Shown: positions 1-64,000 of the stretch, one piece after another | Numbering within the stretch: the first letter of the stretch is position 1 | Layout: each line of letters starts with the position of its first letter | Assembly: GCA_027475525.1 (NCBI GenBank) | Contig: JAMWFC010000113.1 | Span: forward strand, 992,001 to 1,056,000 | Reading direction: 5' to 3' | DNA: 64,000 nucleotides | DNA from: Macrolepiota albuminosa | Taxonomy: Eukaryota; Basidiomycota; Agaricomycetes; Agaricales; Agaricaceae | Notes under the pieces: model-generated | What the model was told of the DNA's origin: nothing | The model's database searches: none | The model's input: only the letters and a program-made list of their open reading frames with translations | Program-made: the position numbers and the translations under genes

Positions 1-2383
1 GACTACACCGTATGTATACGCGTGGTCCACCCATTCCAGCGGAATCCGGTTGTGTAGAAGGATGCATAACGCGTTGTCGTTGGAGAAGTTCCATGCATGG
101 TTGTTGGGCACGTGAACTTGGTGAATTTTGAGCTGCGGCCCACATTGGGGCTCAAATGGCTGCTCGGGGAACATGGCATCATACAAGACAATCACCTCTC
201 GATAAAGCCCTGGACAGGCCACAACGAGGGTCATGCTGTTAGCACACAGAGCTCGACATAAGGCGAACCCGAAGAGGGTCCGCCAGTGCATGCGATAGGC
301 ATGATCCACGGCGATACCTTGATAGGTATTTTCCAACCCGGGTCAGCCAAAGACCAGCGCATACTGCGCCAGCTGGTCAAGGTCGAACGGTGTGGCTGGA
401 TCCTGAGCACGCATTATGCGCAACGCCGTGGTGCCATCGTCTTTTGTGTGCAAGAAGCGCCCCAGAATGTGTCGTCGCTCGACAAGAGCGAGGTCATCAG
501 GGCCCTGCATTGGGTTGACGAGGTCCTGGTACTTAGGCTCCTTCATCAGGAGCTGCATGGTTCAATCATGCAAAGCCTCAACTATCCGCTGCACAAACAT
601 CTGGAGCTCTGTGATCAACATGTAAGCAACGATTCTGTTTCAACGCGGGACGTGCACATTTACGTAGTACTTATAGAGCCGGTCCAGCTCTAGCGGAGTG
701 CGGAGAAGACCGCACAGGGCGTGCTTATACACAATCGTACCCGGGATGTGGGCACAATGGCCAGAAGAATACTCATATATGCCACTCTATTGGCGTCAGC
801 TCCTATCAGCACCGTATTCGTGGCATACGAATAATAGGTGCAATGGCTGAGTGCTCCTCTAAAGCACAAATTCATTCGCTTGATATCGAGCGGCCCCCAC
901 ACCTTCACCCCCAAGCCATCAGAGATCCTTCCCGAGAATTCATCCTTGGCCCTATACTTCTGGGCCTTTAGCTCCTTGGCACAAATCGCCTTCTTCTTTG
1001 CAATGCGCTTATTGCGCGATACTCATTGGAACCGGTCCGTGGCCGATTCCCCCTCCTCCCCGTCCTCCTCCTGCTCCGAACTTGACTCTCCATAGTCGCT
1101 CTTGTCGGACAGGGATGGTACTGGTGCTTTGCCTTTTTCAGGCATGGTCTTCCCTCTTGAGGTCGCCACCAGACCATCATACTGCTCCGGTGTGCGGGGT
1201 CTGGGGTCAATACGACCATGGGGTAGTGTTCTGGCAGGGCTGGTACAAACACTGGCAGCATAAACAGCATCTGGACTTCTCCTGCTTGTGCAGGAATGCC
1301 TCTAGGAAAGATTATAACCTCCAATTTAGAGGCATCAAAAGGCGGCTTGCGGCCACGGCGCTGACGAGACAGCCCTGACTTGGTCAGGGTGGACAATTCT
1401 AGTTGTGGCTGAGCCACCGGAGGGGCAGGCGCATTTTGCGCCAGAATTCTCCCTCCAGGCTCAGCGCAAGGAGTGACGGTAACGGGCGCTCTTGGCGCCA
1501 CAGCAACGGTTTTGGGCCCCCTAGGTGGGGCCCGGGATGATGCAGTTTCCCGCTGGCCCAGAGACAGACCTGCCAAGGGTTCACTGACTGCAGTCAGCGA
1601 CTCTGAGGAGGCCTGAGGGCCCGACTCAGGCAACTGTGATGACAAAGCCATGGGCTGAGCAGGCTGCTCATGGCGCGTGAATTGCGCTTCCGATGGCATC
1701 CTTGCCTGTGGAGGGTCGACTGGTTGACTGGGCTGATATTTAGCCCTCTTGACCTCGGCGGTCAGTTCCTCACCCATGGCAATTTTGCGCTTAGACACGC
1801 ATTCGATCTGTTCCAGCACTGCGACGTGCTGCCTCTTCATCAGCTCGATCTGGTCGAGCAATCCCTCCATCACCATCACAGCCAAACTGTCCTGCAGGAA
1901 GGACGCAGTTGCAGGGACTGGCTGTGCTGCTGCTTCCAGTCTGCCCAACAGCACGTCTGACACTGCTAAACTCTGCGCTTGTGGCACAGGCTCCCCATAT
2001 GACTCTTCCACGGGCCGATGCACCCATGGTACTGACGGCAGCCCTGTCACCACACCCGCATATGTCGGATGCGACGCAGCTGGACGTGCCAACGGTTCCT
2101 GGTAGTAGCGCTCGCGGCGTGTGCTGTCCTCTGGGCGCCCATAGCGCCCTTCATCATCGACCTCCATCTCTTGCAAGTGGAGGGGTGTCTGGTATGGAAG
2201 CGGCTCGTCACGGCCTGGATAGGCCACACCCGCTGACTGAAACTGGCTTACTGCCGGATATGGCGGCTGCCTCTGGTACTGATCAGGATAATCACGGTTT
2301 TGTATATTCGGGGGTCTCCCCCCTCCACTAGAGCCTTGCCGGCTTTGATCACCCTTTTGCGGCCCCCAATAGGCCATTTTCAC
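1..2383 (-). pseudogene. Extra ORF downstream of the chromovirus integrase (unrecognised protein), decayed
   Basis: About 100 nt after the integrase-chromodomain ORF a new reading frame opens on the same strand at 2383 and stays open to 968. Coding similarity in style continues through shifted frames to the left edge. The N-terminus (about residues 1-150) is rich in Pro, Gln and Tyr. A helical Glu/Lys/Arg stretch that could be a coiled coil lies near residues 175-215 (around 1750-1860). A Ser/Glu/Asp-rich acidic patch is read near 1030-1110 in another frame. Stops at about 1042, 648, 560 and 343 are TGA. I do not recognise the family. It is not the usual Ty3 gag or pol, has no obvious signal peptide or membrane span, and its end is beyond the window. 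Confidence 0.6.
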
Positions 2384-2490
2384 TAGACACGTAGACTACA
2401 TGTATTGGGACTGAGAAAAGAAAGAAAAAAAAACAATCTCCCAACTCCACTAGTGGTGTAAACAACCACAAATACATGCCACCCGGCCTC

Positions 2491-4068
2491 TCACCAGCAA
2501 TCAAAGTGGACTTTGTCCACATTCCACCACCACACGCGCATTACGCACATTTTGCTAGCTGTTGAGGGCATTTCACACCCTGCAACTCTAGATACCTGTC
2601 CATCGCTGCAAGGTCTTAGCGGTTCCCAGGTAGTATCACCTAAGCTCCATCTTACCTTGAATTCGAGGTTTCCTTTTGTCCACCGATGACCTATGAGGTC
2701 ATCTACAAACCACTCCTGGTCATTGCCAGTTCCAAAGTCATACGGCTCCGGAGTTGCGCGGTTAGGGAAGAGCGCATCACTACTGACCATATACGGTTGC
2801 AATAGCGACACGTAAAACTTGGGCACTATCCTGTGCGCTTGCAGCGCCTGGGGTAGTTCCAGCACATAGTTAGATGTGCTCGGCTCCACCTCAAGGACCT
2901 TATATGGTCCAATCCACTTCGGACACAACTTACTCGCCCTGCCTTTCGGCAGGTTCAAGTTCTTCGTCGAAAGGTACACTAGGCTCCCTTTCTCGATGTC
3001 CGGCTCATCACGTCTGCGATTATTCGCATGTTTGGTCTGCCATACACGTGATTCTATAATCGTGTCATGGGCATCTGCCAGATTCCTTAGCGTGTTGCGC
3101 GCAAACTGCTTCACTCCTACATGAATAACTTTGTCCGTACAAAGTTCACGAATCATGGATGGCATGTAGCCATTGTTGAGTTCAAAGGATGAATACCCTG
3201 TAGTTTCTGATATGCTCGCGTTTATCGCAAATTCCACGAGGGGACATCTATCTACCCAGTCCTTCTGATCAGGATGTACGAACGCTCGCAGGATTTGTGC
3301 AATATTTCTATTTGCGCATTCAGTTTGACCATCCGTTTGTGGATAAAACGACGTCGACATGAGCAACTTTGCTCCCAGCAGTTTGTGCAACTCCTTCCAC
3401 CATTTGGAAGTGAACTTAGCATCTCAATCGCTTACGATCAAACTTGGCAGTCCATGGAGGCGTACTATCTCCTTGAGATAGATCCACGACAAGTCCGACG
3501 CTGTCATGGTGGTTCTCACCGGAATGAGATGGACCATACTGGTCATTCTGCAGATCACTACCCACAGGTAGTTAAAGCCTTTCGACTCAGGAAACGGACC
3601 TATAAAGTCCATCCCAATCGAATCCCAAGGTTTGACTGGTATAGGTAGCGAGTGAAGCTTTCCTGGTGGCTTCAATGTTGAGACTTTTGACTGTTGACAT
3701 AGCTCACATGTTGAGCAAAATTGGCTTGTCTCTTTGGCCATTTGCGGCCACCAGTACCAGCGTCGCACATAGTCCAGCGTTTTCTGAGTTCCGAAGTGGC
3801 CCACTACTCTATGGGCCTGGTCCAGGATAGTCGTAATCAACGACCTCTCCCAGGGAATGCAGATGACTTTGGACTCCGTGGGTCTGGTAAGGTAGACGAG
3901 CTGCTGCTCCACCCTGAAGCGCGGATGCACTTGGATATTGTTCAGAATCTCTAAGAAGAGATTATCATCCTTGTATCCTTGCTGGATACATGTGCAGAAT
4001 TGCGCATTGCCTAAGTCGTCCGGTGCAGGCATATGGTCCTGTGACTCCAGCGCTTGCTGGAGCGTCAT
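2491..4068 (-). pseudogene. Chromovirus integrase with chromodomain (two ORF pieces)
   Basis: The segment from 4068 to 3424 holds the zinc-binding region (CX2C in the context TCELCQQSK) and the start of the catalytic core, with Asp in MDFIGPF. A TGA at about 3424-3426, where CGA (Arg) would fit, splits the ORF. The second piece, 3390 to 2491, continues the core with the Glu-bearing context QTDGQTECANR, then the GPY/F-like module and a chromodomain (EWFVDDLIGHRW ... FKVRW ... TTWEP). Chromodomains in this position are known to steer integration towards heterochromatin marks. The frame is otherwise well kept, so one CpG-to-TpG change may have killed it. Confidence 0.88.
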
Positions 4069-6076
4069 ACCAGTACCTCCGTAGGCACCCCTTGCCTCGT
4101 CTCTTCACTTGGTTGAGGGGCCTCATAATCCACTAGCACCTGGGCTTTGATATCGCGAGTTTCTTGCTGTTCGTGCAGTCGCTTACTGCGACGTGTTTCC
4201 TGCGCTCGCATGGCACATAGCTCGACCCTATGTTTCCTGATTTTGTGGAATCGATGCAGAGGCAAATCCTCGCCCTCTGGGTCAATACGTTTGTCTGCCT
4301 GGACATAGTCATGCGCGTCATGGACGTCATCTCGAGTATCACTCTCGAAATATCGAGACAGGCAATCCACGACTTTGTTCAATTCACCTTTTACATAGGT
4401 GATGTCAAACTGGTACCGCGACATGTAGTCAATCCAGCGACGTTGTCACGGAGACAGGTGCACCTGAGTCTTGAAGAACTCTAGTGCTTTGTGATCCGTA
4501 ATAATGTGGATCTTATATCCCATCAGTTTATCCTCCCACTTTAGGAGGGCTTCCAGGATGGCAAGTGTTTCTAACTCGTGCACAGCATAATTCTGCTGAG
4601 CAGCAGTGAATTTACGGGACATAAATCCTGCTGGTCGGCAAGTCTGCCACGTTTTACCCTGGCCAAACATGGCCCCAACCCCAGTCTTCGACGCATCGCA
4701 AATGAGCCAGATGGGCTTGTCGATGCGTGGGTCAATTGGCCGGATGACTGGCGTTTTCGCACATATGCGCTTAATCATCTCAAAACACCGCTGATGCAGT
4801 GGTCTCCAATGAAACAGTGACCCATTCTGAGTCATGGCCATAAGTGGCCCGGTGTATGCAGTGATGTCTGGCAAGAAGTTGCCAATATAGTTCACCAGTC
4901 CGACAAATTGTTGGATATCATTATATGTGCATAGAGTACGCCACTCTTGGATTCGGTCGAGCTTATCCGTATCCAGATGAATGCCCTTCTTGTCAATGAC
5001 GTGACCGAGACAATCTATACTCGTTGCATACAACTCGCACTTCTTCCATTTGAAATAGAGACTGGCCTTCCGTAGCCGTTCAAATACGACTCGTAGGTGC
5101 TGCTCATGCTCCTCAATGGAGTCAGAAAATATGAATATATCGTCTAAATAGACGTGCATGAACTTCCCGATTACATCTCGGAAGATTGAGGTCATTAACC
5201 TCTGAAATGTCGCCAGTGCATTACAATCACCAATCTGCATGATGTTACTCACAAACGTCCCCATCAGGGACGAGAACAGCGTCTTCGGTATATCCTCTTC
5301 GTGTATGCGAACCTGTTCGTACACATCTGTGAGGTCAATTTTTGACCTATACTTTGCTGTTGCGACATCTTCTCATATTACTTCCTGATCTGGAAGAGGT
5401 GTCACATCCTTGACTGTATTATCATTGCGCTGTTGCGCATACAATGCAGTCCTTAATGTTCCATCCTTCTTGGGAATACAAAGTAATGGTGATCATTGCG
5501 CTGTTGCACATACAATGCAGTCCTTAATGTTCCATCCTTCTTGGGAATACAAAGTAATGGTGCAGCTTGCACCGCTAGTCATGGTTCCCACCACTTTGCG
5601 TTTATGTATCTATTTGTCTTTTCACGAAGTTGATCCTGTAGTGCTCGTGGGCAGCAAGGCAGATGATACTTGTACTGCTTAGTATTGTCAATGAGGTTAA
5701 TCTCATGGTTAACCTCCCACCACGGAGGAAGCTCTTTCTTCGTTCCATTGACAATATCAGCAAACTCGTGTTGCCATTGCTGGCACAATTGAGGAATATC
5801 CTCCTCTGTAAGGCTCACAGCCTTACCTTTCCCTTTTGCTACGCGTGCTATACGCAGTTGAACCTTTGGTTCAAATCGCTCCCGTAAGGCACGTACATGC
5901 TCCTCTGTGAGATCTCCCGGATTCAACCTTACAACTGGTTGTTTCCTTGTTGTATTCACCGACGACTGCATGCTTCTCGCTTTCAGCGAAAGTCCATCAA
6001 ATACAATATCCAATGTTTCAGAAATCTTGTCTTCTCGTGCGTGACGGTACACTTCTCCCATCTGGGTCGCCTGCAC
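4065..6076 (-). pseudogene. Chromovirus reverse transcriptase and RNase H, decayed
   Basis: 6076-5579 encodes the segment leading into RT (LPPWWEVNHEINLID context). 5324-4446 holds the RT palm with the YLDD box (MHVYLDDIFIFSD), the connection domain and RNase H (LICDASKTGVGAMF and ITDHKALEFF contexts). 4424-4065 carries the end of RNase H and the linker to integrase. TGA stops at about 4445 and 5373 each fit CGA. A 71-bp near-perfect tandem duplication at 5421-5562 also breaks the frame between the two RT pieces. The catalytic aspartates of the YLDD box survive. The usual QGD-NAPATFQ stretch reads QIGDCNALATFQ, consistent with drift after inactivation. Confidence 0.85.
5421..5562. repeat. 71-bp tandem duplication inside the RT region
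   Basis: Units 5421-5491 and 5492-5562 match except for one G/A difference at the 17th base. It adds a number of bases not divisible by three and so breaks the RT frame. Unlike the exact 77-bp duplications elsewhere it is imperfect, so it may be a true duplication or two alleles placed in tandem by the assembler. Confidence 0.85.
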
Positions 6077-6521
6077 CCTTCACATAGCCTGCGTCACCAT
6101 TGACGCTACCAACTCATTCTACTCCTGTGGCATTCGTGGGTCATACACCCATTGCACTCCTGGCCGAGGCACTGGTCGGTCCATTAGCGACCTAGTGCTA
6201 CCCACAGTTCCCATCGTACTGTATACCTTGTCCTTGACGAGATCCTCAACCTTCACTCAAGAGCTAGTCGGCTGGCATTCCAGCGACTCCACCACACATC
6301 TACTACGCTCATTCTTGCACTGTACAGCCTGTTTAGGCTTTCCATTGGTACACCCAATCACATCCGGGTGCTTCCCCTTCTTCAGAGTTCCTTGAAACTC
6401 TTCCTCAGACATCAGTATAGCCAGCGAGTCTGCCAGCAGGCTTTTTGGTGGGGCCTGTTTGTCCTCCACCTCCTGTACAGTTGCTCTCCTGTGACCATCT
6501 AGTCAGTTGCATTCATCACGC
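6077..6521 (-). other. Chromovirus protease-RT linker remnant
   Basis: Between the RT N-terminal piece and the solo LTR the minus strand keeps one short open stretch (6469-6257, about 70 codons). It is charged and has no motif I recognise. By position it should be the protease-to-RT spacer of the same pol frame. I see no independent gene here. Confidence 0.4.
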
Positions 6522-7471
6522 TGATGACGCCCAAAGTTTGGTCAGTAACAAATGTAACAATTGTGTTACCGTACCAAGAGTGTGCGTTGGGCGCGCTATA
6601 AGTGATGTGAGGAGTCCCGGGCAGGTCCCAGAGAACGCGTCTGTGAAAAAGGGTAAAAGTCGGTAACGGAGTCGGCAAGTGTCAAGCGCTAAGGTAAAGC
6701 GCCTAAGGAAAATGCGGTAAGTGAACACGGCAAAGGTAAGCGGTAAGAGCACGATAAGCTTAGCGAAGTCTAAGCGTCGATAATGCCTGCCGTAGTTGCA
6801 AGGCGCGAGTGTGTCGAGTGTTGGCGAGCGTCTGTAACTGCCGATGAGTTCGACGTTGCCGACCGTAGCGTAAATGAGCTCTTGAGCGTAAGGGAGACTG
6901 AGGAAAGGGGAGTAAACTGTGGTCTATTGTTCTGGTGTCCTATGTACAAGTCGGTAAGTACTTTTATACTACAATGAGTTCGCCGTCGCCAGTGGCTAAT
7001 GACGCCAGAGTGCGGTAAACTGGAAAATTTCAAAGGGGTAGCTCCAACGGTTTCAGATCCCTACCGTCCATTCAAGAGCCTTAGCGACGCCAGGCGACAG
7101 ATCGCGAAGCTAAACCATCACTCCATCACCCTTCTGTCCGTCAGAGTACCTAAGCGATGTCAGGCGCCAAATCGAGACGCTAAGCGGTGTCAGACGCCAA
7201 GGTCAAACGCCAAGCTGTCCGTCAGTTTTTGATAGATCATCAAGCTTCTTGCTAAGCGCTGTCATCAGTGACTGATGCCATCTGTCAGTTGTCATTCTGT
7301 CTGCCAATCGGCGCTATCACTGATTGGATCTGCTTCTTGCCGTGCGCGGCCGTCAGAAATGGCTTAAAATAGGTAGAACGCGTGCGCTAAGTTCGGAACG
7401 AGTGCGGCAAGGTTTCCGGAGCTGGTGCCGAGCCTGCCGTTGATGCGCCTAACCTGTATGGGGTCCTATCA
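6522..7471. mobile_element. Solo LTR of the nested-element family, inserted in the chromovirus
   Basis: This 950-bp segment starts TGATGACGCCC and ends CCTATCA. It matches the LTRs at 35549-36499 and 46546-47483 over its whole length with scattered differences. It sits between the protease and RT regions of the chromovirus and has no internal element sequence, so it is a solo LTR left by recombination between two LTRs. Flanking bases are ACGC on the left and ATGC on the right, which could be a 4-bp target duplication with one CpG-to-TpG change. The intact copy of the same family has a 4-bp CCGG duplication. Confidence 0.9.
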
Positions 7472-7925
7472 ATGCCGCTTTTCAGTTGCACGATAGCGCC
7501 TCAAACGACCATCTGTGTCGTTCAACACCACTTTCTCCGCCTTCAAAGGCGTACCATTCACAACGACCATGTCGTTCACAAAATCCAGCAACACCTTGTT
7601 CTTACGCATGAACAGCGTACCAATAATCATGTCGTAGCGATCAAAATTCACTATATCCACATATTCTTTTGTCGACGTCCCTGCCGTCTTCATTCTCACT
7701 TCCGCGCCAAACTGTACCATAGCACGACTCCCGACAGTCCCCAGCTGGAGCATCAGCGGCTTCTCCAGTTCATGAATGCAAATTGTGTTGATGTGAGCAA
7801 ACTGGGGCGTAATGCCCGTAGTGGTACTCCTGGAGTCCCACAACGTCCATGCCGGATGTCCATTGACATTGTAGTACTTGGTTGCAAGTAGTACTGATAG
7901 TTCTGGGGCTTTCTTGAAGTCTTAG
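7472..7925 (-). pseudogene. Chromovirus aspartic protease fragment
   Basis: Reading down from about 7925, an open frame gives the context LLATKYYNVNGHPAWTLWDS, then STTTGITPQFA, and later DMIIGTLFM (an IIG motif). This is the retropepsin layout. The catalytic DSG triad reads DSR here (Gly to Arg), which should abolish activity. The frame ends where the solo LTR begins, so the protease was separated from RT by that insertion. Confidence 0.75.
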
Positions 7926-8634
7926 AAAGTGACCTCTAATCCACACTGGTGCTTGATGATAAAAACTTGATGTATTGGGTGCTTCACAGAATATCAAATA
8001 TCCTGATAGGCAGAAGAAGGTTCTCAATAAACTCCAGCCTAAGTAGTTCACTCCCTGGGAACCACCGAGCCTTTGCCTATCAATTGCCTGGTTATTCTCT
8101 ACTCTACTTGGACTATTTATACTAATTTTCCAGTGCACAGACCACCAGATCACATGACTTTTTGCTCTTGACCTCCCAGCATTCCTGACCTAATTTGTTG
8201 TTCCATTTTCCATTTTGGTGATGCATGTTTCAGTGCCACCATTCCATTCATCTCTTCCTTCCTCCATTCAATGCATGTTTCAGTGCCACCATTCCATTCA
8301 TCCCTCCCTTCCTCCATTCAATGCATGTGCCACCATTCTATTCATCTCTTTTGACATCCCTCCATGCTTCTTTCCCTTTCCCCTTTCAGTCATATCAAAT
8401 TGGGGATTGTCAGATCAGATCTTGATCTAGATCATCACAATTTGATCCCCTTTTGTCACCTCTGCCAGCTCCCATGCTTCCCCTCTCCATAACAGTGGTT
8501 GGACTATTGTTGAGTTGATAGCTTGAGCTGGTCCCTGCCCTTTGTTCTGTACTGTCTGTGTATTTATTGGGGTGTTTTTGGAGATATAATTTGTTGAGAC
8601 TGCTACCAGGAGGCTTACAGTTTTCAGCCCATAA
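7926..8634. mobile_element. Unidentified non-coding insertion of about 0.7 kb in the chromovirus
   Basis: Minus-strand coding sequence runs up to about 7925 and again from about 8640. The bases between have stops in all frames and a different, AT-rich and TC-rich composition. The segment contains a minisatellite at 8221-8330. No clear terminal repeats or target duplication could be fixed. It may be a solo LTR or a non-autonomous element. Confidence 0.45.
8221..8330. repeat. Minisatellite, about 50-bp unit, two full copies and a partial third
   Basis: The unit begins TGCATGTTTCAGTGCCACCA and repeats at about 8222 and 8272. A shortened third copy follows near 8322 (TGCATGTGCCACCATTC). Copies differ by a few bases and the spacing is about 50, so this is not one of the 77-bp duplications. 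Confidence 0.8.
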
Positions 8635-9033
8635 TTAAATGTTTATTTTGACTTCTGGTGCATGTTGTGTCCCTGACTGCTGGTACAGCATTGTATCAAC
8701 ATCAACATATGTGACCAGGCACTCCTTCTCCTCGGGAGTATAGCATGGCCTGTGCAACTTATTAGTTGCCTTCTGCAGAGTTACGCGTCTCATTTGGACG
8801 CGCTGATCTCCACGGCACTCAGTCAGTGCAAATAGGTGTTCTTCCTCATCTTCACGAGCATAATAGTCACTGTCATACACGTCCACTGCGACGTATTCAT
8901 CGCCATCAATCTGGACGCTCTCGGCGTCATCCACTTCCGACCCATCAGCCTCTACTTGCGGCTCCTCCTCCGTTTCGTCAACGACCTCATCGTCTTTGTC
9001 GTCACTGACAACATCGCTCGGTGCCGCAGCCAT
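8635..9033 (-). pseudogene. Acidic gag-protease linker of the chromovirus
   Basis: An ORF of 132 codons on the same strand and directly downstream of gag (9043). Its first 70 residues are very acidic (Asp/Glu), followed by a basic stretch (RVQMRRVTL context) and the phrase TPEEKECLVTYV. It is probably the spacer between nucleocapsid and protease, cut off from the protease by the 7926-8634 insertion. It has no known domain. Confidence 0.5.
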
Positions 9034-10376
9034 ATGGGCCGCTCAGATGTGTGCCTTAGGGGGGGCAGGGCATTCCTTAGCGAAATGTCCGCTCCTGCCA
9101 CAATTGTAGCACGCTGAGGGATCCCCTGCAGGCCTTCTCTGAGCCGCTCCTGGAACCCCAGCGGTTTTGCCCGCCATACGTGCTGTAGGCGCCACCACTC
9201 CTCTTGGTGCTACTTGATTCTGACCCGAAAAGGGTCGGCTATCCTTTGCTGGCAATTGTCCAGCAGGCTTTGATTGAGGCCGTTGGCCTCCAGGGATTGT
9301 CTTACGAACAACAAATCGCGGATTGCGATTGTTCTCCATCTCCATCTGTTTGGCCAGGAAGGTTCCCACCTTCACTGCCTGACAGTTCACAGTTCCTCGG
9401 TGGGAACTCCGCTGCTCATAATGGTTTGCCGTCCGTGTCGACTGCTCATAACAGATGGCATACGCCAAGAATTTGGTCACAGTATTGACCTCCGGAGACA
9501 AATTGTCGTCACGTATCAACGCTCTCCTCATGTCTGCAGGTATTCCATCCAGGAATGTCTTGCGAATAGTGTATTCTTCTGGATAGACGGCCATATTCTG
9601 TGCATGACCCACCAGGTCATCATAAAAGGTCTGGACGCCAGTCTTAGCGTCATACACTGCCTTTCTAAAGGCATCACGAGCTTCCTGCATCGTAGCAGCA
9701 TTGATGAAACGATTGTACAGTCCTATCAGGACTTCTTTAAATGTCCAATGCAGTTTGTCGCGATTAATGTGGAGAACATGGCGATGGAACCAATTCCGAG
9801 CCTCTCCCTCCATAAATTCGTGTAGCACGAATATCCTCTCCTGGTCCATGTCGTCCCCACCATAGCAGCAGGCTGCGAGGTGGTAGCACACGTCCATGGC
9901 CCAGTCCTCCAGTTGAGAGAACCTATGTCCTCCAGTGTATGCACGTATGTGCTTACCATCGGATTTACGGGGACTTACCCCCGCAAGGAACTTAAATCTG
10001 ACTCCAAGGGAGTCATCCACCAGACGAGTGAGGCGGTCATGCATATGACCCATATGGATCCTGACCGCTTCATTCATTCCCGGTGTAGTTTCATGCAATT
10101 CATGAGGTGCAGGCATTGAAAATGCCCGAGGACTGTGAAACAGGTGTTCATTGGCCATGGGGTGGGCTATTGCCCTACTTGTGGCTCTGCTGGTACTCCA
10201 CCAGCCTGCCTGCCACTATCACGACGATTATTATCATCTTGATCGTTATTTTTGTGATCACAACCTCCACCGTCATTATTGCGACGACTTGGCTCCCTCC
10301 GTTTGTAGTGACCACTACTATCATCACTACCACCCAAACCTCTGTCTGGTTCAGCCATCCGAGCCGCGAATTGTCA

Positions 10377-10530
10377 CCGCATATCATCAACAGGCGTTAC
10401 ACCCTCACGCCCTTCAAAGACTACCCCCTGGTCATCAATTAACGACTCACCATCCGCATATCATCAACAGGCGTTACACCCTCACGCCCTTCAAAGACTA
10501 CCCCCTGGTCATCAATTAACGACTCACCAT
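10377..10530. repeat. Exact 77-bp tandem duplication (likely assembly artefact)
   Basis: Copies 10377-10453 and 10454-10530 are identical. It lies in gag and shifts the frame. Confidence 0.9.
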
Positions 10531-10774
10531 AATCGCACAAGTCCTGGTTGCATATTCTCTGGTAATTGACGCGTTCATTCCAGTTGTCCACTAGGTGGAC
10601 GCGTCGCACTACGCGTCGTGGTCGCGTTTGCTCCTCAAGAATGTGGACTTCGTCCACCTCCTCCTTAATTGTAACTTGCTTACAAGGTGTCTTAACCTCC
10701 TGCACTGCAAGTAGTGCCTCTGGCTCTGCCGGAGTTGTCGTCACAGTCTCCACCTCAGACAATGCCTGCTGAGG

Positions 10775-10928
10775 CACTCCGCTAACAATGCGTTGACGGT
10801 TTGCGGCGTTCTGACGCCGAACATAGTCTTGCTGAGACTCATTAGCCTGACCACTCCGCTAACAATGCGTTGACGGTTTGCGGCGTTCTGACGCCGAACA
10901 TAGTCTTGCTGAGACTCATTAGCCTGAC
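10775..10928. repeat. Exact 77-bp tandem duplication (likely assembly artefact)
   Basis: Copies 10775-10851 and 10852-10928 are identical. It lies between two gag ORF pieces. Confidence 0.9.
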
Positions 10929-11886
10929 AAGGCACATTGAGCAATTCCATCGCGTCCGCGATTAATGGCGCTCATCTGCGCACACTCATCTCACATTCTA
11001 CTGAGTCGGCTGGAGTAGCCGTTGAGACTGCTGACCCTCGCGCCGCTTTGCGCTTAAGGTATTCCACTACTTCGAGTTTGAAAATGCGCACAAACAATTT
11101 GATATATTCATTTGAATCTGTACGGGGTACATTGTGGCTCCTAGCAGCCAGCAACTGTAAGTGCTTCACTACATAAAGCTGAAGACGCTTTCGTGTCAAT
11201 TCCTTCATGACCGCCGGATATTGGTCCAACACCAGCTGTAACTGGATAGACAAGGTCGAATGCGACCTTTTGCTTTCCTCATCATCTGAGGATTCCAGCT
11301 CGGACTCTAAGTCCATAACTCTTCTGAGGCCATCATGCCTCACTTGCGGCTGTTTGCCGGCCCATCTGTGCAACTCTGGAATTCCAGGCGCTGTTGACGC
11401 CTTTTCCAACCTTACGACATTGTCGTCCTCCCTACTGACCACTATTGCTGGCCCTTGCGCCTGTCCTTGTGTCGTCAATGACGACGGTCCCGGTTCAGTA
11501 GCCGCATCGGCCACATATTCCAAAAGCCGTTCAGTAGGTGCAGTCCGGAAGGGGGTACTATGTGCAAACGCGCTGCCTTGTACCATTTCCGAGTACTGGG
11601 TAATATCCGGTTGACCCTCAGAATGAGCTGACGAGCTCTCGGGCAATACCAGATACATCAATGAAGGCATTTGGCTTGCTGGCAGCGACACTCCTGAGAC
11701 CGCGGATCTCTCTCCTGGTTTACCACCAGGTCGTACAATGGACATCATCCGTGATACGGATAGCCCACCAGGCATTCCAAAGCTTGCGCTAACATTGCGA
11801 GGGATCTTTTTGTCCCACTTTGGCGGAGGTTGGTATGCTGACGCAGATTGTGTCTTCACAGCTTGAAGCACAGGTGGGTCACCTGT

Positions 11887-12040
11887 GTCTGCAGCTGGGA
11901 ACAGAGGATCCGGATCAAGAGAGCCAGTCATGGAAGCACGTTTTCAACGTGATGCCAACAGAGGTCTGCAGCTGGGAACAGAGGATCCGGATCAAGAGAG
12001 CCAGTCATGGAAGCACGTTTTCAACGTGATGCCAACAGAG
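11887..12040. repeat. Exact 77-bp tandem duplication (likely assembly artefact)
   Basis: Copies 11887-11963 and 11964-12040 are identical. It overlaps the gag start region and the next duplication. Confidence 0.9.
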
Positions 12041-12173
12041 AATCGAGAGGTTTTGATGATAGTTGCCTAGTCGGTAACAAGCCTAGAGTTTAAAGCTTCA
12101 ACGTGATGCCAACAGAGAATCGAGAGGTTTTGATGATAGTTGCCTAGTCGGTAACAAGCCTAGAGTTTAAAGC
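12020..12173. repeat. Exact 77-bp tandem duplication (likely assembly artefact)
   Basis: Copies 12020-12096 and 12097-12173 are identical. Chained to the preceding duplication, it lies in the untranslated leader between the LTR and gag. Confidence 0.9.
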
Positions 12174-12196
12174 CAATAGCAGAAGATTTAAAAAAA

Positions 12197-12447
12197 TGTA
12201 ACCGGAGTTACGGGTTAGAACTATCTTGTGTGTATCACACAAGTGCTAAATCAGACCACAGTATTGGATTTGACTAGTACTTAGAGTGAAAACAAGATGT
12301 TCTTGTGTGTATCACACAAGTGCTAAATCAGACCACAGTATTGGATTTGACTAGTACTTAGAGTGAAAACAAGATGTTATCTTACGTAATACTCTATTAA
12401 ACGATTATAGCGTCATTGACGCTTGTAACACAGATGACTCCGTTACA
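12197..12447 (-). repeat. 5' LTR of the chromovirus
   Basis: The segment begins TGTAACCGGAGTTAC and ends GACTCCGTTACA, giving TG...CA ends and a TGTAAC/GTTACA terminal inverted match. It lies just upstream of gag in minus-strand orientation. Its 251 bp include an exact 77-bp duplication (12224-12377), so the true length is probably about 174 bp. The partner LTR is outside the window. No convincing tRNA primer site is visible just inside it, which would fit self-priming as known for some chromoviruses, but this is unproven. Confidence 0.7.
12224..12377. repeat. Exact 77-bp tandem duplication (likely assembly artefact)
   Basis: Copies 12224-12300 and 12301-12377 are identical. It lies inside the chromovirus LTR and inflates its length. 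Confidence 0.9.
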
Positions 12448-12737
12448 TATATTGTGCACAAGAGGCAGGTTCAACTTCCCCCAGGGCCATCACAGTCAGA
12501 ATCTTTTTTGCTGTCTTTTGATCTGTTGACCTAATTTCTATTTTACCAGTTTTGTGGTCTAGTGGAATATTTGTAAATTGATATCCCACATAGTGCACAA
12601 TAGACAGGTTTGACTCCTCCTTACTGCATTTGTTATAACTAATATTTATGTTTTTGATCTGCTTAGCTAAATGTTAGTTACTAATGCACCCTGAACAGAT
12701 CAAATGCCTTTTCATGCATTCTAATGACATATAATGC

Positions 12738-12943
12738 TGTCATTTTTTACCTGTAGTAAATTGACAGAGGGTGGAAGGGTCTGCTGAAGTCTGGCAAACC
12801 TGTAGATAGATCAAAGAATTTACTGCAACTGGTTAGTTAATCTAATGTTGTCATTTTTTACCTGTAGTAAATTGACAGAGGACAAAAGAGGTCTGCTGGA
12901 GCCCAGCAGACCTTTAGATGGATCAAAGAATTTACTGCAACTG
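12738..12943. repeat. Diverged tandem repeat, period 110 bp, two copies
   Basis: Copies start at 12738 and 12848 with TGTCATTTTTTACCTG and end with the shared GATCAAAGAATTTACTGC region. The outer parts are nearly identical and the middle differs at many positions, so this is an old, real duplication. Confidence 0.8.
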
Positions 12944-13268
12944 GACAGTCAATCTGTATCTTCATGTAAAGTTCTCATCTGTTCCCCACTATTTCTTTAA
13001 TCCTTCATCTGCCATGTCTAATGCTGACCTCCATCAATGGATCATTGATCAAGATGTTTGAGTATTGTATCTCACTTGTAGGGGAGACCTTGCTAAACTC
13101 AAAAGACAGCTGAAGGACCTGGTAAGATGCAAGCACTCCTTTCTAATAGAGATGCACTAACAGTTGTCCTGTAGACTGACATGTAGATAATGGTCAGCCA
13201 GGTAAAAGATGAGGTGGAGGTAATTATTGATTGTATCTTGTCAGGCTGCATCTGACACTCCAGACTTG

Positions 13269-13273
13269 TTAAC
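13269..13273. other. Target site duplication of the Copia element, left (TTAAC)
   Basis: TTAAC stands directly before the 5' LTR and again directly after the 3' LTR (19538-19542). A 5-bp duplication is usual for Copia elements and shows that both ends are intact. Confidence 0.92.
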
Positions 13274-13574
13274 TGTTGGCCGGGAGACTATACGATTGGG
13301 TCAGCTTGAATATGGTCACATGACTTATAGTTACAACTTCGCAGTTACGTCTCAAACAGCCTCAGTGGTTTTCTATCATCATTGATTAACTCTGAGGCTG
13401 TAAGTGACTATTTTCCATACCTTATAATTGATACGTGTCTAATAGCTTATGACTTAGTGTTACGTTGCTATTAGGTATAATCTCAGTGGTTTTCTATCAT
13501 CATTGATTAACTCTGAGGCTTGTTACGTTGCTATTAGATCGTACATCCTCTCAGGCTACTAGATCGGTACAACA
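13274..13574 (+). repeat. Copia 5' LTR, 301 bp
   Basis: Starts TGTTGGCC, ends GGTACAACA. It contains two direct copies of a 35-nt segment (GTGGTTTTCTATCATC...CTCTGAGGCT) about 132 bp apart. Each can fold as a small hairpin through CCTCAG/CTGAGG or CTCAG/CTGAG. A second short repeat, GTTACGTTGCTATTAG, also occurs twice. These may be promoter or RNA-processing elements. The LTR must hold promoter and polyadenylation signals, which I cannot place exactly. Confidence 0.93.
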
Positions 13575-13588
13575 GGTTATGGGCATCC
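13575..13588 (+). promoter_or_regulatory. Copia primer-binding site, matching the initiator-tRNA(Met) anticodon region
   Basis: GGTTATGGGCATCC follows the LTR with no gap. Its first nine bases are complementary to the CCCATAACC anticodon-loop region of eukaryotic initiator tRNA-Met, not to a tRNA 3' end. Drosophila copia is known to prime from such an internal tRNA-Met fragment using a site beginning GGTTATGGG. I infer the same half-tRNA priming here. Confidence 0.7.
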
Positions 13589-13709
13589 TTTAATGGATTG
13601 CTTGTACTATCTTTGAAGCCAGAAGCCACTCCTTTCGGTTTTTCCACCGCATATAATCGGTCTTGCAGAACATATTCCAGTCGTTATATCATTTTTCAGG
13701 GTCGTCACG

Positions 13710-16700
13710 ATGACTGACCCTTTCCATCATCGTCATTATTCCCCGGTAGCGTCGTCGTCTTCAAGACCAATGCCGGGGACCTCTTCAAATGGTGCCACCA
13801 CGCAATCGGCTTTTATTCGTCATTTGCCTCCGCATATAGCCAACTTCCCTCCTGATTCGGCAAATACTTTAGTCTCAAATTCCCATACAGATGCTCCAAA
13901 ATGTTTTCGTTCTTACATTCCTCGTGCAGTGTCTACTTTCTCCACTTCTTATCATAATCAATCGCCGATTACACCTACACCAGTACCTAATATTCCCCCT
14001 TCTCATCCTTTGCATGCTCCTACTCCAGTTCGTGTCCCTCATGTTTCTCCTGTACTTCCTCGTGTTCCTACTGTAGTACAGCCTATTTCTCGTCCACAGT
14101 CTGTTACTGTTAATCACTTGCCCAATGCATCGTTTACACCTCCCTCTCCCGTTCCAAATTTTTATCGTCCTCCTTCGGTTTTTGTTCGTCCTTTTGTTCC
14201 TCAATTTAGACACAGGACTTCTCCAATTCCACTTTCACGTCCTCCCTCTGCCTTCTACAACACTACGCCTCGACCTGCTGCTGTTCCGATCCCTACACCT
14301 CAACCTGCTCCTGCTCCATTCCCCGTTAATCAACATATAGATCGTCCTCCGGATCATCATATCCCTCCTCAGTTTCTTGCCCAACCATTGAACAACATCC
14401 AGGCTCAACAGGATCCTCTTCCATTTCAAGCACCGCAGGCTGCACATCTTCCGCACCAAGCACAGATGCCTGATCATTTCACGGGGGTTTTTCCGGTGCA
14501 TAATCAATTCGTTGCAGCACCACAACATATTCCCGCTGTAAATCAGCCCGTAATTCCTCCGGGCAGGGTCGAACCTCAGGCACCCCCAAATCATTACGAC
14601 GGAATACATTCCCCAGTCCCTCAACCCGATTACAATCATGCCTACGCACCAGCGATTGCAATTCCAAATCCGGTACCTGCGCCGGCCTCTATCGACTCCA
14701 AATTGCCTCCCCTTACCACGATTCCTCAATTCACATCTTCTGCCGACTGGGGTTTATGGATAAACCCTGTGATGGCACTTATTGATCATCTTGGACTCAA
14801 TGGCCACGTTTGCCCGTTACCTCTAATGGGTGCACTCTATGACCCTACGTGTCGATTGGCCTTACCTCCACCCTATCCGCCACACTTGACGAGGGAAGAC
14901 TCACTGGCTTATGAGACGTTCTGGAAGAACGACAATGTTTGTTCTTACATCATATCAGGACGACTGTCTGCCGAAATTTTCAATTCCTTACCTCCGGCGC
15001 GAACTGGTCCATATAATTTCCCGACGCGGACGGCGCGTGATCTTCTTGACTTTCTCCGTAAACGTTTCAGTGTTGGTAGCGCAGCCTCTGCTCAGCGTAT
15101 AAAAGATTCGGTGTTTAAACTTACCTGTGCACCGAATACCATACCGGCCTATGTGCAGGCTTGGCGTATAGCAGTGAATCAACTCTCTACCACTCCCTGG
15201 GATTTCACCCAGTACGAGAAAATCCAGCGCTTTATGGATGGCATTGCCGATCACAGGGCTTATAATATGCTACGTGAAGAAGTACGTCGTTCTTGGGACA
15301 ACAATCCGGATGGTACTTTCGACTTTTTCCACCTCACCAATACTATACTCGATATCGACGTTGATGTTCGACGCAGGATGGCTGTCTCAGGTTCTCAGCC
15401 TCGAGATCGCACCTCTCAGCGTTCTTCTACCACTACACAGACTACGACGACGTCCAATACTCTGGCTAGCGAGTCGAAACGAGGCGCTACGAATGATGGC
15501 CAGAAGGAACACATGAACCGACCAAGGGCTAATATTGCCGTGACGGAAGCTTCGACTTTAGAATCAGCTACAGAACCTACTACGCCGACTCCAGATTTTA
15601 TTACAGATGACCTTGATAATCCTGTACTCTCTACAATTACCGAAGATGAGGAGAATGATATCGATTTCCAGCTTTATGACGTCCAGAGTGATAAGACTGA
15701 AGGAATATCAGCTTTTTCCGCTTTCATGAACTCTATGCCAACCCTTGCCTTCGCGAGTATCACTGGTCAATTCAACGCCATTCTCGATTCGGGATGCACA
15801 ACACACATCATCAGAGATCAGAAACATTTTTGGACGTACAATACAGCTTTAGCTGTTCCCGTTGGGACTGCAAACTGTGGGACTCTTAACACCTTAGCTT
15901 GCGGCGACGTTCGATTTCGATTGTGCATTGATGGCACGACAAGGATATTGGTTCTTAAAGACTGCTTACATGCTCCGGACGCACCGATTAATCTTCTTTC
16001 GGTGGGCTCTATGGTGGAGAACAATATGAGAATCACTTTTGAAAAAGAAGCTACTACTCTATTCTTTCCGACAAATGCGACAAAAGTTGGGGGTGGATCA
16101 TTTCAAGCCACCGTACACCGACGATTATCATTTCTTTATTGTGAGTTCTTAGAGTCGGATCAGCAATCTCAGATATCACCACAAGTACTTTCGAGCTTCA
16201 AGAATTCTTTTCCAACAGTTTCGATTACGCCAAATCTGTGGCATCGCAGGATGGGACATCCCGCTAGGGACACCACGCGGGCGGTTTTGACGAAAGGATA
16301 TGTTGAAGGGGTCCATTATACAGGATCATTTGAAGATGAGAAGTGCATTCCATGCATTATCGGAAAACAACCTGCCCGACCATTTGACAACAATGAACGT
16401 CGAGCTAATACAGTTTGTGAATTACTACATATGGATTCTTGCGGACCGTTTCCCACACGTTTTTCGAATGGAAATACCAGTCTTTTTCACACAATTTTAG
16501 ATGACCATTCGAACTTTGGGAGTACAGAGCTTTTATCTAAGAAGAACATGGCGTTAAAGCACTTCAAAAGGATACAAGCAGAATGGGAACTTAAGTCGGG
16601 AAATAGAGTGAAGATTGTCCGTTGTGATGGGGCAAAGGAGTTTGTCGAAGGGAAGTTAAAGGAGCACTTGGAGGAAAAAGGTATAACCTTACAGTCTACG

Positions 16701-19202
16701 GTGGCGTACGCACATCAACAAAACGGGAAGGCGGAACGCTATATACGTACAATTGAGGATATGGCACAAACTCTAATGGCAGAATCGGGCTTACCTATGT
16801 CATTTCTGGGCGATGCAATCCTAACGGCCCAATATCTTCGGAATAGACTACCGACTTCGACACTTTCAGGCATCACGACTCTATTTGAGATTATGGAAGG
16901 CAAGAAACCAGATCTATCGGATCTACGAGTCTGGGGTTGCCAGTGTTTTGTGTTGCATCCCAAAGAGACACGTCGAAAAGGAGATACCAAGCGCTTTGAA
17001 GCTATCTTTGTAGGGTACGAAGAACATCGGAAAGGATGGAAGGTGAGGGATTTGAATGGGAAATATTATTTCTCAAGAGATGTGGTCTTCAACGAGAATA
17101 CCCGTGGACGATTAAAACCGCACGTACCATTACCCATTAGGGTCACTCCAGACACTCCGACCACGGACGAACCCTCTTCATTAGTACAACACGAATCGCT
17201 TCCCCGAGAGAATGAGCAGAGTGGGGAAAATCAGGGAGAGATTGTACAAGATGAAGATCAAGGACGACCTAAACGGAATATTATGCGTACGGCAGCGGGC
17301 AGAGCTTATTGGGAAGAGGTTTCGAAGAGGAATGAAAAGCTCACAAATCTTCGAGCAAATCGAGAAGCCAGACTGGAATCTCATCAGAACTTGTCAGCAA
17401 TACTAGATATCGATTCACTACTGGCGACAAATTCGTTTACGACGGACATGGCAGACCTTACACAACTTGAAGATCTGGCGATGTTTGATTTCAAAGCTTA
17501 CGTGACGTATGGATCGGATCCTTTACCTTTTAGGAAGCAACGTGAATATGACCTTACAAAGGCTCCCGAAAATTACAATGAAGTGATGAGAAGAACGGAT
17601 AGAGATGTATGGATGGCGGCCATGGAGCGGGAAGTACGGAGTTTACGGGAACAGGAGGTTTTCGTACCAGCACTCTTACCGCAAGGGAAAAAGGCACTTG
17701 GAGTACGATGGGTGTTTGCGCACAAATACAATTCAGATGGATCGATTATAAAAGGAAAGGAAAAAGCGAGACTTGTGGCACAAGGCTTTAGTCAGCAACC
17801 AGAAGATTACGGTTCTACGTATGCTCCGGTAGCGAAGATGGCAAGCATTAGAATTGCGTTGGCTTATGCGACGATGCGAGATCTGGAAATCTTCTCTTTC
17901 GATGTCAAAACGGCTTTCCTGAACGCACCACTTACGCATGAGTTGTATTGCAAGCAAATTCCAGGTTTTCTGGACGACAATCCCAGAAAAGTTAATAGGC
18001 TTCTTCGAGCACTTTACGGTCTGAAACAGTCCTCGAGAGAATGGTACACTCTATTGAGAACCACTCTGGAGAACTTAGGCCTGGTTACATGCGAAGTGGA
18101 TCAAGCCGTTTTTATAGGACGTTTTTCCTCTCCACCCCATAATTCAATTCCGAAACCTGACGACGGAGGAGATCTATTGATTATTATGTGCGTACATGTG
18201 GATGATGGGCTCAATGTGACGAATTCGAAACCGCTTTATGAATGGATCATCACGGAAATGAATAAACGGTTCACAGTCATTGATTCGGGGATGTCTACGT
18301 TATATCTTGGCATTCGAATTGACAGAGATAGAGCGAAAAAGAAGTTGTGGCTTTCTCAAACAGGTTACGTTTTGGACTTACTTGCAACGTATCGTCTATT
18401 GGATGCGACTCTGTTATCACTTCCACTTGCAGTCAACTTAGACAACTTGCCGGATCCACCACCGAACTCACTACCAGAAATTGCAGATGAAGATATCAAG
18501 GTACATTATCAACGACTCGTAGGATCAATCTTATACCTCAGTCTCTGTACACGTCCGGACCTCGCATTTACTGCGATGTCCCTTGGACAATACAATTCTT
18601 CTCCGACTCGAGCGCACTTACTAGCGGCGAAAAGAGTCTTACGATATATTTCGGGTACGAGGGGATATGCTCTGGAATACAATTATTCAAGGACAACGAC
18701 AAATTCTTCTTCCAAACTATTACTTCCTGCAGACTTTGGGGCGGTTGACGCAGACTGGGCGTCGGATTCAGTAACGAGAAAAAGCGTTACAGGATACGCG
18801 TTTTTCATGTATTCAAGTCTTATTTCGTGGTCCTCTGTGAAGCAACGAACGATTGCTTTATCCTCGACAGAAGCTGAGTACATGGCCTTGTCTCATGCAA
18901 TGCGGGAAGCACTTTCGATACGCTATTTACTCACGACACTGGATTTACCGATACCGAAACCATTTCCTTTATATTGCGACAATAAGAGTGCCTTAAACAT
19001 TGCGAATTCGGATTCGATAACGTCTCGTTCAAAACATATTGATATTCGGCATCACTTCATTCGTGAACATATAAATGAAGGTTCTTTTAAAACATTATGG
19101 ATATCGACATCGGAAATGGTCGCCGACATTCTTACCAAATCACTACCCAAAGATCTTCACAACAGATTTGCTTCATCCCTTGGTCTCGTTGATCGACTTT
19201 AA
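13710..19202 (+). CDS. Copia gag-pol polyprotein, 1830 aa, intact
   Basis: Single ORF from ATG at 13710. Residues 1-330 are extremely Pro-rich. About 335-560 is a Copia-type gag domain. There is no CCHC knuckle before the protease. Protease: Asp693 in LDSGCTTHI. Pre-integrase zinc motif: HX4H at 845 and CX2C at 879/882. Integrase triad: Asp909, Asp973, Glu1009 (D-X35-E exactly). RT: Asp1398 (FDVKTAFLNA) and the HVDD box at 1498/1499, where many elements have YVDD. RNase H: Asp1680 or Asp1682, Glu1721 and Asp1757. Gag and pol share one frame with no visible recoding site, so the Gag:Pol ratio must be set another way, for example by proteolysis or splicing. The protein would make particles, copy the RNA and insert the cDNA. 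Confidence 0.95.
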   Translation: MTDPFHHRHYSPVASSSSRPMPGTSSNGATTQSAFIRHLPPHIANFPPDSANTLVSNSHTDAPKCFRSYIPRAVSTFSTSYHNQSPITPTPVPNIPPSHPLHAPTPVRVPHVSPVLPRVPTVVQPISRPQSVTVNHLPNASFTPPSPVPNFYRPPSVFVRPFVPQFRHRTSPIPLSRPPSAFYNTTPRPAAVPIPTPQPAPAPFPVNQHIDRPPDHHIPPQFLAQPLNNIQAQQDPLPFQAPQAAHLPHQAQMPDHFTGVFPVHNQFVAAPQHIPAVNQPVIPPGRVEPQAPPNHYDGIHSPVPQPDYNHAYAPAIAIPNPVPAPASIDSKLPPLTTIPQFTSSADWGLWINPVMALIDHLGLNGHVCPLPLMGALYDPTCRLALPPPYPPHLTREDSLAYETFWKNDNVCSYIISGRLSAEIFNSLPPARTGPYNFPTRTARDLLDFLRKRFSVGSAASAQRIKDSVFKLTCAPNTIPAYVQAWRIAVNQLSTTPWDFTQYEKIQRFMDGIADHRAYNMLREEVRRSWDNNPDGTFDFFHLTNTILDIDVDVRRRMAVSGSQPRDRTSQRSSTTTQTTTTSNTLASESKRGATNDGQKEHMNRPRANIAVTEASTLESATEPTTPTPDFITDDLDNPVLSTITEDEENDIDFQLYDVQSDKTEGISAFSAFMNSMPTLAFASITGQFNAILDSGCTTHIIRDQKHFWTYNTALAVPVGTANCGTLNTLACGDVRFRLCIDGTTRILVLKDCLHAPDAPINLLSVGSMVENNMRITFEKEATTLFFPTNATKVGGGSFQATVHRRLSFLYCEFLESDQQSQISPQVLSSFKNSFPTVSITPNLWHRRMGHPARDTTRAVLTKGYVEGVHYTGSFEDEKCIPCIIGKQPARPFDNNERRANTVCELLHMDSCGPFPTRFSNGNTSLFHTILDDHSNFGSTELLSKKNMALKHFKRIQAEWELKSGNRVKIVRCDGAKEFVEGKLKEHLEEKGITLQSTVAYAHQQNGKAERYIRTIEDMAQTLMAESGLPMSFLGDAILTAQYLRNRLPTSTLSGITTLFEIMEGKKPDLSDLRVWGCQCFVLHPKETRRKGDTKRFEAIFVGYEEHRKGWKVRDLNGKYYFSRDVVFNENTRGRLKPHVPLPIRVTPDTPTTDEPSSLVQHESLPRENEQSGENQGEIVQDEDQGRPKRNIMRTAAGRAYWEEVSKRNEKLTNLRANREARLESHQNLSAILDIDSLLATNSFTTDMADLTQLEDLAMFDFKAYVTYGSDPLPFRKQREYDLTKAPENYNEVMRRTDRDVWMAAMEREVRSLREQEVFVPALLPQGKKALGVRWVFAHKYNSDGSIIKGKEKARLVAQGFSQQPEDYGSTYAPVAKMASIRIALAYATMRDLEIFSFDVKTAFLNAPLTHELYCKQIPGFLDDNPRKVNRLLRALYGLKQSSREWYTLLRTTLENLGLVTCEVDQAVFIGRFSSPPHNSIPKPDDGGDLLIIMCVHVDDGLNVTNSKPLYEWIITEMNKRFTVIDSGMSTLYLGIRIDRDRAKKKLWLSQTGYVLDLLATYRLLDATLLSLPLAVNLDNLPDPPPNSLPEIADEDIKVHYQRLVGSILYLSLCTRPDLAFTAMSLGQYNSSPTRAHLLAAKRVLRYISGTRGYALEYNYSRTTTNSSSKLLLPADFGAVDADWASDSVTRKSVTGYAFFMYSSLISWSSVKQRTIALSSTEAEYMALSHAMREALSIRYLLTTLDLPIPKPFPLYCDNKSALNIANSDSITSRSKHIDIRHHFIREHINEGSFKTLWISTSEMVADILTKSLPKDLHNRFASSLGLVDRL

Positions 19203-19225
19203 CTCATATGTGTCCACTTTCTCGC

Positions 19226-19236
19226 TGATGGGGTTG
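19226..19236 (+). promoter_or_regulatory. Copia polypurine tract (weak)
   Basis: The bases just before the 3' LTR read CTGATGGGGTTG, the only G-rich run there. By position it should prime plus-strand DNA synthesis. It is short and broken by T residues, so the call rests mainly on position. Confidence 0.5.
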
Positions 19237-19537
19237 TGTTGGCCGGGAGACTATACGATTGGGTCAGCTTGAATATGGTCACATGACTTATAGTTACAAC
19301 TTCGCAGTTACGTCTCAAACAGCCTCAGTGGTTTTCTATCATCATTGATTAACTCTGAGGCTGTAAGTGACTATTTTCCATACCTTATAATTGATACGTG
19401 TCTAATAGCTTATGACTTAGTGTTACGTTGCTATTAGGTATAATCTCAGTGGTTTTCTATCATCATTGATTAACTCTGAGGCTTGTTACGTTGCTATTAG
19501 ATCGTACATCCTCTCAGGCTACTAGATCGGTACAACA
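19237..19537 (+). repeat. Copia 3' LTR, 301 bp
   Basis: The same length and, by eye, the same sequence as the 5' LTR, including both internal repeat pairs. Followed by TTAAC (19538-19542). Confidence 0.93.
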
Positions 19538-20660
19538 TTAACAATGTTGACAATACTGGTGATAGTAACCAGTTTAGATTTGTTCCCTCATCAGAAAGCT
19601 TTGATGTAACTCTGAAGGGCTTCAACAACTGCTCTTTCTGATGCACTTGGTCCCTCAGGTGAGTGCTGCTCACTTCTTGGTTCATTGTTGCCAAGTACTC
19701 TGCCTTCTCCTCTGGGCTCATCCCTTGAAGGTGGTTGACAGGGCATTTGGCTATCCAAGGTGGATCTAGATGACTCAACAGGCTGCAAGACATTTGAACT
19801 ATCAGATTATGAGGGTAACGATGGACAAAGAACTTGTATTAGCTACGAATAAAGTACCCAATCTATTTCCTGGTCATCTTCGATGACACCCCACTCAGAA
19901 TGAGGGTAACTCACCTAGAGAGCAGTCGTGATGAGACTCCACTGAGGGTAGGTCTCACCTGTGCCCTCTCTAGGCATTGCACGTGATAACTGCAGTACTC
20001 TGAGTTCTGTCATTGGTGGCGCGAAAACTACGTTTTAACTGCCATAAACTAAAATCAACGGATTAGCGACGAGGTAGATCTCGGGTCACGCCGTGCTAGC
20101 AACGGCCCATACAAGCAAGTGCGGTGATTACCGACATGTACCTCGTGACCCGATATAATCAGGAAAGTTCGTCTCACATGGCACCAGGATTGTCTATTTT
20201 CCACTGCAGTTACGCCACAATATTATTGAAGAAATCGCCGATTAACCACGAATGACGTGGGTTCATCATGACCCAGACCTTTCTACGCAGCAGAAGCGAG
20301 GTCAAAGTTCCAGTTCAGTACTTCAGCACTTTGGTGTAAATTTAAAACCGTTCACGAATCTATACACTTAATTCTGGATAATAAGTAGGCTTCCTACGTT
20401 ACTGATACTATGTTCGAAGACGAAAAGTAGTAGAGGTGCGGTGCAATCACGGATCAAATGTCTGTGGCCGATGGACTCGGACGTGCGAATGTCGGCCCCC
20501 CTTAATCATGAGTATTATGACAAGTGACTCGTTGAACTCTGGCCGTGGCAGTGCGCATCTGAACAGGATTTAAAAAGTACTGACTCCCTACGGACATCTA
20601 CCATTGCAATTGTGAGCTTGTACTTGCACCTGGTGGACCGTACATCGACTGCTCACTCCA
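19538..20660. other. Intergenic and relic DNA between Copia and the GNAT gene
   Basis: The first 100 bases continue an open plus-strand frame interrupted by Copia (ending near 19639). The minus strand at 19793-19590 has a short open stretch (PEEKAEYLATMNQEV context) of uncertain meaning. The rest has no credible ORF. The stretch 20161-20225 resembles 62388-62467 (see findings). Confidence 0.4.
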
Positions 20661-21419
20661 ATGCCAAACAAACTCACTGTCCACAACGTAGAGGAATACA
20701 CCGGTCCCTCTTTTCCAAATGATTGCAGCACCTTCCCCAATATAAACTTCAACCTCCCGCTCCCACCTTCCCTAGAAACTTCGCGTATCAAACTAGTACC
20801 CTTTCTGCCGTCCATTCACGCCGAGCCATTTTTTTCCGTATACGCCTCTTCCCCCTCTCTAGAGCGATACCTACCCATCTCGCTCCCTAATTTACCCTCA
20901 CTCCTCTCCTTGGTCCAGACCGACATCCTCGCAGACAAAGGCAGCGTTCTCTTTGCCATCATTGACAAAACCAAAGGACCCAATGCAGAGCTAATGGAGA
21001 GCCTAGCAGGAATGATAGGTCTTCTCAAATCCTCTCCGCAAAACCGCACCATTGAGATTGGACCTATAATTATCCTACCCGCCTTCCAAGGCACCTTCGT
21101 ATCGCCCAATGCCGTTGGCGCACTTCTAAAATACCTTCTTGACACACCTACGCAGGGCGGGCTTGGGTTCCGTCGCGTGCAGTGGACCGCCAATTCGGAG
21201 AATCAGGCCAGTGTTAAAGCAGCACAGAGAGTCGGGTTCAAGCTCGAGGGAATACAGAGGTGGTGTTGGTGTCTAGCCCCAGACAAAGAGGGGAACGAGG
21301 TGAGCAAAACTGAAAGGGGGAGTGCGAAGGGGAGAGATAGCGCGGTGCTTGCAATTTGTTGGGATGACTGGGAGAATGGGGGGAAGGAGCATGTCGAGAA
21401 GCTTATTGACAGACCGTGA
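20661..21419 (+). CDS. GNAT-family N-acetyltransferase, 252 aa
   Basis: Single-exon ORF. The central and C-terminal parts fit the acetyl-CoA N-acyltransferase fold of the RimJ/RimL-like (Acetyltransf_3) type. After two N-terminal strands there is MIGLL, the strand IEIGPIIILPAFQG leading into the acetyl-CoA loop (around residue 145, a relaxed Q-G-T form of the usual QxxGxG), then the strand-helix-strand VQWTANSENQASVKAAQRVGFKLEG typical of GNAT motif B. Such enzymes move an acetyl group from acetyl-CoA to an amine. The substrate is unknown; fungal members are often called RimL-like or toxin/antibiotic acetyltransferases without proof. No signal peptide, so probably cytosolic. Start chosen as the first ATG of the ORF. 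Confidence 0.8.
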   Translation: MPNKLTVHNVEEYTGPSFPNDCSTFPNINFNLPLPPSLETSRIKLVPFLPSIHAEPFFSVYASSPSLERYLPISLPNLPSLLSLVQTDILADKGSVLFAIIDKTKGPNAELMESLAGMIGLLKSSPQNRTIEIGPIIILPAFQGTFVSPNAVGALLKYLLDTPTQGGLGFRRVQWTANSENQASVKAAQRVGFKLEGIQRWCWCLAPDKEGNEVSKTERGSAKGRDSAVLAICWDDWENGGKEHVEKLIDRP

Positions 21420-22053
21420 AGTTAACTACTTAGGTGTATCTATGAGAAATGATATATTAATGATATTTGACTGATTCAGCCTTGCTTCGAGCATGATAAA
21501 TTGTGAAGGGGCAGAGACGCGACGCGACGTATGATATCACGTGAAAGATAACGAACCACCGAGAAGCTTCTGGCCCTTGCGTTTCCTTTGTCATTCCAAA
21601 CATGAAAAGCAGAAAGTTATCTGTCCACCTTCTTTCTTACTAACAAAACGGTTTCCTCACGTCTATGGCATACTGAGGTACAGGTATGAATATATGAATT
21701 TCTAGCTAGTCTAGCGATTTACATCTGTAATTCCTCTACAATTAGGCATCACACGAGTAGATAGGCAGCACTTCACACGTGCGCTGCCTAGAATTTTCGA
21801 CTATAGAAGCAAATAATTCAACAACACAACCTTATAGACCCGGCACAGACACAAGAAGATAAAAGGCTACGTGAAGTGTGAGTGACAAGCCTATGATACT
21901 GAACGAGTAGATACTGCGCGCCGTAGAAGGACAAGAGCAACTGAGAGGCTGGGTCCGAAAATTTACCAGTGAAGTTACAGTGAATGGAACACGGCTGGTA
22001 ACAGATCAAAGATGATCGATTCTGGCTAACACAACTCGACAATAGAATGCGGA
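21420..22053. other. Intergenic DNA between convergent GNAT and O-methyltransferase 1 genes
   Basis: The flanking genes end towards each other here, so this is terminator DNA. AT-rich, stops in all frames, no repeat or RNA gene seen. Confidence 0.6.
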
Positions 22054-23924
22054 TCATGCCTCCATACCGGCCTTAAGTTCGACCACGCCCATCTCACCTG
22101 TGTGCCAAAGCTTGACAAACTCAAGATCAGCTTTGCTCGCAACTTCGATAAATTCCTCCAGTGTGCGCTCTTTGCTGTTGAATAAAACCAACATTGCGAG
22201 GTCTAAATTGTATGGTCTGATTTGCCCGGCACCGTATTTTGGAAGCATCGGTTCTGGCGCTTCATCGAAAGGAGACTTGGACGATTGGGTGTGATTTGCA
22301 TGTTGAATTACGTAGTCATCTGTATTGCTCAAAGGTGAGTGTTACCAGAAGTTCTTCCAATGGACCACGCACGGAGGAGGACACGAGCACCGGGCTTGAG
22401 GACTGCACGGATGTTGCGAAGGATTCGAATGCACTCCTTGTCGGGCCAGTTGTGTCTGATTACAACTGGATTACTATTGCAGTGTCGAGAAAGTGTCAGG
22501 GAAAGCTTACGTGATAGACTTCAGCTAAGTTGCGCCAATCAGATAAGTAAAAGTTTTCAGGTGAGCCATACTCACGTAGTATACATCACATCCAGCGATG
22601 GGTGATTCAACGAAGAAATCCATGGCCTTGAACTCGATACGTTTTTCAGCAATCGCAGAGGGAAGAAGCTTTGGCCAAATTTCTGTTTCTGCCTGATGAA
22701 TACAGCGGGGTAAATCCTGAAGCTTGAATTGAAGGTTTGGGTATGATTTGATCAATTCCATTGCGATGTTCCCAAAGCCTCCCCCTACATCATTGACAAT
22801 GGTTCCGGGGGGGTACCTTTTCCAAGGAAAGTCTGATATATGTCAGCGCCACACTCAAAAAAAGAAATCGTGATTGAGCATACCGGTGATGACGGCTATT
22901 GCCTGTGAAGCGTTGTTGAGGCCACGCATTCCGATCCCCACGTGCCTTCTTTGTTTCACTGCTTCTGGGGTTGTCTAAAGTTATCCGTGAGGACATGGAA
23001 GTAAGCGCCACAGAAGACATACCCCCTCATAATACTGGTACAAAGAACCATTAAAGCCTGTTGACCTGTTCCATGGGGATCGTTCAAATGTCGTCGAATA
23101 AGCCCAATCCGGGTCGGCCAGCACTTCGGTGAGCATTGCTGTTGCCTTGTTATTCTCATCTGCACTGTATTGGCGAGTAATCAGAGTTTGTTTCGCAGAA
23201 GTAGGAAAGTAGATCAATGCTAACAAGTGAGATATAATGTTTGTCAGGGGGTTTGAAGAGAGAAGTTGGAGGCTCAGTCGGTTGTTGGCAAAGCAATCTG
23301 TACTGACTGGAATACAAAGATGTTTGATGTTTATATGCGATTGAAATGGATGTCGAGAATCTGTACCTTCTTTGAAGATATGCCTGGTTGCCAATAGGCG
23401 CATGACTCGGCCAAGTTTTCCGGGATTAACACGGGCCTTTCTCCCAAGTGCTTCAATATGCATCCCTGACGGCTTTTCTTGAAGAATATCCGCAATCTTG
23501 AAAGTAGTTACGACTCTTAGACAAGCGGGTTCGTAGATCTGTCAAGAAGGAAAAACATGAATTTGTGTTATGTCTTGAAACAGGTTAGCATCAGCACCTG
23601 CGTCACCCTCTGTGGTCATGGAATTGTGAGTACATACGGCGTGAGCTTAAGAGGCTGAAGGCCTACATTGACTATAGTGTGGCTCGGCCTTGTCAGGGTT
23701 GCACACAATTGCGTACATGCACCTTCGAGGACTTGAACTGCATTTCTCAGCTGAGGCGAGGAAATTGCTGAGTCCAGGGGATGAGGAACCAGGCTGTCCA
23801 AAGAGGGAACAGTCGGGAGGGAAGAATTCAAGAAACAGGACTCAATAACACTCGTTGCATTCTGGACAAGTGCGATCAAGTCAGAGATTTGTCCGTGAGT
23901 ATGTGCATGCCTTGAAAGTGCCAT
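22054..23924 (-). CDS. O-methyltransferase 1 (COMT-like, SAM-dependent), 9 exons, 454 aa
   Basis: Exons on the minus strand: 23924-23667, 23538-23367, 23306-23225, 23164-23023, 22974-22884, 22832-22576, 22524-22511, 22455-22373, 22319-22054. All phases agree (1365 nt). The fold has an N-terminal dimerisation/winged-helix part (CLRVVTTFKIADIL, LGRVMRLLATRHIF) and a C-terminal Rossmann part with the SAM motif VNDVGGGFGN (261-270) and LQDLP. The catalytic-base His is H340 in THNWPDK, where relatives have HDWPDE. Exon 7 is only 14 nt. The start at 23924 is preferred over 23960 because it lines up with the paralogue. Family members methylate phenolic or polyketide hydroxyls; the substrate is unknown and no biosynthetic cluster surrounds it. 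The paralogue is at 59792-61670. Confidence 0.88.
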
Positions 23925-24437
23925 TGAGGTAATGGGTAAAAGTGGATTGTGCCCGAGCATAGATACTTATACATTTCACAAGGCTTTGCGAAGGTATGGC
24001 GAACTTACGCGATAGTGTAATGTGGGAACCGGTTTTTCCCTTCTCTATCTAGCCTGTCAGGTTGATAGATCTCATGAGATGCAGAAAATCTCGTTTAGAC
24101 GTGAGAGAGAGGTCAGTGTTAAGAATCGACCTTTCCGCGGATATACCGTAAGGAAGTAGCTAAACTTTACTGCCCCGCGTAAGACAGCGACGTCGAAGAT
24201 GGAAGAGCTATACTGACTAAAGATGGAATTATGATAATTGGGGTGAAGGATTAAGCTTAAGAATCGACATTATTTCCATGTTCTTGATGTATGGATGACT
24301 TGGACATATTCGGCTATCAGCATGACATTTAAATGACCGGAAATTATGAGATTTAAAACGTTAAAAGGATAGATTGAAATGACTGTCTCTAAAAGATGGT
24401 ATGTTATGTAGATTCTAGCTGTCATTGAATATTAATC

Positions 24438-24830
24438 ATTTACAGCCATTTTCATAACGTTAGACCCCTTTGAGTTCTGCTTGCTTAGTTGTTTGGCCTG
24501 ATATCCGCGATGCCGGGCTTGCTGCCGAAACGTAACTCGTGTAAACTAGTACACTGCTTGCTTAGTTGTTTGGCCTGATATCCGCGATGCCGGGCTTGCT
24601 GCCGAAACGTAACTCGTGTAAACTAGTACATGTATCGATACTTCCTGACAAGCGCAAGTATTAGAATCAGTTCTTCAACTCCCTCGATATGTGACGCCTC
24701 ATCAAGGAAGAAGCTGTACTAGTTTACACGAGTTACGTTTCGGCAGCAAGCCCGGCATCGCGGATATCAGGCCAAACAACTAAGCAAGCAGAACTCAAAG
24801 GGGTCTAACGTTATGAAAATGGCTGTAAAT
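24438..24830. repeat. Long inverted repeat, 116-bp arms with an 84-bp loop (one arm duplicated by assembly)
   Basis: The right arm 24715-24830 is the reverse complement of the left arm that starts at 24438 with ATTTACAGCC and ends with CTAGTACA. The left arm carries an extra exact 77-bp copy (24477-24630). Without it the arms match over 116 bp and enclose 24631-24714. No flanking target duplication is clear. It may be a foldback or MITE-like element, or an inverted duplication that forms a hairpin in the promoter region. Confidence 0.85.
24477..24630. repeat. Exact 77-bp tandem duplication (likely assembly artefact)
   Basis: Copies 24477-24553 and 24554-24630 are identical. It lies in the left arm of the palindrome, a place where a short-read assembly graph would branch. 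Confidence 0.9.
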
Positions 24831-25245
24831 TTCAGCTCGAGAAAGATTGTTATCACCAATCGAGGTTTGCTGTCCTGTTCTATAAGTAGACTACTAGGGC
24901 TTCTTCTAACAGCCTGAGTGAGAGAAGGGAAGGGTTGGTCATTTAAGCTTAAGCTTTCTTAGCTAGGCATAAGGCTGCGAGATGCTTGTCATATAGGAGT
25001 CCAAGCTTTCTGGCAAAGACGATAAGAGAATTACAGTTTTGATAGTTAGGAATGTTAATTGTGCTTATGCTAAACCCAGGCGTATCACACTTGTAGATCT
25101 TCACGTGACAGATTCAGAAATTCAAGGGTCCTTGTGTCATAATCTACTGCCTGAATCGCCTTGTTCACGACTAGAAGCTTACAGCCAAGATTCTAGAAAA
25201 TCTGTTTAATTTTCCTTCCGTGTTTGTTCTTTCGAGATAAGACGG

Positions 25246-28200
25246 ATGGCCAAAGGCGGCAAGTCATCCGCGACGTCGGCGACCCGGAAAAAACATGCAA
25301 AGAAAGCGGCAGCGACGTACCCCCAAGAGGAGCAGACGCCTCCTCTTCCTCCCAAGGACAAGAAACTCACAAAGCAACAGAGAGCGCAGAAGAAGAAGGA
25401 ACCTCGAGTGAAAGTGTACATTCCACCCGTGAAACCGACACCAGTTCAGCCCGATCCGCTTGAAACTACTGGACTTGTCCATCGACTTCCGCCAGAACTT
25501 CTGATTGTGTTACGGAGCTTCAATAAGAAGGCACAGGTGACGAAGATCCGTGCGCTGGAGGAGCTCCAGTCTGCGTGGATCGACAAGTGCAGAAAAGAGG
25601 GCGAGGATGGGGCTTTGGTGTATGTTTTAGTTGACATGTTGCCAGTTTGGGTACGTTGTTAGCAAGATCTGTTGTTCAAGAGGACTGCTAATATCTAAAC
25701 CAGCTCCACCATGTAGCCGCGTTGTTTGTGCACCCGTCGCGCCGTGTTCGCCTTCTCGCAGCCGGCGTCCATCTTTCTTTCGTCCAGATATCGCCAGTGC
25801 GTGATCAAATCATTTCGTTCCTACGCGGCTCGGTATCTGTTTCTCAAATCGAGAATATCCTCGGGACATGGTGTCTCGCTGCACACGATATAGATAAATC
25901 AGTCGCAGGGACTGCGCTCAAATCTTGGATTGACGTGTTAACGTTTACCTCGGGCCCACGAGACCAACTCCTCCTTGATGACGCCTACCTAGCCTCTCTT
26001 GTCTCGTTCATCCAGCGGGCGATACTAGATCCTAATGGAGTCTATCTGTATCTGAACCCACCACAACCAGCAGCACCTGCGCCCCTGGGAAAGAAGGATA
26101 CGACTCGAAAAGAGGAACCAGCAGACAATACACGATCAAAAGCAGATGAACTTGAGGAAAGCGACACCGATCGGAAAGCGAGGTTGCGCATCGGTGGTTT
26201 GGGCGCCATTCGACGCATCGTAGGTAGTTAAAGTCGCGTGATCCCCCTGCGATATCCATTTGACGTCTCTTCAGAAACCCTTCGAGTCAACCTTTCTGAT
26301 GAAACCCTTGAATTACTCAGAAACCCCGCCTTGTGGAGCTCACTGTACAATGTGGAACAGTGTCCCTTCGTTGCCGTTGAGAGCTTTGGTCATGGTCAAC
26401 CAAACGTCAGGAAGAGCGCTTGGGCGTTGATACTCTCGTTGTTATCAGCACCGAAACCTCAACTCCAACCTCTCTTACCGCTTCTCAGCATTGCAACCCT
26501 TCGTTCCGCATGGGTCGAGTCTGACACGACCGTTCATGCCGTAATGTGGCAACCCTTACTTAAATTTCTCAAGGGTATACTGAGTATCGCAGCTTCAATT
26601 GAAAGACCATCTAACATGACCGGCAGAATTCCCTGATGCATGGGAGCTGGAACGCGCACACGATTTTTCGAAGGACGAAGGTGAAGGCGAAGAGGACTCT
26701 GATTCTGAAACAAGGGAGTGCGGTGTCGAAGCTGGGAAACCAGCAATCGAACCTACGGCCGCTAAGCAGAGCGCAGCATATCAAGAATTTCTACGTTTCC
26801 TTGAACTCGGGTGCTCGGGATCCCCACTACAAGGCTATCCAACGGTAGTGATAATCCTCTCGACGATTCCATCTTCCGTATGTCTATACTCCTTTCCTTC
26901 CGTCGACACCCTGCCTGATTGTGACTATGTTATCTAATTTTAGATTCTCGCCTCATTGCCTACAATACCGCCCATTGATGCACTCCTTACGTCCTTCTGG
27001 CAAGTTCTCTCAAGCCGCGCATTAAGTTCCCTCAGACGTGCCGTGACATCAGCTGCCTTCCTCTCATCCCTCTTGGAATGTATTGTCTTCCTTGTCAAGC
27101 GCGTGCGGAGTACCGCTGCCGCACAAATCGATCAAAACAATCAAGTCCCTCCCACTGCTGCTGCCGCGCTTCTGGGACCAGGATCTGTAGAGGAATTGAC
27201 GGGGAGATTAGTTCGAGAGCAGATCGGGAAGGTATGGACGCATTTGGTGGAGGGTGACCTCAAGGTGGAGCATAGAGCTGCGGCGAGGGTTGTCGCGCAG
27301 ACGTTGGTCGATTTGAGAGAGGTTGAATTAGGTTTGTAAGCCGTACTTTCGAGATTCAATCCACTCACTTTGCCCTTCAAGGCTTGTTTTCGGCCGCATG
27401 GGAGATGCTTTCAACCCGCCTTCGTGATGCTACGGAGTCTTATCCGGGACTTCTGTCTGTTTTTTTGAAAGTGTTTTATGACAAGTTCAAGCATATAAAC
27501 GAGTTGAGGGAGGCCGTATCATCAGTTATGTCCACTGCTCTCAGAACTAGCGTTCAGGAGTGTAACAACGCGCTAACAATCATCTCTACCTCTCACGAAC
27601 CATTAAGTAGCACGGATGCATCCACAATTACTGGCATATCCTTCCTCGTAGACATGCTCGATCAATTCCGCGAGGGTCTCTTCGAAGATCTCCACTTTGC
27701 TGAAGTACGTTCCCCATTAGCGAATTCCCATACGCAACTTAATCTCACACTCACGTCCCGCAGCTCATTGACGCCCTCCTCGCACAGCACGCCCTCCTCC
27801 TCCTCCGCACCTCGCCCGCTCTCCTTCTCTCGTACCTTACCCACCGAAAGAGTCCACGCCACTGTTCGAGTGTCTGGCACGCCTTACTTGCTGGTATTGC
27901 GCGGCAGTCTGACCTCGACGCGGCGGAACTGAGCAGGTGCATGCGCCCTCTGCTGGATGCGGTGCAGCGTGGGGTGCTGCCAGAGTATTTGAAGCCGAGG
28001 GAGTGTGAGGTTGACACGATAGTGCAGGGGTTGGTGGAGATGGCATTAGCGGGGGAAAAGGGTGAGGCATGGAGTGCGGTCCTGAAGCAGGTTTTGCAGT
28101 CTCCTGGTGAGCTTCTCCCGCAGATGATTCAAAATTACGCTTGGATTTGTGCTGATTGTTCTCTTTTGCATGGAAGATCATTTCCTTTCAGCAGACGGAT

Positions 28201-31200
28201 ACACCAGGTCGCTTCAAACCATTTCGTCTGCATTTTCTCGTCAAGTGGACTGGGCACTCCAGAACGACGAGGCGCCCCTCGGTGTGTTTGAGCCATTGCT
28301 TGGACTGATCATTGCGCTCTCTCGTAGTCCGCCTCGCGAGTTGCCCAGGTTTCGGTTTGACGTTGTGCTCTGCGACGTTTTTGTTCTCGCATATCTTTTA
28401 CCTGCTTGCTATGAGACCCAGCAAAGTAATTCTGTGTTCGCTTCAGCTCAGACCATATGGGAGGACTTGTACAAAACCTTACCCAGTGAAGCTCAAGCGG
28501 AGATTCGACAGCAGATTAATACGAAGCTCGGTGTCATTTTGTGTAACCCTTCGTTTAGACCACTGTAAGAGAACGTTTTTGATCCTTTCTTTCCGTTACC
28601 CTTGACTGACCAGCGTGAATAAATAGCCCTGAAGATATACTGGAGATGGTATGGAAACGTCGTTCTGGGATCACGTTCAATCTCCCGCACGACATCTTCC
28701 CATCAGCCCGAGAAATCGAACAAGCACTTTCTCAGCTCTCACCAGACCCCATCCACCCAAGTCTCGCCGTCGTCACACCCCTCATCCCTCCATCCTCTTC
28801 ATTCGCGTCCACCTCGTCAGAGTCTGGATCTAGAGCCGCAGATGAAGTCGACTTTGACAAGCGTGGTTTCTCGTCCTATGCGCGTATCGTCAACGCGCTC
28901 CTTCATGTCTTCATCGAAGATCGGCAGATTGCGAAACAGAACCTCTGGGCGTTGAGGCATTTATTGGCTTTGGAGTTATATGCGCAGGATTTCATTAGCG
29001 TGCCTGGTGCTTGGAATAGGGTTTTTGCTACTGAAGCGATCCATGCTGGTTTGGAGACACTGGTTGTGAAAGTGGAGCAGGTCGCCACGTATGTTCTTAC
29101 CTCGTCGACAAGTGAAGGATGGAAAGAGGCAGCGCTTGGCGCGGTGTTAGATTCAGGAAACCAACCGTCGTCGTCGCAAGCGGCGACTTCAGGATCTTTG
29201 TCTGCGTTTATGGTGGATACTATTAAGCATGCACGAGATTCGGATAGTGCGAGGGATACTCGGATTATGCGGAATGTGCTTCAGCATGTCTTCTATGATG
29301 TTAATAAGGAGGAGGCGGATAGGTGGTTAGTTCTTGCGAGGAAGATCGAGGCTTTCGGTGAGATTTCTTTCATGGTCCGCTCGGAGAATTTTCGTTCATA
29401 AGTATGGATATAGCGCCAGAAACCTCAATGGCTATCGTCTACTCTGTCACGAACTTCGCACCTGAACCAACCCGTCTCGATAGGTATAGGAACGAACTGG
29501 CCGCGAGTTTACTCGGCGTCCCTCCTGCAAAGGCGAATACCGAAGGACTTTTAACCCTAAGAAAACTCTCCGCATGCGCGCCTAATTCAGAGTCTGACGT
29601 GGTTTTCCTACCCCAGCCAAGGGCGGTGAACATAACGAAGGCCTGTCAGCAGTGGATCGCATCCGATGAGGACATAAATGAGGAGGTTTTGAGTGCAATT
29701 ACGGCAGTGTTTTATCATCTTGCACCCATCTTGCAAGATATGTCGGGTGCACATTGGGAGTTGATGTTTGATGTTATTGAAAATAATCTTGAGGTATGGA
29801 TTCTGTGGTTGGTTGCAGATGTCTTCCCTAATGTAGAGGATGTAGGAATTTTCTCTCGCGGATGATGTGACGCTCGTTGGTTTCGCAAGAACGCTGCGGC
29901 TGGTTATCCTTATACAGGATTTGTCGTCGACTAACAAGTCTTTGCGAGCTAATTGGGAAGAGAGGAAGATGCCGATCCTAACAATGGTTAGAAATTTGGC
30001 TACTGTGTCTCTCGGTAAAGATCTCGACATATCTACCCTATCAGTCGCTGACGTCAAAGTTAAGACGATCTTGAACTATCAATACCACGCTCAACCTGTC
30101 GAGGACTGCTATTATCGATAGTTCAAGATTTACCACCGTCACTAATTGATCAAGAAACGTTCTCAAAGGTAATGAATGTATCATGTCCCGTACGTACTCT
30201 AGATCATCCTCCTGATACTGTTTCAGATGTGCCATCTCGTGATGGATTCTTCAGTCGAAGTACAGAAAATGGCTTATAATTTCCTTGCGCTTGCTGCCAA
30301 GAAGCGCACGGAGTACCTTGTCATTGAGGCAGCAGTCGATGCAGAAGTAACTGTCAACATGGATCTGTCAGAAGACCTTTTGGACCTCCTACGACGGAAT
30401 GTCACCATTGAGGATGCTCACTCGGAATCGTCGGTTAGTCGCTCGTCATCTTCGCGCTCTGGCTTACCTCATTCTTTCAACACAGAATGTCTTGGGTTAC
30501 CTTCTAGCGTGGATGTTGCTTTTCGATCTATTTGATGGATCCGTATGTTTGAATGATCTTTTCTAGCTGTATAATCTGAAGCCTAGCTTCAGAGTCTCAA
30601 AGTTCGGTCAAGTTACATTGAGCAACTACGGAACTTGAATGTCGTGGTGGAATATTTCATTCCGACAATCCTTAGCTTTCTACGTCTTGATCAAGGCCCG
30701 CACAAAGTTTTCAAACTCGATATCTGGGCCGTTGATAAGTTCCACGTTGAATGTACGAAGTTTTTCTTGAACCAAAACTTTACTCATACGTTGCTGCAGA
30801 CTATGAGGCAGGCACGAAGTTTGGTCTTCCAGTCTTGGCTGCACACCTATATTACCGCGCATTGTTGACTGTTCCATCTTTAATTCATACGTGGGTTGCT
30901 GATTGCAAGGATCGACAATTGTCCACCAGCATCACCAGCTATACTTCCCAATTCTTCTCTCCAGTTATCATCCGGACAGAGTTGACTCACGTGAAGAGCC
31001 CCGAGTCTACCTCCAACCTGGTTGATGCAAACTTCACGGTCAAGGTCGCGAGTTCTGTACACGAAGTGATTGCTTCGTACTCCGTTGACGAACATCAGTT
31101 GGAAATAAAACTGAAGATCCCTGCTGACTGGCCATTGCACAAGATTGAAATCAAGGATCTTAAAAGAGTAGGTGTCGACGAAAACAGATGGCGAGCCTGG

Positions 31201-31617
31201 ATATTGGCTATACAGCAAATCATTTGGTCGCACGTACGTCTTCCTTTATTACCTTTTTCTTAATCGTCAGTTTTCATGATCATTTCAGAATGGCAGAATT
31301 GTCGATGGTCTTGGTTTATTCAAAAAGAACGTTACGTTACATTTCGAAGGACAAGTGGAGTGTGCCATATGTTACTCGTAAGACATCGAGCTCTTTCCGA
31401 ATTCTCACCCTCACTCCGGCTCCAGGATTATCAGTGTTATGGATGGGACCTTGCCTCGAAAGCCCTGTAGGACTTGCAAAAATCGTTTCCATGCGGGGTG
31501 CCTATACAAGGTTCGGAGTCGACTTCATTCATCGCGGTTCCTTCTCACTCTATTCTTCAGTGGTTCAATACGAGTCATTCTTCGAGTTGTCCTTTGTGTC
31601 GATCAGATATTTTCTAG
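25246..31617 (+). CDS. LTN1: E3 ubiquitin ligase listerin, 18 exons, about 1800 aa, with a one-base frameshift in exon 15
   Basis: Exons: 25246-25650, 25704-26223, 26275-26574, 26627-26877, 26944-27331, 27382-27704, 27764-28106, 28177-28564, 28627-29357, 29414-29793, 29846-30014, 30104-30168, 30227-30433, 30486-30542, 30593-31233, 31289-31377, 31426-31510, 31561-31617. Listerin binds 60S subunits carrying stalled nascent chains and ubiquitinates them in ribosome quality control. The N-terminus is a Lys-rich listerin start, the middle is HEAT-like helices, followed by a RWD-like region and a terminal C4HC3 RING (CAIC...CRTCKNRFHAGCLYKWF...CPLC) ending at the stop, as in the family. Length is close to human listerin (1766 aa). 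Every exon phase fits except exon 15 (641 nt), which needs one more base near 30750-30756. This is either a sequencing error or a recent lesion. Confidence 0.92.
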
Positions 31618-32133
31618 TACAAGTAAAGTATGTAAGTACGTGTGATACAACACATTAATGGAGTTAATTCTTCTTCCCACAAAAACTCTCATTGGACCAT
31701 TACATGCGAAATAGGCCTGATATACAATTACTGACCTCGTTGATATCACAACTAAGCTGTTGCTTATGTCAAGATTGCTTGTCACCGTTTTTCTATATGA
31801 AGAGAAGCTCTATCTTTGACTTCCTCGCTGTTATTGAGCTAAGAAGAACTTTGTATTATTTAAATGCGATTTTCTTATTTACAGAGCTAAAGGTTGTACA
31901 TTATTGTATGGATGCGTGGGCGAGGCCCTTTGCGGGTTACTCCGAACCCTCGCGACGACCAAATTTTTACCGCCGGACAAAGAACCTGACCGAACAAGTG
32001 AGTTAGCCGCGATTCCCCATTTTCCTAGGAGATCACGACGCATCGCATGGATACTTTTCGTGATACCCACTTGAAGACTAGCGTGTCTCCTTAGGTATCA
32101 TATAGAAGGACTGTACTCACTTTAATGACCATG
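31618..32133. other. DNA between LTN1 and the DIRS-like element
   Basis: No supported gene. The last 150 bases probably include the 3' terminal repeat of the DIRS-like element. I could only find a weak inverted similarity between about 32034-32060 and 50028-50055. Confidence 0.4.
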
Positions 32134-33300
32134 TCATTTCCTGAATGCGAGCGTGAGTCTTAAGACAGACTCGTGCAGGGATGGTATTGCCTGCAAGTAA
32201 GGCGCTAGGATTTGCTCGTGCTTAGATAGATAGCCATAGAAGGCGTTGCTGGACCATCTGCCTATCGCTTTCATGGCTTCGAATGGGATTCCTCTCATCA
32301 AGTACTCTAGAGTGGCTCCAATTCTGATTCCATGGCCCTGGAGAGGCTCCAAATTAGCCTCTTTTGCCGCCTTAGATAATACTACTAAGAATTTTTTCTT
32401 AGTTAGAGGCGTAGACCTCCCTTTCTTGTCTCTATATGCGAACAGGGGACCGTTTTCTGGTGGGCTGTTCACTTGGAAGTGCGCCTCTAGCGCCTTTTGG
32501 GGATCCGATGTATCGCCTTGAGTTGCCCAAGAGACTGACTCTCCGTGTACCGCGGTTTTTGTCCTTGGTAAGAAGAAAGTGGTGGTCTGCAACCCCGATC
32601 GATCCGTCGACTGAGAGACGTTGCTCGGTTTGACGTGAACCTGCGGGTCAAATGAAGAAAGTGTCGGCACCGTGAACTCACCGAGTCTCGCTGCTGAATA
32701 GAAGCATGTGGTGGCACATGCAAACACGGCTACGTTTAATGGGTCTGGTTGAGCCGAGTTTATCCCCAGGCTTTCGTGCATGGCTTGCAGAAAAGCTGGA
32801 GTGCATGGATGCCTTTTCTTCTTTTTGGATGCAGCAGGGGCGATTCTGTCAGCCGCTTTCAACAGTGCTTGTACTCTCACCCCATCAAAATTCCACTTTA
32901 CGTTGTGAAGCAAGTGCCAGGCTCTGATCCCGGCCAAATAGTTCTCGATGGCGGACTTCGAGTATGAACCGGCCAGTGCAGCGACGAATGCTTCCAACAC
33001 GTCTTGTGTCACAGGGGCTCGATAGCTCTCTTGCACTTTCCGGTAGTCGCAGAAAACATGGAACAGTAGTAACCTGGTACCGTAAGTCTCCTTCGTCGAC
33101 TCTGCCCAGGCTGCACTCATGACTTCGAAGACTCTCATCACGTCCTCTTCAGCAAGGATATGCCAGCTTTGTCCCGCTGCGGTCCCACTGCTCTCTTCTG
33201 GCACCCACAATCTCAGCCTCTCATGTGCGGTAACATGTGGCCTTAGTGGAGACGGTGCTGGCTTGAGGCCTTTTTGGTAGGGCATCGGCCTACGTTTCGC
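32134..33300 (-). pseudogene. Tyrosine recombinase domain of the DIRS-like element
   Basis: The C-terminal part of a 588-codon ORF (33900-32134). Visible features: a core-binding helical domain (STKETYGTRLLLF, KSAIENYLAGIRAWH), then the catalytic part with Arg in YSAARLGEFT, the H-x-x-R-like box GHGIRIGA, GRWSSNAFYGYL with the probable nucleophile Tyr, and a C-terminal tail. This enzyme joins the circular cDNA into the genome without target duplication. The domain itself is open and its key residues are present; the element upstream is broken. Confidence 0.85.
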
Positions 33301-35053
33301 TTTTGCAGAGCTCTCCCCTTTCCTCTTTTCTTGTTCAGAACTGCCTCCCCCAGAAACCTGAGTAAGCCCACCACTCGTCATTCTGCAGCTCGCTGATTTC
33401 GTTCTCAGACATTTGTGTGGCCTTATTTGCTCTTTTGCCTTGCCCAACATCAGATCTTCGCTCTTTACTCTCAGCTTTGCTGTCTGTGAATGGCTCGTCA
33501 TAATCAGCGATGAACTGGCCGAATTGCTCTGGTAATGGGATGGCGGGGAGCAGGAGACTTTCTGAGGGGTAGAGCCCCCTGGAGGGACCATCAGCCGGGT
33601 TAAACTGGCTCGGTACGTATCTAGAGCATATTCCGATGTCGAACTGCTCACATGTTTCGTGCACCTGTTTATTTCGACTCCTCCCCATCCACCATCCCTC
33701 CACAACCCCGGTGTTATTTCCAAACACCTTGACTCAATCTCCTTTCTTTCAAGACCTGGCAATGGATGATACCAGCAAGTAGAATCCGACGGCTTCTGCC
33801 CAGCCGATATCACAGTGGTCTGTTTTCCAGCCTGGCTTGAGACGCCATGCCCTCTACTGTGATCCCACGGTAATTCCAATACCTGTGGATGAGCTTGCAT
33901 CGGAGTATGCTTGTATGTCGAGGTACGGCGTTGACTCTGAAATTGGTCTCACCATTGGCTGAGATAGTATTCGCTTCCACCAACGCAGGTCTTCTGAGGT
34001 GCCTTTTGGGGGGGTACGTGGCAGGAAAGGATGGTTATGGAAGATACTGAGGAAGGCTTCCATTCTAGTAAGATAGGCTCTACCTTGGGGCACGATGCAA
34101 CATGCATGCAACAGCTTTCCATACAACTTCTGTGCTTCTTCCAGGTTGTGAGTCCTGGACTTCTTCCAATCGGCAACAGCTTGAGAATATTTGTCTCTCT
34201 TCTCTTTAGAGATTCCGACTTCTCTGCGCCCCAGGTCCCACTGGAAACCGATATACGACACCACGCTTCCAAATGGCACATCCTTCTCTTTCTCCCACGG
34301 AATCCCCAAGTTCTCCAACATGGCGTCAACGTCCTCCATTGCATATGTGTATGCGCTATCTTCGGCTGATCTGCATGAGGTGCTAGAATGGTCTTTAATG
34401 CATGTGGACATATCTTTGTCATACTCTTCTGGCCTGTCATCCCAATCTCTTTTCCCTCGGTACCATATCCTCCCTCCTTTGTGAATTCTTTCCCCTTTCT
34501 CCAGGATGTCATTTTCCCATTCACTTCGGAGCTCATTGTAACTCTGTAAGTATTCTTTTTTGATTCGGAAGAAGATATGATCATCCACCCATTTTGAGAC
34601 TGGACCGATGCCATGTGCACACATGATTTGTGTGTCTGCATCTCCCACCAAACCGTAGCACCCGCACCCCGAGCCGAGACCGAAACAGTCCATAGTGTCG
34701 ATGGCATAAGTGTCATTGCCTTGGAGCTTGACGACCAGTCCTGGCCATTGTGATGGTTCAATGGGCACTGTCCGATAAGCTTCCTTGACGTCATGTATGG
34801 CTGCCTGCGATCCCGGTGGCAATCGTGCGACCAGGAGAAACACGCTATTAAAAGTACCCCATGTACACAGGAAACGCGCGGAGTCAATTGTACTATTAAC
34901 TGATCACACATCATGCAAAATCGATTCACTGTGTGGGAATGACAAGTCCTGGATGAGTCAGAATTTACCAGGTTTGTTTGGCTTTGGGATAATGTGTAAA
35001 GGAGATGTTTGGAAAGGTCCAATCGCCTGCTCAACCTGTTCCCTCAAAAAAGG
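33300..35053 (-). pseudogene. Reverse transcriptase (C-terminal two thirds) and RNase H of the DIRS-like element
   Basis: From 35053 the frame gives GPFQTSP and PKPNKPGKF, then a TGA where Arg is expected, then LIQDLSFP. The main ORF, 34843-33854, has the palm start (VKEAYRTVPI), the box KWVDDHIFF (VDD), and the thumb/connection (YIGFQWDL). RNase H begins AYSDASSSTGIGITV near 33900 and continues in shifted frame with GWAEAVGFY, then NNTGVVEGWW and VPSQFNPADGPSRG near 33600. Several stops and at least one frameshift between RT and RNase H make it inactive. Confidence 0.82.
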
Positions 35054-35548
35054 TCTCAAGTAACGACCTTGTCACGACCCCTCCCCTCCGGACCCACCCC
35101 GGGACACCCCCGGAACACCATCCGGGACCCTCCCTCCGACCCCACAGGACACGCCCCGCCCCCTCCGGACCCACCCCGGGACACCCCCGGAACACCATCC
35201 GGGACCCTCCCTCCGACCCCACAGGACACGCCCCGCCATCACGACCGCCACCCCGGGACACCCCCGGAACACCATCCGGGACCCTCCCTCCGACCCCACA
35301 GGACACGCCCCGCCATCACGACCGCCGGCACCGCCATCACGCGCATCAGGACCGCCATCAGCCACCACCAGCCCCGATCACCGATCGGATCACGTGACTC
35401 GTTCCCGACCATCACGCATCACGCATCACGGCTCCACCCACGCCAATTGATCACGCGCCCCACACGCGCGATCCCGGTATGCAACCCCTGCCGCTACTCA
35501 ATGACCCCCGGAACACCATCCCAGACATCCCGGAACCCTGAGACCCGG
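35054..35548. other. GC-rich segment between DIRS-like RT and the nested LTR element, left part
   Basis: Strongly C-rich on the plus strand and full of CACCCCGGGACA-type repeats, including two chained exact 77-bp duplications (35084-35325). Its counterpart lies at 47484-47984 on the other side of the LTR element. Together they make up an older insertion of about 1 kb in the DIRS-like RT. The outermost bases GGTCT and AGACC could be a short terminal inverted repeat, but no clear target duplication is seen. Confidence 0.45.
35084..35325. repeat. Two chained exact 77-bp tandem duplications (likely assembly artefacts)
   Basis: 35084-35160 equals 35161-35237, and 35172-35248 equals 35249-35325. 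The second pair uses a different register of the same sequence, as expected if two contig ends were joined with unmerged overlaps. Confidence 0.88.
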
Positions 35549-36499
35549 TGATGACGCCCAAAGTTTTGGTCAGTAACAAATGTAACTGGAGTGTTACCGT
35601 ACCAAGAGTGTGCGTTGGGCGCGCTATAAGTGATTTGAGGAGTCCCGGGCAGGTCCCAGAGAACGCGCCTATAAAAATGAGGAAAGTCGGTAACGGGGTC
35701 GGCAAGTGTCAAGCGCTAAGGTAAAGCGCCTAAGGAAAATGCGGTAAGTGAACACGGCAATGTGAACGGCAAGAGCACGATATGCTTAGCGAAGTCTAAG
35801 CGTCGATAATGCCTGCCGTAGTTGCAAGGCGCGAGTATGTCGAGTGTTGGCGAACGTCTGCAACTGCCGATGAGTTTTGACGTTGCCGACCGTAGCGTAA
35901 ATGAGCTCTTGAGCGTAAGGGAGACTGAAGTAAGTGGGGGAAACTCTGGTCTATTCGTCTGCTGGTCCATTGTACAAGTCGGTAAGTACTTTTATACTAC
36001 AAAGAGTTCGCCGTCGCCAGTGACCAACCATCGCCAAAGTGCGGTAAACTGGAAAATTTCATAGGGGTAGCTCCAACGGTTTCCGATCCCTACCGTCCTT
36101 GGAGGACCCTTGGCGCCACCAGGCGGCAGATCGCGGTGCTAAACCATCAATCCATCACCCTTCTGTCTGTCAGAGCACCTAAGCGACGTTTGGCGCCAAA
36201 TCGAGACGGTAAGCGGTGTCAGACGCCAAGGTCAAACGCCAAGCTGTCCGTCAGTTTTTGATAGATCATCAAACTTCTCGCTAAGCGCTGTCATCAGTGA
36301 CTGATGCCATCTGTCAGTTGTCATTCCTGCTGCCGTCGGCGCTATCATTGATTGGATCTGCTTCTTGCCGTGCGCGGCCGTCGGGAATGGCTTAAAATGG
36401 GTAGAACGCGTGCGCTAAGTTCGGAACGAGTGCGGCAAGGTTTCCGGAGCCGGTGCCGAGCCTGCCGTTGATGCGCCTAACCTGTATAGGGTCCTATCA
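35549..36499 (-). repeat. 3' LTR of the nested element, 951 bp
   Basis: In element orientation this is the 3' LTR. It matches 46546-47483 but has an extra 13 bp (GGTCAAACGCCAA, around 36229). It is studded with CGCTAAG, GGTAAG and GGCAAG words. Because the antisense gene begins 169 bp inside the element, this LTR probably also supplies its promoter, reading outward from the LTR into the element. Confidence 0.92.
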
Positions 36500-36512
36500 T
36501 CTCCCCCCAACT
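36500..36512 (-). promoter_or_regulatory. Polypurine tract of the nested element
   Basis: On the minus strand the bases just before the 3' LTR read GTTGGGGGGAGA, a clean purine run in the expected place for plus-strand priming. Confidence 0.8.
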
Positions 36513-36667
36513 GAAAAATTGACTGTCCTCAGTCACCAAATAAGGCTACCGTTACCGCTTTTGTGACAGGTGGTCCGTGCGTTCTTGAGATTTGGTTTAT
36601 AGTCCTGGCGCATGAGTTTGGACTTCGTCTCTCCTCCACATCTTTACCTGGCGCTCTATTAAAAAAT

Positions 36668-39120
36668 ATGTCTTTCCGAATTCCAACTCCGCCTCCAGTA
36701 CCGTCTCGCGAGGCTCAAGACGCCGCCTCCGCTTACATTGAAAAGGCCAATAAGTTCATCAAGCGCATCGAGGGTGTGGGCGCGGAGGCGCCTACAAACT
36801 TGGTTGTTGCCGTTATGCGATTACTGGAGCGTTGGTATGAGGTGCGGGTCCTTGGCGTTGGGTGGGATCGCGAGATTGAGGTGCGGGAGTGGTGCCGGTC
36901 GCGGTACCTGGATCATCGTGGCGCGGAGTGGCTAGCGCCTTTTTCTCGTTTTGTAAGTGCTTTCAAGTCCTTGCCGTGTCGCCAACTGATTGGGTCCCTA
37001 GGCGCCTCCTCCCGTCCCTACCATCGAGGACGAGTTGGAAGATATCTTGTCGGGTGCCTTGCCGATGACGGTAAGCGCTCCCGCGCCTGAGTAAGTAACT
37101 CTGATTTTTATCTCTAACTTAGCTGTGGTCTGACCTGTCTCCCCATAGCAAACAAGAGGTGTTAGCGCCTCTTGCTAATTTGCAGGTGGACGCTGAGATG
37201 GCGGCAATCCGCGAGAATGTGCTGGAAGAGGCTTCTCGTGACGCCAAGGAGAGGATCAGGGCGTTGGAGGAGCGAGAGGCCGTTGGCGAGTCCCTGGTTG
37301 CTAGCGAGAAGTCGCCAGTTGCCAGGAGGCAGATGTCTGATATGAAGGATTCCCGCGCCGGTAGTGCCCAGAGCCCAGCACTGCCGGCAAGCAAATCGGG
37401 CTCTCCGGTCAAGCCTGGCAAGACTTTGAAAAAGAAGGTAAGTTTGAGGGTTCTTACTGCTGGCGACTTCTGCTTATCCCCACTCTCAGTCTCGTAAGGC
37501 TGCCGCCCCTCGTTACACGGTAAGTTCGTTGCGCCAAGGTACTTTCCCTGCTAACCAACCAGTTGACAGGCGCCAACGCAAACTTCCTTTAGCGACGCAG
37601 AGCTGAAGGGTTTGTTGGTGGCAAGACGAGATGAGGCGGTTTTGGATGAGGGAATGGAAGCGGGAGTGGTCTTGCCGGAGATGAAGGATAAGAAGACGGC
37701 AAGTCCAGCGGCAAGGCGGGAGTTCAAAGACTCCCAAGGAGCGGTAAGTACCATAGCTTTCCTTACCGCTCTTGCTGACATTCTTGTAGTGCGACAAGTG
37801 CTGGGCCGACAACGACCCAGAGGGGTGTTGGTACCCCACTGGTGGCCAGCCTTGCTACCGGTGCGGTACGCTGAAGAGGGCATGCACTTTGGATGGCGCC
37901 AAGAGTCGAGAACGCGGTGGAGCTCCCGACGCGGTAGTGGAGCGTACTTTTAAGCGTGCCGTCTTGGTCAAGAGAGCGCGGGAGTTCGTTGAGGAGGAGA
38001 GGAAGAAGCAGGCCGCTGGCGACGCGGCCACAATCAGCAAGAGTTCCCTGGCGCTGCCGACGCGTCAAGGGGACGAAAACAGAAGCAGGCCGCTGGCGAC
38101 GCGGCCACAATCAGCAAGAGTTCCCTGGCGCTGCCGACGCGTCAAGGGGACGAAAACAAAACGGTCGGCAATCGTGGCGCCGGAGAGCGCCAAGGGACTG
38201 CGGTCCCCACAAAACGACAAGCCCCTTCCCCCAGCAAAGGGAAGGGCAAAGCAAAGCGCCCGCGTGTAGTTTCGTCGTCGCCTTCCCCCTCGCCAGTGCC
38301 AAGGGATACGGAAATGGAGGACCTGGAGAAGGCGCTGGCGGCTAGTCGCCTCCCGCCTCGTGACACCGAGGCTGGCCCCAGCGGGCTGTTGTCGCCTATT
38401 CACTTGGCGGCACGGTCTCTTGGCGGGGAGCAGGAGGAGGGAGAGAGGGAGGCGCCTCAAGAGGAGCGGGAAGACGCTCCCGCCGATGTCGAGATGGAGG
38501 TGGAGGAGAAGGCAGAGGGAGCGGCAACGGGAGGGACTGAGGACGCCGAGGGTGAAGAAGAAACCTTGGCGACTCAACGCGAAAACGACGCGGCGGGCAC
38601 CGCGGCTAGGGAGCCGGTGGCAGAAGAGGTGGTAGAGGGCGAGGGGGCGATGGAAGAGACTTTGCAGGACTTCCCTGGCGAGTCCCAGGAGTTGCCATTG
38701 TTGGCGCCTGCCGCCCCCTGGGCAAGTGGGGATGAACTGGGGACGCGGCAGTGGACCAGCGACAGTGCCTCGTCGTGGACCCCCCAACCTCAGCCAAGGG
38801 TCACTGGCGACTCCTATGAGTGGTTGGGGGAGGACTTGGTTTACCCGGTGGTGGCCCTTTACCCTCCTCAAGTGATAGAGCGGATGGCGACGCGTGCGGC
38901 AAGCATGCGAGCGGTTCTGGGTCGCGAGCGCGAGCGAGTGCGGCAGCAAATTATGGCCTCTCGCCTTCGGTACGCCAATTTGACTCGTAGCATGGACGCC
39001 CTTCAAGAGTACCAGGCGGACTGCAACGAGGCGCTAGAGTGGCAGGTCCTCAACCACGTACAAGTTGGCGACCTCTTGCCGCTCGACGATGCCATGTCGC
39101 TTCCCGAGGATGAAGACTGA
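36668..39120 (+). CDS. Antisense spliced gene inside the LTR element; six-cysteine protein of about 706 aa, unrecognised
   Basis: Exons: 36668-36952, 37002-37090, 37149-37437, 37490-37519, 37570-37743, 37790-39120. All introns are GT-AG, 46-58 nt, and phases agree. The last exon contains an exact 77-bp duplication (38004-38157); dropping one copy gives one frame to the stop at 39120 (707 codons). Cysteines at 290, 293, 302, 311, 314 and 321 form CX2CX8CX8CX2CX6C, a likely zinc-binding module. Before it lie Glu/Arg-rich helices that could be coiled coils. After it come a basic patch (GKGKAKRPR), a long Glu-rich acidic region, and a C-terminal helix rich in Arg. The gene faces the pol genes tail to tail. 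No gag, pol or envelope features and no membrane span are seen. The layout suggests a nuclear regulator, but the function is unknown. Confidence 0.75.
38004..38157. repeat. Exact 77-bp tandem duplication (likely assembly artefact)
   Basis: Copies 38004-38080 and 38081-38157 are identical. It breaks the last exon of the antisense gene; removal restores the frame. Confidence 0.92.
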
Positions 39121-39549
39121 CGGACCTTAGAGTAGATAGGCCGTCTGTACATATATTTTTGTTGGCGCCTCGATTTCTTTATATAAATTTTGTGTTTCCC
39201 TGCCGAGTGGAGGAATTGAGTCCAATAATCTGAGTTAGCGTAGCGGCAGAGAGCAAGGAAAGTATAGCAAAGAGAAAGCAAGCGGTAAGTATTCTGAGGT
39301 AGGTATAAGCAAGAACAGTAATATGTGAGGGACTTAGACAAATTTTGAGGAAAGGGAAACGCTCAGTAAATCATCATAGCGAAAAACCCTTGGCGAGAGT
39401 TGCGCAATGCGCTAAACGTTGGCGACACGCTAGCGCTGCGACTTGACTATGTAAAGAATTGTCTGTTGGATATAGTACAGTAAGTATCGGCAAGAGAGAT
39501 AAGTAAGATAGGTAATAGAAAAAGAGAGCTTATCAATATATAGTCTTTT
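39121..39549. other. Convergent spacer between the antisense gene and integrase
   Basis: AT-rich. The antisense gene ends at 39120 and the integrase ORF ends at 39550 on the other strand, so this holds the 3' end of the antisense transcript. ATATAAATTTTGTG near 39180 may belong to its polyadenylation region. Confidence 0.5.
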
Positions 39550-40926
39550 CTAATCTGGTTCTTCTTCTTCAACTAGGGTCGGTAAGTCATCATCGTCCAG
39601 TAATTCTGTTTCTTCAAGTTCCCTAAGCTTGGCGGTGTCGATATCTAGCGCTTCAAGCGGCAAGTCGATGTGTTCTCTAGCGAGATACGGTAATAGGCGA
39701 AAAGCGGCAACGGGTCGATGCAATACTGAACCATCTAATTCACAGAGCACGTAAGCGCCTCCACGGTTACGAGAGATAACTACCAAAGGTCCTAGATAGC
39801 GAGGGCGCATTTTCTTGTTGTACGAGGTTTCGATTTTGGAGTTGCGCATGAGCACTAGCGCGCCCCTCGGGAAGTTGTAATCTTTGATGGTAGCGCTATG
39901 CTCGGTTTCGAATCGTAACGCTGCTTGGCGACGTGCGCTAAAGACCACCTCGTGGAGTCGCTCTAAATCTTCTTTCCTTCGCTGGAGGTCAATAGCTCGT
40001 CTGGCGACAAGGTCGGTAGTCGCTAAGATACTGTTGGGCGCTGGCTGAAGATATGTCGCTTCTATAATGTCGGCAGGGAGTAACGGATGGGTGCCAGTAG
40101 CCGCGTAATAGGGAGAACAACCCATGCGCTTACGAATAGTAACTCTTTCCGACCAGAACACTGAATAGGTCGCTTCGCTCCAACGAGACTCGTCACCATC
40201 GACTGCCTTGAAGAGCGCTTGCCGAACGTCAAAGTGGGGTCTCTCTACCAGGCCATTGGCGCGCTTGTTGTAGCCAGATACTCGAATGTGATGAATGTTG
40301 TACTTCTTGGCGAGATATGTTAGCGCTTTGATGATGGGCGCACCATTATCCGTGACGATCTCTCTTAGCGCTCCCCAACGGCAGATGATGTCCTCAAATA
40401 TCCACTTGGCGACCGCGTCGGTATTTTCTCTCTGGAGCATTCGAAATTCAGGCCAGTGGATTAGCGAGCAACGACCTTGAATGATGTACTTATAGCGACC
40501 AGATTTGGGCATGTGCATGGTATCGACGTAGATTTTGCTGAAGAGGGGAGCTGGCGTTGCAACGGTTGGCGGTATGAGCACTTGGCGTGTCTGTTGGATT
40601 TGGCAGAGGTGGCAAGTCCTGATGTACCAGGCGATGTCGGCGCTAGCGTGTGGCCACCAAAATCGTTCTAGCAGAGAAGCTCGGGTAGCGTACAGACCTC
40701 TATGTCCTAGCTCGTCATGCATAGCGCGCAAGACTCGTAAGCGACCTTCTGGCTTGATGATCAGCTTGTGGGTTCCATCTCGATTTCGTCGCCAAAGTCT
40801 GTTGTCGGTAAAGAAGAAACGGGTAGCGTAGCGGATAAAGGTCGCGTATTTCCATCTCGATTTCGTCGCCAAAGTCTGTTGTCGGTAAAGAAGAAACGGG
40901 TAGCGTAGCGGATAAAGGTCGCGTAT
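39550..40926 (-). CDS. Integrase of the nested Ty3 element
   Basis: The ORF 40872-39550 has an HHCC zinc domain (HDELGHRG ... CHLCQ), then the catalytic core with Asp in YVDTMHMP, Asp in VTDNGAP and Glu in ANGLVERP, and a C-terminal domain with a GPY/F-like LGPLVVISRN. The tail is acidic and has no chromodomain. Just upstream the frame is disturbed by an exact 77-bp duplication (40773-40926), whose removal joins this ORF to sequence following the RT ORF. Only a TAA at 40971-40973 (context LLVVE-stop-WIQDL) then separates RT-RNase H from integrase. It may be a single mutation or a recoding site. Confidence 0.88.
   Translation of the reverse strand: MRDLYPLRYPFLLYRQQTLATKSRWKYATFIRYATRFFFTDNRLWRRNRDGTHKLIIKPEGRLRVLRAMHDELGHRGLYATRASLLERFWWPHASADIAWYIRTCHLCQIQQTRQVLIPPTVATPAPLFSKIYVDTMHMPKSGRYKYIIQGRCSLIHWPEFRMLQRENTDAVAKWIFEDIICRWGALREIVTDNGAPIIKALTYLAKKYNIHHIRVSGYNKRANGLVERPHFDVRQALFKAVDGDESRWSEATYSVFWSERVTIRKRMGCSPYYAATGTHPLLPADIIEATYLQPAPNSILATTDLVARRAIDLQRRKEDLERLHEVVFSARRQAALRFETEHSATIKDYNFPRGALVLMRNSKIETSYNKKMRPRYLGPLVVISRNRGGAYVLCELDGSVLHRPVAAFRLLPYLAREHIDLPLEALDIDTAKLRELEETELLDDDDLPTLVEEEEPD
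40773..40926. repeat. Exact 77-bp tandem duplication (likely assembly artefact)
   Basis: Copies 40773-40849 and 40850-40926 are identical. It splits the integrase N-terminus from the end of RNase H. Confidence 0.92.
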
Positions 40927-40970
40927 TGTTCGTCGGTAAGGTCTGGGGGTCGCTTAAGGTCTTGTATCCA

Positions 40971-43376
40971 TTACTCGACTACCAATAGGCGACTATCTTC
41001 CGCCTTTGCCTTGGCGGATCGGAGAACGGCATCGTAGGTCAGGTTTTTGCTGTCTTCTCTTAGCGACTGAGGTTCCTGTACGACTTTTACTGGAGGCAAG
41101 TTTTGACTGTGGATGCTTGCCGTGTAGAACGTGAGGGGTGCGCTAAAGGTCTCGGGGCGGTAAGGGACTATGGGATGTAACAGGATGCTGGTAGGCTGTT
41201 GCCGTCGTAGTAAGGGAATTGGCTGTTGAATGAGGTGCACGAAACCATGTAGTCGGTCGATCCAGTCCTCGAAATCGCTATCAGCCTGTGGGTCCACTGC
41301 CGGGTCGCCAGGCTGCCGTGGTTGCCTAGAGAGTCCATCTGGGCCGTGGAAAGAGCTCTTGACGTGTACCAGCTCAAAGTGAAACATGAGGATAGCGACT
41401 ACCCACCGATTCATGCTAGCGGATGGCTGGATATCGGGATTCTGCAGCATGCCTTTGATGTACCTAGCGTCGACCTCAACGATAAGGTTGCGCACGCCAA
41501 TCAAATACATCTTTAGCGACCGGAAGGCTTTGAAGAGCCCATAGAGTTCTAGCTTAGGCTGGCTGTAGCGAGACTCTCTGTCGTTTAGCGTGATAGACCC
41601 AAAGCGGTTGTAGCGTCGCTGTTTCCGATTGTCGCTAAGGCACTGGCAGAGAAAGTATCCAACTGCAATGTACGAGGTATCCACCGCCAAGATAACAGGG
41701 TCGGCAGAGCTATAGTCGATGGGAACTAGGGGCTTGGCGTCCTGCAGAGCTTTTACTAAGTCGCGTTGGGCAGTGACCTGGTCTGGCCCAAATTCGAAGG
41801 GCTCGTTAGCGCGGGTGAGTCGGTTAAGGGCATGTGCGCGATGGGCAAAGTTTTTGACGAATATCCTGAGAACGCCAACGGTACCAAGAAAGGCGCGAAC
41901 TTCAGATAAGTCGCGGCAAGGGCCCCAGCGCTCCAAGAGTGCTAAGCGAGATTCGTCGGGAACGCGACCGTCGGGAGTGCAGATGTGACCGAGTATTTTG
42001 AACCTTGGCGCACAAAGAAGGAGCTTGTGGCCGCTAAAGGTACCACCGCTATACTTCATGCGCTGGAGAACTCGATTGAGCAGCAAGAAAAACTCCCATA
42101 GCGCTAAGCGAATGTTGGGGTTCTCGGGATGGGTCGCCGGTAAGCCGTTAACGAGTCGCCAGTCTTTGGGACCTTTGACGCCAACGTCATCAATGAAGCT
42201 AAGGACATGGTGCGGTATCTCGGGTTGGAGGATGAAGGTAATGTCATCATGGAATATAGGGACTGAGTTTGTCCAGCCCATCGGTAAGGTGACTAGGCGC
42301 AGTGCGCCAAACGGAGTTTGAAACGTAGTTAGGTCGCGGGAAGAAGGGTGAATCAAGCGTTCATCGTAGCCAACGTAGAGGTCAAGGGTGGCGCCACAAA
42401 TGCGCCCGGCAAAGGACTCGGCAAAGTGGTCAGGGAAAGGCGGTACGCCAGAGTGTCGTATTGTAACTCTATTTAGCGGCTCGAGACTGTGAACTATGCG
42501 TAGATTGCCGTTCTTCTTGAGGACACAGAACCAGCGGGAGCGGTAAGAACTATTTGAGGGCTCGTAGACGCCAGCCTGTATCTTGGTCCTAATAATCTGA
42601 CAGACCTCGGCTTCGATCCCAGGCGGTAACGGTCGGTTGTGCTCAGTCCACGGCACGTGAGGAATAGTCGGGATTACAACAGGCGGGAAGAAATCTGTAC
42701 GTAGGCTGCCGCGTTCGGAGTCCTCCCAAGCGAAGGCTTTGTCTTGCTTAGCGACAAGATCGGTAAGGACGTTTAACTCATCTTTGGTCAAAAATCCTGT
42801 GTCGTGCTCCTTGGCGAACTGCTGTTGGCGTTCCTCGGTAAAACGTCCTGTGGGCTGAAAGGGTGGCGGATTCGGTGATAAGGCCGGCATGTCGGCAAGA
42901 GGGTCGCCAATGATCTGGCGCTCGATTCTGAAAGTCTCGGGAGAGTGCGTAGCGATGGGTTTTGTTTTAAGCGCAACTGGCTTATATTTCTTTTTAACTT
43001 GAACCCCTTTCCTTTTGGGAGCGTTAGCTTGGTTATACACAGATGTGGAAAGGGGAACTGTAGCCTGAGGAGCGGCAAGTCCAAGAACGGCAGGAGGCGA
43101 GGCTCCGGGGAGAGTGGTGAGATAAGTATCGGTAGACGCTATATTTTGAAACGATTCAGAGGCGGTAAGATATAAGTACGCTAGAGCTGAGTCGGTAATA
43201 TCTGGGTTTTTCTGAGAAAGCTCAGCGTCGGTAACGGTCGAGGAAAGTAAAACTTCTTTGTCAAGATATGCGGTAGACAAAATATTTACAAGACCAGTTG
43301 AATGGTCATATTCCAGCGTTAGCGCCACATCTCCGTGATCGTCGCCAATCACCTCCTCGATGGTCTGTGAAAACAC
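40971..43376 (-). CDS. Reverse transcriptase and RNase H of the nested Ty3 element
   Basis: 801-codon ORF. The RT fingers and palm are seen as WFCVLKKNGNLRIVHSLEPLN, then LDLYVGYDE (first catalytic Asp), then LPMGWTNS and the FIDD box (SFIDDVGVKGP). RNase H has Asp in LAVDTSYIAVGY, Glu in PKLELYGL and Asp in VEVDARYIKGML. The palm differs from the common Ty3 text (FIDD for YLDD, GWTNSV for GLTNAP), marking a divergent lineage. The frame is -1 relative to gag-protease and overlaps it by 28 nt. The first in-frame codon is GTG, so pol is probably made by a -1 frameshift in the overlap rather than from its own start. Confidence 0.9.
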   Translation of the reverse strand: MFSQTIEEVIGDDHGDVALTLEYDHSTGLVNILSTAYLDKEVLLSSTVTDAELSQKNPDITDSALAYLYLTASESFQNIASTDTYLTTLPGASPPAVLGLAAPQATVPLSTSVYNQANAPKRKGVQVKKKYKPVALKTKPIATHSPETFRIERQIIGDPLADMPALSPNPPPFQPTGRFTEERQQQFAKEHDTGFLTKDELNVLTDLVAKQDKAFAWEDSERGSLRTDFFPPVVIPTIPHVPWTEHNRPLPPGIEAEVCQIIRTKIQAGVYEPSNSSYRSRWFCVLKKNGNLRIVHSLEPLNRVTIRHSGVPPFPDHFAESFAGRICGATLDLYVGYDERLIHPSSRDLTTFQTPFGALRLVTLPMGWTNSVPIFHDDITFILQPEIPHHVLSFIDDVGVKGPKDWRLVNGLPATHPENPNIRLALWEFFLLLNRVLQRMKYSGGTFSGHKLLLCAPRFKILGHICTPDGRVPDESRLALLERWGPCRDLSEVRAFLGTVGVLRIFVKNFAHRAHALNRLTRANEPFEFGPDQVTAQRDLVKALQDAKPLVPIDYSSADPVILAVDTSYIAVGYFLCQCLSDNRKQRRYNRFGSITLNDRESRYSQPKLELYGLFKAFRSLKMYLIGVRNLIVEVDARYIKGMLQNPDIQPSASMNRWVVAILMFHFELVHVKSSFHGPDGLSRQPRQPGDPAVDPQADSDFEDWIDRLHGFVHLIQQPIPLLRRQQPTSILLHPIVPYRPETFSAPLTFYTASIHSQNLPPVKVVQEPQSLREDSKNLTYDAVLRSAKAKAEDSRLLVVE

Positions 43377-46162
43377 CGGTGTGGAGGCTCGTTGGCGTGT
43401 TGGTCGGTAAACTCCGGGGGCTTAGCGCGGGCGCCTTTTCGTTGTCCCCTAGGGAACGTTGGCACCGTTCGTCGGATTCCGGAGTTGGGGTCGCTAATTG
43501 TGAGGGTCGTTTCCTCGTCGGTAACTGTCTTGACGACTGATCGCGCCAAGACGTCGAAGGGTCTGCCCAGTAGTAGGTCGTAAGCTGGTGAACGTAAGAT
43601 GTGGATCTGAAGATAAAACGTGATGTCGCCAAGGGTGCACGGCACATTCTTGGCGAGGCCTAGGGATCTGTCTACCGTACCGTTAGCGCTCTGCATATTT
43701 AGTATAACGGTAGGGTCGTAAATGAGGCCTAGATCGTTAGCGACTTCTGCTGCCATAGAAATAATCTGAGACCCGCTATCCACGATTGCCTCTACTTCGT
43801 GCTTGTTGTCTACGGTTAGCGCTACCGAGCGGATAGCGTGCGATTCTTGAGCGACGGTAAGAATGGCGGGGTCCTCTCCATGGTCTACAGACCTAAGGTA
43901 GGTCTCTACTGGGTCCACCGAGGTGGCGTTAGCGATGGAGTCGGCTGGAGAATCTTCAGCGTCGGGAGAGTCGATGGTAACAGAGAAACCAGGAAGCGCG
44001 TCGTCGAGTTCATCAACCTCGGCAACGGCTGTCGCCAAGGGTCGTCGAGGAGTGACTGCCGTCTTGACTTGGTTGCGGACGTCGGGAGCAATACTACAAA
44101 GCTCTTCTACTGATAAGGTAACATTGGTTTTCATGATGCGGTTAAAGACGTGGTTGGATTTCTCGATATCGAATATTGGCGCAGTAGGTCGGTAGCCACC
44201 CTCAGGACGTTTCTCGGGAGCGGCAAAGTTTCGTTGTGCGGGAGCGTGATAACGGTCGGGAATCCCGGAGTAGGGATGGAGAGGCGGCAAAGGCGGGTCG
44301 GGAGCGGTAGCGGACGACGGTGGTTCTGAGGCAGGAGCAGGGGCAGTGGCAGGAGGTGCAGCAGGAGCAGGTGTCGGTAACTTGCTAGCGGGAGGCATTG
44401 GCTTGTATCCTTTAAGAGGTTGTTTAGGCTGCTTAACTTCAACCCCATCAAAGACCTGGTTCTTTAGCGAATCTAATTCCTGCTGCAGCTTGGCGATACG
44501 CTCTTCCCGCGAGAAAGTAGGGTGGTCGCCAACGCTGTCGAAATGTAGGACCTCGTGAATCATCTGCTGTTGGGTCGCCTGTTCGGGGTCGGGGTTAGCG
44601 TTGCCAGATAGCGTGCCGGTAACGATTTGTCCTGGGTTGCGCCTATGCCATTCATCAACTCGCTCCTGGAAGGACTTCTTGTCTGGGTAGTTGGGGATGG
44701 TGGCGCCAGTGGTGAGGACTATCTTGCCGTCGATAGCTCGTCGAATTCTACCTTGGCGAACGTAATTCTCGAGGGTAGCGCAGCGTCCTCTAGTCATGGT
44801 GTGGCCAATTTCCCCACAGAAGTGGCAAGGGCCAGGTGCGGGTACGTTAGCGGGTCGGTTAGCAGTCAGGTTGGTGGTAATCATAGTTTCGATACGTGTC
44901 ATCGCGGAGGCGACAGCGGCGGTAATAGCAGCATTGAGCTCTTCTTTCTTAACGAAGTCGGCAACAGGAGGCGGGATGGGAATGATACCGTTAGTTCGCT
45001 CAGGGGGTGGGCTCGTCCTAGCGCGTGGTATGCCAACGCCAGTGTCTGTTCCCTTGAGAACCCATTTGCCGGCTTCAAAGACGTCGGCAACGTTATAGGG
45101 CTCGTCTGGGTGATGAGCCTGATGAACTATCTCTAGGCGACGAGCAATACGCGTCCACAGTGAAGTCGGGATGCCCTGCTGAAATGGGTAGTTGGGGATG
45201 GTGGCGCCAGAGGTAAGAACTATCTTGCCGTCGATAGCCCTTCGAATTCTCCCTTGCCGAATATAATTCTCAAGGGTAGCGCAGCGTCCTCTAGTCATAG
45301 TGTGGCCAATTTCCCCACAGAAGTGGCAAGGGCCAGGTGCGGGAACGTTAGCGGGTCGGTTAGCAGTCAGGTTGGTGGTAATCATAGTTTCGATACGTGT
45401 CATCGCGGAGGCGACAGCGGCGGTAATAGCAGCATTGAGCTCTTCTTTCTTAACGAAGTCGGCAACAGGAGGCGGGATGGGAATGATACCGTTAGTTCGC
45501 TCAGGGGGTGGGCTCGTCCTAGCGCGTGGTATGCCAACGCCAGTGTCTGTTCCCTTGAGAACCCATTTGCCGGCTTCAAAGACGTCGGCAACGTTATAGG
45601 GCTCGTCTGGGTGATGAGCCTGATGAACTATCTCTAGGCGACGAGCAATACGCGTCCACAGTGAAGTCGGGATGCCCTGCTGAAATAGGCGACGCTCCTC
45701 GTTAATATAGAGCTTGCCGTTCTGCAGAAGCCACCTAGCGATTTTCTGGAACTCGCGGTAATACGTGGAGAACGCGCCAAGCGAAGATGTGCCGTTATCG
45801 AAAGATTCCTGGACTAATTTCTGCAACTCGTTTACCGTGTAGCGGGTAGCCTCCTCAGCGCCAGGGTACAGCTGGATAACTGCCGTCTTCCAGTCCTCAT
45901 ACGAAGCGCCTTGAGCTGGAGCTGGCGGTGCGGCAGGGACAAAGGCGGCAAACTCCGTAAGACCTGTCCACGTCTCTGCCGTGTCATACGATACGTATCT
46001 TGCCGCGTACTCCTTCATCTGCGTGTGGTCGGTAATGTTACAGTCTCTGAATAGATACTCCAATTCCTTGAAATACTGGGATAGCTCCCGTGGTTTGGTC
46101 TCGTCCCATTTCGGTGCCGAGAAGTGGTTGCGTGGCGGCATGCGCTGGACTTGTTGTTCCAT
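43349..46162 (-). CDS. Gag and protease polyprotein of the nested Ty3 element, 937 aa, with an internal duplication
   Basis: ATG at 46162. The gag helical domain (SQYFKELEYLF, AARYVSYDTAETW, QLYPGAEEATRYTVNELQKL) is followed by a CX2CX4HX6C zinc knuckle (CHFCGEIGHTMTRGRC). About 167 residues including the knuckle occur twice in frame (45185 and 44684 mark the offsets, 501 bp apart). A Pro/Ala-rich linker leads to a retropepsin with Asp in IVDSGSQIISMA and the later LLLGRPF. The copies of the duplicated block differ at several bases, so it is probably real or a chimera of two element copies, not a simple assembly overlap. The stop lies in the pol overlap. Confidence 0.9.
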   Translation of the reverse strand: MEQQVQRMPPRNHFSAPKWDETKPRELSQYFKELEYLFRDCNITDHTQMKEYAARYVSYDTAETWTGLTEFAAFVPAAPPAPAQGASYEDWKTAVIQLYPGAEEATRYTVNELQKLVQESFDNGTSSLGAFSTYYREFQKIARWLLQNGKLYINEERRLFQQGIPTSLWTRIARRLEIVHQAHHPDEPYNVADVFEAGKWVLKGTDTGVGIPRARTSPPPERTNGIIPIPPPVADFVKKEELNAAITAAVASAMTRIETMITTNLTANRPANVPAPGPCHFCGEIGHTMTRGRCATLENYIRQGRIRRAIDGKIVLTSGATIPNYPFQQGIPTSLWTRIARRLEIVHQAHHPDEPYNVADVFEAGKWVLKGTDTGVGIPRARTSPPPERTNGIIPIPPPVADFVKKEELNAAITAAVASAMTRIETMITTNLTANRPANVPAPGPCHFCGEIGHTMTRGRCATLENYVRQGRIRRAIDGKIVLTTGATIPNYPDKKSFQERVDEWHRRNPGQIVTGTLSGNANPDPEQATQQQMIHEVLHFDSVGDHPTFSREERIAKLQQELDSLKNQVFDGVEVKQPKQPLKGYKPMPPASKLPTPAPAAPPATAPAPASEPPSSATAPDPPLPPLHPYSGIPDRYHAPAQRNFAAPEKRPEGGYRPTAPIFDIEKSNHVFNRIMKTNVTLSVEELCSIAPDVRNQVKTAVTPRRPLATAVAEVDELDDALPGFSVTIDSPDAEDSPADSIANATSVDPVETYLRSVDHGEDPAILTVAQESHAIRSVALTVDNKHEVEAIVDSGSQIISMAAEVANDLGLIYDPTVILNMQSANGTVDRSLGLAKNVPCTLGDITFYLQIHILRSPAYDLLLGRPFDVLARSVVKTVTDEETTLTISDPNSGIRRTVPTFPRGQRKGARAKPPEFTDQHANEPPHRCFHRPSRR
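44684..45685. repeat. 501-bp in-frame tandem duplication inside gag
   Basis: The block beginning TGGGTAGTTGGGGATGG at 44684 recurs at 45185. It spans the zinc knuckle and the segment before it. Scattered differences exist (for example at 44709 against 45210). The length, 501, is a multiple of three, so gag stays open with two knuckles. Confidence 0.88.
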
Positions 46163-46524
46163 AGCGACTGGGTTGGCGAGTTCGGTTAGCGGTTGTGGGG
46201 AAGGAGTTCTAGAGGTTGGCGACGGGGTGAGCGAAATGACGAGTTGTGAAAGCGGTGTTAACGGAGTGATAGGGGTAACTGATTGCGGTAAGGTAAAGGG
46301 CGACGCTAAGGGGTCGTCGGTACTATAATCGAGGGAATGCGGGAAGAGATCAGGAAAAGCGTCTACAGTGGCGTTCTGTAGTTCCTGGGCGAGAGAGAGA
46401 CCCGGTAAGGCACCAGGTGGTTGTGGGGTTGATGGGTGGGAAGGAGCAATGCCTTCTGCCGACTGCTCTAGCAGGCGGCGCCTACGCTGAAGACGGGTTT
46501 CTGGCGGAATTCTGCCCTAGAGAT

Positions 46525-46542
46525 CCCTCGCGGTGGGCTCCA
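46525..46542 (-). promoter_or_regulatory. Primer-binding site of the nested element
   Basis: Three bases inside the 5' LTR (minus strand) stands TGGAGCCCACCGCGAGGG. TGG pairs with a tRNA 3' CCA. The reverse complement parses as T-stem, a 7-nt acceptor strand (GGTGGGC), discriminator T and CCA, so a full-length tRNA primer is likely. I cannot name the tRNA. Confidence 0.75.
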
Positions 46543-46545
46543 ATT

Positions 46546-47483
46546 TGATGACGCCCAAAGTTTTGGTCAGTAACAAATGTAACTGGAGTGTTACCGTACC
46601 AAGAGTGTGCGTTGGGCGTGCTATAAGTGATTTGAGGAGTCCCGGGCAGGTCCCAGAGAACGCGCCTATAAAAATGAGGAAAGTCGGTAACGGGGTCGGC
46701 AAGTGTCAAGCGCTAAGGTAAAGCGCCTAAGGAAAATGCGGTAAGTGAACACGGCAATGTGAACGGCAAGAGCACGATATGCTTAGCGAAGTCTAAGCGT
46801 CGATAATGCCTGCCGTAGTTGCAAGGCGCGAGTATGTCGAGTGTTGGCGAACGTCTGCAACTGCCGATGAGTTTTGACGTTGCCGACCGTAGCGTAAATG
46901 AGCTCTTGAGCGTAAGGGAGACTGAAGTAAGTGGGGGAAACTCTGGTCTATTCGTCTGCTGGTCCATTGTACAAGTCGGTAAGTACTTTTATACTACAAA
47001 GAGTTCGCCGTCGCCAGTGACCAACCATCGCCAAAGTGCGGTAAACTGGAAAATTTCATAGGGGTAGCTCCAACGGTTTCCGATCCCTACCGTCCTTGGA
47101 GGACCCTTGGCGCCACCAGGCGGCAGATCGCGGTGCTAAACCATCAATCCATCACCCTTCTGTCTGTCAGAGCACCTAAGCGACGTTTGGCGCCAAATCG
47201 AGACGGTAAGCGGTGTCAGACGCCAAGCTGTCCGTCAGTTTTTGATAGATCATCAAACTTCTCGCTAAGCGCTGTCATCAGTGACTGATGCCATCTGTCA
47301 GTTGTCATTCCTGCTGCCGTCGGCGCTATCATTGATTGGATCTGCTTCTTGCCGTGCGCGGCCGTCGGGAATGGCTTAAAATGGGTAGAACGTGTGCGCT
47401 AAGTTCGGAACGAGTGCGGCAAGGTTTCCGGAGCCGGTGCCGAGCCTGCCGTTGATGCGCCTAACCTGTATAGGGTCCTATCA
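46546..47483 (-). repeat. 5' LTR of the nested element, 938 bp
   Basis: In element orientation this is the 5' LTR. It lacks the 13 bp present in the partner LTR, and the two other differences I noted (around 46619 and 47392) are C-to-T changes at CpG. The end is followed by CCGG. An exact 77-bp duplication (47411-47564) then repeats the LTR end. Confidence 0.92.
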
Positions 47484-47564
47484 CCGGCGAGTGCGGCAAG
47501 GTTTCCGGAGCCGGTGCCGAGCCTGCCGTTGATGCGCCTAACCTGTATAGGGTCCTATCACCGG
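47411..47564. repeat. Exact 77-bp tandem duplication (likely assembly artefact)
   Basis: Copies 47411-47487 and 47488-47564 are identical. It repeats the last 73 bp of the LTR plus CCGG, so a false second LTR end appears at 47560. Confidence 0.92.
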
Positions 47565-47984
47565 CCCCGTAGTATTTATAGCGTAGTTCCCTGTTGTATT
47601 CGGCAGTCTTGATATTACATTGCTTTACTTGGATTGTTGCGTGCCCTCTGCTTGACTGGTACGCATTGACTGGCACGCTTTTGACTGGCACGCTTGAATA
47701 CTCGCGTGCTCTAAGATTGGTACGCACTTCGCGACTTTAATTTGCTAACTTGGTCTCATCTTAGAACCTCCGGTTCACGACTCGACCCCCACCCAAACTC
47801 CCCAGCTACTTACCACCCAAAACCCCCGGACCAAATCCCCTTCCCCGGGATTCCCCTGTCCACGTCTTGAACCCCGGAGTCCTAGCCCCGGAGTTCCAGA
47901 CACCCGAGTATCCGTAGGTCAAGTCCGCATTGTAAGGGCGATCGCTTTCCCGGAAGGCCCCCGACTCAGCGGAACCTGACAGAC
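47565..47984. other. GC-rich segment, right part, between the LTR element and DIRS-like RT
   Basis: Counterpart of 35054-35548. It contains short repeats ACTGGCACGCTTTTGACTGG (near 47668-47695) and a stretch GGTTCACGACTCGACC that vaguely resembles a tRNA B box. There is no clear ORF and its class is not identified. Confidence 0.4.
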
Positions 47985-48240
47985 CTTTGTCAAATTCTGC
48001 TCTAACCATGCTATTGAATTGTTCTGCAAACTGGCAGGTGGAGCTCTTGTTTTCTGGTGTAAAGGTGCGAAGTATCCTCCCCACCCCGGCATCAAAACCG
48101 AACTCCAGGCCATGTGCAAGATTTGGATAAAGGTGTGAAATATTAGTGTTGTGCAACTCCACACGCCATGCCTTGGGCTTATACGGCATTGCAAATCTAA
48201 ATTGGTTGTGTGAGAGTGCACTTTTGAGCTCCGTGATCCA
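47985..48240 (-). pseudogene. N-terminal RT region of the DIRS-like element
   Basis: The ORF 48372-47806 includes the conserved block that precedes RT in Agaricomycete DIRS-like pol: KPKAWRVELHN ... LYPNLAHGLEFGFDAGV ... TFTPEN ... FAEQFNSMVRAEFDKG. The frame then enters non-homologous DNA, and the matching continuation is found at 35053. The true coding piece therefore stops at about 47985. Confidence 0.75.
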
Positions 48241-48661
48241 TTTTTCCACAGCCAGAGCATTTGTGCTTGTTGTCATGAGACATAATACGGCAGCCCCTTG
48301 GCTTCTGCCAGTCGGTGCAGAGCTCTTTTCCGTCCAGGTTGATGAGCCTTCCGTTCTTGTTTCTTGCCACAAACGCTCTTTGCCCGTTCCACAAGTCTCT
48401 GGCTGTGCAGTGCCAGATATCGTGGGTGTGTCGGCCGAGGCATACCATGCAGGCAGCGTTGGTCGACTCTGTTGTGCCTGTGCCTGCGCAGGAGCGAAAA
48501 TGCTCGCTGTCGCTTTGCCCGCCTCTTGGTCTCCCCCCTCTTGGGGTACGTGACTCTCTGCCTCTTGTCGGAGAGGGCGAGTACTTTCTCTTCTTTCTGC
48601 TAGAGCCGGCGACAGCTGACATTTCGCTTTTTAGCGTGTTGAGGTCTGTTTTGTTTACCAC
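48197..48661 (-). pseudogene. C-terminal zinc-binding part of DIRS-like gag
   Basis: 154-codon ORF. A basic Ser/Arg-rich segment is followed by Cys/His clusters: ACMVCLGRHTHDIWHC, then CTDWQKPRGC and a CX2CX4HX4C knuckle (CSGCGKMDHGAQKC). This arrangement accompanies DIRS-like pol in basidiomycetes. It probably binds the element RNA. It is separated from the N-terminal gag ORF by 48662-49007, which may hold an intron or a small insertion. Confidence 0.75.
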
Positions 48662-49007
48662 GGAGGCGAGTCACCGGGACCATGATCAGACCCCAAATCA
48701 ATGATTTTAGCACCACGAGAGACGTCGTTAAAGCAGACACCCCGGCGTTAGAGCATATAAGTGGACCGCCGACAATGCAATAATGCCACCCGATTGACCC
48801 ACGATGTACGTAGATCAGCGTGGACAGTTTAAATATCCCGCCATGTAATAAAGCCGACGCCGTGAGTGTCATATGCATCATATAAAGCGTTGTGGGCAAT
48901 CACGTTGAGCGTGTGTCATTCGAGATTGAGGTTCCACAACAATAAAGTCATGCCAATAGGAAAACAAGAGAAAATGGGAAAGGAAACCAGGATTCTCGTT
49001 AGACCTG
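48662..49007. other. Non-coding stretch between the two DIRS-like gag pieces
   Basis: Stops in all frames. A GTGAGT at about 49035 on the minus strand could be a splice donor at the end of the N-terminal gag ORF. No convincing single acceptor was fixed, so intron or small insertion remains open. Confidence 0.35.
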
Positions 49008-49922
49008 CTAGAGTGAGAGACCATGCCACTCACCGGAGATTAAGGAACTTCTTTTCACGTTGTAAACTTGGTCCTTTAAGGTTCTCAACACCCGGTCGTC
49101 AATGATCCCGATGTCGAAGATACTGGCTCTGGGTGGGTTCCTCAGCTGCCGATGCCACTCTCTCCTCACTCTGGCCTGATAGAGGATGAGGACTTTTAGC
49201 CCATCAGATCCCTCATTGCCCAGCTTGTGGTTGGTAATCCTGAAGAAGAATGTATGCATGGCGTCAATCATGTTTGCCGGCCAGGCTTCTTGAACTATGT
49301 TTTCAAGAAAGTTAGTCGACGCGATACATAGCTGATCCCACACTAAGTCTTCGTCCTGAGCCGCTTTACCTTTCGCGCCTCTGAAATTCACCACCGGTTT
49401 TAGCGATAGCATGTCGTCTTCCTTGGCCAAAGTGAACACTTCACTCGATGACACTGACTCGCTCTTAGCTGCTTCTGCTCGGCCTTCAGGTGTGAAATAG
49501 CTTAATTCGATATATTCCCGCTCCCTTAGCTTCTTGATAGCGAAGCACGCTGGGGGATATTCAATGACGTCTGGAACTGGCATACCAGGGACTAAATTCG
49601 GGGCATTCTCCTCGCTCACTGGCGATCGCTCTCTCGATTGCCTCGACGGCAGAGTATCGTCGTCAGCGCCCCTAGCTGGGCCATCATCCTCATTACGACG
49701 CCTGTCCGCTCTCGCAACTGCTTCTCTCTCCTCCCTTTCAGCCTCCCATATGACTTTCCTCTGTTCAAGCGCTGCGACCCACAGCTCTGCCAACGCTTGA
49801 GCTGCTTGCTCGCTCGTCATCCCATCTTTGCCATGAGCAAAAGCCTCTCTCGTAAATCTGTGTTCTGCTGAACTGAAATCCGGAGCTACTTCTGAACCCG
49901 AGTCCACTGTAAGTGTGATCAT
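49008..49922 (-). pseudogene. N-terminal part of DIRS-like gag
   Basis: 304-codon ORF from ATG at 49922. A charged Glu/Arg-rich helical stretch lies near residues 40-95, then a more ordered part (IKKLREREYIELSYFTPEG, WDQLCIASTNFLENIVQEAWP, TFFFRITNHKL). It sits at the 5' end of the element and is followed by the zinc-rich piece. No stops within, so this part is well preserved. Confidence 0.65.
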
Positions 49923-50679
49923 TTCTTTTCCTTTTCTTTTCCAGTACAGTAAACAGAAAATATTGCTTAGACTGCTTAAGATGAGTGATCCCTCGTAAAA
50001 ATTTTACTCTTGCTCCGATAAGACGCGAGCTATGATGCGACGAAGTCTGAGGTAGGTGGCTGTCGTGAGGAAAATTTTATTAAGTGCCACTAACACAGCC
50101 ACCTCACTCAAAGACCACACCCTGTCTCTCTCTCGTGCCTCGTGACCGTCAGGCCAGCCCTGGCTGGAAATATGGTAGCGCAGTCAAATTACATGACTCA
50201 TAAAGGTAGTTCCAAGGCCTTCTGTACATCTTCAACCAATATCCTGTAGTAACACGAGAGGCTTGCCGCAATGCATGAACCAAGATTGTATGGATTGCTA
50301 GATAACTCGTGGGTCCTTGAATCTAAGTAATATTTCCTAAAGCGTTGAAATAAGGTACACAATAAACTGACCTTTGCCGGCTCGGCCGGGCATCGTTCCG
50401 ATCAGACCGATTTACTTCTCTTCGAACATCGCTTTGAGGAGCAGTTGCCATCGCCTGATCAAAGCAATGTTTATTATTACCGTGCCCACTGAAATCTTTT
50501 AACAATAGATTGGTGAACGAGATTGGTCACCACATTCTTAGCCAATTCTAAACCTCATGCGGCCATAGTAGCCTTAACTTTAGTTTCTTGACAAATGCCT
50601 ACTTTGATATGATGGCCGAGGAGATGTTCAGAGTTGCCGATCTGACATACCACGCATTGGCCACTTTCCTGCCCTTATC
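49923..50679. other. DNA between the DIRS-like element and the CAP10 gene
   Basis: It includes the probable 5' terminal repeat region of the DIRS-like element and the CAP10 promoter. A hairpin-capable inverted repeat lies at 50048-50110. No ORF of note. Confidence 0.5.
50048..50110. repeat. Short inverted repeat near the DIRS-like 5' end
   Basis: TGAGGTAGGTGGCTGT (50048-50063) pairs with ACAGCCACCTCACTCA (50095-50110) at 14 of 16 positions around a 31-nt loop. It may belong to the terminal structure of the DIRS-like element. Confidence 0.6.
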
Positions 50680-52866
50680 ATGGATGCTGTAAGCTCAAAA
50701 CGGAGGTTGCGACCCAAAATCCGAGCCGAAGTTCGCTTATTCTACCATTCTAGAGGCTTCAAACGTCGTCTTGTCGATCTCACCGCAATTGTTACTCTAT
50801 CCCTTCTCTTGCAAAGGCTGTTTCACTTTGGATTGTTTCGATTGAGTTCCCATTCCCCCAATGTAGATGAAAGAAGGGGAAGGCAGAAGTTTCCTACCTG
50901 TGACCGCGTTGGAAGACCAGATGATGAGACGCCTATAACTGCCAACCACGTGTACTCTTCAAATGGAATGCTTCGTGTAGACCCTAACGGCATCCATCCT
51001 GTTCTAGCACTTATAAGACGTGCGGAGGATGAATGGGACAGGAAGTTGGATAGAGCTAGTCGAACGCTCGAGGAAGCTGTCATTGAATACAAGAGGCGGT
51101 ATAGGCGGGATCCACCGATGGGATTTGATGATTGGTGAGCTATGTCCCTTAGGATTGGGGTAGACCAGTTTTCATGGCCGTTCAGGTGGGACTTTGCACA
51201 GGAGATGGAAGATCGGCTTCCAGACGAATATGACTCAATATACAGAGAATTAGAGCCTTTCTGGGGCATGGATCCTATAGACCTCGCGAAGATACAAGCT
51301 GAACTCGAGACGAGAGTCGATACATTCACAATCTTAAAGAATGCAACACATGACACAAGCCTTGTCGCAACTTCATTTTCAGATCCGGAGAATTGGCAGC
51401 GAAATGATCTTCTTCGTGGTCTCAAAGAGATCATCGATCTACTTGATCCCGTTGAACCTGCCCTTCGATCGTTTCGTGCAGTTTTCTCTCCTCACCCTGA
51501 GCCAAGCCTATTGTCTGATTACCATGTCAAGAAAAAGTTCCTTGACGCAGCAGCTGCGAGGAAATGTGAGAATTTCGGTGTCGAAATCCTCTTTTTGGCT
51601 GACACCGCCTTCCCAGATGTCAACCTTATTGATCTACCGAAGGTTTACAATGTCGGGTTTGCGTCGGCCTGTGCACCAGGGACACCTGGTAGACCAATAA
51701 ACCATAGTAGTGATTCCACCTATCCTCCTACTGGTCGCATGGAGAGGACGTTCATCTATGACCATCGCTTGTCAATGGATCCTTGCCAGAATCCTCGTTT
51801 ATTTGACTATCACACTCATTATGTCTCTAAAAGCGACAGGATATTACCTCAACCTAATCCAGCGCCCCTATTCTCCTATAGTACCACAGCTCTTTATCAT
51901 GATATACAGCCTCCATCGTTCCTCGGATGGTCCACTGGTTATGCTCTTGAGGACGACCTCGAGTGGGAAAATAAGACGGACGAGCGATTGCGATGGCGCG
52001 GGAGTAATGTAGGTATGATAAATAGCGAAAATACGCGCTGGGAAGATTCACATCGTTCCCGTCTAATTGCACTAGCAAATGACCTCAATGGGACAGCCAA
52101 TTTCTTGATCCCAGGAAGAGTAGAAGACGAAGGTTGGTGGAGGGTTGGTGGAGGGACAGTGATGAAAAAGTCATTGGTCAACCCAGCTCTGTTTGATGTC
52201 GCATTTATGGGGAAGCCAGTGGGTTGTGATGTCCAATTTTGCCGGCATCTGGAATCCCATTTTGAATGGAGGGAGGAGAAAGAGCTTGAGGAGAACGATG
52301 CGGGCAAGTATAAGTATATCCTTGATGCAAGCAAACTTCTACACTCCCTGAATGTTGGCTGATACTGACTCCTTTATCAGGTGGACGAGAAAGGGCCCTC
52401 GACAGAATTCAAGAGGTTAATGTCCTCAAACTCTGTTGTTTTTAAGGCGACAGCATTCCCTGGCTGGTAGGTATTACCCGAAGAGATGACATTTTGCAAA
52501 ATTCAAGGACTAACAATTCTTTCTGGAGGTGGTTGGACCGATCACAACCATGGGTCCACTATGTACCCATTCAGGTCGACTATTCCGACCTCCATGACAC
52601 ATTACTGTTCTTTCGAGGGGGGTTATATGGGGAAGACAATCATGACCATCTCGCAAAGCAGATAGCATATGCAGGTAAAGAATGGAGTAGGACTTTCTGG
52701 AGGGAAGAAGACATGACCGTTTACCTTTTCCGGTACGTGATTCAGTTAGGAAATGTGCAATTGGTGATATAATCGCGCGTACAATTCCAGGTTATTTCTC
52801 GAATATTCTCGTGTCATGAGCTTGGATCGTGACTCAATGTCATATACACTTCAAAAACCAGAATAA
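50680..52866 (+). CDS. CAP10-like glycosyltransferase (GT90), 5 exons, 653 aa
   Basis: Exons 50680-51134, 51186-52326, 52381-52466, 52529-52732, 52791-52866 (1962 nt). A membrane anchor near residues 36-55 (LVDLTAIVTLSLLLQRLFHF) makes it a type II Golgi/ER protein. It continues with the stem motif HPVLALIRRAEDEW and YKRRYRRDPPMGFDDW, then ELEPFWGMDP. The catalytic CAP10 region follows (DPCQNPRLFDYH, YALEDDLEWENKTDERLRWRGS, KYILD, SSNSVVFKATAFPGWW, WVHYVPIQVDYSDL, AGKEWSRTFWR). Cryptococcal CAP10 is needed for capsule synthesis and GT90 enzymes are xylosyl- or glucosyltransferases; the acceptor here is unknown. The apparent stop after residue 151 is an intron. Intron 2 (52327-52380) starts with GC instead of GT. 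Confidence 0.9.
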
Positions 52867-54044
52867 GAAGTAAGAACGTCGTTCTTTGAACCTGTCCGAT
52901 TTTGTTGAGATGAGACGTCTTTTCCTCTTTTGGCTGCATGTTTCTTCTTATATCATGTCGCTGCTGCCGCCGCCACTACCGGTTGCAGCAGACTATCTTG
53001 TTGTACTTTGTGCTAAACCTCATTTTTATTTCGTCTACAGCAAAACTTCGCCCCTCAGCTGTCTGACCTTACGCGGTCGAGACTGTTGGAGTGGCCAGAT
53101 GTGATATTAGGAGTGGCCGGATGTGACAGTGTGATGTAGTGCCACGGCCACGACGTCAGGGCAGGGAGGGCCACCCATTCCTTTGTATCGACAGCATATA
53201 TTAACGGACTCATACGTAGAGCACCCTCAGTCGCGTATACACGTTACTGAGGGTGCGTCACTAACTACATACTTACCAGTACTCAACACACTGACTACTT
53301 ACCTAGATTCACACTTACGCGTGTTATTATCTAGGTACAGTCAAATACAGTCGCGTATACGCGTGTTATTATCTAGGTGCTAAGTACACCTGTTGTGCTG
53401 CTACGATCTAGCTGGGATTCCAATAGAGACATCTGAGGATGAGTCATTCCTATCTTGTAAATTCTCCAGATCTTACCAGTGTAATGTGTGTTAGAAATCC
53501 AAACTATAATTTGATGACATAAGAACAGTAGTATTCATTCCTCAGTAAAAGTGACTAATATATAAAACTATACCTAGGAACAATATGTATTTTTCTACAG
53601 TACAGTCAGTAAATGTATGGGATATGCTCTTACAAGTATAGTAGCTCATTCTTAGTCCGATATAAGCGGATGATGGTATCTACGAGTGCGTGAACAATGG
53701 GTCCGATGTTCACAGTGTGGGAGAACATGTGGCGGCACAATGCAGCGGCGGCCCTGCACAAAGAATGTATGTGTGATAACAATTATAAAGTCCAACAATG
53801 TGAACATACACAGTTCTATCCAGGGTTGGAGGAAGTTTTTGTTATCAGTCTGAGGCCTCAACAATGAGCTATCTTTTTCGAACAATTGTTGAGACAAAGG
53901 CTCCGAAAGTTCTAAAAGCGAAGTCACCGACGTGGCAGTCAACTTGAATCATTTTATTCAAAGATCACTTTGCACACAAAAACATCATAAATCTCGAGAA
54001 TGAAATTTAAACCCTTGGGAATGCAGTTCGCTACTTTATTTTTT
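52867..54044. other. Intergenic DNA with hairpin and minisatellite, between convergent CAP10 and flavin-reductase genes
   Basis: No supported gene. It contains a 22-nt direct repeat (GAGTGGCCAGATGTGA type, near 53090 and 53112), a perfect hairpin at 53221-53256 and a short tandem repeat at 53314-53380 (unit ending CGCGTGTTATTATCTAGGT). Confidence 0.55.
53221..53256. repeat. Perfect 11-bp hairpin
   Basis: GCACCCTCAGT (53221-53231) and ACTGAGGGTGC (53246-53256) are exact reverse complements around a 14-nt loop. It may be a relic of a small inverted-repeat element. Confidence 0.75.
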
Positions 54045-55280
54045 TCAGTGTTCAGACTTGATGATCGCATCTGTCGTCTCCCGAATAGGTCCGCCATGTT
54101 CCTTCCAATTGGGCCGATATATGTTGTAGCCCTCGTTGACCTTGGCGTACAAAGTGCCTCCCATCCTCGCGATTAGTTTGAACTTACCAGGATCAACATT
54201 GCCTCTTTCATCCAGTACATCATTGCGGACATGGATACACTTGATTGTTCCGAGGATTAGATTGGTGCCTATCTCGCCCGTTTCAGGAATTGGGATGTCA
54301 ATCGCTTGAAGTAACTATTAAACATCATTTGTCAGAGTTAGACAATCAAAATATGAGGTCATCTTTGTATACCTCGCACTCCATGCTGAAGGCACTTTCC
54401 CTGACGCGAGGAGCCTTGACATGGATCTATGCGATACAAATTAGAGTGAGATCAATCGCACAAGGGATCGGAAGAGATAATACACTAGGTTCCTTCGTCA
54501 GTCCGCTGACGGGCCATTCGTCAAAATCCTCTGGGGCATTCACTGAGGCGACGTTCGACTGTGCAACCCAAGGTTCACTGATGATGTTCACTGTGAACTC
54601 TTTCGTAGCCTTGATATTTCTCGCAGAATCCTTCGGGCGCGTAGGGTTCCTCAGTGTTGTAATGGAAATTGATAACACGGGTGGATTTGAGGAGACCTAA
54701 TGTGCGGATTTCAAAGGCGTGATCTGACTTCATGAACTTGCAGATCATGGTACCTGATTAAACCAGCTGGACTCGATCATTACGAGTTCACGAAGATACA
54801 AATTGATGTTTACCTGTATGGTGCAAGGTTCGTTATTCCATCTTCCGAAATCGTGGAGACGAACGCAACAGGCCTTGGGGCTATTCCACTTATAAGAAGG
54901 CCATAAAGTTTGCTGCAGATTGTTAAATTCTCCTGATCGGAAGAAGAGGATGATACAGACCGAGGATCTTCAGTTGTAGGATCAATCGTCTTCCAGCCTG
55001 CTTTCTCACCCTCCAACCATTCTCGACCTTGAGGAGTAGCGCTAACCTTTTCGCCGTAGGTCCAGGCTGCATTTGGGGCATCGGTGATCTTGAAGCCTCC
55101 AGGAGTCATCGACATTGAGCGCAAGGTGTAATGTAGGGAGCCTCTTGTGTGTTTAATACAACGTGGGACGGATGATAGAGAGGACTGGAACTTGTAAGTT
55201 GACAAAGCCAAGGGCACGACCCGTTGTGTTCTGGCCTGTTGATTCGTGGTTCTCGTGGACCCAATGATGCGAGATAGCAT
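54045..55280 (-). CDS. Flavin-reductase-like (FMN-binding split barrel) protein, 5 exons, up to 339 aa
   Basis: Exons on the minus strand: 55280-54814, 54753-54738, 54696-54484, 54426-54373, 54314-54045; phases agree (1020 nt). The flavin-binding core is seen as ISGIAPRPVAFVSTISEDGITNLAPY, then QVSSNPPVLSISI, NIKATKEFTVNIIS, FDEWPVSGLTKEPS and later FKLIARMGGTLYAK. Members bind FMN and act as oxidoreductases or serve partner oxygenases; the substrate here is unknown. Exon 2 is only 16 nt, needed to keep the YxxxQV-NPP block in frame. The first 55 residues are Ser/Arg-rich and could be a mitochondrial leader. A later start at 55115 or 55109 is also possible. Confidence 0.82.
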
Positions 55281-55521
55281 CGCCGATAACAGTGTCTAAT
55301 AAACGGAGCTCCTACCTGAGTAATGATTTTACCATCAAACTTCTCAACTACTAATACTTCTTGTAGCAACACACATGCACGACGTGTCATAACTGATTTC
55401 TCCGTGCATCCTCAACATAAAGTCGATCTGTCTCATAGGTGTCTCTATATCTGAATCTCCAAGTACCTCGTCATTGAAACAGGACCCCTTCCACGTTGCA
55501 TGCGCCCAGGTTGAAGCAGTT

Positions 55522-56130
55522 TCAGATGTTGATGCCACGATAAGTCCTGATTTGCGCTTTTAGCCTTCTTTGTTGTCTTGAAGTGAAGCCAGTCATGCAC
55601 GAGTCGTCGATGTAGTCCATGAAGTTTTCTAGCATAATAGATTGTCGAGATGAAATGACAATGGGGACTGGATCAGCACCACTGCATGTACACGTGTGCG
55701 ACCATTAGGACAACCATTCGATGGTGAGGTCAGCAGGCCTGGGTATCATCCACTGAATCACCAGAATCATCACAGCTACCCTTGTGGAATCAGTCGTCTC
55801 AGCCTTTGCCCCAAATCTTCGCCGTAAAATAAGCTTGATATACCTGGAATGTGTGACAGAGTCCGAGCAATGTCATACTTCGTGACTTAGTGTCCTACCG
55901 AGGTTGAAAGGAGTAGCAGTACCGTTTGGAACGGAACTGTAGCATATGACAACACCACCGTTGGTAAGGTGGCATATCCTAGGAGTCCTTGTGCCTCAAC
56001 GTTCTTCACAAACCTTACAGAATTAGTTCAGAGGAGGGAATAAGAATGACACTAGTACCCACCCCACAGTGTAGTCGTTCAGAGTAGACTCATCTAAAAA
56101 ATGGCTTTAACACAATATTTTCTGGACTTT
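55522..56130 (-). pseudogene. Broken M43 (pappalysin-like) metalloprotease gene
   Basis: Minus-strand fragments line up with secreted fungal M43 proteases: STLNDYTVG, then after a probable intron EAQGLLGYATLP, NGGVVICYSSVPNGTATPFNLGR, the zinc site HEV-stop-H followed in another frame by LGLCHTFQ, and finally NFMDYIDDSCMTGF and a C-terminal QIRTYRGI. The zinc motif HExxHxxGxxH is hit by a TGA and by a one-base loss, and another frameshift lies between LP and NGG. The propeptide and signal peptide upstream are not found. Normally these are secreted peptidases; this copy cannot be functional. Confidence 0.8.
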
Positions 56131-57012
56131 GAGTTCATTTCATCAGTCAATGTCGAACTATGAGGAAAGTCACAACGGTCACCTGTCTGGCGCAACACTG
56201 CAAAACCATTCTTGAATGCCTGTATGTAGTATTCATGAGATTACACTTGACGCCTGCCTCTGAATAATATCCATGTTTAGCATATCCGTTTGAGCTTGAA
56301 TTTAAGAATATCTTTCGAGGGAGATAGGTATTATAGTAGATTGTCAGAGCATTTCGCAACTCATGTAACAAAGCTGCCTTCCAAAGTCTGCAGCCGATAC
56401 ATTTTAATGCATTATTCCGTCTAATTACACGATATATTGTCATGTGAGAAATCAGTACTAATCAGTAGTCAGTATCTATGTTGTGCGGTAGTCCTGGCAC
56501 CTGTAACCTCAACACCAACGCCCTCAGCCAATTATGCAAATGCTGAGGGTGAGTTTACAATACTTACTATACAGTCTGAACTTATAATGTTATGCAGAAC
56601 TTATCTGTATTGTATAGGTTTGCAGACAATGAGTCAACTATGCAGAGACTGAGGCTTAACCTTATAACATCACCTGGCTACTTTCTTGAAACCGAAATAA
56701 CTCACATCTGATATTCCACCCTTGAGACAGGAAGACTTCGACAAGATTTTTTTTGTCCGCTGTAAATAGACTAGGATTGCACAATGTATGAATGCACATG
56801 CTTAGTTTACCATTAGTATATGCCCAAATCGCTGATGGAACTCCCAAAGCCATCCCACGCAATGTCGGAGAAAGTTTTCAAGACAAACATGAAAGAGATC
56901 CAATAGTACGTATGTTTTCCATCTCGATAGCAATAACTACGATGAATAGAAAGGCTCTAGATATACAAGGTATCCAATTTCAGAGAGTCGATGAATGGAT
57001 AATCTGTACTCG
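56131..57012. other. Intergenic DNA with small palindromes
   Basis: AT-rich, no supported gene. A CCCTCAGC ... GCTGAGGG inverted pair (56521-56549) is present. It lies upstream of the M43 relic and downstream of the phosphatase gene. Confidence 0.5.
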
Positions 57013-59119
57013 TCACAAACCACGACACAACTCGCCTGTCTTCCCAAAGGACGAACAGACACCCCAACCAAGAACCTCAAACATCGCAGGAAGAACTTCA
57101 CAGGCGAGAACGGCGATTCCAGCGTACACCACGACTTTCGTAAGAACTGAAAGTACAGATCGAAGTCAGCAGTTAGCTGGTCAAACGTACTCAAGACATG
57201 AGAAGCTCACCTTCTGCATCGTAATGCTTGACATCCTTGGTTTTCTCTCCCTCTGCAAGCTCTGGCACGGGTCCGCTACCCACGTCATTTTCTTGTCCAA
57301 GGATTTCCTTCTCGATAAGCCCCCCGCCACGCATCTTCATCTCGTTGGTGCCAAGTATATGTTGAGAGGCCCCGCTCACGCCACTCCCTATACCCCCAAC
57401 TTCAATACTGACTTGGGCGCTGCTGGGCAGATCAATAACGCTAGGTATTGGGTGGATCCCATTCCCGCTAAACTCGCTTGGTACACTTTTGTAATCTGTC
57501 GCTGGAGTGTAGAACCGACGGTTCGGGAGTTCGAATATTCGTGCAAGACCACGGAATGTTGGTGGAAGGATGAGATGCAGTGCCGATTTCGCCAGAAGGC
57601 GCCAGACGAAGATTACAAAGATTCCTGTGATGTTGTTCAATATGTTGTAGGCTGGGAACAACCAACTTACCCATAACCATCTTGAGTGCGGCGAAGCACC
57701 ACCATACTAGGACGTCCCGAATTGTTCTCTCAATCTGTACCCATTGACCCATCTCTAACACCCAGCCGCTGCCAGGCATCGCGACGGACTTGCCGATGTC
57801 CATCCTAAGCCCGAAGAAACTCATTGCCCAGCTACCAACGAGCGATCCAAGAACTACACTTCCGAAAGCGATGGCGTCTTCGAAGCACGGACAATCGTCG
57901 ACTGGTTGCGGATGCTGGTTGATAGCCAACAAACAGAGGGTGATGAGAATGAACGGAACCTCCCATCCTCCTCGCCTGACCCATTCCTCGACCCACCGTC
58001 CACCTCCAAGTCCTCTGCCAAGATGTAATAGATATTCATTAGATATAGATGCGGGCCAAATGAGGGTATATATCCAATACAGGGGATTCGAAGAGGTAAC
58101 GACGATTGATATGCCGGCCCAGCTGCTCTCAGTCCACCAGATAAGAGATCCAAGGATAGTACCAACGACGCAGTCAGTGAAAGAATGCATCGCGGTATAA
58201 ATTCGTCCAAAAACTATTGAGAAAACATAGATTGACAGTATGATGACTAGGAAGGTATAGATATGTGCAGATATTACCGGTTCTGAGAGCAATGAGGCTG
58301 GTGCAGAAGCGAGGCGATGGACGTGGCCGAAGAAGAATAGCGCAATGGAGACGCTGTTGGTAGAATGAGTTGAGGGGAAGCCGTATTCCAGATGGTGGGT
58401 TCCAATTGCTGATGACCAAGTTCAATTGTTAATTGGCAATACAAGGAGGACAAGAGCTTACTTAGCCGTGTTACTGGAGGAGCAAAAGGTCTAGGGGAGC
58501 AGATAAGATCTTTCAAAAACGATGAAAAGTAGACTCCGGAAGCTAGTACGAGAAGGAGTCTACAGAGATTAATTATTGAGTGTATTACGAGAAAAAATGG
58601 GCGAAGGTCTCACCCGCGTCCCATCGTATTATGGCCAAAAAAAAAGAATGAAGGCAGAAGGATCATGAAGAAGGTGTGCGTGCCCAAGGAGGACGTATAG
58701 ACAAAATACGCATCTAACCAGGGTGTACGTATGAGACTCTGGTGAAACAGGTCACCAAGCAAGCACCAAGTTCCTACAAATCAAAGAATGGAACCTACCT
58801 GCAACCTGGCAATGACTTTAGATTCCCATTGCACACGCCTCACGATTCTCCTTCGAATAGCAGCTCGCCATCGAGGTAACGTAATGTCATAAACATCTGT
58901 GGGAAGTCGGCCTGGTGGTAACGTTGGTTCATCATCCAAAGAGTCGTCAAGGTTGATAAAGGGCGCTGGGTATCCGTTCCTTTTCAGAGAAGGCGCTGGA
59001 GAGGACTCTCGAGATGTACTTTCTGAGCCTGGTACCAACAATGTAAAATGGCTGGAAGCTGGACGTCCCCGAGATCCTTGAGACTTCTGACGAGTTGCTT
59101 CCGACAATGAAAGGGCCAT
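57013..59119 (-). CDS. LCB3: Long-chain-base-1-phosphate (dihydrosphingosine-1-phosphate) phosphatase, 6 exons, 609 aa
   Basis: Exons on the minus strand: 59119-58799, 58738-58614, 58559-58462, 58408-57671, 57624-57211, 57146-57013; phases agree (1830 nt). This PAP2-superfamily membrane enzyme removes phosphate from sphingoid base phosphates in the ER and so controls the ceramide route; yeast homologues are LCB3 and YSR3. The three catalytic motifs are intact: KDLICSPRP, then YGFPSTHSTNS, then GRIYTAMHSFTD. Hydrophobic segments include HTFFMILLPSFFFFG, a LLLVLASGVYF stretch, IYTFLVIILSIYVFSIVF, VPFILITLCLLAI and a final VVVYAGIAVLACEVLPAMF. The N-terminal 100 residues are polar and Ser-rich. 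The last exon follows a GTGAGC donor that otherwise gives an early stop. Confidence 0.92.
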
Positions 59120-59791
59120 ATGGAACGGGATTGACTGGGTGATGAGAGAATCTCAAGTCACCTGGAGAAGTATTATATAATCAATAAATACTGTGGGACG
59201 TTTGCAATAGGCAACGTTTTCAATGATTCCATGACTGCCCACAAAGACCTCATTTTTCTGCACATATTTTTGATATATCTAATATTCTTCAGAATGATCA
59301 TCCTTTCCATTCTCATCAGAACCCTTTTTCTTTTGTCCCTCCATCTCCATTACCGCATATATCCACTTCTTTTTATGCTCCTGCTCCACGATGACCACCA
59401 GTTCCTCCTCCTTCTATTCACACATATCATTCTGAATCTATGATTTTATCATGTTCAAATCACGTTTTTTCACGTCCTTTACTTAGTATTTTTAATCGTA
59501 TTTGTATAGGTCCGGGTGTCCATTATCTAATTGGAGTCTATTTTATTCTTCATGATCAATTCGCACTTGAAATTATGGTCACTTCAAAAAAGATGAGTTG
59601 AAGGTGAGGAATCGATATAGAACTAATAGAAAAAGGGCTGATGTGAACTGATATCTTAGTAAAACATAGCAAGGAATAGCAAAAAGGGACCTCTTGCATA
59701 CAAGCAGTAACATCTGTGCTTCTGAGCCAAAAAGGCTACAACTAGAAAACAATTTGCACAACATGACTTCATTTGTAAGTATGATATAAAT
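59120..59791. other. Intergenic DNA upstream of the phosphatase gene and downstream of O-methyltransferase 2
   Basis: Very AT-rich and pyrimidine-rich on the plus strand around 59240-59480. Promoter of the phosphatase and 3' end of O-methyltransferase 2. No gene seen. Confidence 0.6.
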
Positions 59792-61670
59792 TCATGCCCG
59801 TTGGTATTCGACCACACCCATCTCACCTACATGCCAAAGCTTGACGAACTGAAGATTGGCCTTGTTGCCGATAATAATCAAATCCTTCAGTGTGCGCTCT
59901 TTGCCGTTTTGTAACACCATCATGCCCAGATCCATATTGTACTGTCTGATTGTACCCATGCCGAAGTTTGGAAGCATCGGCGCAGGTGCCTCAGTGAACA
60001 TATGATTTGATGTATTGGTGCGATTCACATGCTGAAGGACGTATTCGTCTGTATGACGTAGTCATCAATGAGTGTAGCCAAGTATGGTCAGAAAGTCTCC
60101 GGAGGAGCCACGTACGAACAAGGACACGAGCACCAGGCTTGAGGACTGCGTGTATATTACGAAGGATTTGAACACAAGCTTCGTCAGGCCAATCGTGTCT
60201 GATATATATTAATAATTCGGTCCTTGAATTTGAACATGAGCCTTCAAGTCCTCACATGATATTCTTCAACTGGGGTTGCTTGTTGAGTTACACAGGCCGA
60301 AACATGCGGTGAATATACTCACGTAGTATACATCGCATCCTGCAATTGGCGATTCAACAAAGAAATCCATAGCCTTGAACTCAATCCGATTTTCGGCAAC
60401 TGCGGAAGGCAAAAGTCTCGGCCAAACTTCCGTTTTTGCCTGGACAATACGATCAGGTAGGTCCTGAAGCTTTAATTGTAGGTTTGGAAAGGCTTTGATC
60501 AGTTCCATAGCAATGAGGCCAACGCCTCCGCCGACATCATTGACTGTAGTTCCAGGAGGATACATTTTCCAAGGAAAGTCTACCCTCTCTAAGGGTCACA
60601 TTCACAAAAATAGATCGCTAAGAACATACCTACAAGGACTGCTGCACTCTGTATAGCATCATTCCAGCCACCGATTCCGACCCCAAAGGTCGCTCCCGCT
60701 TTGGCTCCCTCTGGGGATGCCTAATGCCGACCGTCTGTAATTGAAAGTAGATACCACAGACAACATACATACCCAATACTGAAAGAGAGAGCCCTTATAT
60801 CCGGTCAATTTGTTCCATGCGGATCGGTTAATTGCTTCCGAATTTCCCCAGTCCGGATCAGCCAAAACATCGACAAGCTTTGAGGCTGCATCGTTATTTT
60901 CCCCACAGCTAGATTTGTCAAGTGGATCAGAGATCACTTTTGTAAAGGCCAAGGAATCAGCTGCTTACATAAAAGACAGTAATTTTGACATGGGGTTCGA
61001 AGAGAGAAGCTGGAGGCTCAATCGGTTGTTAGCGAAGCAATCTGTGGCGACTGTAAAACACAAGTATTTAATGTTTATATCGTTAAACGGGGGAAAGGCG
61101 TCTTTAGTTTTCATTACCTTCTCGAAAAATATGTTTAGTGGCGAGCAGACGCATGATTCGGCCAAGTTTTTCATGATTTACACCTGCCCTTTCTCCTATT
61201 TCTTTGACATGCATCCCAGATGGTTGTCCTTGAAGGATATCCGCTATCTCAAAGGTAACGACAACCCTCAAGCAAGCGGGTTCATAGAACTATGGAATGG
61301 TAAAAGCATGAATTTTCGTAGAAATTCCATGATGAGTACCTGCATCGCCCTCTGTGATAACATGTGAACAAAGAGACCTGAGGGTTTGAAATAAGAAATT
61401 AAGACGTACATTGATTATAGCATGACTCGGCCGTACGAGGGTCGAACACAATTGGGCACATGCACCTTCAAGTAACTGAATTGCATCTCTCATGCGAACC
61501 GATGAGATGGCTGAGTCCAATGGATGAGGATCCAGGCTATTTAAAGAAGGAATCGTCGGGAGCGAAGATTCAAAGTAATGAGATTCAATAATATTTGTTG
61601 CATTCTTGATAAGTGCGACTAGGTCAGAGACTTGCCCACCAGCCGGGATTTGTAAGGTTGTAGACGCCAT
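59792..61670 (-). CDS. O-methyltransferase 2 (COMT-like, SAM-dependent), 9 exons, 450 aa
   Basis: Exons on the minus strand: 61670-61410, 61289-61118, 61050-60969, 60908-60773, 60720-60630, 60579-60323, 60269-60256, 60198-60116, 60048-59792 (1353 nt, phases agree). Every intron position matches the paralogue at 22054-23924, including the 14-nt exon 7. SAM motif VNDVGGGVG at 260-268. Catalytic motif IHDWPDE with His339 and the full Asp/Glu set, so this copy has the canonical active site. A TAA that seems to interrupt the protein at about 60967 lies inside intron 3 (GTAAGC...CTAG). Substrate unknown; no neighbouring biosynthetic core gene. Confidence 0.9.
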
Positions 61671-62577
61671 TAAGAGTTGTCACGGATGAGTTGTTTCTAT
61701 TCTGCAAATTCTGGCATACTTATATATGTACGAACAAGACTATTCATCAAGCACAACTGTTCATCAAGCACAACTGATCAAGTTCATCAAGTACAACTGT
61801 TCATCAAGCTCAGCTGTGCATGAAACATGACTGACCGAATAAGCTCAACCTGTTTGTCGGCCATAGAGCCTCCCATGAGATCTCAAGGAAATTTGACACG
61901 CAATGCATTGATAGATGTAAATCAAGTGTAATTTCCCAAGATTGCAATTATGTTAAGTTTTGCAATAAAACCTTATATATATATGCCCAATGTCCTGGGT
62001 CGTGCACCTCGAGCATATCAAGTACAATGTAATTCGACAGTTTGGATAAGGACCCTTCATAGCTACTAGTACATCTATTATAGATTTTGAAAGAACAATA
62101 ATATTTTTCACATTTTGATGATTATCCCCCCATTTCGTACAGCATCTGATTCCTGACATATTGCATCAATCAAGGAAGAAGTAAGAAGCTGTGGCCGTGA
62201 GGTTGAATTAGAGGCGGCGTTGTGAATAATTCCAATATCTGTGATCCCGCAGAGTTCGCATCATGATACTGGTCGCACAAGGCTACAGGCGCTTGTTTGA
62301 GAATCCAGCGGGAGGAAAGAAGTTCTCAAAGCCGAATGACTTCTTCATCATGATGTGGTAATTTTAGAGATGTACCTTGTGCATCCAATAGGATTAGGAA
62401 GGTTTGTCTCACACGGAACTGGAACTGGGATTGTCTATTTTTCACTGCAGCTGCGCCACAGTATGTCGAATGCAGCTACATAAATGTATCTATGAGATGA
62501 TGACAATTCTCAATGATAAGTCCGATTGACTCGGTAGTTCGTCACCTGGGCTATGATTCTGCCGGAATGACTAGAAA
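61671..62577. other. Promoter region and intergenic DNA upstream of O-methyltransferase 2
   Basis: It contains a minisatellite (61743-61817) about 75-150 bp upstream of the ATG. 62388-62467 resembles 20161-20225. No ORF of note. Confidence 0.5.
61743..61817. repeat. Minisatellite, unit TTCATCAAGCACAACTG, about 4 copies
   Basis: The 17-bp unit repeats with one- or two-base changes (TTCATCAAGTACAACTG, TTCATCAAGCTCAGCTG). By position it could influence the O-methyltransferase 2 promoter. Confidence 0.85.
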
Positions 62578-62850
62578 TTATCCTTCCATATCGGTATCTC
62601 TGTTCTCCTGTCGCTCAGAGTCCTCCGTCTCCTCTACATTTATGCTTCTTGCTGGTCGCCACACGTTCCCTGAAGTTACCTTCCACAGCCGAACATGTCC
62701 ATCATTTCCAGTGGATGAAAGGACCGTGCTACATGTCAACTTAACTTGGCGTGAAGATATGACATCAAACTCACCGGGGATATTCCATTCTACTCTGCCT
62801 ATAGCTGATCTTTTGATGGGTGACTTGTCAGTCCTGGAATTTTTATACAA
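62578..62850 (-). pseudogene. C-terminal fragment of a SEH1-like WD40 nucleoporin gene
   Basis: The minus strand gives GRVEWNI, then after a likely intron (GTGAGT...TGTAG) TVLSSTGNDGHVRLWKVTSGNVWRPARSI and an acidic tail. This is the last WD40 blade and end of SEH1, a subunit of the Nup107-160/Nup84 complex and of SEA/GATOR2. The rest of the gene is absent to the right, and the joining phase across the intron does not fit, so I read it as a dead fragment next to an LTR. Confidence 0.7.
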
Positions 62851-63106
62851 CTGAGCGTCACTTGCTTATGTTGATCAACCATCAGCAACAACGTTCGCGG
62901 TCCACTTTGTCAGAAACAGGGAAAATAACTAGAGTGTAGACGTAAACAGTTATTTAGTCCTCAGTCACTCCGGTATGTGGTAGTACGACTGTATATTACC
63001 TGTAGACGTAAACAGTTATTTAGTCTACAGGACGAATGTAAGTATTGTGTTAATAACAATGTAACGACAGTGGACGAATGCGATGACGTGCTACCTGGAT
63101 TCACGT
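62851..63106. other. Short spacer with a direct repeat
   Basis: TGTAGACGTAAACAGTTATTTAGTC occurs near 62935 and 63000. No gene. Confidence 0.5.
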
Positions 63107-64000
63107 TGATGACGCCCAAATCGAGCTGGACGCTGCGTGGACTATCACTAGTGCAGCTACTTAGCCGATATAGCTTTGGGCGTGCTAAGTGTGTGAGAGA
63201 GTCCCGGACAGGTCCCAGAGAACACACGGTAGGCAAGAGGTTGGTGGCAAGGAAAGTGGGTAATTGGAGGCACTTGCGTATGGCTCCAAAACGTGGCTAC
63301 AGGGCGCTAAAAGTTGCTAAGGGGGAGCGCTAAGAGCGTGGGAAAGTCGCTAAGAAAGGCGCTAAGAGGTGCGGGAAAGGGTCGCTAAGAGGCGCTAAGT
63401 GTTAGCACCTAGAACGTAATAATAAAAGGATGAGATTGCTTAGCGGATCTAAGCACGAAAGCCAAGCCGTAGTTGCAAGGCGCTAGAGAGAGAGAGATAT
63501 AGAAAACTAGAGCAGAGTCCCCTTGCTTGACACGGTCAACAAGAGGTAGTCTGTTGCGTATGGAGACCAAAATGTTGGGATACGATCCCTACTGCCAAAT
63601 TGATTCCCTGTACTACTAACAAAAAGTAGGTATTTATAGTAAAGAAAGTTAGCCGACGCTAAGAGGTTAAGTGCCGCTAGAGGGTGGTGAACTGATAAAA
63701 ATGTAAGTATTTATAGTAAAGAAAGTTAGCCGACGCTAAGAGGTTAAGTGCCGCTAGAGGGTGGTGAACTGATAAAAATGTAAGTAAATGTGGTGAATTG
63801 AATTGTATAGTAAAAAAGGTCCATAATGATGCTGTCACGGAAATACTTCATCATTTTCCTTTGTAAGCGCTGCCACTGGCTAAGAGCATTATGCCAGATT
63901 GACTGATGCCAAGTGTCTGTGTAAATGGGTAGCCTCGGAGTGCAAGTGGCAAGGTGCGGCGAGGTGTCAATAGTGGTGCGAAGAATAAGTGGTGCCATAA
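63107..64000. mobile_element. Diverged LTR of the nested-element family, truncated by the window edge
   Basis: It starts TGATGACGCCCAAA like the LTRs at 6522, 35549 and 46546. It shares blocks such as GTCCCGG..AGGTCCCAGAGAAC and GCCGTAGTTGCAAGGCGC in the same order, but is otherwise strongly diverged. It holds at least six CGCTAAG words between 63328 and 63660. The right end is beyond the window, so solo LTR or full element cannot be told apart. Confidence 0.75.
63630..63783. repeat. Exact 77-bp tandem duplication (likely assembly artefact)
   Basis: Copies 63630-63706 and 63707-63783 are identical. It lies inside the diverged LTR. Confidence 0.9.

Follow-up and report, generated by a model that had tools for sequence, protein, structure and literature searches.

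A spliced antisense gene and a selected, element-wide CG[CG][CT]AA motif in a high-copy fungal Ty3/Gypsy-type retrotransposon

Results and discussion

A high-copy Ty3/Gypsy-type retrotransposon in the analyzed window (the whole stretch of 64,000 nt, position 1 being its first letter) carries a spliced gene on the strand opposite to gag-pol, and the short motif CG[CG][CT]AA is densely distributed over its entire length. The structure of this antisense gene, its splice signals, its conservation, the selection on its protein and the motif array were demonstrated by comparing the sequences of element copies. A selected gene together with a selected motif suggests that the element makes a protein that recognizes its own DNA. 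As our leading explanation, to which we give an even chance of being correct, we propose that this accessory gene encodes a nuclear DNA-binding factor with a six-cysteine (Cys6) cluster, which would read the element's own CG[CG][CT]AA sites.

From each of four genome searches, the best-scored part was used (40 of 367, 96 of 3286, 150 of 782, and 70 of 2370 candidates), so that element copy numbers are lower bounds. The main copy comparison comprised the window copy and 20 of 39 further copies (21 sequences). A second set consisted of 17 further copies from 20 loci, of which L031, L037, and L039 did not enter the count of introns. Stretches of 3.3 kb were fetched from 12 of the 40 integrase loci that lacked a scored match to the Cys cluster. 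Because the compared copies share ancestry, counts over copies are not independent.

The host element

The sense strand of the element is the minus strand of the window. Its 3' LTR (35549–36499, minus strand), which reads TGATGACG...CCTATCA at its ends on the plus strand, shares direct repeats of 300 and 269 nt with the 5' LTR (46546–47483, minus strand), whose ends were read in the same manner. The tetranucleotide CCGG adjoins both LTR ends, at 35545–35548 and, within a 77-nt duplication (47411–47565; detected by TRF), at 47484–47487, and is a probable target-site duplication. Next to the 3' LTR, TTGGGGGGAGA was read directly on the minus strand at 36500–36510, a purine-rich stretch that resembles a polypurine tract.

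The gag-protease ORF (43349–46162), the reverse transcriptase (RT) and RNase H part of pol (40971–43376), and the integrase (IN) end of pol (39550–40872) are all located on the minus strand. In the gag-protease ORF, which contains an in-frame repeat with a spacing of about 501 nt, a knuckle (CHFCGEIGHTMTRGRC, CX2CX4HX6C) and the DSG of VDSGSQI were recognized by eye. Pfam matches in pol were, in order, RVT_1 (below its cut-off), RT_RNaseH, and Integrase_H2C2 (E 7.5e-16), while the Pfam profile search gave no match to the integrase core at 39550–40872. LTRs, gag-protease, and RT-RNase H ahead of integrase, all on one strand, constitute a Ty3/Gypsy-type arrangement, the class being assigned by domain order.

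Structure and conservation of the antisense gene

The antisense gene lies on the plus strand between the integrase end of pol and the 3' LTR. Exon 1 (36668–36952) starts with an ATG at 36668, aligned in 21 of 21 sequences, and is followed by intron 1 (36953–37001, 49 nt), by exon 2 (37002–37090), and by intron 2 (37091–37148, 58 nt). Exon 3 (37149–37437) ends in KTLKKK, as evident from the charge profile, and its end reads KKKSRK once joined across intron 3 (37438–37489, 52 nt) to the short exon 4 (37490–37519). Beyond intron 4 (37520–37569, 50 nt), exon 5 (37570–37743) holds an FSDAELKGLL block that is conserved in relatives from Termitomyces, and intron 5 (37744–37789, 46 nt) precedes exon 6 (37790–39120), which encodes the Cys6 cluster (CX2CX8CX8CX2CX6C), basic stretches, an acidic region, and a conserved C-terminal block. 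All of these features are on the plus strand, and each intron begins with GT and ends with AG. A first-pass annotation of the window had already described six exons, five GT-AG introns of 46–58 nt, and a position between integrase and 3' LTR opposite to gag-pol; the frame and splice sites were confirmed on the window sequence, and the position by domain and LTR placement.

As it stands, the window copy encodes no full protein, since an exact 77-nt tandem duplication in exon 6 (38004–38157) shifts the frame and leads to a stop after residue 448. Alignments of 20 fetched copies have one unit here; the first-pass annotation had dropped an assembly duplication from its product. All ten exact, non-overlapping tandem duplications in the window with units of 40–129 nt have a period of 77, and the duplication in exon 6 is therefore very likely an assembly artefact.

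Full-length antisense frames (702–728 aa) were present in 16 of the 20 other copies, matching the previously predicted product of about 706 aa, and 14 of the 17 further copies had frames of more than 600 aa. By a count made by eye, the introns of the 21 sequences had GT..AG ends in 104 of 105 cases, the remaining one falling within a deletion in L013, and in 85 of 85 cases in the 17 further copies, once after shifting the acceptor by 2 nt. Exons 1–5 were identical in length in 20 of 21 sequences, and the introns differed by small indels. No clean intron loss was seen in the window copy and 37 other copies, in which the introns occupied the same places. Such retention is expected if the introns sit on a strand that is invisible to sense splicing, and it accords with the first-pass argument that an antisense gene can keep its introns. 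The CX2CX8CX8CX2CX6C motif, also noted at that stage, recurred in the conceptual products of 18 of the 21 sequences and of 15 of the 17 further copies; the remaining products end before the cluster.

Matches to the Cys cluster lay in open frames of 340 aa or more, uninterrupted by stops, in 114 of the best 150 cases (782 candidates). Among the best 96 integrase loci (3286 candidates), 56 had a scored cluster match within 4 kb of the integrase, and cluster and integrase were on opposite strands in 56 of 56 pairs. Ten of the 12 sampled integrase loci without a scored match had the antisense gene at both ends, L039 without its middle; in the 3.3 kb fetched from each of L037 and L031, the full gene was not found (exon 1 only and nothing, respectively). 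Relative to the window copy, dN/dS was 0.121 for the antisense gene (20 copies), 0.043 for IN (20 copies), and 0.079 for RT (19 copies); pooled over 120 pairs among 16 full copies, it was 0.228 for the antisense gene. These sequence data support the conclusion that the gene belongs to the element and is kept by purifying selection, and the first-pass proposal thus withstood scrutiny with respect to both presence in the family and selection over copies.

Features of the predicted protein

The charge profile of the predicted antisense protein contains basic stretches and a long acidic region, as had been described. The HMM search suggested by the first-pass annotation was run against Pfam and PDB profiles, and returned 0 Pfam families even at E 10 and no matching solved structure. 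From the domain and ORF results, we read the antisense protein as the element's sole product without a standard retroelement role. Matches in sequence searches were all from Termitomyces and none from Botrytis; 10 of 18 Termitomyces relatives have the full cysteine spacing, and several of the relatives look like broken predictions. These Termitomyces relatives and the shortness of the introns point to a fungal host. Structure models were of low confidence (mean pLDDT 55.6 for a Termitomyces relative, 57.6 for the Cys region), with averages of roughly 39–58 per ten residues in the Cys stretch. Coiled coils had been predicted at first pass; the only high-confidence part of the model of the Termitomyces relative was a long C-terminal helix, and a Foldseek search gave one match only (E 7.6).

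Zn2Cys6 proteins, which often read CGG, have the consensus CX2CX6CX5-12CX2CX6-8C. The antisense protein resembles them in its six cysteines, arranged in two halves that each begin with CX2C, in its basic residues, and in its acidic region. It differs in its first loop, which has eight residues instead of six, and neither its spacing (CX2CX8CX8CX2CX6C) nor the Pfam search places it in Zn_clus.

The CG[CG][CT]AA array

The element (35549–47493) contains 199 CG[CG][CT]AA sites, 114 on the plus and 85 on the minus strand (16.7 per kb; the duplications described above cause a small number to be counted double), versus 26.8 expected from dinucleotide simulations (sd 5.1). LTRs, introns, and coding DNA all contain sites, with roughly one every 60 bp, whereas densities outside the element were 1–4 per kb in the adjoining kilobases and 1.4–2.2 per kb elsewhere in the window. 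The first-pass picture of the gene stands. This motif, which is the best clue to function, had been missed in that annotation.

In codon-preserving shuffles, the observed numbers of sites exceeded the expected ones in IN (20 vs 3.5), in RT (41 vs 8.1), and in the antisense gene of copy L011 (26 vs 6.5). Four-fold degenerate sites differed less often inside than outside the motif, namely at 16/497 vs 475/3265 sites in IN, 34/975 vs 1001/6006 in RT, and 27/505 vs 413/3095 in the antisense gene. This corresponds to rates of 3–5% inside and 13–17% outside, and with the three regions combined the rate was lower inside the motif in 20 of 20 copies. Permuted CG-containing words were used as a control; the 12 words with more than 200 four-fold sites occurred 19–88 times in the element and had a mean rate of 0.157, one of them also being low (0.068, the lowest of the 12). 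The dinucleotide simulations, codon shuffles, and permuted words led us to reject composition and codon bias as the origin of the array. As judged from these comparisons, CG[CG][CT]AA is kept by selection beyond the encoded protein.

The presence of sites on both strands favors recognition of DNA over RNA, and an RNA signal was rejected on this ground. Direct pairs spaced 12–13 nt apart numbered 15 vs about 3.4 expected, a count inflated by the duplicated LTRs, and convergent pairs were below expectation; the spacing analysis revealed no clear dimer signature among neighboring sites. L031 and L037, with the full antisense gene absent from the fetched stretch, have 10.6 motifs per kb. Searching the genome for three motif words arranged in a set order was too strict to inform (4 matches vs 0 for the reversed control): two of the four loci had the antisense gene and integrase, and the other two had neither, with 1.6–2.3 motifs per kb.

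Proposed function and alternatives

According to the explanation that we favor, antisense transcription would probably be driven by a promoter located within the 3' LTR or next to it, and the transcript would be spliced by the host. The protein would most likely enter the nucleus and bind DNA through the Cys6 cluster and the adjoining basic stretches, and its long C-terminal helix may pair two protein molecules. The CG[CG][CT]AA sites along the whole element are its putative targets, and binding would mark the copies of the element and either counteract their silencing or regulate their transcription. More tentatively, and with somewhat less than even confidence, we suggest an independent VANC-like system in a retrotransposon, in which the protein of the spliced antisense gene would coat every copy via a CpG-containing word, spread and maintained by selection throughout the element including its coding parts, and thereby enable it to escape CpG methylation. 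If the antisense protein does bind this word, a high-copy fungal retrotransposon would have a means of labelling or shielding its DNA.

A somewhat unlikely alternative is that gene and motif are both real and unrelated, with a host factor reading CG[CG][CT]AA, dispersed sites that the element would use as an enhancer, as an insulator, or as a signal to chromatin, and the antisense protein doing something else, such as aiding nuclear entry or assembly. The motif evidence needs no reference to any protein, the Cys region models are of low confidence, and L031 and L037 retain the motif even though the stretch fetched lacks the full gene, all of which would suit this account. However, sites are infrequent elsewhere in the window, so that a host factor would, within the stretches examined, serve mainly the element, whose one protein to spare has a conserved Cys6 cluster and basic stretches.

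HBZ of HTLV-1 is encoded by a gene that is spliced and lies in antisense orientation at the 3' end. By analogy, the antisense protein could act on LTR transcription through protein contacts, with no need for an array of sites. We regard this as improbable, because selection on the motif extends beyond the LTR to pol and the antisense gene, even though position and strand are as in HTLV and the long helical C-terminus of the Termitomyces relative and the long acidic region would fit such a regulator. HBZ is a nuclear protein (PMC11963269) and the HTLV antisense promoter is reported to sit in the 3' LTR (PMC7264820); the bZIP domain of HBZ was not found in the antisense protein, which has no Pfam match.

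Retroelement antisense transcripts can be regulatory, as reported in PMC7264820, and the functional product might be the antisense RNA forming dsRNA with the genomic RNA; given a dN/dS of 0.12–0.23 and conserved frames next to variable introns, we consider this very unlikely. Equally remote is a role of the motif array in RNA packaging or integration instead of chromatin: the array does span the entire transcript, but an RNA signal is expected to be one-sided, in contrast to the 114 and 85 sites on the two strands. It is scarcely credible that the apparent gene is artefactual, or that a single copy picked up a host gene as a passenger, for although the window copy is frameshifted, there are many copies at unrelated loci with conserved introns and selection; a chance ORF or chance splice sites were rejected by conservation over many copies, and a host gene caught once by the opposite strands of all 56 integrase-linked clusters.

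Comparison with known systems

The TRP28 domain of the plant element Retand, which is included in Pfam, was not found in the antisense protein at E values up to 10. Plant antisense ORFs (aORF-3R class) are described as having the same place and strand, as occurring in most copies of a family, and as being conserved like other element proteins, and TRP28 is predicted to bind DNA (PMC11963269, PMC7264820). The present gene differs in its six exons, five conserved introns, and Cys6 cluster and in having no Pfam match. For fungi, Zhao 2011 is reportedly the original paper on the antisense gene brtn of the element Boty. This gene is located between pol and the 3' LTR in Boty of Botrytis cinerea and Sclerotinia sclerotiorum (PMC7264820, PMC4227169, PMC8365987), and is likened to ours by position and strand alone; Boty is an ascomycete element whose gag-pol has a chromodomain (PMC4227169). 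The first-pass annotation knew of no described fungal example with this domain set; in view of the report on B. cinerea (PMC7264820), a lack of fungal examples is too strong a claim, and can be upheld at most for the domain set itself. Antisense genes of this kind are thus already known from plants and from Boty in Botrytis. What is new here is the selected element-wide motif, a feature unmentioned for the plant antisense ORFs in the accessible parts of PMC11963269 and PMC7264820. The function of antisense genes in LTR elements is described as an open question (PMC7264820, PMC11963269), which can now be put directly: does the antisense protein bind CG[CG][CT]AA?

The present element shares with VANDAL21 of Arabidopsis a short motif that is densely packed in the element and infrequent outside it, its specificity being judged here by comparison with the remainder of the window and with a few loci. 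VANDAL elements are DNA transposons. In VANDAL21, the transposon's own protein VANC binds such a motif and methylation is lost, and the motif (YAGTATTAY) lies mostly in non-coding DNA and frequently forms part of tandem repeats (PMC5735166). In contrast, CG[CG][CT]AA is dispersed over coding and non-coding DNA alike and contains a CpG, and its binding is putative. Fungal DNA transposons that carry TET are proposed to bring with them a means of counteracting cytosine methylation (PMC12730594), in that case an enzyme within DNA transposons.

A degraded relative

Antisense gene sequences were not found in 9.9 kb of L053, an adjoining degraded relative with RT pieces 46% and 61% identical, where Copia-like ORFs come next. 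Its gag-RT part had 1.1 CG[CG][CT]AA and 7.7 TG[CG][CT]AA sites per kb and a CpG observed/expected ratio of 0.28, and an LTR-like stretch had 10 CG[CG][CT]AA sites per kb. In this one element, the sequence pattern is consistent with motif decay via C-to-T change.

Position of the antisense gene within the element

The Ty3/Gypsy-type LTR retrotransposon extends over 35549–47483, is adjoined by CCGG at each side and carries gag-pol on the minus strand, on which the 5′ LTR (46546–47483) is followed by gag-protease (PR; 43349–46162), reverse transcriptase (RT)-RNase H (40971–43376), integrase (IN; 39550–40872) and the 3′ LTR (35549–36499). The antisense gene (36668–39120) lies on the plus strand, with IN on one side and the 3′ LTR on the other. 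In the genome searched (100 Mb, 129 contigs), 56 of the 96 scored integrase loci had a match to its six-cysteine (Cys) cluster no more than 4 kb beyond the end of integrase, counting scored matches only. All 56 were on the strand opposite to integrase, 55 of them at a distance of 1.4–1.8 kb and one at 3.0 kb. The antisense gene is thus part of the element. The gag ORF contains a direct repeat (44684–45484) whose units, spaced 501 nt apart, are 96% identical over 300 nt; the repeat keeps the frame, doubles the knuckle region and is either real or assembly-made.

Exon 6 of the window copy is broken by an exact 77-nt tandem duplication (38004–38157), of which the 20 fetched copies have one unit according to our reading of the alignments. 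Ten non-overlapping exact tandem duplications with units of 40–129 nt occur in the window (at 10377, 10775, 11887, 12224, 24477, 35083, 38004, 40773, 47411 and 63630). An eleventh (12020) overlaps one of these, and that at 35083 is part of a longer array with three units 86–100% alike. As all ten share the period 77, the duplications, which hit both the antisense ORF and pol, are probably an assembly or polishing artefact (k=77). The gene was therefore read in other copies.

Gene structure across copies

A 221-nt piece of the antisense gene had at least 40 genome matches including the window (best 40 of 367 candidates), and the first copy set comprised the window and 20 fetched copies. The six exons and five introns proposed by the first-pass annotation were recovered in the window, and across the 21 sequences GT..AG bounded 104 of the 105 introns, counted by eye, the one exception falling within a deletion in copy L013. 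Intron lengths shift by 1-nt indels, and exons 1–5 are constant in length in 20 of 21 sequences. The frame is open over 702–728 aa in 16 of the 20 copies (not in L013, L016, L023 and L028).

A second sample combined 12 of the 40 integrase loci without a scored antisense match with eight loci from other Cys-cluster match classes. Both gene termini were present at 10 of these 12 integrase loci, although L039 was without the middle; within the 3.3 kb fetched for each, L037 had exon 1 only and L031 no trace of the gene. With these three loci left out, the 17 further copies showed unchanged intron positions with much altered interiors, GT..AG at 85 of 85 introns (one with a 2-nt acceptor shift) and, in 14 cases, conceptual products of more than 600 aa. 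Clean intron loss was observed neither in the window nor in the 20 fetched or 17 further copies, which fits the earlier argument that antisense introns outlast retrotransposition.

Selection on the antisense gene and relatives of its product

The pooled dN/dS over 120 pairs of 16 full copies was 0.228, with the lowest values in exons 1–2 (0.10) and the Cys region (0.11) and the highest in the C-terminal half (0.25). Measured against the window by one method, dN/dS was 0.121 for the antisense gene up to 38003 and 0.043 for IN (20 copies each), and 0.079 for RT (19 copies); constraint on the antisense gene is thus clear, yet weaker than in pol. We consider it nearly certain that the gene is real and under selection. 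Synonymous divergence is far greater in the C-terminal part (pS 0.51 versus 0.13 in exons 3–5). Over its first 300 codon columns copy L015 is the same as L011, and up to column 420 almost so; over the last 180, however, it is close to L026 (0.84–0.88) and not to L011 (0.41–0.63). Its antisense gene is probably recombinant.

The protein had no match in Pfam (E up to 10) or in a profile search of the PDB. The relatives found, 10 at first and later 18, came from two Termitomyces strains and are hypothetical proteins; the block CxKCWAxNxxEGCWY hardly varies among them, and the full six-cysteine spacing occurs in 10 of 18. In our reading of the alignment, the relative P0009 and, less exactly, P0010 hold extra residues between the stretches flanking intron 4 here, a hint that the Termitomyces gene may share this intron. 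Basic stretches are present in the antisense protein, as is an acidic region. Structure predictions gave a confident long C-terminal helix (relative P0004) and modelled the Cys region poorly; a reasonable guess is that this region is a candidate zinc-cluster DNA-binding domain.

A selected hexanucleotide array

In an unbiased 6-mer count of the element, with no word chosen beforehand, CGCCAA, CGGTAA and CGGCAA took the first three ranks and CGCTAA the fifth, with a word that overlaps CGCCAA in fourth place; the four named words merge into CG[CG][CT]AA. The element contains 199 sites (114 and 85 by strand), against 26.8 (sd 5.1) expected from dinucleotide simulations, and 48% of them start with CGG. 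The site density was 24 per kb in the LTR and 15–17 in pol; the exons and introns of the antisense gene had 12.7 and 15.7 per kb, respectively. All 40 loci L009–L048 had 10–17 per kb, compared with 1.4–2.2 in other parts of the window. Motif-rich bins outside the element correspond to an LTR copy (6–8 kb) and a related LTR (63 kb). The former is an LTR-like stretch (6519–7471; 22 sites in two 1-kb bins from 6001) that is 90–92% identical to the element's LTRs and is either a solo LTR or a fragment. Altering one position mostly or wholly abolished the enrichment, CG[CG][CT]AG remaining mildly raised (90 versus 31) and two other changes reaching 1.7-fold.

Codon content as the source of the motif was ruled out, because shuffling codons within ORFs gave far fewer sites than observed (IN 20 versus 3.5; RT 41 versus 8.1; antisense gene 26 versus 6.5 in copy L011 and 28 versus 6.4 in L020), while two control ORFs showed no excess (3 versus 2.6; 2 versus 1.3). 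Motif 6-mers were unchanged between copies in 87.9% (pol) and 76.7% (antisense gene) of cases, compared with 68.6% and 65.9% for other 6-mers. In a stronger test using four-fold degenerate sites only, 3.2% (16/497) in IN, 3.5% (34/975) in RT and 5.3% (27/505) in the antisense gene differed inside the motif, versus 14.5%, 16.7% and 13.3% outside. This reduction, about four-fold in pol and 2.5-fold in the antisense gene, was seen in 20 of 20 copies with the three genes combined, the counts being dependent through shared ancestry. An earlier version with matches of ≤97% identity gave 3.7–3.8% inside versus 15.7% and 16.9% outside, and twelve permuted control words averaged 15.7%, one being as low as 6.8%. 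On both strands, then, the element keeps a DNA word where changes would be silent, which most simply suggests a putative site for a DNA-binding factor. That the array is real and under selection we hold with high confidence.

Possible function of the antisense protein

The antisense protein would be the sole element product without a standard role. It carries a conserved six-cysteine cluster and basic stretches, and the word opens with CG; the CGG triplet is a common target of fungal zinc-cluster proteins. In the simplest model, the protein would bind the motif array along its own element. We regard this putative reading of the array as evenly balanced, and anti-silencing as its outcome as less likely than not. 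The nearest parallel with a worked-out mechanism is VANC21, whose binding motif YAGTATTAY is dense in VANDAL21 and rare elsewhere, and which causes methylation of VANDAL21 to be lost (PMC5735166).

Some relatives that look older seem to show decay of the word to TG[CG][CT]AA (6.1–8.2 per kb in L045–L047; 7.7 per kb in L053, at a CpG ratio of 0.28), the outcome expected of CpG methylation followed by deamination. This decay, in contrast to the CpG ratio of 1.08 in the window element, fits protection from methylation, but the high ratio could also reflect youth alone.

Antisense genes in LTR elements are an already described class (PMC11963269). The literature searched, consisting of titles and abstract openings with few subscription journals, contained no basidiomycete case and no antisense product with six cysteines; nor did it describe an LTR element with a motif along its whole length. 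Relative to that literature, two things are therefore new within a known class: the multi-intron six-cysteine antisense gene and, most notably, the selected motif array.

Two further regions were observed. The minus-strand ORF at 32134–34900 is tyrosine-recombinase-like (Phage_integrase, E 2e-4, below the cut-off), is adjoined by a second long ORF, has a CpG ratio of 0.69 and is without the motif array; we take it to be possibly a DIRS/Ngaro-like element. A degraded distant relative of the LTR element is represented by 63001–64000 and L053:400–4480 (RT pieces 46% and 61% identical); its LTR-like stretch has repeated CGCTAAG words, and its gag-RT has TG[CG][CT]AA instead.
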